Source of the DNA: Halichondria panicea
Lineage: Eukaryota > Porifera > Demospongiae > Suberitida > Halichondriidae
Direction of reading: 5' to 3'
Length of the DNA: 64,000 nt
NCBI RefSeq assembly: GCF_963675165.1
Contig: NC_087390.1
Location: 1,941,501-2,005,500 of the forward strand
Positions 1-64,000 of this stretch are shown here, piece after piece. Below the pieces are notes generated by a model, which searched no databases, was not told the origin of the DNA, and worked only from the letters and a program-made list of their open reading frames with translations. Within the stretch, counting starts at the first letter, position 1. Every line of letters begins with the position of its first letter. The position numbers were made by a program, and so were the translations under genes.

Positions 1-3000
1 ATAACTAAACAAACATTTCAAAAATAAAAACATCAACTGATAAGAATGACCTATATACAGCTAAGGAGGGAACGGCAGGGGCGATATAAAAATTGTTCCG
101 ATGGCTACTACAAAGCTAGAGACTGGGCATCAGTGCATGGAAAAAACTTAGTAACAGCACTATACACTAGCTATATACCTGGTGTGTTGAAGATGTCCAT
201 TCTGTGCTGCATCAACGATATCTTGAGTACTCATATCAGGCAAAGCTTGTTGCCCAAACGTTAGAATCTCCCAAATCATAACGCCATAAGCCCTGTAAAA
301 AAATTATATTGCAATACTTCAAGAGGACATAATTATAGCTGAGTCTGTACTAAAGATGCTCCATGTTTTACGTGAAACCCACTTACTAGTTAATAATTAG
401 TTACACTCACCAGACGTCAGAGGCTGAAGAGAACTTTCCGAGGAGCAGACTCTCGGGAGCCATCCACCTCACAGGTAACACGGCACTGCCAGCTACTCTG
501 TAGTAGTCCTTGTTGTTCACTCCTCGTGCCAGACCAAAGTCAGCTATCTTGATCTGGAGTCCAGAACCAACTAGAAGGGGGAGAAAACACTTTATTCTGA
601 AACTGTTTCTTGTAGTCATCAAGCTAAATCTCCTAATGCATACGCACATAATAATATAGTTTCCATGGCAACTTTCACGCTTTGGTCCGTCCTATAATCC
701 AACCAATTACAGTAACTCACCTAGACAATTTCTCGCTGCCACATCTCTGTGCACATACTTGTGCTGGGACAGAAACTCTAGACCATGAGCAACCTGCAAC
801 CAAGGAAACACGATATGTATAGTCAGTCAAAACTACACCATGCACACTCATACGTATAAACTAATTATGTTCTGGACAGCAAAAAATACTTATTTTAGAA
901 ACTGTCCGGGTATAATTAGAACAGATTTGTATAGAGCATGCGATTAAGTGTCCGGAATTATTAGAACAAGCAAGCACCTGCATGCGAGCTAGTAGAACAG
1001 TGTGCGACTGAATAGTTGCACTAGCTATCTAAAACTAGCTATACTCCAACTGAAGCACTCCAAGTTAGTTGCCGTCTATGAACGTAACTCAACTTTCAAG
1101 GTATTGTCCGGATATTTAGTAATAGTAAAGCACCGGATTGTCCGTTGTATTAGAACAACAAAAATTCCCCAGAAGAGTGTCCGGGGTAATTAGAAGTGTC
1201 CGATAAATTAGCGGTAATACATTACATGCAGTTGTTCATACTCACATCATAGGCAAAGGTGTAGAAATGCAGCTTCTTCAGGGGTGAGGGCTTGTTGGGA
1301 CCAGGTCTGTATGAAGGGTAAACAGGCAAGTATATATACATGTACTACACTATTACAGAGCTAGAGAGCTGTCTATTGTGGTCACAGTCTCCATAATTAT
1401 AGCACGTGTTTCAACCTGTTTTATATAGCAGGCCACCTTTATTACATGTACAGCTACTGTTGGTCTGCCTATAAGGGTGGCTGCAATTTGATCACAGTTT
1501 TCATGCACTCCGTATTCAAATTTAAGCCAGAGCACATAATTTATTACACCGGGGGAGGTTTGCAGTTGAATATCTTCTATCTTTAGTATCAGTAATCCAA
1601 TTTCTGAATGGTAGGAACCTTTCAAAGGATGTGTTTCAATTAAAATTTTTGTTGGGGCCATAATTTGTCATTTTGGCCATGGTATATTTGGCTGAATTTG
1701 GTAAAATCGATACAAGAGACTTTGTATAGATCTACTTTTGGCATCCTTTTTAGCATAAATCATGGTCGATCATTTCCCACTCTTCAAGTTTCCCTGCGAT
1801 TATACCACTTGATGATACAGATGCAGCGAAGTTATGATAATTATCTGTGAGTGTGTATTAGCAATAGCTATAGTATAGCTTTATGTTATGTAGCTTTGAC
1901 ACACTGGGGCGGGGCATCAGCACTCACGGTGCTTCTGTTACCTCTATATATAGCTACCACACTGATACAGGTAAGTGTTATGGAGTGCTGTGAAATTGAT
2001 CTTAACCTGTTATCTACTAGGAATCCATGGAGGTCTCCATACTGCATGTACTCCAGGATCATCAGAGGAGCACTGTCCTCACCTTCCTTCTGTCCAATGA
2101 AACCTAAATGGAGATTTAGGAGATACCAATGCAGTAGCTACCTCACACACATCGATTAGGTGCATGGCAAACTTTTTTAATATAATTTATACAAGAGTTC
2201 ACCATTTAATTCGTCATCTCTATACTCTTAAAGCTGTATATATGCATCATGTGACGTGCACACAGAGTACATTGGAGTATCTCACCTAACAAGCTGACAA
2301 TGTTTGGGTGGGTAAACTTCTTCATCAGTTCAGCTTCCTCGACAAACTTTTGTATAACAGCAGAGTCTCTACTTGTGAGTGTCTTCACAGCCACTGGAAT
2401 CTTACCCGTGTAGCCAGCTATGTCCTTTTCGAAATAATAAACACAAATGTAACGCTGATTATGATGGAGGAAGAATATGCCATATAGAATATGGAGGCTA
2501 TTTTCTACTGCTAGAACACTGTGTATATAAACATACTATGACACTTACTCTAGCTTCCATGAGAAGAACTTTTCCAAACTGTCCTTCCCCTAGTTCCCTC
2601 ATGTAGGTTAGTTTGGATCGAGGGTACTGCCATTGCTGTATATGTGAGTATATATGCACTGAGGTTCACTGTACAGTTGCCTAGAGCTATACTATAGTGT
2701 TCAGAGTGGTGACTACATGCATAGTATAATAGTACCTGCACATTGTTGTGGAATCGCTGTCTGTTATAGGTACAGAAATCCACGGATGGTGTCTTGATTC
2801 CATGTATAGGCTGGAACAGGGCACTGGAATGAGACCCAACAACCAGATCAACTGCATTATCCTGAAAAATACCATCCTGAAAAATAAAACAAGGTAAAAA
2901 CTATACAATCACACAAAAGTTTATTACGTAATTAGGTACTAAAAATTGTCAGGGAAACGGCAAAAACATGCATGCATCCATGTAGACAAGAGGGATAGAT

Positions 3001-6000
3001 ATCTTCACTAATGATACTCAAGCAATATTAAACAACAAAATCTCATCATAATTATTATTATAACTACTACGATAAACCTCTGATTGGTCGATGTGCAGCG
3101 TCTCATATCCCGGCTCCTCAATATTAGTGGGTACTCTACGGCTGGGAGTCTGCAATAAAGAAGCTCAAAAAATCAGCAACTAATTCGCAATGCCAGCAAA
3201 GAAGTCCATACAAAAATGTGTGTGTGTGTGTGTGTGTGTGTTTGTGGGATGGTGTACAGTACATGGGAAAGAGTGAGGAAGAAATACAGAACAGTGGGGG
3301 AAACTTGGGATGTAAAGGTGGGTGAGAGAGTGAAATGTAGACTATGTGCGTGGCTTACCATTTGATACTCTGAGTATGTAGAATTGAGCTGTAAAGACTC
3401 TGTTTTCAAGAAATAGTTGTTTTGGTGTCTGTCTTCAGAGAGATGGAGTAGTGTTCTGCATGTATAATGCATGCCAATATATCAAAATACAACAGGCAAT
3501 ACTCTTTATCATAACATACTGACTGCATGTCTTGTTGTAGCCCATTTAACTCATGCAGTAGTTCATTTACGTACATTTTTCTTCTTTGTTGGACCTTGTA
3601 GTAGACCACACCTATTATCACGGCAGTCAAAACCACCAGCAGAGTTACCCCCAGTGTTGATCCGACCACTGCACTTGCAATGAATCCACGATCGTTGCTA
3701 GGCTCCATCGTTGTGGTTCGTGCTATACTGTTGCTAGGCTCCACCGTTGTGGTTCGTGCTATACTGTTGAGCAATTCAGCAGAGATATTCCTGTTCTGAA
3801 AGTCCACATCTATATGATTATAAGATAATGGTTCGGAGATAACATAACAGCTGTTAATAACCAACAAAATCAGCCTGCCAGGTGTGATATGCTATAATGT
3901 TTATGCAAACCTGTATCTGGAGTAATGATGCTGATGTTAGCTGGAATCGTGTTGTTAGCTAGTCTACAGTCCCTATAGCTCAGTAGTACCACGATGGTGA
4001 CTGTCACAGGACTCTGCAGTAGCCTCACAGGGTCTGTTCTCTGTGTGATGTTGCCAGTAGCGTCCAATGAGATTACAGAGAGGGTGTCAATTGTACCAGA
4101 CCCTCTGTTTGTTGTGGGTGTAGAGTGAGGTTGTCAATACATTGTTTGGCTATCACACACAATACAAAGAACCTAGTATGGAGGTATACATAAGGGAAAC
4201 ATAGAGCACAATTCTTAATGAATGTGTACATAGCATGACAATGACAATAACCACACAGTATACAATGGTCATACATATCAGTACATCGATCGTTGTGAAC
4301 GGACAATCTTCTAAATGCAATAATCTCACCTGATGCTTTCCGACACTACTACTTGTTCCAAACTCTCTCCAAATAGGACAATCAAGCAATTCTCCCCCTG
4401 TGGCATGTCTCCAACCTGACGTTTTGTCACCCTGACTGGCTCAACAGACACACCCACACTCAAACTGAGCAGTCCTATGGCTGCAGTGAGGCGAAGTTCT
4501 CGAACATTATAGCTGTCTGGAATGGAAATAAGTTCTCCTTCTTCAACTGCTACTTCTCTTTCTGTAAAATAATAATAAGAAATGCTCATTTTTAATACTG
4601 ATACCTCACCTTGGTAACAGCTTCTTCCGTCCTCAGCCAGGAGAGTATCATTCGGACACAAGCACTCAAACTGCTTCTCCTCAGGGTACACCACACACTG
4701 TCCAGCACACTCACAGTTGGAGGACACTATCTCAACGTATCCATCATCATCATTGTGATTCCTTCCCAGCATTCTTGCAAGAGGTAACTCGGTCCTATTG
4801 AATATCCCGTCATCTCCACCACTTCCTGGTATGGTATTTGAGTTCCGAACAACGTGCCCTCCTGTGTAGCCTCCTCCCGCTCCCCCGGAGTCACACCCAC
4901 CTCCGCCACCACCATAGCCACCGAATACACCAGTGAATACACGGGATTTACTTGGAACACTTGATGAACAATCAAAGCCACCTTGTGCAAAGTTGTTTGG
5001 TTGACTCAACAGTTTTCCATCCACTTCCAACAAAGGAAATCCCTCCACTGCAGTCCAGCCTCCACCTGATCCAGATGTAGTCACGAAAGAGTCAGCTGGC
5101 CTAGTGCCCCTGGCTCCTACTGGCCAGTTTAAGTTGTACCGAGTGATGTGAGCATTCACGTGAAACCTATAGATCTCCTCACTCGTACCATTACTCGGAT
5201 AATTAAATGGAATATTTGAGAGTAGACCCATGAGTGTAAGTTCTAATGATTCGTAATTCAAAACAGCTGAGGCCCCTCCACCTCCTGGGGCTATTGCAAT
5301 CGGCAAATCAGTGAATTCTGAATCGTTTTTTCTCCTCGGCCAAATCATACTAGCACCACCTCCACCACCACCACCATTTAAATGAGCTGCGTTGTTACCT
5401 TCTGGGAGTGCTTCATTTATCCAATTATTCCAATCAACTTCGCAAACCTCCGCTTCTGTGAGGTTTCTTGGTCTTGGTTGTTGGCATATCGGATTGTCTG
5501 CATTATCGGGTACATCACACACACTGGTTCCTCTGTGTCCCACCAAGATAAGGTACTCGTAGTCAGTAGTCAGTTCAACTTGCATGCCAACCACTCCACC
5601 CAATCCATACTTGAAATTGCACAAACCCTCACCCCCTCTGGCTCCAGCAATGGTGATGTTGTAGAGGTCATTTCTTGGTAAGCGAAATCCCTGTCCTCCA
5701 TCGTATTGACCATCTTGCTGCTCGAATTGAAACAAGGTTTGATCGGTTACAATTGGCGAGTTTATCTGTTCATATAAACGACCACACTCAGTGTTTACCC
5801 TGGGGCCATCGTGGTTTGATGCTCCGCAGTTGGTGAACCGATAGGTAATCTCTGTGAGATCTGTGTAAAAGTTAGTTTAAACATGAATTTGATAAAATGT
5901 TTAGATCTAGCAGTTGGTGAATTGATACGTGCAATTTCATTGAGAGTCTAAACTGACTACAAGTATATGATGCACACCTATATCTAGATCTAGCTATAAT

Positions 6001-6189
6001 AATTATATCTAGCTCTAAATCTAGCTATCTTGAAAGGCTGCTATAGATCTAGCACTGCAATGTTATAATAGTGGTTTAGCTAAGAAACTTACTCCTTCTT
6101 CTAGATTGAGCCTTGAGAAGTGAAGTGCTTGCCAACAGAAGAAGGAATTGAAACCATCTGATTCTCATTGCCTCTTCTGCTTTCTTCAT
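1..6189 (-). CDS. ALK-like receptor tyrosine kinase, copy 1 (3' end outside window)
   Basis: Single-pass receptor tyrosine kinase. Exons read on the minus strand: 6189-6093 (signal peptide, hydrophobic [10 protein letters not shown]), 5860-4610 (glycine-rich domain plus EGF-like stub), 4561-4330, 4104-3911, 3809-3575 (transmembrane helix), 3455-3359, 3149-3078, about 2876-2736, 2635-2549 (Gly loop GEGQFGKV), 2424-2286 (VAVK lysine and alpha-C Glu), 2103-2007, 1306-1246, 793-721 (HRDVAARN), 570-411 (DFG, activation loop [16 protein letters not shown]) and 292-179. The last exon, which in the paralogs carries the end of the C-lobe, must lie left of base 1. All catalytic residues are present, so it should be an active kinase. 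The glycine-rich block with two Cys and the following NCECAGQC...[10 protein letters not shown] segment resemble ALK/LTK. Cytoplasmic tyrosines such as GYETLHI are possible docking sites (inference). Exon order and phases match copies 2 and 3. Confidence 0.85.
4562..4609 (-). other. 48-bp intron without stop, in frame
   Basis: This intron of receptor copy 1 begins GTGAGG and ends TTTTACAG, is 48 nt long and contains no stop in the reading frame, so the surrounding exons form one continuous open frame. I call it an intron because copies 2 and 3 have an intron with the same phase at the same place whose sequence breaks the frame. Retention would add 16 residues just after the EGF-like segment. 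Confidence 0.7.
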
Positions 6190-6540
6190 CTTGCTGTTCA
6201 GAGTTAGTTGCTGTTGATAAAATGAATATGAGAGGGGCGTGGCTGCTTGAGCTGTTGTGCTGCAAAAGAGACGATGCACCTGAATTTGTCTTCACTCTGG
6301 AACTCTGTGTATAGATCTATTTCAATCTCAGGCCAGGAGAGAGAAGGGGTAATGAAATTAATGTCAGTGTGACTGTCAGTGTTGTATTCTGACTCTGTGC
6401 AGCCTTATAAGGGCAATTACAGTTATTTGTGCCACAGATTTAACTAAAGTCACATACCGTTTCACCAATTGCATTTCAATCCAACACAATGGGCCTATAG
6501 AGTGATCCAAGAATGTACACCTATCTACGAACAGATGACT

Positions 6541-7566
6541 CCTCCCCAATCGTAGCTGACAGTGACTGACTCGGATCCACGGCAACTACGATGAAGCACA
6601 GGAACTTCACCTACCAAGAAATGACCTCTACAACATCACCATTGCTGGAGCCAGAGGGAGTGAGGGTTTGTGCAATTTCGAATATGGATTGGGGAGCATA
6701 CTATCAAGATGCAAGCCAGACTGACTACTGACTAACGTGTACCTGATCATCATCAGTCACAGAGGAACCAGTGTGCATGTGCAATGCAGCTACAAATTTG
6801 CTAATCTAATTTTCGAAAATTTAATTTCCAAGAAGCTCAAGTCTGCAATAGCTCGTGGTAACAACCCCTGATGACAGATACAATGTCCTGCATAACGGTG
6901 ATGGAAGTAGTATATGATACGGCCATTTCGGGCAAGGAGAGTTGACACTGACCAACAATTCATTGACCTACCCATCGTCATAGCACCTGGAGGTGGAAGG
7001 GCCTCAGGTCTTCTAGACTACAAATTTCTCGCAAATTTTCTACCAGATAACCTCCTATCCCCAAAATACAAGCAGCAAGGATATATATCAGTTCCACATC
7101 GGTGGGCACTTTAGTCACTACACTTAAGCAATGGCAAGACTTCTAATTGCACAAGGCGAAGCCGAGTGCTATTGTTATGAGTGCTACTAGTCCCTTGTTG
7201 CACGAGTAACCATACTAATCTTTATGATGCAGTTCTCCGCAATTCTCTGCAGTTGTCTGCAGTTTTAAGCAGTTTAGGCAGTTTAAGCTGGGCCGTTAAT
7301 CGAAAACAACCTCTGTTATGATGTAGCAAATTTGTTTGGTTCTGCAGACCTCAACATGCTCCAGATGATCTCAGTCTCCTTATGACAAGTTGTCACCAAT
7401 GGGAGGTGGATAAGAGGCCGTCATTCAGCCATGCATGGGACTGTTTAATTAACGTGGTCAACAACAGACCATCCCTCCTAAATTCCACAACAGTGAGCAT
7501 GCAAGAATCTGGCCAGACGAACAGTCTAGACCTAGTGAAAAAGAAATGTGAACATCCTTTATTGTA
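6541..7566 (+). pseudogene. Decayed fragment of an ALK-like receptor gene
   Basis: Three blocks are recognisable against the intact paralogs. Bases about 6590-6780 match the start of the glycine-rich domain exon ([16 protein letters not shown]) but carry indels and stops. Bases about 6914-7045 match its middle (LPIVIAPGGGRASGLLDY). Bases about 7345-7566 match the terminal kinase exon, including the acceptor CTGCAG and the [18 protein letters not shown] segment. The signal-peptide exon, most of the ectodomain and nearly all of the kinase are missing, so the piece looks like an internally deleted copy on the plus strand. It lies between the divergent starts of receptor copies 1 and 2. Bases 7130-7340 hold nothing I recognise. 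Confidence 0.85.
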
Positions 7567-7677
7567 ATTGTGTGTCTAGACTATGTTATATAAAACGATG
7601 AATTGCTGAACACATCATTTAGCTAATTATGTGTGGGTAGCTAAAATCTACCACAAACTGTTGCTGCTGCAAGCAAG

Positions 7678-10600
7678 ATGTCCACAGCACTGAGAACATT
7701 GTCTCTGTTGCTCTCCGCATGTGTTCTTGTACTAAGTGCACTTCAGTGCCACGCTAGAAGAAGAAGTAAGTCTATAGCAGATCTAGTCTACTTATCAAAG
7801 CTAGATCTAGACCTAAATCTTTTCAAAACTGCTGCAACATTTTAACTATCAGGCCAGCACTTTGATTAATACTTGTACACATACCTTCCCTATCTCACCT
7901 TTACACAGATCTCACAGAGATTACCTATCGGTTTACCAACTGCGGATCATCAAACCATGATGGCCCCAGGGTAAACGCTGAGTGTGGTCGTTTCTACACA
8001 CAGATATCCTCACCAATCGTAACCGATCAAACTTTGTTTGAAGTTGATAATATCAATGATGAGTACGGTGGAGGACAGGGATTTCGCTTACCAAAAAATG
8101 ACCTCTACAACATCACTATTGCTGGAGCCAGAGGGGGTGAGGGTTTGTGCAATTTCGAGTATGGATTGGGTGGAGTGGTTCGTATGCAAGTTGAACTGAC
8201 TACTGACTACGAGTACCTTATCTTGGTGGGACACAGAGGAACCAGTGTGTGTGATGTGCCCGATAATGCAGACAATCCGATATGCCGACAACCAAGACTA
8301 AGAAATGTTACAGAAGCGGAGGCTTGCAAAGTTGATTGGAATAATTGGATTAATAAAACACTTCCAGAAAGTAATAACTCAGCTCATTTCAATGGCGGTG
8401 GTGGTGGAGGTGGTGCTAGTATGATTTGGCCGAGGAGAAAAAATGATTTACGATTTATCAATTTGCCGATTGCAATAGCGCCAGGAGGGGGAGGGGCCTC
8501 GGCTCTTCTGGACTACAAATCATTAGAACTTACACTTTCAAGCTTGTCTTTTAATTATCCAATCAATGGAACCAAAGAAGAGATCTATAGGTTTCATGTG
8601 AATGCTCATTTTGATCAATATCTCTTAACCTGGCCAGAGGGTGATAGGGGTACTAGGCCAGCTGTAATTACATCCGGATCAGGGGGAGGCTGGAATTCGG
8701 TGGTGGGATTTCCTTTATTGGAAGTTGATGGAAAACTGTTAAGTCAACCAAATAACTTTGCACAAGGTGGCTTTGATTGTTCACCAAGTGCTCCAAATGG
8801 ATCTCGTGTATTCACTGGGGTAAACGGTGGCTATGGTGGTGGTGGAGGTGGGTGTGACTCCGGGGGAGGGGGAGGAGGCTACACAGGAGGACACGTTGTT
8901 AGGAACTCAAATATAACACCAGGAGGTGGTGGCGATGTTGGGATATTCAATCAGACAGAGTTACCTCTGGTTGGAATGCTGGGAAGGAATCACAACGATG
9001 ATGATGGATACGTTGAGATAGTGTCCTCCAACTGTGAGTGTGCTGGACAGTGTGTTGTGTACCCTGAGGAGAAGCAGTTTGAGTGCTTGTGTCCGAATGA
9101 TACTCTCTTGGCTGAGGACAGAAGCAACTGTTACCAAGGTGAAGGATCAATAATTGATGTATTTCTCATTAATTTGCTTTTCCCATGCATTAACAGAAAA
9201 AGAGCTAGCAGTTCGCGAAGGAAAACTTATTTCCCTCCGAAACAGCCTCAATGCTCGAATGCTTCCCCTCAATCCAGCCGTAGGAATGCTCAGTCTAAGT
9301 GTGGGTGTGTCTGTTGAGCCGGTCAGAGTGACAAGACGTCAGGTTTTAGACAGACCACAGGGGGAGGATTGTCTGATTGTCCTGTTTGGAGATAGCTTAG
9401 AGCAAGTAATGGTGTCAGAAACCATCAGGTGAAATTCTACAAGTATAGTATTGTCTGTTCAATGTACTGATATGTACAACAATTGTCTGGTTGTTTGTAC
9501 TGTATACAAAGAATTGCCTTTATTAGCTTCATACAGTGTATTTTGTGTGATAGCCAAACAATGTATTGACAACCTCACTCTACACACACAACTAACAGAG
9601 GGTCTGGTACAATCGACACCCTCTCTGTAATCTCATTGGACGCTACTGGCACCATTATACAGAGAACAGACCCTGTGAGGCTACTGCAGAGTCCTGTGAC
9701 AGTCACCACCATGATATTAATGAGCTCTGCAGATTGTAGACTAGAAACCAACACAATACATGTTAACATCAGCATCTTGGCAAATGGTATGTACAGAGAG
9801 ATATAATGTACAAAAAATGTACCACCTACAAACGCATTCAGCTGCAGGCACTCTTCAAACCGCCAATCTTCTTGGTAACTTGTTCAGCAGTGTTATTCAA
9901 GTTACTACACAAGAGCCTGATGGACCGCTCAACGATGGCTACCCTGGTCCCCTTATCGGTACTATCATCGGTTCAATAGCTGGTATTACCTGTATGATTA
10001 GCATAGTTGCAGCAGTTATTGGAGCTGTGTGCTACAATCGATCGCAAGTGAAAAAAACCAAGTATGTTCCAATCCTCATTAAGATAATTATACAAATTTT
10101 GTTGTCATAATAATATAGGTCATTACTTCACCAGCTGTCCCTAAAAAGACGACACCAAATCAACGAACCTGAGAGTGGAGCCTTAGACTTTAACTCTGCT
10201 TACCAGCCAGCTGTAAGCTATATGTATACTGTAATGTATACTAGATAGTAAGTATAGTTTTGATACCATTGCAAGCCATGTTATGCTTAATATCAAGATA
10301 GGCCTAGCGCTACGTAATCTGCCTGGAAACGAGGCTAAGTATAGATAGCCTTGAACTGTACGTATTATAAACGTATACTCGTTTTCACATTATGCAATGA
10401 TCTTTATTTGATTAGCCATATCTTGGGACATCAGAAAGCAGTTTTCCCCACACGTATGAAAGCGTTGGGATTGCATATACACAGGTACAGGATTATTATA
10501 AAATAATTATCAGCTGCTGTATATTTTGCACTAAATTAAGGAAGCTGTGGTGGAGACCGTTTCAGGCCTGGGGTCACCTGGTTCCGAGGTCCAGTTCCAA

Positions 10601-12661
10601 ACCATGCATGGAATCAGTATCCCTGAAGTGGACTTCTGTTCCTATAACAAGATGCGATCCATGACATCTATTCAGGTATGACTTATGAGGCACAGGATAT
10701 CCATACAGCAATGAATAAAGCATTTACAGAAATGGAGCTACCCTCGCTCGAACTTAACTTATATGAGGGAATTAGGGGAAGGACAGTTTGGAAAAGTGCT
10801 ACTGATGAAAGCGACAGTAAGTCAAGACTTTTTTTTATTGTGTATTACTGAACACTTCTTCCTCTTAGGACATAGCTGGCTACACTGGCAAGATTCCAGT
10901 GGCTGTGAAGACACTCACCAGTAGAGACCCTGAGGTGATACAGAAGTTCATGGAGGAAGCCGACCTCATGAAGAAGTTCTCTCACCCAAACATTATCAGC
11001 TTGCTCGGTAAAAGCTTACCCAATTATTATTCATACCGTGAAAAGAAGCTAATCTCTATATTATACAAAATTTCAGTAAGTAGGCATGCAGATATACTCA
11101 CTCAGGCAATGGGAGTGAATAGTCTAATTGTAATCCTATAATCACAGCAATTAATGTACTTTGCCTCCCCCCTAAAATACGTATCCCCTACAGGTTTCAT
11201 AGAGCAAGAGGAAGGTGAGGACAGTGCTCCTCTGATGATCCTGGAGTACATGCAGTATGGAGACCTCCATGGATTCCTAGTGGATAACAGGTTAGGTTAA
11301 TTACACGTGCAATGCTCCCTAGCATCCATAACAAAATTGAGGTAGCTATAATTGTATAGACTGCATGAGGTGAGGTACATGTATAGGTACAATAAAGGTC
11401 AGCAAATCACATGCATGCTTCATTAATGTTAATTTTCCACACAATAAGAATGAATGCACTGTATATATAGATAGATCTATACATTAATGTGTTTATACGT
11501 GCATGGTCTTTATCTCATGAGTATGTACTGCAGACCAGGACCTGGCAAGCCATCATCTATAAAGAAGTTACACTTCTATACATTCGCTTATGATGTAAAT
11601 TAAAACAAGTTCTTTCATTTGAACCAAGTGAAACTCTTTTTGTTCACAGATTGGTACAGGACTGGAGTTTCTATCCAGTCAACAGTATGTGCATCGAGAC
11701 ATAGCAGCGAGAAACTGCCTTGGTAAGAATCTTGTATTTTTAACTAAACATTTCGCAGATTTTATTTTTGAGGATAGAGGTTCAAATGACCACACACTCC
11801 TACATTAGAGAGGTTTTGCACTAGGTTCAAGGTCAATCCTCTTGAACATTTAGTGCCTTGAAATCTATATCAACGTCCTTTTTTTAAATAGTTGGCCCTG
11901 GGCTCCAAATCAAGATAGCTGACTTTGGTCTGGCAAGAGCAGTGAACAACAAGGACTACTACAGGGTAGCTGGCAATGCTGTGTTACCTGTGAGGTGGAT
12001 GGCTCCAGAGAGTCTGCTCCTTGGAAAGTTCTCTTCAGCCTCTGACGTCTGGTGCGTGTGTAAGCTATGAAGTTATAATTAGTGTCCCATTGAAAGAACA
12101 ACTCGAATGAGTTGGAGAGCTCACAGCATCATGTGATGCGATGATTGTCTTATGCCAGTCCGTCTTTTTTTTTTCATAGGGCGTATGGAGTAGTGATATG
12201 GGAGATCCTTATGTTTGGACAGCTGCCCCTGCCCAACAGGGACACTCAAGATATCATCAAAGCTGCACAAAACAAGAGGCTTGAACACTCGAGGTAAATA
12301 AGTATTCAACAAACACTTATCACAATGATTCAGATTAAGTATTCTGCATGGAAGGGATTGTTAAGTTTGCATTCAATGTATCATTCTACATCTGTCATAT
12401 TCAATTACTTCACTCCATGTTTGTGGTGTGTATAATTATAATTGGTTCTGCAGACCTCAACATGCTCCAGATGATCTCAGTCTCCTTATGACAAATTGTC
12501 ACCAATGGGAGGTGGATAAGAGGCCGTCATTTACCAAGATTGTTGCCATGGAACTGTTCAACATAGTCAACAAGAGACCATCCCTCCTGAATTCTACAAC
12601 AATGAGCACACAAAAATCTGAGGCAGGCGAACAGTCTAAATATAATGAAACAGAAATGTGA
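7678..12661 (+). CDS. ALK-like receptor tyrosine kinase, copy 2 (complete)
   Basis: Sixteen exons, about 1045 residues: 7678-7765, 7909-9138, 9197-9428, 9599-9786, 9902-10061, 10119-10212, 10416-10484, about 10541-10675, 10730-10816, 10869-11007, 11194-11291, 11534-11595, 11649-11721, 11891-12050, 12179-12294 and 12453-12661 (TGA). Signal peptide at residues 1-26, glycine-rich domain about 72-393, EGF-like Cys segment about 400-440, a 150-residue stalk, transmembrane helix about 598-622, then a juxtamembrane region with NSAYQPA and [11 protein letters not shown]-type tyrosines, and the kinase from about 745. [20 protein letters not shown] and DFG are all intact, so the kinase should be active at the plasma membrane. 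The ATG was chosen because it opens a signal peptide and the same leader (GCTGCAAGCAAG) precedes the starts at 14648 and 14443. Ligand unknown. Confidence 0.88.
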
Positions 12662-12724
12662 TCATTTATATTTTTTGGTATGAGTGTGTGTCTATGAATA
12701 TGAATAATTATGAATTGCTGTGAA

Positions 12725-12730
12725 AATAAA
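12725..12730 (+). terminator. Poly(A) signal of receptor copy 2
   Basis: AATAAA 64 bases after the TGA at 12661. Position and strand fit the 3' end of this gene; no transcript evidence is available. Confidence 0.4.
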
Positions 12731-12953
12731 TGTTACAAGCTGTGCTGTTGCTAATGCCCTTTGTATAATGTTATATTACAAAACAAATGTTTTTGCATGC
12801 ATAGCTACATATATATGTGACAATGAACGAATTAAATTCTTCCTAGAAGAGAAGTCTATATCTGAGAAGGCTACAATGTATAGTTCATTTCCTGTCAATG
12901 AATAATTAAAAAAGGGGTGGATCTGCAAAGAACTCTTGACCTAAATTAAAAAA

Positions 12954-14075
12954 ATGTCCTCTCCAGCTCCCAAGATAACTAAAATAGCAGTCTATCAAGT
13001 AGACCTCCCTCTGAAGGAAGGCAGCTACAAGTGGTCTGAGGGAAAGTCTGTCCAGACATTCGATGCAACCATTGTTCAGGTGTCAACAGATATTGGAGTG
13101 ACTGGCTATGGAGAGTGCTGTCCACTGGGCCCAACCTACTTGCCATCGTATGCTGAAGGTTGCAGGGTAGGGATAAAGACTCTTGCCCCTTCCCTGATTG
13201 GAAAGAATCCCCTTGAGCTCCTAAAACTGAACGAATACATGGATAAGTGTCTCAAGGGTCACCCGTATGTCAAGTCACCTATTGATGTGGCTTGTTGGGA
13301 TATCTTGGGCAAAGTTACCAAACAACCCATAGTCACTCTGCTTGGAGGCCGCTTCGGTGAGGAGTATAACCTTTACAGAGCCATTTCTCAAGGCACTGCT
13401 GAAGAAATGAGACGATCTGTGGAGAAGTATCAGAGCGAGGGATACAAAATATTCCAGCTCAAGGTCGGAGGTAAAATAGACGAAGACATTTCTCGAATCA
13501 AGGCCTGTTCAGACATCCTTGCACCAGAGGAGCTGTTGATAGCAGATGCCAACACTGGTTGGCTGATGCACGAGGCTGTACGAGTGTGCAACGCTGTGAG
13601 AGACTACAGCAACGTCTACATCGAACAGCCGTGTGCCACATACGAGGAAAACGCTAGTGTTCGAAAGCAGTGTCAGCTACCGATGCTAATGGATGAGAGC
13701 ATGGATGATGTTCATGTCCTGAACAGGATCATTACAGACAAATCAGCCGATGGTATCAATCTCAAAATTTCCAAAGTTGGTGGGCTGACGAAAGCAAGAA
13801 TGATCCGAGATCTCTGTGTCTCCGTAGGACTGGCCATGAACGTGGAGGACACATGGGGTTCCGACATTGCCACGGCAGCCATCTCACACTTGGCTCACTC
13901 CACACCTCCTCGTTACCTTCTCATGAGCACAGACTTCAACAGCTACGTCTCCAAGGATACGGCTGACGGGGCACCCAAGAGGGAGCATGGTTGCATGAGA
14001 GCCCCTGAAGGTCCTGGGCTGGGGATAGAGCCAAAGATGGCTGTCTTAGGAAAACCCCTCTTTGAGATTTGTTAA
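12954..14075 (+). CDS. Enolase-superfamily (mandelate racemase/muconate cycloisomerase) enzyme, intronless
   Basis: A single 373-residue open frame. The N-terminal capping domain (residues about 8-130) is followed by the TIM barrel. Metal ligands of the superfamily are readable: D198 in IADANTGW, E224 in YIEQPC and D247/E248 in LMDESM. Acid-base lysines are K170 in FQLKVGG and K271 in NLKISKVGG; VEDTWGSD at 297-304 fits strand 7-8. These features place it in the muconate-lactonising subgroup. The closest group by memory is cis-3-hydroxy-L-proline dehydratase / hydroxyproline-betaine epimerase, which would fit an animal turning over 3-hydroxylated collagen, but the substrate is inference. The absence of introns in a 1.1-kb gene between intron-dense receptors suggests retrocopying or bacterial transfer. 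No organellar signal is obvious. Confidence 0.85.
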   Translation: MSSPAPKITKIAVYQVDLPLKEGSYKWSEGKSVQTFDATIVQVSTDIGVTGYGECCPLGPTYLPSYAEGCRVGIKTLAPSLIGKNPLELLKLNEYMDKCLKGHPYVKSPIDVACWDILGKVTKQPIVTLLGGRFGEEYNLYRAISQGTAEEMRRSVEKYQSEGYKIFQLKVGGKIDEDISRIKACSDILAPEELLIADANTGWLMHEAVRVCNAVRDYSNVYIEQPCATYEENASVRKQCQLPMLMDESMDDVHVLNRIITDKSADGINLKISKVGGLTKARMIRDLCVSVGLAMNVEDTWGSDIATAAISHLAHSTPPRYLLMSTDFNSYVSKDTADGAPKREHGCMRAPEGPGLGIEPKMAVLGKPLFEIC

Positions 14076-14647
14076 CATTTCTAATACCAACAATTTCTAA
14101 TACCAAGGATTTGTTTTGTACAAATTCACATTGTTGAAAGTGATGTTTCAGTGTTCTGCTATCACTATAATTCCTGTCTCTGAGAAAATGTTATTATAAG
14201 GCATCCTGGGACAACAGCTAGATCTATAGAAGTTTCAGTAATCGATACTGCATGGCACTGATATTGAATTGACAGTGTATTGCAGGCCTTTAATTATTAT
14301 TGTAAAAAAAGTGTGCTGAGCAGTAAATGATGCTATTATCAGGAGTTCATTTGAAATCTGGGCGGCTATATAATTATAGATCCAGAGCAACAACATGCCC
14401 CACCCCCCACCCTACAGAACTCTTGCTGCAAGCAAGCAAGAATGACGAGGACATTGTCTCTGGACTAGCTATTTGTGTGTGTCCTTGCACTTCCTATATC
14501 TATAATATCTACAATATATAATTATACCATAGATACTCTATGCAATATAAACATGACTGTGTTGTAACTGCGTGGGCGTTAACCTGACCTCAGCTCTACT
14601 AAACAACGTGCCCCACCCCTATTTTGCAATTGCTGCAAGCAAGAAAG
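14076..14647. other. Intergenic stretch with an orphan first exon
   Basis: AT-rich spacer between the enolase-type gene and receptor copy 3. The only recognisable content is a duplicated leader and signal-peptide exon at about 14385-14490, described separately. Confidence 0.6.
14385..14490 (+). pseudogene. Orphan duplicate of receptor leader and signal-peptide exon
   Basis: A CTTGCTGCAAGCAAG leader precedes ATGACGAGGACATTGTCTCT, closely matching the leader and first exon of receptor copy 3 about 200 bases downstream (start 14648). A TAG falls in frame a few codons after the ATG (TCT CTG GAC TAG), so it cannot encode a signal peptide. It looks like a tandem duplication of the promoter-proximal exon that has since decayed. 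Confidence 0.75.
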
Positions 14648-17600
14648 ATGAGGACATTGTCTCTGTTGCTCTTTGTGTGTGTGGTCCTTGCACTAAACAC
14701 GCTTCAGTGTCACGCTAGAAGAAGAAGTAAGTATAGACTGTATAGACTACAATAATAATTATTATCTAGCTATAGATTCTAGATCTCTAGTCTCTAGCTA
14801 CAGCCTGGATTAGATCTAGTTTGGTGAATCACGGTGTCAGCTGCAGCTCTAGCAGGCCAGCACTTTGACTAATGCTTGTAACATGTACCTTCCCTCTCTC
14901 ACCTTCACACAGATCTCACAGAGATTACCTATCGGTTTACCAACTGCGGATCATCAAACCACGATGGCCCCAGGGTAAACGCTGAGTGTGGTCGTTTGTA
15001 TGAACAGATAAACTCGCCAATCATAACTAATCAAAGATTGTTTCAATTTGAGCGGCAGGATGGTCAGTACGATGGAGGACAGGGATTTCGCTTACCAAGA
15101 AATGACCTCTACAACATCACCATTGCTGGAGCCAGAGGGGGTGAGGGTTTGTGCAATTTCGAGTATGGATTGGGTGGAGTGGTTCGTATGCAAGTTGAAC
15201 TGACTACTGACTACGAGTACCTTATCTTGGTGGGACACAGAGGAACCAGTGTGTGTGATGTACCCGATAATACAGACAATCCAATATGCCAACAACCAAG
15301 ACCAAGAAATGTCACAGAAGCGGAGGCTTGTGAAGTTGATTGGAAAAATTTCGTCAATGAAACGCTTAACGTAGAACATTTCAATGGTGGTGGTGGTGGA
15401 GGTGGTGCTAGTATGATTTGGCCGAGGAGAAAAAACGATTCAGAATTCACTAATTTTCCGATTGCAATAGCGCCAGGTGGTGGAGGGGCCTCAACTGTTC
15501 TGGACTATGAAGCACTACAACTTATACTTTCAAGTATCTCTTTAAATTATCCTAGCAGTGGTACCAAGGAGGAGATCTATAGGTTTCATGTGAATACGCA
15601 CTTCATTCAGTACGGCTTAGACTGGGCAGAAGGAGGCCGAGGCTATAAGCCTAGACCACCTAATGAATTCGTAGTACTTATTATATCTGGATCAGGTGGA
15701 GGCTGGAATCCAGTGGTCGGATTTCCTTTGTTAGAAGTTGATGGAAAACTGTTGAGCCAACCAAACAACTTCGCACAAGGTGGCTTTGATTGTTCATCAG
15801 GTGTTCCAAGTGAATCTCGTGTGTTTACTGGTGTATACGGTGGCTATGGTGGTGGCGGAGGTGGGTGTGGCTCCGGGGGAGCGGGAGGAGGCTACACAGG
15901 AGGACACATTTTTGGGAATACAAATACCATACCAGGAGGCGGTGGCGATGTTGGTGTATTCAATCTCACCGAGTTACCTCTTGTAAGAATGCTGGGAAGG
16001 AATAACAATGATGGTGATGGATACGTTGAGATAGTGTCCTCCAACTGTGAGTGTGCTGGACAGTGTGTGGTGTACCCTGAGGAGAAGCAGTTTGAGTGCT
16101 GGTGTCCGAATGATGCTCTCCTCGCTGGGGACGGAAGCAATTGTTACAAAGGTAAGCTGGGATTTTTTTATTACAAAAAGTATATAAACTATGTTATACA
16201 ATTTTACAGTGTACCTACACTTAGCTGTTACACATTTGTGCGATCAGTTGGTGATTGGTGACAACTTCCCAGTGTTTAATTTTGTTGCGTTTCATTTTCC
16301 TCCTCCAGAGAGAAGTGTTTTTGTCAACGAACAAGAACCTATCACAGTCACCAGCAATGGGGAAACAGTATTTCTCACTGGCCTACAATTCAATGGCTCT
16401 CTCAATATCTTTGGTCTAGACGTGACCCTAACGGTGAACCCCATATCAGATGGTAACAGTGTTGCTATGGAGGACGTTGCTTGCGCTGTGGTGTTTGTGG
16501 GTAGAAACTCTCAAAGTGTTGTAGCGTCTAATCCAGTCAGGTGGGACTTTTGTGGAATAGTGTAAAGTGCCAAAACAATATTCATTGCCGAGTGTATGAG
16601 ACATGCAATGCAGATAGTATTCTCTTGTGTATTGGTAGCAATCTTTTCTGGTATTCATTAGTGCAGGACAACTGTCAGCACATTAATTTCTGCTGCAGAT
16701 TCTATAATTCCATGTTGTGTGTTACTGTGTGTGTGTGGGAACATCATGATTGTATGTACATTTTTATTTATTTATAGAGTTGATGGTTCTGGGCGATCAT
16801 ACAAAATATCAATACTAGAAGAAATCGACAATGGAACGAATGGAGTGAAGCCTAGCCCAGACTATGTCACTTTCCTTCCAGACCCGATTCTGGTACGCGG
16901 TGCTGTACTGGTCTCTAATGGGCAATGCTCACTGTCAAGTCCTCTACAAGTCAACATCAGCTCTGAGAGTGGCATACGTAAGCTGAAACTAACGTAATTA
17001 TGTTGGATGAATGTTGTGTTATGTTGTGTTATGTTCAATTTAGTTGCACTGAAGTCTATAATTATTGTTTTGTCACCATTTGTGGGATTTGCTTGACCAT
17101 TATTTTAATGCAAAGCTAACTGTTGCCAAGTCATTCAAAAAGCTTTTTTTTCTACAGCTCCAATCAATGACTTCGGAAACTTTGAAAATGATTTTGTCAT
17201 TAACTCGGCAAGGTTTATTCTTGCTGCTGAGGAAGCGCCCACTACGACCAGTACACCTCCCGAGCCTGCTCAGGGTGCTGTTAACATTGGACTGGTATTA
17301 GGGCTTGTGATTGCTGGTATGTTGCTAACTGCACTGGTCGGCATTGTCATTGTCGTGGTCTACATTAGATACTCTCCAACGAAACGAAGGTACGGTGTTA
17401 GAAACAGTCAGAACCTTGCAGTGTATGAAGCACATTGATAATTATAATTGTTATTTCTAAAACGGAAGCAGAACTGTGGTGAAACGTTGAATGTACATAT
17501 ACTTCTCTCTTGTTTGATTGTAGGACTGTGATAATTTCTTCAACGAGGGAGTCCGGTTCAAATCTCATCGATCCAACTACTGCTACAGAGACTACTTTCA

Positions 17601-19497
17601 GTGCTGGCTACGAAAAAGTCAAGGTTGGTGATTGCATATTCATGTTACTTATGGTTTATAATTTTATTGCTTTGGCAACAGGACGGTGAAGTTGAAGCCA
17701 AAATAGACAAGGACACTGGAAATGAGTACAGTTACGTCACGGTGAAAGGAGGTGGAGCTTCTATTAACCCTTATGCCACCCTTACATCAGACGGCATGGT
17801 CAGAAAATTTTGAAATTTGAAATTTGCTTTGAATTGCAAACTCTATACTTACAGGCGTACGAGACTCCTGTGAGTCTCACAGGTGACGGTTTCAAGCCTA
17901 GATACGGCATCATTGCTCCTGCCATCGACTTCACCATGTACAACAAGGAGAGATCTAGCTCTACTATCAATGTGAGTCCCGAAAACTGTCGCAATTAAAT
18001 TGAGATTGTATCACAGAATTGGGACTATCCTCGCAATAACCTCGTGTATTTGAGAGAACTTGGAGAGGGACAGTTTGGAAAAGTTCTACTAATGAAAGCA
18101 ACGGTTCGTTGCAACTAGTACACCTTATATAGCTTCTACTTTGCGACCCTTGCATCAAATACCTCCCCTATTGGCTACGTTCGTTTTAGTCTTTGCTTAC
18201 ATATAGGACATAGCTGGCTACACTGGTAAGATTCCAGTGGCTGTGAAGACACTCACCAGTAGAGACCCGGAGGTGATAAAGAAGTTCATGGAGGAAGCCG
18301 ACCTCATGAAGAAGTTCTCTCACCCAAATATTGTCAGCTTGCTCGGTATCAGTATTGCTGAATCAGATGGTGAGATTGACGAGGACAGTGCTCCCTTAAT
18401 GATCCTAGAGTACATGCCGTACGGTGATCTACAATCGTTCCTCACAACTCACAAGTAAGTTTTCCATATTGAAGCCTATTTCTAACACTTACACAGACCT
18501 GACGATGAAACACAACAAACATCAATCAGTCAGCAACACTTTTTGAATTTCTCAATTGATGTAAGTATCGGAAAACTAGCTATTTAAACTGATGTAATGA
18601 TTGTAACACATGCATAGATGGCGAGAGCTTTGGATTTCTTAGCGATTAACAAATACGTCCACAGAGATGTAGCTGCAAGGAATTGTCTAGGTATGTCCCA
18701 TCACTATGCATGCACACTCCTGTCATGCATGGTAACACATTATGTCCATGCATGCATGCAGTTAGTCCCGACCTCCACATCAAGATAGCCGACTTTGGTC
18801 TCTCCAGGGGTGTATATGACAAGGACTACTACAAGATAGCTGGCAAGGCAGTGTTGCCTGTGAGGTGGATGGCTCCCGAATCCCTCCTGTTTGGAATCTT
18901 CTCAACAGCATCCGATGTATGGTGAGTCGGAAGCAATTTACAATGTCCCTTCAATTGTGTATTATATAACTGTAGTCAAATTAAGCAGGCTCCACTCGTG
19001 GTGTCGGTGCCTTTCCGTCAATTCTTTTAAGTTTCAGCCTTGCGACCATACTCTCATTATATTCACGAATATAGTATAATGATTTAACTATAATGTAGGT
19101 CTTATGGTGTCACCATCTGGGAGATCACTAGCTATGGAGAGACACCTCTGGAGGAGATGGAAGTTCAAGAAATTGTAACGGCTGCTCAAAATATATCTCT
19201 GGAGCATTCGAGGTAAACTATATTGCTGCATGTGTACTAATCTACTCCCGCAAAAAATGTCTCTTCATCACTGTACTTTTACTATAATGCATGATATATA
19301 ATTATAGCTAGACTTTAACTTTGTTGCATGCGCAGCGCAGTTGGATTTTAATGTTTTAATTAACTTAATGTATTTGTTTCAGGCCACAATATTGCAGTGA
19401 TGAGCTGTATGAGCTGATGTGTAATTGTCATCGACATGATGCTAAGGACAGGCCATCTTTTGAAGACATTCTCACACTGCTGGTGAAGAAAGACTGA
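14648..19497 (+). CDS. ALK-like receptor tyrosine kinase, copy 3 (complete)
   Basis: Fifteen exons, about 1058 residues: 14648-14726, 14913-16151, 16309-16540, 16778-16977, 17158-17389, 17524-17623, 17682-17798, 17855-17970, 18017-18103, 18207-18454, 18497-18560, 18618-18690, 18762-18921, 19099-19212 and 19383-19497 (TGA). Signal peptide, glycine-rich domain with [22 protein letters not shown]-like Cys segment, stalk, transmembrane helix ([20 protein letters not shown]), tyrosine-rich juxtamembrane region ([27 protein letters not shown]) and kinase with [23 protein letters not shown] and [10 protein letters not shown]. It has lost one intron relative to copies 1 and 2: the exon after VAVK runs on through EYMPYGDL. 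The stalk and juxtamembrane regions are the most diverged parts. It ends shortly after the kinase fold, without the Ser/Thr-rich tail of copy 2. Confidence 0.88.
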
Positions 19498-20061
19498 CCT
19501 CTTCTTACATGTACTTTTCAAGGAACACTAAAATTGACTACATTTTTTTCACAATTATTATTAGTATTTTTATTCAGCACTTTATAATTTAGTAACGTAA
19601 GCTTATAGCGGGTAATTTTCGTTGGTGCAAATTTTGTATAAACTGCCCATTCAAATAATTATTTCGTATTCGTACAGCTCAGGAGAGTGACGTTGAACCT
19701 ATTGCGGTAGAATAATATCATAGTATTTATTTTCGTATGATGCTCAAAATGTCCATACAAAAATAATCCGCTATTAGAAATAAAGTAAACTAATTAAATC
19801 AGTGGCTGTCCCAGTGCACCGCCAGCACAGGGAGTGTCATTTTCTCCTTTCAAGATCATGATTACAGAGGAAGTGGGAGGGGCGGTTGTACGGTTGCAAT
19901 CAAACCAGCCCTTCCCACTTCCTATACACAATCAGCACGGAAAATGGTGCAATACACAAGCACGCCAAACAAGCTATAAAACAGACTAGATCTACACAGT
20001 GTACCGAGTCATCAAGCGAGCCTGACCAACTCGAATAGCTAACAACTGAGGTGGATCTAAG
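19498..20061. other. Intergenic spacer with a small repeat element
   Basis: The 3' flank of receptor copy 3 and 5' flank of the NFX1-type gene. It contains one member of a dispersed repeat at about 19603-19774 (described separately). No gene seen. Confidence 0.6.
19603..19774. repeat. Dispersed TACCGTATAGCGGG/ATTTTCG repeat, copy A
   Basis: Starts TATAGCGGGTAATTTTCG and ends with the complement ATAATCCGCTA. The interior (GCTCAGGAGAGTGACGTTG ... CGTATGATGCTC) recurs at 36528-36702 and, interrupted, at about 58011-58560. Size and terminal symmetry suggest a MITE. Confidence 0.7.
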
Positions 20062-23000
20062 ATGTCTGATCAAGCAGCAAGCACTGTGGCAGGGGCCACA
20101 GTAGGTGCAGTCACATCGTCTCATAGACCTGACGAAAAAGCTTCTGTTTCTCGACCGTCAGACAGAGAAATGTCTAAAACCAGATCGACAAAGGATGAAA
20201 AGAAAACTAACGAATCAAAAAGCAATGAAGAAAAGAAAGTTGACAGACAAAAAGGCGGGACTAAAAAAACTGATACTGGGCAAGGTATTTCACAAGGTGG
20301 TGGTCAGAATCGAAGGAACCGTTACTACAATGATCGTCCTAGATACCAAAGAGGAACTCGTGCCGATGTTAGGACTGATAGTCGCCGTGGCGATCAGGAA
20401 CGGCAATATCGGAATCCAGGACACAGACCAGATCTGAAAAGCGATAATCCACCACTGAGTTCCCAATCTTACAACAAAGATGATGACAAGAAATCAGTTC
20501 ATCCTCAAGACCAACCCAAGGCAGCTGGTCAAAGTAGGAGCAAAGCAAGTATCAGTAAAACTGAACGACCACAATCTGGAGAGACTCAAAAGAATGCTGG
20601 GCCACCACCAAGACACAAACAAGATGGAGGGCAATACAGAAACCCTCGGCAACATGGCAGACAAGGAGGGAGAGCAAAGTCACCAATCAGGGCAGAGAAA
20701 AAAACAGTTTTAACTAAAGACAACACTTCTGATAAGATAGAAATCGACGACAGCAAAACGTTGAAATCTACTACTGCAGTGAAGGAAACATTGAATGTTG
20801 AAGCAAGCTCTGCGACCTCAAAGCCTCCTGAAAAACCACCCCCTCAATCGAAAAGCACTGCTAAGAACTCTGACAGATATAACTACACGAAATCAAAGCC
20901 TGAAAAGCAGCAGACTAGAGAAAAAGGTCGCCATAGAGGTCAGAGGTCAATCCCAACTGTACAGAGTGACCAGCTGGCACAAGAACTGACGGCAGGAACG
21001 TACGAGTGTATGGTGTGCTGTGAGTGTGTGCGTGGGAAACACCAGGTGTGGAGCTGTGAGGGCTGTTATCACGTCTTCCATCTCAAATGTATCAAGAAGT
21101 GGGCGTCAGCTCCTGTCCTTGGCATTGATGAAGGTGTGTGTTTGTCTATTCTCCTATTATTTTGCTTTTATTTATTGAAGTGTCCTGATGTTAGGTCAAT
21201 GTATCTCAATAGAGTTGTGACTTGTTGAATATCCTGACTATAAGAGGTGTCCATAGAACGCTTGACCCAATAAATACTTGTGAACAGATTGAGGCCAGAT
21301 ATATAATTATGCTGACAATGTTTCTCCTCCCTCCAGGTACCCCTGAGGGCTGGCAGTGCCCCAGTTGCCGGAGGTGCTCCACTATTGTACCCACTGTCTA
21401 TCGTTGCTTTTGTGGGCGTGTCACAAACCCTTGGCAGAGGAACAGAGGGGAACTGAGCGTACCCCACTCTTGTGGGGACACTTGTCTCAAGAGTCTTGCC
21501 GTGGGATCACACTCTAGCTGCAGGTATGCAATGGTGTAGATACAGTCATGTGTTGTGTTTCTGAGAGTTATTTAATTTGAAATACATGCAGGGTGTCATA
21601 CAGGGGGGGGGAGAGAGGGGGGGATATTTTTTAGCAACATTTTCTGGTTTCTTTTCTCATTTCCCCCCCTCTACTTCAAAATCCTGTATGACACCCTGAG
21701 TCATGTATTATAATTATAGAGCATCTTTGTAAACATGATGTATGCTTTCATTGAAATAGAATGCTCCTCACTACTTTGATGGCCCCTCTAAGTTATAGCT
21801 AGTGATACATGTATAGAGCATCTTTGTAAACGTACGTGTGTATGCTTTCTCGCTGAAGTAATGGCCCCTCAAAGTTAGTTAGTGGTACTTTTCAGAAAGA
21901 GCGTAACTTACAGCTTTAACCGGTAACCTTGGATTGTGTTTGTAACACTCAATAATTATACTTCCCTAGACACAAGTGCCGCCTTCCCTGTCACCCTGGA
22001 CCATGCCCCTCTTGTCCCGTCATGGTAACACGCACCTGCCCCTGTGGGAAAATCTCTCATCAGGTAACCACCAGTCCATAATATTGATGCTTCACTTATT
22101 GATGGTCCTAGTTTAGAACTTAACTGGATAACCATAATTAATTTTGCCTGTATGCTTATACATATAGGTTCGTTGCAGTCGCACTGGTGACCTCCCATTG
22201 TGTGGTAGTGTGTGTGGGCGTGGCCTAGCGTGTGGGCGGCATAGCTGTGAGGACAACTGTCACTCTGGGCCGTGCCGAGGCTGTGAGGAAGTGCTGACTC
22301 AGCAGTGCCACTGTGGACGTCAGACGAGACAGTCTTGTTGCGGGGAAGAAAAGAGTCAAATGTTCTCGTGTGGGCAGGTCTGCAACAAGTGAGCAACATG
22401 CAGTGTGGAATAATCAGCTGTCATTTTTATAGCCACCTAGGCCAACAAGTCTTTAGAGGTCCAGGCCAGTTTTCAGAGCAAATTTGATTATCCATAGCTT
22501 GTGTTAGGAACGTCCAATTTCAAAGCTAAAATATTAGTAGCCGTTGGTGGTGGTGCTACATTATGGTGTACATGCTTTTTGGCAATCCCAAATCTGAACT
22601 GATTTTTGCACTGTTTTACATAATTATGTAACTGTACTTCCCTCGCTACAGAGAGCTGGACTGTGGGAACCACTTGTGTGAGCTCTTATGTCATGAGGGG
22701 GCGTGTCCATCGTGTCCCCTCCTCCCCTCAGCAATCACCACCTGTCCCTGTGGAGCCACACCCATTTCCCAGCTGCTGTCCGAGGGTAGAGGGAGGGTCT
22801 CCTGTTTCGACCCCGTGCCCACGTGTGACAGTGTGTGTGGGAAGATATTGCCTTGCTCAATAGCTGGTGAGAATAAAGTTGTTATAACGTACTTTAAAAT
22901 ACTGGGATCCAGCGTTAAATAAAGCATCTTTGAGCGACCGTAATTATTGTTAGTCCTGTTTGTCCTAATTTATGATACATACGTGTATGTATAGGCCTTT

Positions 23001-26000
23001 CAGATTATGTGTTAAAATCCCAAAGTATAATTTAAGCCTGTTTTTGAAAAAATAATTAATCCATATTTTCTGAAAATATGGCCCGTTCCAAATTTGAGCA
23101 TGCCATGTAAACTGGCTCTATCTAAAATCCTTTAAATTAACTTACAGGGTCGACCTAGTATATGTATGTATAGTTATCATAATTATTTTGACCTCAGATG
23201 ACCCCCACCTCTGCCCCGCCCCCTGCCACTCGGGTGTGTGTGCGTCGTGTGACAAAACGTCTGTGGTGACGTGCTTGTGTGGAGCCTCATCGAGCAGTGT
23301 GCCCTGTGTGGAGGTGGTGGACGGGAAGTGGGTGGAGTTTCGATGTGAACGTGTCTGTAACAAGAAGAAGAGCTGCGGACGTCACAGGTGTAACACAAGA
23401 TGCTGCGTGGTGAGTGAGCATCTGATTACGCTTATTTTAGTTCTCCATTCAATCATTCAAAATCAGAGTGTATTTTTGTTTGAGTAAGTACAGTGATGAT
23501 GCTTTCACAGCGCAGATCAGCTATGGTTTTGACACCTAGCTAGTCCTTAATCTTACTATAGAAACCAGTATACTGTTAAGAACAGTTAAGACAAAACTTC
23601 CCCAAGAATATACTTGACAAACATACTTCCCCCCTCCAGGATACAGAGCACAAGTGTGAGTTGCTGTGCAGTAAGAAGCTTCAGTGTGGACTCCATCATT
23701 GCCAGGAGACCTGTCACCGTGGACACTGTCAGCAGTGCTGGGAATACAGTGAGTCTCTTTTACATATTTTGATTGCCAACCTGCTGTTGAAATGCATCTA
23801 CTCTCATATGTATGCAAAGCCTCTGAAAATAGGAAATTATGGCCCGTTTCAAATTGATTTAAACACACCATCGCTCCTTTTAAGCTATCAAAAAATTTGA
23901 AAATATTTGAATTTGTTTCACCAAAACCCTTGATACAGAGTCGACTAATACATGTACTATAGTACTCTCATAATACGACATGCACATGCACTTTTAATTA
24001 CCATTTGAATAGGAAAAGAAACATTCATAATACTAGTGTTATTACCGTTCTTTGAATGAGTCCTCTGTTTCTCCACTCAGGTTACACTGAGCTCACCTGT
24101 CACTGCGGAGGTGAGGTGCTCCACCCACCCATACCTTGTGGGACACTCCCCCCTCCCTGTACCCGACTCTGTGCTCGCATGCACTCCTGTGGACATCCCG
24201 TCCGACATGGTTGCCATTACGACGAGTTCTGTCCACCGTGTACTTCCCTCGTAGAGAAGATGTGCATGGGAGGACACGAGGTGAGGTCATCAGGAGCACA
24301 CTACCACTCTTGGGCACAGTCCCAGAAGCTTACAATATGAACACAACAGTCTCATGCAGAAGTTCTGTATGTAACTGTTTGTAGGGCTTCTACAATAACG
24401 TACGTGTACCTTCAATAAACAGCATTTGCGCCTCGCAGAAAATTAATTGTGTCTGCAAATTTCCCGGAAAATACTAAGTTTTCTCTAGCTTCAGCAAATG
24501 ACCCTCCTCCATTACAGAATGTGTATATGTGCTGCATGTGTCACTGACCACTAATCCACTCTCTACTTTATACATGTAACACCACTCTTGCACAGTCTCA
24601 GAACTTACAATGTGCATGTAAAAGTATTTTCTTTGGCTGTGCTTCACGATCTACCTCTTATTGTGTTTCACTGACCACTATAGTACGTCCACCTTTTACT
24701 GTATATAGCTTCGACGCAACCTCCCCTGTCACCTGACTGACGTCTCCTGTGGAGCTGCCTGTGGTTGCCCCCTGCAGTGTGGCCGCCACAAGTGTCAACG
24801 TACCTGTCACCGTGGAAACTGTGACGAGTTTCCATGCCAACAGCCGTGTACTACCAAGCGGAGGTTATGTGATCACGAGTGTGGGGAGCTGTGTCATGTT
24901 GGGCGAGAGTGTCCAGACACACCTTGTCGGACTTTCGTTGACATACAATGTGGGTGTGGTAGAAAAAAGGAGAGATCTGTTTGTATGGCTTCTGAGTCTG
25001 GAGCAATGCGGCAGGCTTTTCAGTGAGTGCATTGTATATTATACAGTGACTGTCACAATGGCTGCCGCCTTTTGCATGGGCAGACCAACAGTAGCTGCAT
25101 GTATTAATTAGATGGCCTGCTATCACAGGTCCAATCATATGGGGTGCCGTTTGTGTCAAAATGCTAATTTTATCCACTTATGCAGAAGTACACTGACTTA
25201 TACACAAGTGCACCGACTTATACCACAAGTACACCGACTTATACGCAAGTGCACCGACTTATACGCAAGTGCACAGACTTATACGCAAGTGCACAGACTT
25301 ATACGCAAGTGCACAGACTTATACACAAGTGCACCGACTTATACACAGGTGCACTGACTTATACATATAACCTGACTTGTACAAGTACTTTGACTTATGC
25401 ACAAGTATGCTGACTTATGCACAAGTGCACTGACTTATGCACAAGTATGCTGACTTATGCACAAGTGCACTGACTTATGCACAAGTGCACCGACTTATGC
25501 ACAAGTACACTGACTTATACACAAGTGCACGTGCTGAATTAATTTAACCTTTAACCTTTAACCCTTTGCACATGGTTGTTCTATATAGACTAGAGACATG
25601 GCAGAATCTTCAGTTAATGTGCAAGTATTGTCAAACGCTTTAAACCTGTTTACTCAAGCTGCTACAACTCTTAACAGAATCTCTGTAAACATTACTATTG
25701 TCTGCCTTGACTCTGCCTGTACATGCACGTGCCTGTTCTTAGTAATGTTTACAGAGCTTCTGTAAGTGCAAAGGGTTAAAGGTTAAAGGTTAAATTAATT
25801 CAGCATACTTGTGCATAAGTCAGCATACTTACGTATAAGTCAGTGCACTTGTGCATGTATAAGTCAGCATACTTGTGCATAAGTCAGCATACTTGTGTAT
25901 AAGTCAGTGCACTTGTGTATAAGTCAGTGCACTTGTGCATAAGTCAGTGTACTTGTATATAAGTCAGCATACTTGTGCATAAGTGAAAGTACTTGTATAC

Positions 26001-27845
26001 AAGTCAGGTTATATGTATAAGTCAGTGCACTTGTGTAGAAGTCAGCATACTTGTGTATAAGTCAGCATACTTGTGTATAAGTCAGTGCACTTGTGTATAA
26101 GTCAGTGTACTTCTGCATAAGTCAGTGTACTTGTGTATAAGTCAGTGCACTTGTGTATAAGTCAGCATACTTGTGTATAAGTCAGTGCACTTGTGTATAA
26201 GTCAGTGCACTTGTGTATAAGTCAGTGCACTTGTGTATAAGTCGGTGCACTTGTGTATAAGTCAGTGCACTTGTGTATAAGTCAGCATACTTGTGTATAA
26301 GTCAGTGCACTTGTGTATAAGTCGGTGTACTTGTGTATAAGTCAGTGTACTTCCGCATAAGTGGATAAAATTAGCATTTTGACACAAACGGCACCCCATA
26401 CAATCACATGCTATGGAGAGACTTTAATGCCAATTAACCTGGCTGTAGTGTAACCAACGATTGATGGTATATTATTATAAACTGACATAGGAGGATAGTC
26501 GATCTCTATAATTCTATCTATAGCTGTTCTATATGGCTCGATCATAGAGTGATCTGTTTTACTGTACCGCTGTATCATACTGTGCTTGCCAATGTTACAT
26601 GTACGTGTTCAATGTCAATACAGAATGTTCAGCAAAGACTTGGCGTCGTCCGGGGAGACTATCAGCATCAGTGCCATTACAGGGACCAATCAGAAGAGGA
26701 GTAAGTCACTCGAGTGTGATGAGGTTTGTCGACAGGTGCAGCGTAACAAGGAGCTAGCGATGGCTCTGGATATCGAACGGCCAATTGTAGACCCCCTGGA
26801 GAGTGGGAACTCGGGGGAGGGGCTTCAGTACTCGCCCTACCTATTGGAGGAGGCTAGGTGTGTGCATGTGAGGGGAGGATAGTGTAGGATAAGGGGTGGA
26901 CACTGTATATGTAAAGAATTGTATTTTACTGGGAGCAAGTATGGAGATTTTTTGTTGAGCGTGTAATTTCAATGGGTGGATGTTTCGTCCATGCAGGAAT
27001 AACTTGGAGTTTGTGACTGAGGTTGAGGAAGCATTGAGGCAACTGGTAGAGTCTGCCTTTAAGGTAAGCCATGCACCCTTACCCCCCCCCCCACACACAA
27101 CACACACACACACACACACACACATACACACACACACACACACACTTATGCACTATAATTCAAGTATTCGCAGCTATATAATTATAGCACTGTAGACATA
27201 CAAGCATTAGTAAAGCTCGGTATAATTATACTGCTCACAATAATATTATAGCTGTACATTAAATATGATTACATGCAGGGTCCACCCTCCAAGATCCACA
27301 AGCACTTGTTCCGACCAATGAAAAGTAACCATCGTAAGATCATCCACGAGCTCTCAGTGCACTATGGCTGTGAAACCACCAGCTATGACTCAGAGCCAAT
27401 CAGGAACGTCACTGCTTCTGCTACTAAGTGGGTATATACAACTATTGTGCGTAGTATAGAATTATGTACATTGTATGTTGCAATATTGCTTTTTTCGCGG
27501 ACAACTGACCTAAACTTTGCCTGTTTATTTGTTTAGCGGTATAAACACTTTTGTACTAAACTTAGGGTATTAAGTATGGCCCATTTCTGCTCATAGTAGA
27601 TTTACTGCCCTACTATTGTAGAATTAAAAGGATTTCAATCCACTTGATCATTCTGCAGGTCAGCAGTGAAGCTCCCTTCCTTATCGCTCACAAAGCTAAT
27701 CGAGAGGGAGCGCTTCAAACCACCACCTGCACCACTCCATGTGATGACCGTGGCGGGGAAGGCGGACACCACTCAACTGGCCAACTTAGGAAATCAGTCA
27801 ACCACAGAGATTACAGACTATTTTGCTGACGATTTGAAGTTGTAA
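20062..27845 (+). CDS. NFX1: NFX1-type zinc-finger protein
   Basis: Thirteen exons, about 1086 residues, close to the length of vertebrate NFX1: 20062-21133, 21337-21523, 21970-22063, 22168-22388, 22652-22866, 23198-23409, 23640-23748, 24081-24280, 24709-25022, 26624-26857, 26997-27063, 27279-27427 and 27659-27845. Residues about 1-310 are low-complexity, rich in Arg, Lys and Gln. A PHD/RING-like finger starts at [21 protein letters not shown] row of NF-X1 fingers of the type CGRHxCxxxCHxGxCxxC follows, then the family signature [18 protein letters not shown], and a C-terminal R3H domain ([20 protein letters not shown]). Known family members bind nucleic acid, act in transcription or mRNA control, and may be ubiquitin ligases; which applies here is unknown. 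The intron between exons 9 and 10 is enlarged by a foldback element. Confidence 0.92.
21589..21701. repeat. Small inverted-repeat element in NFX1 intron 2
   Basis: AGGGTGTCATACAGG at the left end and CCTGTATGACACCCT at the right end form a perfect 15-bp terminal inverted repeat around about 80 bp of G-rich then C-rich sequence that is itself roughly complementary. A short MITE or hairpin. Confidence 0.7.
21710..21885. repeat. Diverged tandem duplication, about 100 bp x 2
   Basis: ATAGAGCATCTTTGTAAAC ... GTATGCTTTC ... AATGGCCCCTC-type sequence occurs at about 21716 and again at about 21813, in the same order. Intronic. Confidence 0.6.
25138..26400. mobile_element. Foldback transposable element, non-coding
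   Basis: The ends are TATGGGGTGCC and GGCACCCCATA. The two long arms are inverted copies of each other: a unique end of about 50 bp, then a tandem array of a 20-bp unit (GACTTATACACAAGTGCAC-like; about 17 copies left, about 28 right), then inner inverted sequence GAATTAATTTAACCTTTAACC. The centre (about 25580-25770) is a short unique spacer. Direct repeats CAATCA flank the element at 25132-25137 and 26401-26406. The host sequence is a copy of another dispersed repeat present without insertion at about 34868 and 34943, where GGTCCAAACACATG is uninterrupted. No coding capacity seen; the long frames inside are repeat artefacts. Confidence 0.88.
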
Positions 27846-27966
27846 CTTTGTTAGAGCTTATTTATTATTTACCGTGCGAAGTGACCCTTATCTTAGTTTT
27901 TTTTCGCTGTAATTGTGTTTGATTATGTATTAATTTTATGTACAAAAGCAATGACATTATTGAAGT

Positions 27967-27972
27967 AATAAA
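27967..27972 (+). terminator. Poly(A) signal of the NFX1-type gene
   Basis: AATAAA 122 bases after the stop at 27845, on the same strand, before a short spacer. Confidence 0.5.
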
Positions 27973-28058
27973 GCAAAGTCATGATTTATAATATTGCATA
28001 CACAATGTCTGTAAGTTGTTTCTCTAGTTTCTAATCCTTTTTTTTTTTTTTTTTTTTT

Positions 28059-28706
28059 ATTTTTTATTAAACAAATTTATGCATACAGCAAAGGTAAAAG
28101 AAAATAGCAAAATAGTAGCTAATTCAAATCAGTTACCTACACAGAAAACAATACACACAATAACCTACAACAGAACATGTAAATTACACTTAATTAAACT
28201 ACAGTAACTGATATTTAAAGAATGCAAGAGATATACCTTGTCTGCATTCGACAGTACCCAGTAGAAGTTCCAAAGCAGTGGATGTTTGTGGGTTGAATAT
28301 GCAGTATGTCCATTGTCTTATCATCAACATAGTGAGATGGGTGATGACTCACAACATAAGGATTTATAACATTGTCATGTGGGCTTATGTAACGCTCATC
28401 GAAAGATGTGCGATTTAGTGACATCCCATTTTCTTCTATTAGTGATTCGTGGTCGTCTTGTTCCGATAATACGTCCTGACTCTGAATGTCATTGCACTCG
28501 ATTACTACATCTTCTGTATTTTCTTCACTGGTGATTGACTGGCTGGAAGAAGATACATTTTTTTGAGAATCTACAGTAAATCTAGAAGGTGCTTTACTTC
28601 TCTTGATTCTGAAGATTCTCAGGAACCAATTCTTCACGCTGCGTTTCTTCTTGTGTTGTTTCAGTTTAGGCACCACTGTACTGATCTCTCCATCATCGCG
28701 CATCAC
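28059..28706 (-). CDS. Unrecognised small basic/acidic protein, single exon
   Basis: Coding frame 28706-28215, 163 residues; the rest of the span is its putative 3' UTR. I do not recognise the family. The N-terminus is strongly basic (KLKQHKKKRSVKNWFLRIF, then RIKRSK), the middle is Ser/Glu/Asp-rich, and the C-terminus has YVVSHHPSHYVDD. No signal peptide or membrane span. AATAAA is followed almost at once by a genome-encoded run of about 20 A (seen as T at 28038-28058), which would fit a retrocopied mRNA. It diverges from the gene at 28889 across a 180-bp GC-rich gap. Open frame and position support a gene, but coding potential is not proven. Confidence 0.45.
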
Positions 28707-28888
28707 AGCTTTGATCAGAATCTAGACTCTACTTGACATGCGCGCGCGCCGAAGAGTCTGGACTCTAGATGCTCTGGTTACAACTGTTCTTCACAAAACT
28801 GTACTAACTCTGAGAAAAAACAGACTGTTACTGTCAATCTCAACTCAAACTGTGATTCTCAGATCTTTCTAACATTTCAAAAGCAAAG
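28707..28888. promoter_or_regulatory. Probable bidirectional promoter
   Basis: The 182-bp gap between two divergent starts holds a CpG-rich run GCGCGCGCGCCG at about 28740 and an imperfect palindrome on either side of it (AGAATCTAGACTCT and AGAGTCTGGACTCTAGA). No TATA box is evident. The divergent layout is what suggests shared regulation. Confidence 0.4.
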
Positions 28889-29576
28889 ATGACTATCTAC
28901 AACTTCAGCCAAAGGCGATCTTCAAGATGCACCAACAAAAGCCATGGAAACAACTGCAATCCCTCCAGGCAGGACATGTTGTTGGCCTGGATACTGCTCT
29001 GGCCAAGAGTTCTGAAGAGAATCACTCACCCAAGAGGAGGAGACCGTCCTATTGCAGTGCAAAAGTAAGGTTTGCTAACAGCTAGCTAGATTCCTGTAGC
29101 ATTAAAATTATGAAACTGAAGCTGACATTGATTAATTAATATGAAAGTTAGTGCTTACAAAAATGATTTTACGGCTTTTATTGGTTTCACATTAATTAAT
29201 TTTACACAGCCTCCACTCTTTTGTGAGCACAACCACTTCTGAAACCGATCACCCCGACGTGATAGCCACTCCTCCTCAATTCGACCGTCCTGGCACCCAC
29301 CCCCCTCTGTCATTCTTCAATAATGACCCACCCACACAAATGGCATCCTCTGCTCATGCTATTGCAGTCCCTGCAATTCCCTCCCCCTCCCGGCAGTTGG
29401 CACGGGAGCATCTCTTCCAGGTTGTGAGCAAAGACTGGTACTCTCAATCAGAGTCCTCAATGGACAAGAGCTCCAACTCTGAGTCATTGGCTAGAAGATT
29501 GCAAAAGAAGATCTCTAAGGTGAAGGTGAATGCCAACAAGTTTGTCCAGTGGCTCAGAGAAGTGGAGAATGTGTGA
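28889..29576 (+). CDS. Unrecognised protein, two exons
   Basis: Exons 28889-29064 and 29210-29576 (donor GTAAGG, acceptor TTTTACACAG) give about 180 residues. I chose the ATG at 28889 because only this frame joins the open second exon; the ATG at 28926 runs into a stop after splicing. The middle is Pro/Ser/Thr-rich and the C-terminus is a basic amphipathic stretch (LARRLQKKISKVKVNANKF). No family recognised. Confidence 0.45.
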
Positions 29577-29709
29577 ACTCAAAATTGAACTTGAACGCAC
29601 ATCAATGTTTTTTATGCATAATAATTATGTGTACTATAATAATTATAACATGGTTTTACAGTACAATTTTATTTACATGGTTACAAAATTAAACACTCAA
29701 AATTAATGA

Positions 29710-30840
29710 TCATAATTCTTCTAATCGCTTCTTTTGAGCTTGTTGCACAACACCATACTGATACGCATAAAAGTACAACAGATTGTCATAGATACCACTG
29801 TAGCTACGGCCATTGATTAGTTCGTTCATCTCTCGGAAGAAATAATAAATGGCTTCAATCGTTGCGAGGTGTTTAGAATCCTGTCTTCTTTGAGGTCTGT
29901 GCAGAAGATAGGGTGGTTAATTTTCAATCGTGAAATTCAGTAATAGAAACACCTAACATACATGAATCTTTAGAGACAGTTACTTACCTCCAGAAATGCG
30001 TTTCCGCTTCACTTAGCTTTACACAAGGCAGATCTTTTACTCTCTCGTCCTTCATGGAAACAATAAATTGAGTTATTTTTAGTTTAGCTACCTTTAGAAT
30101 TGCATTTGTTCCGTTCCAAGTGGAGTCTATAACAACCAGTCTATCCAAACCACTCCATGGATTTGGGTCAACGGAGGCTCCTGATTGGTCAGAACCAGCG
30201 CCAGGCAGTTGGGAAGAGTCTCTCATCATTTGAGCAGCTTCAGCAGTCGTGAGGGCCATCTAGAGAGAGAAGGGGAAATTTAGAAATTACAACATAATTA
30301 TGCTAGTGATACATGTACCGTATAGCATGTATATTTTTAGGGTATAAATGTTCCCGGTTTTCGCTGATGAAGCATGTACTGTAAACATTTTATACCCATG
30401 AATTTAACATGCTCGCATATGCATGCATATTGCAGAAAGGCTGCTATTCCGCAAAAATTAAATTCGCGAAAACCTTTCTAACTGTCATTCTGCGAAAGTT
30501 TATACCCTCGAAATATACCTACTATACGGTATCTGGACTAGATGTGTTCATGACAATTTTGCAATAAAACATTATTTCTTGTTGTGCTCAATCCTTTAGC
30601 TATGAACACTATATGACTGACACACACTTGTCTCACACTTAAAATGAGATACATGATTGTACATAATTATACGTTGAGCTAGAACAGTACAGATACCTTC
30701 TTGGGGAAGAGGAGAAGTAATTTGGAGGTGTCAGTGTAGGTGGGTATGTTGGGGTGGATGTACATGGTTACATCGTCAGGGGCCAGCACTCTGGCATGGA
30801 CAGCTGTGCTTTTACCCACTCTCTCCAGCGGATGCTTCAG

Positions 30841-30879
<39 letters not shown>

Positions 30880-31290
30880 GCGTGTGTGTGAGGTTGAATG
30901 ACCATCATTCATTTTCATACTACCAATTTTATAGAAATAAACCTCTTTTGGATAAAGATACTCTAGTAGAAACATCGGAATGAACACACAATATCAATTC
31001 ACGTACATGTCCACTTTTAAGGGGAGTCTAACTCGAGGAATCACAGCTGGGTCGCTCAGTCCTACCAGTCGATAACATGTGTAGCAAAAGAACTTGCGGG
31101 AGCGTTTGCACTCGGGACACTCTGCACGGCCATCCACACCTCTGCAAAGACAAGCAACGATAATTATGTGTAAATAAAGTAGAAGAGATAAACATTTTAA
31201 CCCCTTAGGAGCTTACTTTAGTGGCTCCCATGAAGAGATTTTGAGGTCTGCAAAAGGGTTTCCATTCTGTTGAACAATCATTTTAGCCAT
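29710..31290 (-). CDS. DTWD1: DTW-domain tRNA-uridine aminocarboxypropyltransferase
   Basis: Exons on the minus strand: 31290-about 31217, about 31138-31007, about 30840-30697, 30259-about 30093, about 30050-29989 and 29896-29710. Conserved features in order: a Cys pair zinc site (CPECKRSRKFFCYTC), LKHPLERVGKSTAVHARVLAP, the family motif VVIDSTWNGTNAIL (DSTW), LPCVKL...THFWR, and STIEA-type end HLATIEAIYYFFREMN. Known DTWD1 proteins transfer the aminocarboxypropyl group from S-adenosylmethionine to uridine 20 of tRNA. The first ATG lies in a short exon; an upstream non-coding exon is possible. Its start lies about 560 bp from the divergent OSR1-type gene. Confidence 0.88.
30316..30531. repeat. 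TACCGTATAG terminal-inverted-repeat element in DTWD1 intron
   Basis: Begins TACCGTATAG and ends CTATACGGTA, with inner complementary stretches (TTTTTAGGGTATAAATG versus AGTTTATACCCTCGAAATAT). About 216 bp, same terminal motif as the copies at 38414-38621 and 63838. Confidence 0.7.
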
Positions 31291-31753
31291 TCCAGTGAAG
31301 CTGGGTGGCAAAGGACAGCTGGCTAGAGATCTGTAGCAGTTGTACAAGCGTTTCGAAGCAAAAGTGAGCATTTATTTCAGAGTTCAGTGCTCAAGGGGTT
31401 AATATGAATAGCAATTTCTAAATAAAGCCCAGTGTAGCCAAGCATACACCCAATTGTTCATTACTGTTTGTGTGCATTACAAGCACCATATAAAGACAGC
31501 GAAGTCTCAAGACTGTGAAAATAATCGTGGTAAGGGAGCATAGTACCTAAAGTGTCATGAGAGTTCATTTGTAGACCAGAAGCAAGCTATAATTGTACTC
31601 TAAGGTGTCACTAATAATTATTGACCAGGAGCTAGGGTACATGGCTCTACACATATTAGCCTTCCTTTACAGTTGTATCCATCTGTCCGTTTTGGTCATG
31701 CAGCATCCATATTTAACAAGTATAAATGTAGGTACACTAGACACACATGCGAT

Positions 31754-31798
<45 letters not shown>

Positions 31799-31847
31799 CT
31801 TACACACACTACTCACACACACTACTCACACACACTACACACAGGTG

Positions 31848-38809
<6,962 letters not shown>

Positions 38810-39301
38810 CTCGAATTTTGTGTACTGTAGTTCATGTTACAATTTGCTAGCTAAAGCAGTTTTCTGTGTGTTGTAGTGTTTTTATAATTTTTTTGGATCA
38901 TCCTCACAAACCGCGTATCTTGCTGTATAATTATATAATTATTGTCGTACGTATAATTATTATAATAATACAGTCTGTTATTTAGCACTGTATATCATAG
39001 AGACCGTAATGATTAAAGTCATTAATTGTACAACAATGATCGAGCACACAAACATATAATTATGACCTGCACATATAAATTATACCAAAAAACTGTATTA
39101 TAATTATAGCTAGACTGTACAATATGTGTATACCAAACAGCTATTGATACAAAAGATACAAACTTATAAATTATATAAAATACAAAATAATACAAAATGA
39201 TAAAAAAATTAAAGACACGTACTGTAGAAGAGGGGACCACAAAAACGGGGGTAATATAATCGAATATAAAATAATACAAACAGTGTGCTGACAAAACAGT
39301 T
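38810..39301. other. Intergenic AT-rich DNA between convergent genes
   Basis: 3' flanks of OSR1 (plus) and the RRM-like exon (minus). AT-rich with ATAATTAT words; no gene, repeat or RNA recognised. Confidence 0.5.
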
Positions 39302-40553
39302 TCACCTAGTACAGTTTAGTGTAACACCGCTACATACCAGTTTTCTACGTCTACTTTCCTCCAACCCTCTCGTCACACTCTCCATGTTATCGTATATCAG
39401 TGCCGTGTTTGAGCCTTGCCTGTCCATGTGATAGATGCGACCAAATCGACTGAAACACTTGAGTATCTCCTCGTCTGTGGCTCCTCTGTTTCTCGACGGT
39501 GTGTTTCTGATCATCAGCTTGTACTGTTTCCTAGGCAGCCTTTGTGGTAACGACCTGCTCTTTGTAGGTGGTGTTTGCATGGTACGATTGCTTTGTGGGA
39601 GAGTGTTGCTACGCGATGGTTTTGACCTTTTGACAACTTGGACCCAGCTCAAAGGCTCAGGTGATGTTGGATGACCCAGTGGTGGAGAAGAACCCTGCAC
39701 ACACACACACACACAGAGGGTACAGAGACAGTCTATAATTGTATGGTACTGTATTAACACATACACAGACTATGTCAGTACTGGGTAATAGGGGATTAAA
39801 TCGCTCAATCGTCACAGGAGATTTAGAGTGGGAAGGTGTACCACTGTGGTACAAGTACAAACAGATTATGCACCAAAAATGAAAATGTATCAATGCATGG
39901 TGACTGTTTGAGTATTAGCCATAATTATTGTGAACTAGCAAAACCTCTGTACTGTGCATTATGTAATGTGTTGAAGAGTCTCACACATCACTATAATTAT
40001 ACTCACGCTTTTAGAGGCCTGAGGCATTGTAAGTGGTACAGTCGTAACTGGGACAGCTGTTACTGGGACCGCTCTAGCACCTTCCTTCTTCAGGAGTTGT
40101 GCGGGGGATACCTCCTGGAGATGGTTATAGGCATGTACCATGTACCATCACTTAGCAGTAACAAACTAACAAACATTGCACGTTGGTCGACACTAATCTC
40201 ATAAGCAACGCATTGTGCCATAACCATAATGGTTACTATAGTTTACATAGACTACATGTAGTTTACATAAGACGTAGAATTCACACAGATTCACACAAAA
40301 GCAAAAACTTTAAAACACCATCTGCTATTTAACATTGTGTATGTATACACTGTGAAGTGTTGCCAAGTGTTTACAACATACGCTCGAGGTTAAAGATCTT
40401 TGTTCGTAGAAGGTGGAGTAGGGGAAAAATTCGCTGACATCATCAACAGGAGGGGAGCACTCTCGATAGGGGTCAAAGTCCGTATCAGGGTTTGGCCACT
40501 GATTTCCAGAGTCGGTATCATGGTTACCCTGTTAAACAAACAGTGAATAGTGT

Positions 40554-40604
<51 letters not shown>

Positions 40605-42078
40605 GGGGGTGGTTACATTGTGATTAAAACAGAGTATTGGATGCGTCTTCATGAATTATGGTTTACCTGCATGGTCAGCAGTGGCTACGTTTTGGATTAT
40701 TAAATAATAATAGCTGCCAACAACAGGATTCTTGGAGAGGATGTAACACATATATACCTGTACGTACATTACTTACCTGAGGCATTTCTTTGTGCCCGTT
40801 CTTGAGCTTTTTTTCAAGTTTAGCAACCATCCGGCGATCATTCTCAAGTTCAAAGTCTTTATTTGCTAGCTCCGTTTCGTGCTGCTCTTTTTCAGCCTCC
40901 ATTTCTTTGGCCGTATCTTCAAGCTTCTGGCGATATTCAGTCAACTCGCTCTGTAAAGTGGTGCTCTTTCGATCTAAATCTTCGAGAAGTGATTGCTTCT
41001 TCGTTTTATCCATTACTGCTTCGTCAAGAATTCTCTCAAGTACGGCAATCCTCTCCAGTTGTTTCTTATTATCAGTGCGTAGAGTAGTCAGTTGTTGATC
41101 CTTTTCCTTGCGTACAGCGTTAGCTTTCATAAGATCGACCGAATATTTGGCAACTTTCTTAACCTCGGTTTCTCTCCACGTCAACTCTTCAAAGAGTGAG
41201 GTTAACTCTGATTCGTCAGCTATTGCTTTCTTCATTAATTCGTTATTCTCGTTAGCAAGCCTTTCGTTATCTTCCATAGCATTAGTGCAATCAACTACTA
41301 CGTCTCCAAGCTGGATTTCGAGCTTTTGTATATCGCACATTAGGGCCTTGTTTTCGGTGTCTAAAAGAGAAGCATGTTTCTTAGCATTTCGTATCAGGTG
41401 ATCTTCTAGGTCTCGTCGCATCAACCATGCATCACAACCGGCGTAGTGATAATCACAATTTACCGTCGTTAAGGAACAGTCGTTGACAAGATGAGAGTTA
41501 AGCTTAAATCTTGGAAACCTTTCGCCACAATCGTTACTGCAATCAACCGGATGCTTTTCACATACACCATAGTGTTGATTACTTAGAATATACTTGGTTC
41601 CGGTGAAATTATTACAAAACTCGCACATGTACGGCTTTTGTGGACATGTTTCCTCGTGATCATCAATTTCACCCCTGGAATGTGAATTATCGCAATAGAG
41701 ACATTTTATCGGTACATATAAGCATCCTTCGAGGCGGTTCTTTGGAGGCTTAGGATCGATATTAAGATGATCATCGTAGTCAGCCAACAGTCCCGTCCAT
41801 TCACAGCCAAACTTCTTATTCGAGCAGTACACCTTCTTCTGAAATAGATCGCGTTTCAATCGTTTGTCCTCGGCTAGAGGTTTTGGAATACCTTTACAAA
41901 GAGGACATTGAGACTTTGGAGTATCCACTATTGGCTTTATACAGAGGTAGCAGAAGCTGTTCCCACAGCAGTGAACAATGAAGGGATCTCGTAGTATGCT
42001 GAGACAAATCGAGCAATCGGATTGAAGCTCTCTAGGAGGTTCCACGAACTCTGCATCGTAACCACTCAGCTCAGCCAT
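39302..42078 (-). CDS. RING / TRAF-type zinc finger / coiled-coil protein, apparently joined to an RRM-like domain
   Basis: Exon 1 (42078-40777, 434 codons) encodes a C3HC4-like RING (CSICLSILRDPFIVHCCGNS ... CPLC), two to three TRAF-type zinc fingers (CLYCDNSHSRGEIDDHEETC and following) and a long coiled coil (about residues 225-430). The frame reads on past 40777 but GTAAGT there is a good donor. Downstream minus-strand exons 40528-40382, 40114-40007 and 39694-39302 are all phase 0 and join it without a stop, giving 648 residues. The last exon has a basic linker and an RRM-like fold (YKLMIRNTPSRNRG ... GRIYHMDRQGSNTALIYD). TRAF/RING proteins are usually ubiquitin ligases in signalling. The alternative is two genes, the second starting near 40677 (ATGCAG). 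Exon 1 is certain; the join is inferred from phase only. Confidence 0.7.
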
Positions 42079-42474
42079 TTTCCAGGGGTAATTGGTACCT
42101 GTATATTATATATAATTATATCAACTATATAAATTATTGCATCATTTTTATTTTTTTAGGATTGTGGCCTGGGATAGCTAGTTTAGCTTTAGTTGTGTGT
42201 GTTAGCTATGACAAACAAACCAACTGTACTAGACTAGAATAACTCGTGAATTACTTACACAAGAACAGGACCAGAAGATCAAGAACACCCAAAGTAGGTT
42301 TTGTAACTTTTGCCAGCTAGCTAGCTGCTAGGTCAGCACTTCTTGCAGACACCAGCCCCTCCCACTTCAACAACAACCGACACACCTCAAGAAGAGAGAC
42401 GAGAGAGGAGAGCCACTATTAAAACTTTCACACAACATACAGAGCTAGCTAGAGCCAGAGGAGCCCTGGCATGC
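42079..42474. other. Divergent promoter region
   Basis: Lies between the RING/TRAF gene (minus) and histidine phosphatase 1 (plus). AT-rich near 42110; no distinct promoter element recognised. An in-frame upstream ATG at 42343 could extend the phosphatase by 44 residues. Confidence 0.4.
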
Positions 42475-44136
42475 ATGATGTCCACTAGCACCAGGAATAG
42501 ATTATTCCTTCTCAGACATGGAGAGGTGAGTCTAGTCATAGATTGAAGAGTTAGAGGGATAGGAAACGGTTTGTATCTCGAGTAACATCCGCGCTACGCT
42601 GCGGTTTAATCGAGGCCATCACAACAATATCTATTTCTACACTCAGTGCATAATAAACTATAAGTAACTGTGCTTAGTCCGTGCAACTCACTTATATTTC
42701 AAGGTCTATACCTATTGTAGTAGTCATAACCAGCACGCTTACACGTTACATGTTCCAATAGCTCTAAAACAGCCTTGGGAACATATAACTTTATTGGAAA
42801 GTCTCTTTTTACTGGGTGTGGTCAGTCATTAGCAAGTACTACACGTGGCTCATGGACTAGGGGTGTTATAAGTTGCTGAAAGAGATGATGTCTCGAGGAA
42901 ACACAGCTTTGGGAGTTACCCGGCAAAAATGTGGTTAATAGCCTCGTTCATAGGGCGTAGCGCGGATAATTTTCGAGGCTCCACTGCAGATTCAATGTAA
43001 AATCATCACGTGCACCACTCCGTTTCCTATCCCTCTAACTCTTCAATCTATGGTCTAGTTAGCTTCCAGAAACACTCTGCACCCGATTGTCATAATTATT
43101 GTGCAAGAGACCATCTATGTCTAGACGTACCTAGCTAGCTATACCGTGTATACTTTGTAGTGCACTGTTTTCTTACAATTGAATGTTTATACCTGCATGT
43201 GATCACAGAGTGAGGCTAACGTTGCCAATCGGATCGTCTCCAGTCCAGAGGAAGGAATTAAATCATGGGGGCTCACTGTTAATGGTAGACAACAAGCAAT
43301 AAAGGTAAGGGGTCTATGCCAAACATTGTTCTAATTATTTACATAGATCACAGATGGTACATTGCTAGCTAGTTAATGGATCTAGATACATGTACATCCG
43401 TAGGTTGAGCTAACTTAAGTTCCGTTCAATGTTGATTTTCTGAAAGCGTAGCTCTTCAATTTACACACAAATTCCCCTCTTTTCCCCCACTTATAGCCAC
43501 ACGCAGATGTTTCTGAGGCTATGATTTTAATGCACCATCTGAATGGGCTCGCAATGAGCTTTCAAAAAATGAGTTATGTCTACTCAAAGACACAAACGTA
43601 TTACTTGTCATGTGCAGTACAGACTCTTTAATTAGCCTACCAGTACTAACATATAAAATTCTTCATTGCAGGCATCTCAAAAGCTTCAAGATACTCTTGA
43701 TTGTGAACAAATTTCTAACTTGATAATAATTTCCTCCGACTTCAAACGTACCAGAGAAACAGCTGAAGTCATTCACCGGTGTCTCGAGCCTCTTGCACCA
43801 GTAAAACTAGAACGCCGACTTAGAGAGAGAAACTTCGGCTCTTTAAATGGCAGCCATTCTTCACACTATGAGAAGGTTTGGGAGCAAGATGCCATGAGTG
43901 CTGAGCATACAAGCTATGGCTGTGAGTCGGTTGCGAGTGTGTTTTCAAGAACATCAGAACTTGTTAGGGAAATTGAAAGCGAAAGCCAAGACAAGATTGT
44001 TTTATTGGTGTCTCATGGCGACACTTGCCAAATCACTCTGACTGGATACAAAGGATTGGCCCCCCACGAACACAGGAAACTACCCCATCTGAACAATTGT
44101 GACATTGTTGAATTGACTCGTGTAGCTAATTTATAA
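42475..44136 (+). CDS. Histidine phosphatase (phosphoglycerate-mutase-like) 1
   Basis: Three exons, 42475-42525, 43209-43304 and 43672-44136, about 203 residues. The first exon ends in the catalytic motif LLRHGE (phosphohistidine). SSDFKRTRETAEVI gives the second phosphate-binding Arg, LRERNFGSLNG the conserved Glu region, and VSHGDTCQI the second catalytic His. All core residues are present, so it should be an active phosphatase, substrate unknown; related small enzymes act on phosphosugars, bisphosphoglycerate or nucleotides. I start at 42475 because the paralogs also begin shortly before the RHG motif. Two paralogs lie downstream on the other strand. Intron 1 carries a 516-bp transposable element starting 12 bases after the exon. 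Confidence 0.85.
42537..43052. mobile_element. Non-autonomous DNA transposon with 33-bp inverted repeats
   Basis: Perfect 33-bp terminal inverted repeats begin CATAGATTGAAGAGTTAGAG and end at 43052. Target duplications GTCTAGT lie at 42530-42536 and 43053-43059, touching both ends. No transposase frame, so a MITE of 516 bp. Inside, GCGCTACGC occurs on both sides in opposite orientation. Confidence 0.9.
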
Positions 44137-44195
44137 CAGTGTTTGAAATTATTCCACTCATAATAATACGGAAATCTTGCACAACCATTATTGAC

Positions 44196-44201
44196 AATAA
44201 A
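44196..44201 (+). terminator. Poly(A) signal of histidine phosphatase 1
   Basis: AATAAA about 60 bases after the stop at 44136. Confidence 0.45.
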
Positions 44202-44235
44202 TATTATAAGCCATGTTAAAAATGAATATTTGAGT

Positions 44236-45159
44236 TCACACAAATATAAATTCCCTAATGTCACAGTTTCTAAAGTTCTTTAAGTGATCGTATCTCTCAT
44301 TAGGGGGAACTCCATTGCATATAGCCCAAAGTACTTGCAACGGGTCTCCATGGGAAACAAGCACGACAATCTTATCAGTGTACTCTTCTTCGATTGTCTT
44401 CAACACTCGGGTCACCCGGACAACCATCTCTGAGACTGTTTCGCACCCGGAAACGCTTTGCGTAGGATTGATTCGATCTTGCTCCAATAGAACAGAGTAA
44501 GCTTCTTGCCATGGTCGGAGGTGAAACTCTCCAAGCCCTCTTTCTCGAAGTAAAATATCAGTTCGAAGAGGGGCCTTAACTTTGAAGTGGCTGTGAATGA
44601 ATTGAGCAGTTTCAAATGTTCTTTTAAAGTCTGAAGTGATCACAACAATCTTCTCTGTCAGGTCGTCAGTGCTACCAGAGTCAGTTAAAATGGCTTCAAG
44701 TTTCTTACCAGCCTGGAGGGGGAGGGAGGGGAAGAAGGAACGTGTGATAGAGGCAATCACCAATCGACAAATGAGAACATAGTATTGGCAAAGTCGCTAT
44801 TTGATATAATATTAATTTACTTGCTTAACCTCCATGACCTCTACCTACCTCCTTAGCTTGCTGCTCTCCTTTCTCCACTAGACCAAACGATGGTACTCCG
44901 TCCTTGGGATCTGACACTAGAACCCCCTGTACGTTACTCTCAGCCTGCACAAACCAATAGCAATTATAAATAGCAAAACATAGTCGAGTCAATCATGTGG
45001 TGTTTAATAATAGTGGTATTGCATGTAGCCTAACAGCCAAGTTATTATGCTCTTAATTACCAATCCATGCCTGACTAGAAATATCCTGTTCTTCAAGGTG
45101 CCGGTGGTAGTGCTGTCAGCAGGACCAGGACCAGGGAGAGTACTAGATCTTGTAGCCAT
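44236..45159 (-). CDS. Histidine phosphatase (phosphoglycerate-mutase-like) 2
   Basis: Exons 45159-45061, 44944-44849 and 44712-44236 on the minus strand, about 223 residues, same intron positions as copy 1. Motifs: LVRHGL (Leu instead of the usual Glu after RHG), ITSDFKRTFETAQFI, LRERGLGEF, VSHGDPLQVLW. Exon 2 encodes SDPKDGVPSFGLVEKG, almost identical to copy 3, so copies 2 and 3 are a recent tandem pair. Both catalytic His and the Arg residues are present. Start chosen as the ATG opening exon 1; its Pro/Gly/Thr-rich first 20 residues are unlike copy 1. Confidence 0.85.
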
Positions 45160-45291
45160 TGTGAAGATACAGTGCGAAGATAAGAATTGTCTTTCCTGCC
45201 CCACCCCTCTACATGCAATCATACATCTACATCTACATCTACACAAATACACATTCCATAAAAATAGGTCTAGCATGCACGCAATGAGCTG

Positions 45292-46345
45292 CTACACAAA
45301 TTTAAATTCTCTAACTTCACAGTTCTTGAAATGTTTTAGATCCTTGAATCTCTCAGTAGAGGAGACTCCATTGCATAATGCCCAGAGCACTTGTAGTGGG
45401 TTACTGTGGGAGATAATCACTACAATCTTATCGGTATACTCTTCCTCGATTGTCTTCAGCGCTCTCATCACCCGGACAACCATCTCAGGTACAGGCTCGC
45501 AACCACGAACTCGTTCGGTAGGGTTGACCCTGTCATTTTCGAGGATAATTGGCAGTGCCTCTTTCCAGGGAGCTCGATTAAACTCTCCAAAGTCTCTTTC
45601 CCGAAGTGCTACATCAGTTTTGATTGGGGTCTTTGGTTTAAAATGACTGTGCATGATTTGAGCAGTCTCTATTGCTCGTTTGAAGTCTGAAGAGACGATC
45701 ACCAACTTCTTTGTGAGCTCCTCAGCTGTAACCGTGTCTGCAGTCAAATTGACTTCAAGGTTTTCAGCAGCCTGAGAGATAAATCATTTTTTACTATTTT
45801 TGAGTAGAGCTATAGCTAATGCCTAGCGCTTTTAGCTCAGACAAATGATTCAGATAAACGAAACATCTCGCATGTACGTATATAGATCTATATACATGTA
45901 CAGTGTGTGCTCCGTGACAGTATGGTACGGTTACCTCCATGGATTCTGTCCTCCCTTTCTCTACTAGACCAAACGATGGCACCCCATCTCTGGGGTCTGA
46001 CACTAGAACCCCTTGCACATTACATTCAGCCTGCAGGGAGAGCTTGCATTGGTCAATGAACATAAATGGCATATCAAGACTTATTAGTTGTCCCGGCAGT
46101 GGAAGACGACGCTGACAGATTAGTCTCGGGCCAGACCTATTAAATATCTTGGGGGCAAAATCAAGTCTCTAGAGCTGGAATTTTCCCCTTCTTCCCTTTG
46201 AGAAAAGGTCTGGCCCCCTCCCTAACTATAACTTACAGATACTAAATAAACTGAGAACATGGATTTCACTCACCAAACCATGCCTCATCAGAAATACCCT
46301 ATTTTTCAAGGGCCAAGCCTCTAGATCTCCAGTAAGTGTGGTCAT
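45292..46345 (-). CDS. Histidine phosphatase (phosphoglycerate-mutase-like) 3
   Basis: Exons 46345-46274, 46030-45935 and 45771-45292 on the minus strand, about 215 residues. Motifs: LMRHGL, VSSDFKRAIETAQIM, LRERDFGEF and ISHSNPLQVLW. The usual second motif SHG is SHS here, a change next to the second catalytic His that may alter activity. Tandem with copy 2, same strand, about 110 bp apart. The 3' exon ends only about 130 bp before the start of copy 2. Confidence 0.83.
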
Positions 46346-46586
46346 TTCACTGCACTGCACTTATATACTAGCTATATGTGGACTATATAATTACTGTATT
46401 ATTACTGTATGAATCATCATCTTTTGAGTGTTTAATAACTGCATCATCATTCTGTTGGCACAATAATTATTATATAATGATATTCATCAGCAATTTGCAC
46501 ACAAGTGATGTGGCTTTGAGGCCATTTAGTTTTAATTGAATGTTTGCACACATAGACTACAGTACATATACAATGTGAAAAGCAGA

Positions 46587-49500
46587 TCAATTAATTAGTG
46601 TCTCATGTTCTACAATTACAAAATCGGTGTCACCAGTCAAACCACTGAGTTCTTTGGGAGTTATTCGTCCAAATCTATGCACAAGCGTTATTCCCCTGTG
46701 GAAGACCATAGCTGCAAACTGAACAACTATGATGAAGCCATATACCACTAAGAAAAGCAATTGAAAAGCTTGCGTATCTAAGCCATAATCGGCGAGGAGT
46801 GGGAATTTAACAATGTACAACACCAAAAGCCACATCATATTGATTAAGAAGAGACCGATTAGAGTGGCATTTCGGAGATTACGAAGTGACCTCTTGAGAT
46901 CTTTCACAGATGTGAGCTGCTCAGAAGTTGGTTTGAGTTGATCAGCAACAAGATTCTTCCAAAAATTCTCTTCTTGGCTATCCAGTTCGCTAGTAGGTTT
47001 CATTTCTATATCCGCTTTCGTTTTGGCCATCTTCTGTTCGACTGTATAAGGAAGCAACAATCGTTACAGTAACACTTTAGACTCAATTATGCATGCATGT
47101 ACACAGACTATACTTTTGTTTGGGTAAACCAGGAAATGTAGTGCCTTCACCAGCCGTTGTAAGTGTGCTGGAAGTACAAAACAGATCACAAAATTAATAA
47201 TGAAGCTACTCCATTTTTTTTATGTACCTCTTTTGGTGATTCCCATTGCTATCAAGTCAACTTCCGTCAACCCTTTCAAATTCTCTACATCGGCATTCTT
47301 ACTGTATCCTTCTTTCTTAAACAAATCAATGTGTTCCTCCATGTTTAACTTTGTCAACCAAGAAGCCACATCTCTCTGCAAGTGTATGGCGCCGGCATAA
47401 TTATACTGTCATGTAGCTATATACTGGCGTAAGAAAAATTTCTTAGGCTTTCACTGACTTACAGGCACATCCACGTGAATAGAAAACGATGGAAGCTTTG
47501 CAGCAGCTTTGAGAATACGAAGTCTGTACCCACGCTTTTCAATTCCTATTGCTTCCAAATCCTACAATAAATGCATCAAAATAGAATAAGCAGCTGATAA
47601 TAGCATACCTCAAGCGTCATTGTTGCAATGTAGTGTAGTGTGGTGTAGCCATGCTCTTCAAATTTCTTGATGTAGTCCTGCATGTGATACGTAATAGAAA
47701 TTATTGCATGAGACCGAGTGTTTTATGAGCCTGCACAAGCATGAGGGCGAGTTGCCTGCATGTATATTGCAAAACACAAGGATTTCTCATGCTATAATTA
47801 TATATCACGACAACCCCTTACCAAATTATGTCTTGAGGCTACGTGACCGTGTAATATAACACAGAAGGGACTGTAAGACTTTTTTACACCCTTACACCCT
47901 TGTTACCTTGACAACGTGATATATAAACTACTTATACACAATGCCTTGTGGGTTACCCTGTTCGTGTACCTCATCACATTCGCATTCTTCCCCACTGAGC
48001 CACTGTTGTGCAGTGTCTTCCATAGCAGCACAAGCCACTAGCATAGGATCGTCTTCGGAATCACCTGTTCAATAAAGAAGCGATTGTAATGTAAGAAACA
48101 AAATTTACAATTCTTACTAGAGCTTAAGAGGTCTATCTCCTCTCGGGGTACTTGGGCAGGGGCATCTGACCGACAGCACCTACTCTGAACGCAACACCAA
48201 AACCACGCCATTTTAAAGTACTTTCCCCATCCGAGCAATCCTTTGTCAATTCCACTGCTGCCTTCCCGAGTGCCCCAGCTTTGAGAGTCCAGATTAGCAG
48301 CCGAGTAGATCAGCAACAGCAAATAGCCCGAGGGCAAGGCCAAGATATACCAAATACAGTGGAAAAGACAGGCAAACTCGGTAGGATGCAAGAGGGCAGC
48401 TGTGAGGAACGTAAATGCAAATAGGCCAAAGTACATGGTACTTATGCTAACTGGGAGCTTAAATTGATGACCGAAAGACATAGTTTCCAAGAAATTTACA
48501 GCTTCTTCGCATTTTGTATAAGCCTTTAGATCTACGACCTGAGAACAATTTGGAGCGTTCAGTTCAGTTAGGTCTGGATGATGAAAGATGGCATTGACAA
48601 TGTGACTAAAAATTCCCGAAATAACAATCACCATCACCATCACAAACAAAAAAGTCAGAATCTTTGCCACTTCTATTTGCGTCTTGGGAGAAGAGTAAAG
48701 GCAAACCACTCCATATAACAGGCTCACAATCACAAGAACAAAAATGACAAGAGAAACCACAACATCAGAAATAGAGAACGCTGACTGAAGGCCTGAGGCA
48801 ATCACCAATATCACCGTGGCGGGGGATATAGCCGTGGAGAACACCATAATAGCTTGAAACAGAATGAACAAAAAAGACACGGTGTCATTAGCACGGATTA
48901 TGGTAAACAGATTAGTGAACAACAAGCTTAGGTTGGCAAGAGTGGATGGAATCCACCTTCTACGCTGGGCATAAAATTGCTCAAATGTTTGCGGGCAATA
49001 GGTTTTGCTTTCGGAGGTAGCACAATATTCGAGTCGCCAGCCTTTCTCAATAAGAAGTGTACACAGCCATCGATCTTCACCCATATCCTTCATTAGAAAC
49101 TCCATCCCATTGGTCGCCACGGTAGAGTACGTTTCAAGAACCCCCTGTAGAGCACTGCAACGAAATACGCTAAAGCAGCCAGGAGAGCAGAGGACACATC
49201 CTAGCAAATGCTCGGCCGGTTTTTGGAACCAATGCCCTATTGCATAATCGAATATTTGGTACCAATACAGAGGCCCCGAGCCCTTAGGGTGTGTACGGGC
49301 ACATACCGCTCCAACACGATGATTAGAGTCGAGCATGTCCAATAGAAGAACAGCTGACTTCGGAGTAAAATCGACATCGGCGTCTGTTGTAAGTATGAAA
49401 GTGTTTTCAAGCGTCATTTTTTGACCAGCGTTAAGTTGATCACACTCGCCAATCCGATGTTTGATGATGTAGTTCATGTACATGACTTGGCTCCACCTCT

Positions 49501-52248
49501 TCTTTGGCTTAACCAGATTCTTATCTTTGAAGTGAATGTGAAAAGGCATGTGTTCTACATCATTTAGCTGGTACCGAAGGCACATTCCGTAGGGTGTTTT
49601 TTTCTTAATCCCTTCGTCTGGTTTCTTCCCAAATGTATCTTCGAGGAGAGCTAGCAATTGAAGACCAAATTGCAGCAACTGAGTTCCGTTCAGAGCGCCA
49701 TCAAAGAAGATGTGCGACTCGTAGGAGTCACAATTAGGTAACTGCTTTGTCTTTTCTCTTTCATATTGTTTTGCTATGCCATTGATTGATGTTAATACTT
49801 GCTTCATCTCGTTAAAATCTTCTCGGTACATTGTCGTACAAATAAATATAGTTCTTGGTTTTCTAGGCACCTCATTTTCTCTCTGGGTGTTTTGTTTTCG
49901 GGCATGCTTTTTGATTTGTCTGTTCAATATCATTTGCTGCTCCAGAAAAATGCCGTCATAGTAAGGAACCAAAAACATATTCGAGTCTATTGAAAGAATG
50001 ACATTTCTTTTTGTACATATATAAAACCCAATTCCTAACACTTGGCCTACCCACAGAAAAAAAAGAGCAGTAGGTCCCCATGGATACACAGCTGCATCTG
50101 CACTGAAGTGTAGAAACAAAGGAAACGAGAAGTATTTGATAATATAATAAGCAATGACTGATATAGGAGTGGAAACAAGCAAGGGAAATGCCATACTATA
50201 TGGTCCAAGAGTCATTGTACATGCCACCCAAGCAAAAATGTAAGCGAAGAGAGTGGTGAAAATCTGAATGATAAAAATTGATAATGTTTGACCACTGAAG
50301 TGAACCGCACCGGAGACACAAGAGCTATTCAGACAAAGGGGATCTATCTGATGAGTAAGCCTGAACACAGTGTACGTCACAAAGGGATACAATAGCAGAC
50401 GGACAAACGAGTTGATGAAGCCTGTAAAGTGCAATGTATATTACACTTCGTATTGTAATTTACACTTGTCACAACGACACAATGGCACAATGAAGCATAT
50501 CACACTGTATGCACACAACACGACACGTGCATTATATTAAAATCTGAGTTCTTTGGAAGAACACATTTACAATGAAAGCACCGCAGGTGCTGATGCCTCG
50601 GTGGAGATGCCAAAACTACATATAACATAAAGCTACTAATAACTGAACTTTATACACATAATGGATGCTGCAATGCAAAACTCAAGGAGTGGGTAATGAT
50701 CGACCATAATTGTTGTTAAAAACGATCGATGCCAGAGTTCAAGTCAAAATTAATGGCTGCCATCAGCAGAGCCTTGAAGCTCTCTTCTCACTCTTGCAGC
50801 TACCAATATAGCTAGCGTTCTAGTGCAGAGCTAACTACTAAGTAGAGTAGCAACACTCGGTAAAGTTTGGCTACGTGCTCTTCTGAAAAGGCTGCAATGG
50901 CATTCCAAGTAAGTAAAACTAGGCATAACTCGAGAACAAAGCATTATTTTGCAAATCTACGAATTAAAATCCAAGTAAACATGACTAGAAGCCTATAGAA
51001 ACTCTTACTTGCATGCACTTGATTCATCCTTGAGCAGCTGTAGCAGTCTACACACACACACACACACACTACCGTATACCTCACTTGCGCATGCGCACCA
51101 AGGCAAAATAATTAGACTATATGCAAGGCATAGATAAGAGATCAAACATTAATTAGCTTACTTGATTTATATCTTGTTGTTTTTACCTCCTCAGAATTAT
51201 TTTTTGCATAGATCAGCGCAATCCAGTCTTGAAACTTGTTCGTCCATACGAAAGATAAAATCAAAAGACAAATTGGGATAGCTACGATTGTTCTTAGCTC
51301 GTACAAATGGCTGCCCACATTCAGATAATGATTGAATGTAAGCCAAATAAACACAGCCATACTCGCTAACTGCAGAAGTAGAGCAGCTGTCTTCACAATC
51401 TTATTGTCGAGAAGCATCTTAAGGCAATGATAGATAACGGTAGGTTTTCTGTCCTTCCTTTTTAAGAGATCAGCATTCACAGGAAAATCGTCAACACCAT
51501 GTTCTTTATCCAGCGGAATGTAGCCTCCTCTTCTACATGACCGTTGGACACATTCGGGCTTCCTATATGTACAGGAACAAGTATCCACATACCGAATATC
51601 GACTAAAATCTGACAGAAGAAGACGCCACCCAGTAAAAGTAGGGAAATATCAGGAGGAAGTTCTGCCATTACCAGAAACACAAACACACTGATCGCTCCA
51701 ACTTCAATCACTGAAGCAATGATACCCTGTAGAAACAAAATGTCAGAGAAGCAGTTAAAATGCATGCCTTGTAAATTCAATGCATACAACGTCATGCACT
51801 ATATACACCTACGGCAATAAAGGACTTGAGTTTTGGCCACGGGAAGTTTTCGGCAGACTTTCCAAGCACTCCAAGAAAAAATGATCGCAAAAGTGTTATG
51901 AAAGTTGGAATGGTCATTACTAGAAGCAATTGCCAGTAGATGCTGATGGCTATATCCTCCACTGTGTCTAAGGGTAGAATGTCTTCTTCATTGTTAGAGT
52001 TTAACTGGGAACTGTTACGAGTAGCCTGTCTCAATTTATCTGTCAAACTAACAAGAGTTAGCTTGCTAAAAATTGTGAATGCCAAAACCAGAACAAAGAA
52101 GAAGAATCCAAAAACAATTTTTATGGCGAGAAAAATCCTTTTTTTTCTTCTGGATTCACTTTTGTCGTCTGCAGTTGGTCGCTCTTTGAGCTTTGGGTAT
52201 CTTTCTTTAGAGTCACTTCCAATGCTCTGTTTATCTTCATCATCATCC
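46587..52248 (-). CDS. CHS: Animal-type chitin synthase with two C-terminal SAM domains (5' end incomplete)
   Basis: Exons on the minus strand: 52248-51813, 51726-51162, 50421-48118, 48064-47970, 47677-47609, 47561-47463, 47375-47228, 47167-47114 and 47041-46587; phases all agree, giving about 1400 residues. Several N-terminal membrane helices precede the GT2 catalytic domain in the large exon: TTDADVDF, GEDRWLCTLLIEKGW and the processive signature QRRRW. After the catalytic domain come further membrane helices and SWGTREGSS, a mark of animal chitin synthases. Then two SAM domains (WLSGEECECDEYIKKF ... GIEKRGYRLRILKA and ASWLTKLNMEEHIDLF ... GITKRGAHLQRL), and a final pair of membrane helices after LRNLRNATLIGLFLINMMW. 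It polymerises UDP-GlcNAc into chitin at a membrane. The first coding exon lies above 52248 and I could not identify it. Confidence 0.9.
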
Positions 52249-52883
52249 CTATATAGAAGTCATTGAAATGTCACATAGATCGATACAAATGAGTCATGTA
52301 GATAACGTATTTTAAACTATCTTTTTGCGTATTTTACGTAACATTAAATTGTTTACTTGATCACCTTTTCGGACACTCTTGGAATAGAATTTTACAATCT
52401 CCCTGGCTTGCCATTGAATAAACATACAATCAGACCTCAACAAGCTGAAAGCTGTGGTTTCACATGCACATGTGACCATGCACTTCTATATATGTAGAAC
52501 TATGAGTATCACAAACCACTTCCTGCATGAGGTATTTAAGAACTATAATGGTCATGGTAGATTCCATCTTTTCTTGCTAGTATCTATAGTAGATCTATGT
52601 TACTTAGGCAAATCTCCTGTTATCTCACAGTCAGTAATATCCAATGCATGCAGCACTCACTGAATAGACATCCGTAAATTTGAACTCATTCTGCAACTAA
52701 TTTTACAGCCCACCCTCATCTTGACAGAACAAGGCAATTATGGACGTATATAGATCTAGATAGAGGAAAGGGTTTATAGCGGCATGTGTATATATAGCTC
52801 ATGATCTCATCAAGAGTTCATTCATAGGACATAATGTTCGTAACAATTACTTGCTGTCACATGCATGCAATGCTCGAGACTTT
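52249..52883. other. Gap expected to hold the chitin synthase first exon
   Basis: The acceptor CTATATAG at 52249 requires an upstream exon, probably here on the minus strand or beyond the next gene. I see no convincing start exon. AT-rich, no repeats recognised. Confidence 0.35.
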
Positions 52884-54927
52884 TCAAGCACAGATGTAGG
52901 TGTTGACTTGATCCAGACACTCTTGATCTTTTGGACAAGGATCACTCACACAGTCATCATCATCTGTCGTATACTTATAATAAATTATAGGTTTAATTGT
53001 TACAGTACAACAATTGCAAGATAGAGCATTCACCCGGTGTGCGTTGAGCTTCATTGCACACGCAGCGGCGGCAAAAGGGATACAATAACTTTTTCACCAT
53101 AATGACCTTATATATCATTATATGGGGAATGATCGTAAATCGGGAATGATAGTGAATCTATACAGCAACGATTAGATCGATTAGAAAACAGTGTTTTTTG
53201 TCACTTTCGAAGATCGCCGCCTACTATAAATTATAACTAGCCTATTATTTCAACTACTGTCTCATTAGCAGTTAATTAAGCAGTCCATGAAAGTGTCTAG
53301 TTCGCTCAAACAGCTCATTTTTGTGCACACATACACACTATACTACCCCTGCTGCGCGCACGGGGTAATTAACACAAAATGAGTCGTGCATGTGTATGTA
53401 TACAATGTTTCATAGCAGTTTCTTGCACATGATGCATGAATGCGCTATACCTCTAAAGTAGAGACTGAGACCGTGCTTGGGATCTGGAGTGTTACAGCGA
53501 GAATCGTACAGAAGATCAACTCCAAAACGACCAGAACTTCCATAGCTTGTAGAAAAGGTCGTAAGACACATCCCGTGACCCATACTCAGAGAACTGTAAC
53601 AGTCACAGTTGTCATCATCCAACAAAAGAGAACGCACGCCATTCTGAACTCTGTACATAAAGCTGTCTTGGGCTGCATTCGGTTGTGGTCCTGCATTCAA
53701 ATCCATACTGATAAATGGTTGGGAATACATAGACTGCCAGGGTTTTATCCATGCAGGAGGGAGGGGGGAACTTCTCCGCTATAAACACTTAAACCCCCCC
53801 TCTCTAAACAGTCTATATATATATAGCTCCCCCTCTTGAAAATTCTTAGAGCTTCGGGGTCGTTTTTGCTCGGGGGAGGACCCCTGCATGGACCCTCAAT
53901 ATGATAGTCATGCCTGCATGTCTGTAGTGCATGCATGGCGACTATACCTGAATTTTGCTACAATTGAATCTCTGCACATGCATACATGTGAGCAGGCTTG
54001 TATCATGCAGGAGTTCATAAAGATGTGAATGAAAGATTCCTTTATGAACTCCTGCCTGCATGTATCTAAAATTCTATACGGGTAGTCCAATATAAAACTA
54101 TCCAGACCTCACCTGCTATCACTAGAGGGTTCCATGTTTGACTGTTTACTACTTTTTGATCCCGATGGTGATAGAAAGCATTCCATGCTGCATGAGCTGT
54201 AGGATTCCTGGGATCAAATTGCCACCTATTTTGTGGGCATTTAATAAAATAATGTACATGCACTTTTTGTTTTCTGTGTCTCAATTAAGTGAATTACCTA
54301 TATATTGTACCCGCTGAATCAAATGCAAGTAGTTCAGTATCTGCTTCGTCCAGTGCACCGGGCAAGCGGCCAAAGCAGTAGCTAGCATTTACATCACAAG
54401 CTCCATAGGGCACTATAAAAACACATCAAGTACATATACTGTAATACTGTTATTGTATAAGCAACTTGTATGCACATGCATATGGAAACAAACCTCCAAG
54501 GACATCTATTTCGGTGTCAGGCCACCCACTGATAGGAGTGTACCACCAAAACCTGGTCCAGCGAGTACCATCGAGGATCAGAGAAGGCATGTTGTCTATA
54601 TACATGCAGTATATATACCAGAAGTAAACATTTCTGAAACTATGTACGTACAATAATTTTATATTGAAACTTACATGGACGTTTGATATTTGTGTTCACT
54701 GTCGAGCATTTGTCGTGGAGTTTTTGTATGTCAGATTTTAGTCCAACGATTTCTTTTACCGCCTCTACCATCCCAGTGCATATGCAAGGTGGGTTGTTGA
54801 GGGTCAGCTCAGTGCGACAGTAACAGCTTCCATCTGAATTCTCCATTGTAGTAAGTGAACTTTTACTGATGCATATTTGAGATACAAACAAGATGATCAC
54901 CAACACTACACTTGCCCTGAAATACAT
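52884..54927 (-). CDS. Small secreted protein ending in a partial EGF-like segment
   Basis: Exons 54927-54675, 54595-54494, 54412-54288, 54225-54113, 53690-53451 and 52963-52884 on the minus strand; all join in frame to about 300 residues. A clear signal peptide (VVLVIILFVSQICIS) is followed by a Cys-containing segment (CYCRTELTLNNPPCICTG) with a short helix, then a middle domain with LDGTRWTRFWWYTPISGW, CFGRLPGALDEADTELLAFD and FDPRNPTAHAAWNAFYHH that I do not recognise, and a final DDDDCVSDPCPKDQECLD segment resembling the first half of an EGF-like repeat. No membrane anchor. The Trp-rich middle and spaced Cys suggest an extracellular binding domain (inference). Confidence 0.65.
53745..53900. 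repeat. Short imperfect inverted repeat in intron
   Basis: CCATGCAGG near 53750 and CCTGCATGG near 53890 bracket a G-rich left and C/G-rich right half. A second hairpin lies at about 54010-54055, with GCAGGAGTTCATAAAG and CTTTATGAACTCCTGC. Both are in the intron of the secreted-protein gene. Confidence 0.5.
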
Positions 54928-56500
54928 TATGCATGCATAAATTTAAGACAAGTTCTATAATGAAGAATTTGTAATTTATGTTTCATTATAAGTCAAGTAT
55001 ATGCCGGAATATTTGACTGCTTCTCTTGCATTCTGTTCCTATGTTTCATACATATATATACATGCATGCATGTATACATATAACTTGTTTCATATATTCT
55101 TTGTATACATGTATACATTTACTGTTCCTATGTTTCATACGTACAGTATTCCCATACTGCATTTCCAATGTTTCATACACATATATTTGTGTTACTATAT
55201 TCTGCATGCTCTTCCTATGTTTTCAACGTTTCATATACTTATACATGTGTTCCTGTTGTATGAGTGTGGCCCAACCAGAAGGAGGTCGCGTTCGGGTTGC
55301 AAGCCTACATCAGGATTTGTCTTACTGTACTATATGAATTGAACAGTGCATGTATACTAGTATCTTTTTATATATTTAAAAGTGGCTAACTGCATGACTT
55401 GACCGCAGCTAAGCCACAGCATTAGGCCCTGATAAATTATGCTCGGAATAATTTTAGCATAAATAGGTGAATAATTGGGAATAATAGGCATCAATGTCCA
55501 TTTTTGGTAAAGATCATTACATTAAGTTTTGCATAAGGATGTTCTTGTGGTAAAAGTGTCTCATGAATCAGCCGCCCTTCGTTTAGGAAGACTTAATTTT
55601 TTGAGTGTCGGAATATTTTTCATGTCTGCGAGAAAATACAGAATCATAATTATATCTTGCATGATCAGTTGCATGTGTGTTGTGTTTATATAATTATACG
55701 TCTTAACTTCAGATTTTTATGAGAATAATCGGATTTTTTATGAGAATAATAGGCACATTTTCAAGAATTAAAGAATAGAATAATGGGTGAAAAAAAGCAT
55801 AATTTATCAGGGCCTACGTACACAGCATTGGACGATGATAGAATTTACATGCATCGCAGTTGCACAGCTAGATGCCTATTATCGACCATATATAATATAA
55901 TTATGTGCAATCTGATAATTGGGCTGCAACTATATATCATGTATAATTATTGTATGTAGACTTGCAACTTGCCATCCCTTCTTATACGTAGAGGTTAAGC
56001 CATGCCAAACTACATGTATTCGTATGTATCATTTTCCACTATTGATAATTCATACCAGTCATGTCACTCATGTGTTCCTACATTTGTTCCTACTATTGAT
56101 ATGTTTCATACATGTGTTCCTACTGTTCCTACATTTTATATGTTTTCAAACATTTCCTACGTATTATATTCCTATCTTAGATACTATTCCTATACCTTAT
56201 GGCTTTATTGCATGGGGAAACAGGTAGATCTGGATCTAATGTGCAAATTGCAGTATAAACTCAGCCGAAGCCACTGCACACACACATATAGATTATAACT
56301 CCTTATTAAATATATTGGCTTGTATAGTTGGTGGTGGCTCATGCACAAATGAGAACTAATGACCATACCTCTCACACATGCACACACACACACACGCACA
56401 CGCACATGCACACACACACATGCATGCACACATGCACACGTGCTCGAGGGTCACCAATATTGACAGGTACTTCAAAACACATGCAATACATGCTGCGCTC
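54928..56500. repeat. AT-rich DNA with degenerate TTCCTATGTTTCATAC repeats
   Basis: Irregular copies of a GTTCCTATGTTTCATAC-like word recur at about 55035, 55122, 55164, 55206 and 56055-56180. Bases 55400-55830 and 55830-55950 show nothing else recognisable. No gene supported. Confidence 0.5.
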
Positions 56501-56523
56501 ATCTCAATAATAGTGCCACTTAC

Positions 56524-56690
56524 TTGTAGTGGGAGGAGAGGTAGTGATGACTCCAGCCACTGAAACACAGCACAATGTAGTAAAAGGATGAGAACACCGA
56601 CCCACTTACCTAACTGCACACAGAATGTCATATCTACTCCAGTATTGTCAGGAATCACACAGCAGTAGAAGGCACATGTCATACACCTGC
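56524..56690 (-). other. Possible exon pair of an unidentified gene
   Basis: On the minus strand a frame reading FYCCVIPDNTGVDMTFCVQL ends at a GTAAGT donor (56610), and a second exon 56559-56524 (AGVITTSPPTT) between a TTTCAG acceptor and a GTAAGT donor continues it in frame. Cys-containing then Thr/Pro-rich, as in ectodomain stalks. Neither start nor end found; it may be a gene relic. Confidence 0.3.
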
Positions 56691-56957
56691 TATATAGTTA
56701 TTGTAATCAGGCCGAGCGTTCCATATTGTAGAGGTTGTCCATTGTGTCAATGCAATCTTTACTGAATGTAACTCTAGATCAATAAATGTGCATGTGACAT
56801 TATAGAATATGCTGTTAGATTGAGGTTGTGCTTTACGAGTTAATTAAGGTTGTTTTCTTAGTATTACTATTAATGGAATACGTACTTGTGTGTGTGTGTG
56901 TGTGTGTAGGATCATCACTGGAGGAGCATACTAGCAGAAACTGAATAGTAATTGCAC

Positions 56958-57230
56958 AACCGTCGTCCATTGTTCTGACTGGAGATGATATTCTAACAAT
57001 TTGTGAGAAGCTGAAAAGTGCAAGCAAGAATTGGTTCAACTTGGGACTGGTTCTCGGGGTGAGCAATTACGAGATCAAGATCGATACCAAGATAACGATC
57101 GCCGCCTATGAAGGTGATAGCCAAGCGTCTTGAAGTCACTGATCTAGAACATCCGATGACATGGCCTTACATATGTGAATATCTAAGGAGGCCTACTGTT
57201 GAGCGTAACATAACGATGGGTGCACCTTAC
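56958..57230 (+). pseudogene. Death-domain remnant
   Basis: LTGDDILTICEKLKSASKNW followed by FNLGLVLGVSNYEIK has the pattern of a death-domain core (K-WF-LGL-LG---). The frame stops at a TGA near 57130; a continuation in another frame (EHPMTWPYICEYLRRPTVER) looks like the rest of the same unit. One frameshift and no flanking exons suggest a broken copy. Confidence 0.5.
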
Positions 57231-57269
57231 ATGATGTTCTACAGACAAACTCTATCAACTGCACAAACA

Positions 57270-57412
57270 AGATGATCACCAACATACACTTGCCCTAATA
57301 TATATATATGCATGCAACAGTTCTAATGAAGAATCTGTAACTCATTAAGTCAAGTATGCCGGAATATTCGGCTGTTTCTCTTGCATTCTGTTCCTATGGT
57401 TCATGTTCCTTC
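57270..57412. repeat. Duplicate of the secreted-protein gene's 5' flank
   Basis: AACAAGATGATCACCAACA, ACACTTGCCCT, TCATTAAGTCAAGTATGCCGG-type and TTCTCTTGCATTCTGTTCCT segments match, in the same order and orientation, bases about 54887-55045, which cover the start codon region and upstream DNA of the secreted-protein gene. Confidence 0.8.
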
Positions 57413-57449
57413 ATATATTTGTATTACCCAGCTGTATATAGTCTATGTG

Positions 57450-58010
57450 CTGCAAATTTGTGATTATCGAGCTTAACCAATCATACATTGATCTACTGTG
57501 TTCAGGCTCAAGTTTGCAGCCAAGTACAAAGTGGTGTAGGTAAGAAATAAGGAAAATACCTTTAGAATAAACCTCCTTTCTCTGGTTGAGTATATAGGTT
57601 TTAGAATCACAGGTTTCTCACAGTTTAATATGAGGCTATCGAATTGGTAAAAAGTGTTATATATATCGTTTGCTTTGAATGGTTTGTTTGCTGTTAACTA
57701 TGCAATGCTCGAGTTAGTTTATATGCTCAACATGCGAAGATTATTTGTTGTGTATATGTTATTAATTGTGTGACCGCTTCAATTGCTGGTGTTTATGGAA
57801 GCGGCCGGTGCAGCAATTCACCCAAACAATGGTACTGATATTGTTTTGGAATCAAGGCCGCTATATCCGTCTGCTTGGATTCATCCTGTACTGCCTCCTA
57901 TAGCTCGCTGGTACAAGGACTACAATGCACACAAAGTGGTGAAGGAGGTCTATGATTGATATCTAACACCTCGTAATCTAGACGACTGATTATGGAGACA
58001 AAGAAAATGT
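57450..58010 (+). pseudogene. Decayed copy of the POT-type transporter gene
   Basis: Fragments match the intact gene at 58903-60447: TGATTATCGAGC and AAGTTTGCAGCCAA (57460-57530), CCTCCTTTCTCTGGTTGAGTAT (57590 region), AACATGCGAAGATTATTTG (57730), and an almost continuous match from GGTACTGAT (57830) through the end of the coding region and the 3' flank TTATGGAGACAAAGAAAATG (58010). Several frameshifts and large internal deletions leave no usable frame. Confidence 0.85.
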
Positions 58011-58560
58011 ATACCGTTGGTGCACATTTTTGTATGAAATACCTATCAAACATTCATATCATATAGCTCAGGGTTAATTTTTCCTAGACAACTGCAAATA
58101 GTTAATAATTATAGTGCTCCTGGTTACCATGGAGTTGTCTGCTCCCTCCTGGGTGGAGAAGATGCCCAACTCTGTCTCAGTCAGTTTGAATAGCTCCTCT
58201 GCAGAGTACAGTGGGTAGATTCATTAATGGTGGTATTCATTGAGAGCACATTACTTGTTGAGCTAACAGACACTGACACATGAGGTGAGAACCAATAACA
58301 CTGAAATCTGCCCACTTGCCAACCAACACACACGTACAAGAGCTGCTGTATCTAAACACAGTTAACTTTTAGGAATCACAAAACAAGCATCAACTTCACT
58401 ATCTTTTATTCCCACTTTTATCATTCTTTTGTAGTGACGTTGAATCTATTGCAGTAAAATAATTTCGTTGTTTTAATTTTTGTATGATGCTCTTCAATAC
58501 ATATAATTATACGAACATTTCCACCATACGGAAATATTAAAACCCACTATACGGTATTTT
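58011..58560. repeat. TACCGTATAG-family repeat, copy C, split by an insertion
   Basis: The left part (GTTGGTGCACATTTTTGTATG ... ATAGCTCAGGG, to about 58075) and right part (TAGTGACGTTGAATCTATTG ... ACTATACGGTAT, about 58432-58555) are contiguous in copies A and B. About 355 bp of unrelated sequence separates them here. Confidence 0.65.
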
Positions 58561-58902
58561 TAGCTGTCTTTTTTTCCCCGTCTAACAATTCAAAGTGATA
58601 CCGAAATGTAGCAGTTCATTAGCCATCATGTTACCGTTAGTAGAATATACGTTAACAAAATAAAGTCACAAATGTTTTTCTTAAGGTACTGATAGATATG
58701 ATGATAATAATCTATCATTTTCATTGTTTACAGAGTCTATCTTCACTTATTTGATACACAAAATTAATATTGTCCTAATGTATGGTACCCTATAATACCA
58801 GACAGTCTCTTAGTTTACCACTTGTTTCATTAGAGTAACAATACTGCATCACTGATAACCACTTGACAGTTGTCTACTATATAGACTGAACAGCTAGTCG
58901 AA

Positions 58903-60447
58903 ATGAGTATCTGTAAATACAGAGTGAGAAAGTTCTATTCAAAGGGAGCCTACCTTGTGCTAGCTTGGGCACTGCTGGCGAGTGCTACTACTATTGCTAG
59001 CTTTAACGTAATCAAGACACTCTTAACAGACTATCCTGATTGGCTAGTCACAATAACACTGGCATTTTTTATGCCAATAATATTTTGTCTCGGATTTTTA
59101 GCCAATTACAAGCTTCAAGATTACACAATAGCAAGGATCGGAAGTATCACCATGTTTCTTGTAACAATTGTTTTCAGCATATACGTCCTAATCCTCGGCC
59201 CTGGAATAGAATATGGTTTTGGAAAGTACAGGCTCATTAACGAAGTCATATTTTGTATAATGCTTTGTGTGTTTTTGGTGGCATTGACATGTTTCACCTG
59301 CGTACTACAGCTTGCTTTGGATCAGATGCCTGATGCTTCATCTTCTAGTATCACTAGTTTTATCGCTTGGATTGTGTTCAGTATAAGTGCCGGTAGCTGG
59401 TTTGGAGATTTTGGACAATATATGGTATTGAAAGGTAACTGCTTTGGTCTAATTATTGATTCAATCAGTAGTATCCAGATTTATAGTCTGTGTCCAGTTT
59501 TATTTGCAAGTCTTATTCTTGTTCTCAACCTCCTTTTCGCTAAAAGCTGGTTGATTATCGAGCCTAACCCACCAAAATCTTTTAAAATCATTTATCAGGT
59601 TCTCAAGTTTGCAGCCAAACACAAAGCTCCCCTCAATCGCAGTGCTCTCACATACTGGGAGGAAGACATACCTTCAAGAATGGACCTAGGAAAGTCGAGA
59701 TATGGTGGACCATTCACTACAGAGGAAGTTGAAGATGTGAAATCAATTCTACGAATGTTTGCTATGAGCCTACCCTTGTGGTTAATCTCGTTTGCACTTG
59801 CTTTTAATCCTATAGTTTATGACAATGTCATTCCATTAAATTTTCCTAATCTCACCAGCTGCACATCTAACATGCTTTTCTCTTTCACGTACAGTAATTA
59901 TTGGTGGAGTATGATCTGTACCCTGGTTAATGAATTCTTTTTCTATCCGCTTTTCAGAGATAGATTTCCAAGTATTCTAAAGAGAATTGGTATTGCTTCC
60001 TTCCTTTCTCTGGTGTTGAGTATTGTATTCATTATAGTGCAATCATTGGAGGTTCTTCACAAAAAGGAGGTAATCACCATTATTTCCTTGATGATGAAAG
60101 GCTTGCTGGGAAATATTTTTTTCTGTGCAATGCTGGAGTTAGTTTGTGCTCAGGCCCCGTACAACATGCGGAGATTATTTGCTGCATGTATGGGTTTACT
60201 TTTTTTGACCTCTGCATATGCTGGCGAATATATAAGTGGTGTAATTCACCCCAAAAATAATACTATGGTACTGATCTTGTTTGGAATCAAGGCCGCTATG
60301 AGTCTGCTTGGATTCATCCTGTATTGCTTCCTGGCTCGCTGGTACAAAAGGAGAGTTAGAGACGAGGACTACAATGCATACAGAGTGGTGGAGGAGGTCT
60401 ATGATCGATATCTAACACCTCGTAACCTAGACGAGAAGATGACTTGA
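58903..60447 (+). CDS. POT/SLC15-type proton-coupled transporter, single exon
   Basis: 514 residues, no introns. Hydrophobicity suggests about 12 membrane helices, e.g. residues 17-37, 48-66, 80-98, 115-137, 150-170 and 197-217, then a cytoplasmic loop with NRSALTYWEEDIPSRMDLGK and YGGPFTTEEVEDVKSILRM, a segment I recognise from animal POT-like proteins, then the second half of the helices. A basic C-terminal tail follows the last helix (ARWYKRRVRDEDYNAYRVVE). The classical N-terminal POT motif with ExxER is not evident, so di-/tripeptide transport should not be assumed. A dead copy lies just upstream and a scrap of it surrounds the element at 63065. Confidence 0.8.
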   Translation: MSICKYRVRKFYSKGAYLVLAWALLASATTIASFNVIKTLLTDYPDWLVTITLAFFMPIIFCLGFLANYKLQDYTIARIGSITMFLVTIVFSIYVLILGPGIEYGFGKYRLINEVIFCIMLCVFLVALTCFTCVLQLALDQMPDASSSSITSFIAWIVFSISAGSWFGDFGQYMVLKGNCFGLIIDSISSIQIYSLCPVLFASLILVLNLLFAKSWLIIEPNPPKSFKIIYQVLKFAAKHKAPLNRSALTYWEEDIPSRMDLGKSRYGGPFTTEEVEDVKSILRMFAMSLPLWLISFALAFNPIVYDNVIPLNFPNLTSCTSNMLFSFTYSNYWWSMICTLVNEFFFYPLFRDRFPSILKRIGIASFLSLVLSIVFIIVQSLEVLHKKEVITIISLMMKGLLGNIFFCAMLELVCAQAPYNMRRLFAACMGLLFLTSAYAGEYISGVIHPKNNTMVLILFGIKAAMSLLGFILYCFLARWYKRRVRDEDYNAYRVVEEVYDRYLTPRNLDEKMT

Positions 60448-60777
60448 TTATGGAGACAAAGAAAATGTATATTCTGTAATCGTTATTAGTTCATAGATTT
60501 TATGTACTTGGTACTAAAATTCAATGCCAACAAGTGAAACTAAAAGTTAACAGTTACTAACTCATAATGCTGTGTGCATCATGTACTGTTGTGAACGTAG
60601 CACTGCATGTAGAGTGTATCATAGTATGGTTAGAGGTTTGTTGTATAGTGTTTGTGTTCCTTACTGAGCATTTTCAATACATTTCACCTTGCATGTCTAT
60701 CTTCCTCCTTGCCTTTTTTATTATTCAACTCGATGACAGTTTACATTGTATAACAATAATTACATTTTTGCAGGCCC

Positions 60778-60921
60778 TACACTGTAAAAAATGGTGTGTG
60801 GTTTTGACGCAAGTGCGTGACTATTGTGGCAATTATCAGGAAAAAACGCAAGAAAAAACGCACATTTGCCACAATAGCCACGCACTCCGTGTCAAAACCA
60901 CACATCATTTTTTACAGTGTA
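60778..60921. repeat. Hairpin MITE, 144 bp
   Basis: TACACTGTAAAAAATGGTGT at the left and ACATCATTTTTTACAGTGTA at the right pair along about 55 bp per arm (including GTGGTTTTGACGC / GTGTCAAAACCAC and GACTATTGTGGCAA / TTGCCACAATAGC). TA at the outer ends suits a Tc1/mariner-type target. Confidence 0.8.
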
Positions 60922-61444
60922 TTCATTACTTTACTTCAGCGGTAAACCCCAAATTAAACTTTGAGCCAGGGCTACAATCTACATTGAGGTCTACTGGGGC
61001 ACTTAACTATAATTATGCATTGTTTACATACACAGGCCTGCCATTTTAACAGGATTGACTTGTATAATAATTATGTCTACTGACCATTTTGTGTTTGTGA
61101 ATTTATTGCTTGCAGAATGTGTTCTAATAATACGCTGTTTCCCGTTTTGCTCGCTATGACCTTGGCTTTTTTCAGAGAGCTCTTCTTGCGTCTTCTACTC
61201 CTACCTGCGGAGAAATCAGTGTACTGAATGCACAGATTAATTATAAATCAGTTGGCAATCCGAGGAGGACACAATTAACCTTAGGTGCTATAGGCACTAA
61301 TTCTTAATTCTTTGAACGTTTCATCTTTCAGTCTTTCTTTATAGATAATATATAATTCTTTACATATACTCCACAAATCCTTTCCCACATGCATAGCCAT
61401 AGGTGGGCGTGTGATTAAAAGGTCATAGATCTAATTTAGAATTT

Positions 61445-61586
61445 AGGCCTAGGTCCAGAGGAGGTACGACATCCGCGTGTCATCCGCATGTCTTTAACAC
61501 ACACATCCTTAGGTCAAAGTTCGGAATGTGTGTGTTAAAGACATGCGGATGACACACGGATGTCGTACCTCCTCTGGCCTAGGTCT
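61445..61586. repeat. Hairpin element, 140 bp
   Basis: TAGGTCCAGAGGAGGTACGA ... CATCCGCATGTCTTTAACAC is repeated inverted as GTGTTAAAGACATGCGGATG ... CGTACCTCCTCTGGCCTAGG after a loop of about 20 bp. Arms of about 60 bp pair nearly perfectly, so the copy is young or maintained. Confidence 0.85.
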
Positions 61587-61634
61587 ATATTTATATAGCT
61601 AGATCTATATATATATCTATATAATTATAGTCTA

Positions 61635-61730
61635 TCGAAAGCTAAATAGGAACTAGATCTACCTATACTACTTCGAAAGCTAAATAGCTAAGCCAACTAT
61701 CTACCTACTTCGAAAGCTAAATAGCTAAGG
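61635..61730. repeat. Short tandem CGAAAGCTAAATAG repeats
   Basis: Three copies of (TT)CGAAAGCTAAATAG with 30-45 bp spacing directly upstream of the gene at 61790. Could be promoter sequence or a degenerate repeat. Confidence 0.6.
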
Positions 61731-61789
61731 CTTAATACTATCTATGGCCGCCTAATCTATATGCTCTAACTAACTGTAAGCTCAAGAAA

Positions 61790-62809
61790 ATGGAAAGGCT
61801 AAAGCTGAAGGTGATATTATTACTGTTGCTTTGGCTTGGTGTTGTTACAGTACTATTAGTATTAAGGCATTCTCACACCACGGTAGTCATGATGGAGCAA
61901 TTCCATGTTAATATGGCAGTGGCAACTGAAATTGCACCGACTCGATTTGTGTATCTAACGCAAACAGAACACTGTGTTCCAACTTATTTAAAGTCTCCCG
62001 AAGTGATTGGGGACTCTGAAGCATGTCAGTGTGATGTTATCGTCCTCAGTTACAAAAAAGAGTGCAATGATATATCATTGCCTCATGTCCAATACATACT
62101 CAACTCTAGTAAGTCTACGACCTGGACTGTTGGAAGAAACTTGCTTTATAAAGCAGCCAAGGAAAGGAAAGAAAAGTACATATACTACATTTTCATGGAC
62201 GACGATGTTCAACTGATAATGGCGGATAAAAAAAATACACAGAATCCATGGAGAATGTACGAGGAGTCTCTCAAGACCTTCCAACCAGCAGTAGTTACAA
62301 TACTTATTACGTACGAACGAAGGAGTTTCTCCGATAAAAGTTTTCCTGAGCGATTGAATTGTGAACTCACAGGATATATACAAATATACGTCACGGATGC
62401 AATCTTTAACGCCTTTCACTATCAAGTGATAGACCACATTCTTCCATACACAACAGATTTTGATTCAGTGAGCTGGTGGCACTCACAAGCATATCTTATG
62501 ATCAAGTGTGATATCCTATTTAATGATGAAGTGGTTATCGACCCTCGTATTAAAGTAATAAATTCAAAGCACCGCAACTACCCACGGAAAGAGTTTTTCG
62601 ATGACGTCAAGCAAATTGTTACTGACATTCGATCAGAAACACCAGAAAAGTATCAAAAATCAGTTGAGCCAATTTTGCAGCAATGGTTAACAAATGTTGA
62701 ACAAAAGTTATTGTTAAGGCAACAAACTTGCAAACGTGATCTGTTTGTACATCCATATAGACCATACGAGAATAAGAACTATCCGGGACGTCTGATGCTT
62801 GAGATCTAG
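61790..62809 (+). CDS. Type II membrane glycosyltransferase-like protein, single exon
   Basis: 339 residues without introns. A short basic N-terminus (MERLKLK) precedes one signal-anchor helix (VILLLLLWLGVVTVLLVL), typical of Golgi enzymes. The luminal part contains IYYIFMDDDVQL, a DxD-type metal/nucleotide-sugar motif at the end of a beta strand, then RLNCELTGYIQIYVTDAIF and SVSWWHSQAYLMI. This pattern fits a glycosyltransferase A fold but I cannot name family or donor. A scrap of its 3' end is duplicated at about 62895-62965. Confidence 0.6.
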   Translation: MERLKLKVILLLLLWLGVVTVLLVLRHSHTTVVMMEQFHVNMAVATEIAPTRFVYLTQTEHCVPTYLKSPEVIGDSEACQCDVIVLSYKKECNDISLPHVQYILNSSKSTTWTVGRNLLYKAAKERKEKYIYYIFMDDDVQLIMADKKNTQNPWRMYEESLKTFQPAVVTILITYERRSFSDKSFPERLNCELTGYIQIYVTDAIFNAFHYQVIDHILPYTTDFDSVSWWHSQAYLMIKCDILFNDEVVIDPRIKVINSKHRNYPRKEFFDDVKQIVTDIRSETPEKYQKSVEPILQQWLTNVEQKLLLRQQTCKRDLFVHPYRPYENKNYPGRLMLEI

Positions 62810-62894
62810 ATTTTGCTTTGACTTCTATTCAACAGCTATAGTTATGTCTTTATGATCATACCAAATTAATGTCTTGTTTTCATCCTGCTTGAAC

Positions 62895-62970
62895 CAGTGG
62901 AAAAGCGCATGTTTGTACATTCATATAGTCTAAGACCTTATGAGAATCTGGTTTAAAAAGAACTATCGAA
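62895..62970 (+). pseudogene. Duplicated scrap of the glycosyltransferase-like gene
   Basis: GTTTGTACATTCATATAG followed by a TATGAGAAT...AAGAACTATC segment matches bases about 62743-62790 of the intact gene (GTTTGTACATCCATATAGAC, AAGAACTATCCGG). Out of frame context, no start. Confidence 0.6.
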
Positions 62971-62999
62971 GACAGTGGCATAGATATTTATGACTATGT

Positions 63000-63064
63000 G
63001 AACATTAATTTCACCAACTGCACATCTAACATGCTTTTCTCCGCCTTCACCTACAGTAATTATT
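63000..63064 (+). pseudogene. Scrap of the POT-type transporter gene (left part)
   Basis: CACCAACTGCACATCTAACA, TGCTTTTCTC and ACAGTAATTATT match the intact gene at about 59856-59900. The match resumes at 63812 (GGTGG) on the other side of the inserted element. Confidence 0.75.
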
Positions 63065-63802
63065 TAGCCTCCTTCGCAGCCTCTCCTTTTTCTGTTCTTT
63101 GTCACAGAAGAGAAAATTGGAGGAACAAAGAAAGAAAGAAGGAAGCAACTAAGAAAAAGGAGAGCCTGCCTTGCTAAGTCGCGTGATCCCCTACTGACGT
63201 AGACAAATTTTAACGAGCGTGGGCGAGAGAAAACCTCAATAACTGTCCTCCCACACAGTACTTGGAGCGCATTTACCAGGAACATAATCTGTTATGAACA
63301 GTACAGTACAGTGCAGTAGAGTCAGCCTTCGTGAGACCTTTAGTCAGTAGAGGAAGTATGAAAGACTAGAGTAGAGTAGACTATACTGCTGTAATAATTA
63401 TATATCTACTAATCAAGTGGGTCTGTTCTGAACTCAGGAAAAAAAACTGAGCTAAATTTAGATATTTAGTCTCTTTAGTCTTTACTAGGTAAGCCCTTGT
63501 CTACGATGTTTCCACGCTTGATTCTGGCTTACTATCTACGATGCTAACAGCTTTTATTTAGAGTTTGCAATGCGTAGGCATGCTGTAGCTTTTTGCTCTG
63601 TCAGGCTCCGCCCAGCTAGTGATTGCCCACGTTCATTTTCACTCGTCTACCACTCGTCTACCGTCACGCGACTTAGCAAGGCAGGCTCTCCTTTTTCTTA
63701 GTATCTTCCTTCTTTCTTTCTTTGTTCCTCCAATTCGTCCCGTATTTTATCTTATTGAACTACAGTGACAAAGAACAGAAAAAGGAGGTGCGAAGGAGGC
63801 TA
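63065..63802. mobile_element. Non-autonomous Mutator-like element with long inverted repeats
   Basis: Ends TAGCCTCCTTCGCA and TGCGAAGGAGGCTA. Arms of about 140 bp pair (CTCTCCTTTTTCT..., TTGGAGGAACAAAGAAAGAA / TTCTTTCTTTGTTCCTCCAA, GGAGAGCCTGCCTTGCTAAG and its complement). The 9-bp duplication GTAATTATT flanks it at 63056-63064 and 63803-63811. The paralogous site in the transporter gene (around 59895) has one copy of GTAATTATT and no insert. Long arms plus a 9-bp duplication are typical of Mutator-like elements. No transposase. Confidence 0.88.
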
Positions 63803-63837
63803 GTAATTATTGGTGGTGGTCTATAATTATGATCAGT

Positions 63838-64000
63838 ATACCGTACGGGTAGAAAATTTCGAGGGTTTAAAATTTCGTGCAATTCAATATTTTGTCTTAT
63901 TTGGAAAATTTCGCGGGTAGTAAATTTCGTGGAAGTTAAATTAAGAGGGTGTGGCATTTATCTCGCGTGAGATACATGCAGTAGACAGCAGTCGAGTACA
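63838..64000. repeat. TACCGTA...TTTCG repeat, possibly truncated by window end
   Basis: Begins TATACCGTACGGGTAGAAAA and contains several AAATTTCG(T/C)GG words in alternating orientation, like the elements at 30316 and 38414. No right terminus seen before the window ends. Confidence 0.5.

Follow-up and report, generated by a model that had tools for sequence, protein, structure and literature searches.

Does a sponge carry the ligand-binding module of the receptor tyrosine kinases ALK and LTK and, if it does, to what kind of kinase is that module attached? The question is raised by a group of receptor genes in Halichondria panicea, three of which fall within a 64,000-nucleotide stretch of the genome (referred to here as the window). 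The original prediction for this locus read the outer part of the receptors as an ALK/LTK-type glycine-rich domain with an EGF-like stub, and left two histories in play: descent from a common ancestor with ALK, or the independent joining of the ectodomain to another kinase.

According to excerpts of PMC8662651, ALK is among the kinase families that emerged in bilaterians, and its kinase motifs are older than its distinctive LDL-A domain. A study of ALK/LTK evolution (PMC7851593) searched among vertebrates, other chordates, hemichordates and protostomes; a term search of its text returned zero occurrences of sponge, Porifera or Cnidaria. A term search for ALK in a review of sponge cancer genes likewise returned none, and the open-licence literature searched yielded no account of this module from sponges. 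Were a sponge receptor to contain the true ligand-binding module, the origin of that module would shift to the base of the animals, and its age could be told apart from that of the kinase; such a receptor would also provide a test system for the role of the ALK ligand site before ALKAL, Jeb or HEN-1.

A cluster of receptor genes on one contig

A whole-genome search with the ectodomain of the second window copy (131 Mb, 39 contigs) gave eight matches, which all fall at 1926.8-1957.7 kb of contig C14. Five are long copies (g0 to g4), two are fragments of a degraded copy, and the eighth is a short secondary match within g2. Two of the long copies, g0 and g1, precede the window, while g2, g3 and g4 are copies 1, 2 and 3 of the original prediction. 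The search scored the best candidates only, which makes the copy number a lower bound; in the one sponge genome sampled, at least five full-length receptor gene models and one degraded copy lie within ~35 kb of a single contig. The degraded sixth copy, which sits between g2 and g3, shows that the cluster loses copies as well as gaining them.

Gene models were derived from genomic sequence alone, using a GT-AG protein-to-DNA aligner with a query of 1000 residues built from g3, and they include doubtful micro-exons in the juxtamembrane part. The models cover query residues 3-962 (g0), 8-988 (g1), 20-998 (g2), 1-1000 (g3) and 5-993 (g4), and all five are free of stops under an aligner that itself penalises them. 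Piecewise tblastn over 50 kb placed kinase exons downstream of all five long copies. The membrane-proximal and transmembrane pieces of g3 were matched in g1 and g2 by tblastn, and one piece also in g0; the remaining parts of g0 and g4 were taken from the splice models. The architecture reads, in order, signal peptide, a TNF-like plus glycine-rich part (TG), an EGF-like part, ~170 residues, a transmembrane helix and a tyrosine kinase, the motifs of which are intact in all five copies. In g3, the ~170-residue stretch between the EGF-like part and the helix matched no Pfam family at E up to 1, and the membrane-proximal region of g4 gave two Pfam matches, both below cut-off. Coordinates are collected in Table 1.

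The sequence blocks that first drew attention to the locus are encoded, as claimed, by a minus-strand open reading frame of 516 aa (4326-5876). This frame runs through a 48-base intron, and the interval originally singled out, 4330-5860, is exactly two spliced g2 exons. Plus-strand frames at 7866-9317 and 14882-16261 encode the same ectodomain; over the module, copy 1 is 84% and copy 3 is 81% identical to copy 2. The further claim that all three copies share the same blocks has to be narrowed: SGSGGGW and one 21-residue block occur in all three, but the quoted 19-residue block and the 10-residue Cys-rich ending are exact in copy 1 only, with variants in copies 2 and 3.

Table 1. Receptor gene features in the window, by window position
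Feature	Position	Strand	Basis and remarks
g2 signal-peptide exon	6093..6168	-	ORF; start codon inferred; spliced model covers 6093-6123 only
g2 TG + EGF-like exon (1251 nt, phase 1-1)	4610..5860	-	ORF, splice model
g2 first membrane-proximal exon, no known family	4330..4561	-	tblastn, splice model; homologous g3 stretch without Pfam match (E up to 1)
g2 second membrane-proximal exon	3911..4104	-	tblastn, splice model
g2 stalk + transmembrane exon	3575..3758	-	tblastn, splice model; hydrophobic stretch by eye
g2 kinase exons	2549-2635, 2286-2424, 2007-2103, 1246-1306, 721-793, 411-570, 179-292	-	tblastn, splice model
g2 last kinase exon	outside window	-	splice model
Sixth, degraded copy, located between g2 and g3: fragments of TG interrupted by stops, part of last kinase exon	6434..7489	+	genome search, tblastn
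g3 signal-peptide exon, ends in phase 1	7678..7765	+	splice model
g3 TG + EGF-like exon (1230 nt, phase 1-1)	7909..9138	+	PF12810 36.6 bits against a cut-off of 24.5; ALK (PDB) E 7.1e-19
g3 two membrane-proximal exons, no known family	9197-9428, 9599-9786	+	splice model, Pfam
g3 stalk + transmembrane exon	9848..10061	+	tblastn, splice model; hydrophobic stretch by eye
g3 tyrosine kinase, 8 exons, motifs intact by eye	10730..12661 (stop 12659-12661)	+	PF07714 268.7 bits
g4 signal-peptide exon	14648..14726	+	splice model
g4 TG + EGF-like exon (1239 nt, phase 1-1), predicted exchanged module	14913..16151	+	PF12810 29.9 bits on longer reading frame
g4 membrane-proximal exons; transmembrane exon	16309-16540, 16778-16993; 17213-17394	+	splice model
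g4 kinase exons (divergent relative to g1-g3; activation loop with YxxxYY)	18017..19482	+	small model exons after 19482 not trusted

The predicted ectodomain is related to that of ALK and LTK

Searched against the PDB with phmmer, copy 2 matched 13 sequences at E up to 10, the top eight of which were ALK or LTK (7.1e-19 to 1.2e-10); the other five scored E 0.49 or worse. A profile of the five ectodomains matched 48 sequences at E up to 10, with nine below E 0.05. All nine were ALK, LTK or worm SCD-2 (best 5.9e-27), ahead of every other glycine-rich protein in the PDB, and the next match stood at E 0.09. The match of copy 2 to ALK consists of two co-linear stretches, an N half (19-212) and a C half (270-423), so that the blocks follow the same order as in ALK, as had been proposed. 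The N match begins in the glycine-poor, TNF-like start (FTxCG..GP..C) and the C match ends in the EGF-like part.

Glycine runs inflate scores of this kind, and a glycine-rich, cysteine-stabilised ectodomain might resemble ALK by composition only. As a control, glycines were kept in place while the other residues were shuffled 1000 times, and the procedure was repeated with cysteines also kept. For g3, none of the 1000 shuffles reached the observed score in either half, also when cysteines were held (z 7.4 to 13.7), and the N half of g0 gave z values of 16.8 and, with cysteines held, 11.5. The C half of the divergent g0 is weak: its score was reached by 4 of 1000 shuffles, and by 49 of 1000 with glycines and cysteines held. 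This half therefore lies within shuffle reach, which, together with the want of a PF12810 match in window copy 1, speaks for convergence. Against it stand the shuffles of g3 and of the g0 N half, the lack of any other glycine-rich PDB protein below E 0.05, and the span of the match from a glycine-poor start through to the EGF-like part. We regard convergence as highly improbable.

Of the window copies, 2 and 3 reached the cut-off of the Pfam family PF12810 (ALK_LTK_GRD), copy 1 having no match of its own. Searched through the genome, the family found three places, namely g1, g3 and g4. When the five copies were compared with it at E up to 1, three matched. In the sequence alignment, 11 of the 12 cysteines of the ALK stretches (six in TG, six in the EGF-like part) align in g1-g4 and 10 in g0; where one does not align, the sponge copies have, by eye, another cysteine a few positions away. 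An AlphaFold model from the three window ectodomains reached a pLDDT of 25.7 and was unusable. Taken together, the profile matches and the glycine-held shuffles bear out the homology originally proposed, and the predicted ectodomain is genuinely related to the region through which ALK and LTK bind their ligands, including its EGF-like part.

Relatives were also sought in other groups. Among bacterial and archaeal genomes, 240 pattern matches yielded no relative. Four candidates from viral contigs (L023-L026; 193 pattern matches) reduce to one 479-aa open frame, presumably a phage capsid-type protein, that shares FAEGGFD and, by eye, little else; they were rejected as chance. In the fungus Drechmeria coniospora, three proteins carry PF12810, a model that bore the name glycine rich protein at the time, but unlike the sponge receptors they are mentioned in the excerpted text of PMC4859500 with no reference to a kinase, an EGF link or a function. 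PF12810 alone is therefore not proof of an ALK-type receptor.

Like mammalian LTK and ALK, the sponge receptors combine TNF-like, glycine-rich and EGF-like parts in one order, followed by a transmembrane helix and a tyrosine kinase. They also resemble mammalian LTK (as described in excerpts of PMC10605310) in having no N-terminal MAM/LDL-A part, and in this respect differ from ALK as a receptor family, the MAM-LDLa-MAM region being missing from the sponge models. The predicted absence of MAM and LDL-A agrees with the gene structure, in which the signal-peptide exon is spliced straight to TG. Further differences from ALK and LTK are an additional stretch of ~170 residues, assigned to no known family, that separates the EGF-like part from the helix, two extra conserved cysteines (Cys80 and Cys139), and the placement of the whole binding module in a single exon. 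The C. elegans ALK homologue SCD-2 (PDB 7lir) matches the sponge profile best from the glycine-rich to the EGF-like part (E 3.9e-9), although more weakly than ALK and LTK do, and it keeps its N-terminal part (PMC10605310, in excerpt).

The kinase probably belongs elsewhere

The five kinases are of the INSR/ROS/Trk/Ror/MuSK/DDR kind, with a tyrosine kinase domain (PF07714 in g3, 268.7 bits) and intact motifs; the set is called the IRKL group in excerpts of PMC8662651. Their dN/dS (NG86) was 0.08-0.27 in nine of ten pairs, those where the ratio is defined. Raw PDB scores of the g3 kinase gave no separation (ROS1 197.6, ALK 196.7 and TrkB 196.3 bits), with ROS1 and ALK leading the ranking after a tandem EGFR construct. 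Trees were built with 16 reference kinases, then with ten kinases of the same sponge added, and then with a reduced set under two models. Of 14 of the reference sequences, the 4 that were compared with the PDB were exact.

The g0-g4 kinases formed one clade (support 100/100), which the best trees place alongside Trk, Ror, MuSK, DDR and other sponge kinases, at moderate bootstrap (80-90) on the key branch. Forcing this clade together with ALK and LTK cost 21-31 log units and was rejected in four trees (AU p 0.0242, 0.029, 0.00965 and 0.0164). The statement that the kinase half is not obviously ALK-like is supported. A clade with ALK and LTK alone is rejected (p 0.010-0.029), but wider groupings are not (p 0.05-0.22): a clade with ALK, LTK and ROS1 (AU p 0.106, 0.129, 0.0501 and 0.0941), or with ALK, LTK, ROS1 and INSR (0.131, 0.15, 0.204 and 0.224), was not rejected.

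These results bear on whether the sponge receptors could be vertical orthologues that share a TG-EGF-kinase ancestor with ALK/LTK, their kinase half having merely diverged. Such descent would account for the order of TG, EGF, transmembrane helix and kinase, which is that of mammalian LTK, and it is consistent with the rank of ROS1 and ALK among the PDB scores and with the wider clades that were not rejected (p 0.05-0.13 with ALK/LTK/ROS, p 0.13-0.22 with INSR added). It is opposed by the rejection of an ALK+LTK-only clade in all four trees, by the position of the kinases in the best trees, and by the activation loop, where the YxxxYY motif is present in g4 only and the first Tyr is missing from the other four copies. 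We consider vertical descent unlikely. The kinase, to judge from these trees, is not the sister of ALK/LTK and probably belongs elsewhere. The receptors beside which it falls, Trk, Ror, MuSK and DDR, have Ig/LRR, Frizzled-CRD and discoidin ectodomains that are unrelated to the TG module.

Searched with human ALK, this genome gives as its best match a different kinase (C9:2584845, 225.9 bits), which the trees put near Trk/Ror/MuSK. This ranking is no fair comparison with the cluster kinases, since the latter are split into short exons. Another sponge kinase (C4:7302305) has an activation loop much like that of the TG-module receptors; a clade uniting the two is absent from the best tree and was not rejected (p 0.108), and the ectodomain of this kinase may bear on how the module swap arose. 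Two tandem clusters of tyrosine-kinase-like genes, at 1.70-1.73 and 1.91-1.94 Mb of contig C10 (among L028-L045), were also seen. Three genes of the first cluster (L028, L031 and L036) group with human DDR1 at 98/94 or better, which suggests a sponge expansion of the DDR type.

The binding module as a probable exon cassette

The complete TG+EGF part is a single exon in g1-g4 (1224, 1251, 1230 and 1239 nt, respectively), in each case divisible by three and in phase 1-1. We compared synonymous divergence between copies by the NG86 method, taking synonymous sites as unconstrained. The dS of this exon was 0.22 for g4/g2 and 0.29 for g4/g3, whereas the three exons that follow it are 20-32% identical in amino acids between g4 and g2/g3, and the kinase exons of g4 are mostly at dS 1.1-2.7 from g2/g3 or saturated. 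Between g3 and g4, seven of eight kinase exons were at dS 1.1-2.6 or saturated and one, of 139 nt, was at 0.11 (0.61 for g4/g2). Nucleotide similarity between g3 and g4 stops 2 bases past the TG+EGF exon, and the region 16309..17394 of g4 is 26-29% identical to its counterpart in g1-g3. Likewise, dS over the whole kinase was 0.89 for g1/g3 and 0.78 for g2/g3, as against 0.30 and 0.28 over TG+EGF. The kinase trees gave ((g1,g2),g3),g4 with bootstraps of 90-100; the TG+EGF tree joined g4 with g2, at a support of 80/80 that fell to 53/52 on codon positions 1+2.

Since TG+EGF dS is low in comparison with the diverged flanking and kinase exons, the binding module is, by this measure, recently homogenised or exchanged between receptors with long-separated kinases. 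By the same measure, the TG+EGF part of g4 was recently common with g1-g3, though its kinase is a much older paralogue. Exon exchange indicates that the module is able to move without its kinase, and therefore favours the alternative raised in the original prediction, a separate joining to another kinase. We consider it likely that a binding module of the ALK type, itself ancient, was transferred as an exon cassette to a receptor kinase other than ALK. Because the ALK-related outer part sits on a kinase that is probably from elsewhere, the module seems to have a longer history than the ALK receptor and to be more mobile. Whether the module predates both the ALK kinase and the sponge split, having been a cassette of one exon in phase 1-1 that became attached to various receptor kinases and is still moving between neighbouring receptor genes here, so that like binding modules come to sit on kinases that are old and diverged, is a proposition on which we find the scales evenly balanced.

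Candidate ligands and proposed mode of action

By homology, and by analogy with the ALK/LTK structures in excerpts of PMC12017499 and PMC10605310, a secreted ligand would bind the TG/EGF part, two receptors would dimerise upon binding, and the dimerised kinases would phosphorylate each other, turning the kinase on. ALK contacts ALKAL2 at site 2 through S737, Y739 and L760 (PMC12017499, in excerpt). The aligned equivalents read T, A and M in g1-g4 and T, A and G in g0; thus, besides having a kinase that is not their sister, the sponge receptors are unlike ALK/LTK in not keeping these contacts. No ALKAL gene (PF15129) was found over cut-off in the genome (best E 0.22) by an exon-wise search that a small spliced gene could escape. 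Given the changed site-2 contacts and the failure of the search to detect an ALKAL gene, ALKAL is probably not the ligand.

The same two observations would fit a module that serves in matrix binding or self-adhesion and not as the receptor of a soluble cytokine, with the tandem copies recognising variable partners. Exchange between copies fits this as well, as does the finding, by eye, that the copies differ most in length-variable stretches. Lost ALKAL contacts say little, however, because no homologue of augmentor is known beyond the vertebrates, and the ALK proteins of worm and fly use different ligands (excerpts of PMC10605310). Moreover, mean dN/dS over TG-EGF was 0.31-0.45 across the six pairs of g1-g4, with no sign of diversifying selection on average. 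We judge an adhesive role to be improbable, somewhat more so than vertical descent, and retain the reading of an ALK-type ligand-binding module.

Other features of the window and genome

An intronless, single-exon gene resembling mandelate racemase/muconate lactonising enzymes lies between two of the receptor genes (12945-14075, plus strand; PF13378, 155 bits). Further along are three adjoining histidine-phosphatase-like frames, the first recognised by PF00300 (43657-44136, plus strand) and the others by eye (44236-44796 and 45292-45783, both minus strand), and a chitin-synthase-like exon of 800 aa (48038-50440, minus strand; PF03142, 90 bits). A minisatellite at 32823-33083 consists of a 26-base unit in 10.0 copies with 99% matches, and is open in all three forward frames. 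Elsewhere in the genome, a pattern search found that contig C2 carries DCGASYAFS twice, 9 kb apart (two matches, against none for the reversed control), from which the host is very probably a demosponge; we take CGASYAFS to be the active site of silicatein, a cathepsin-like protein with Ser in place of Cys.
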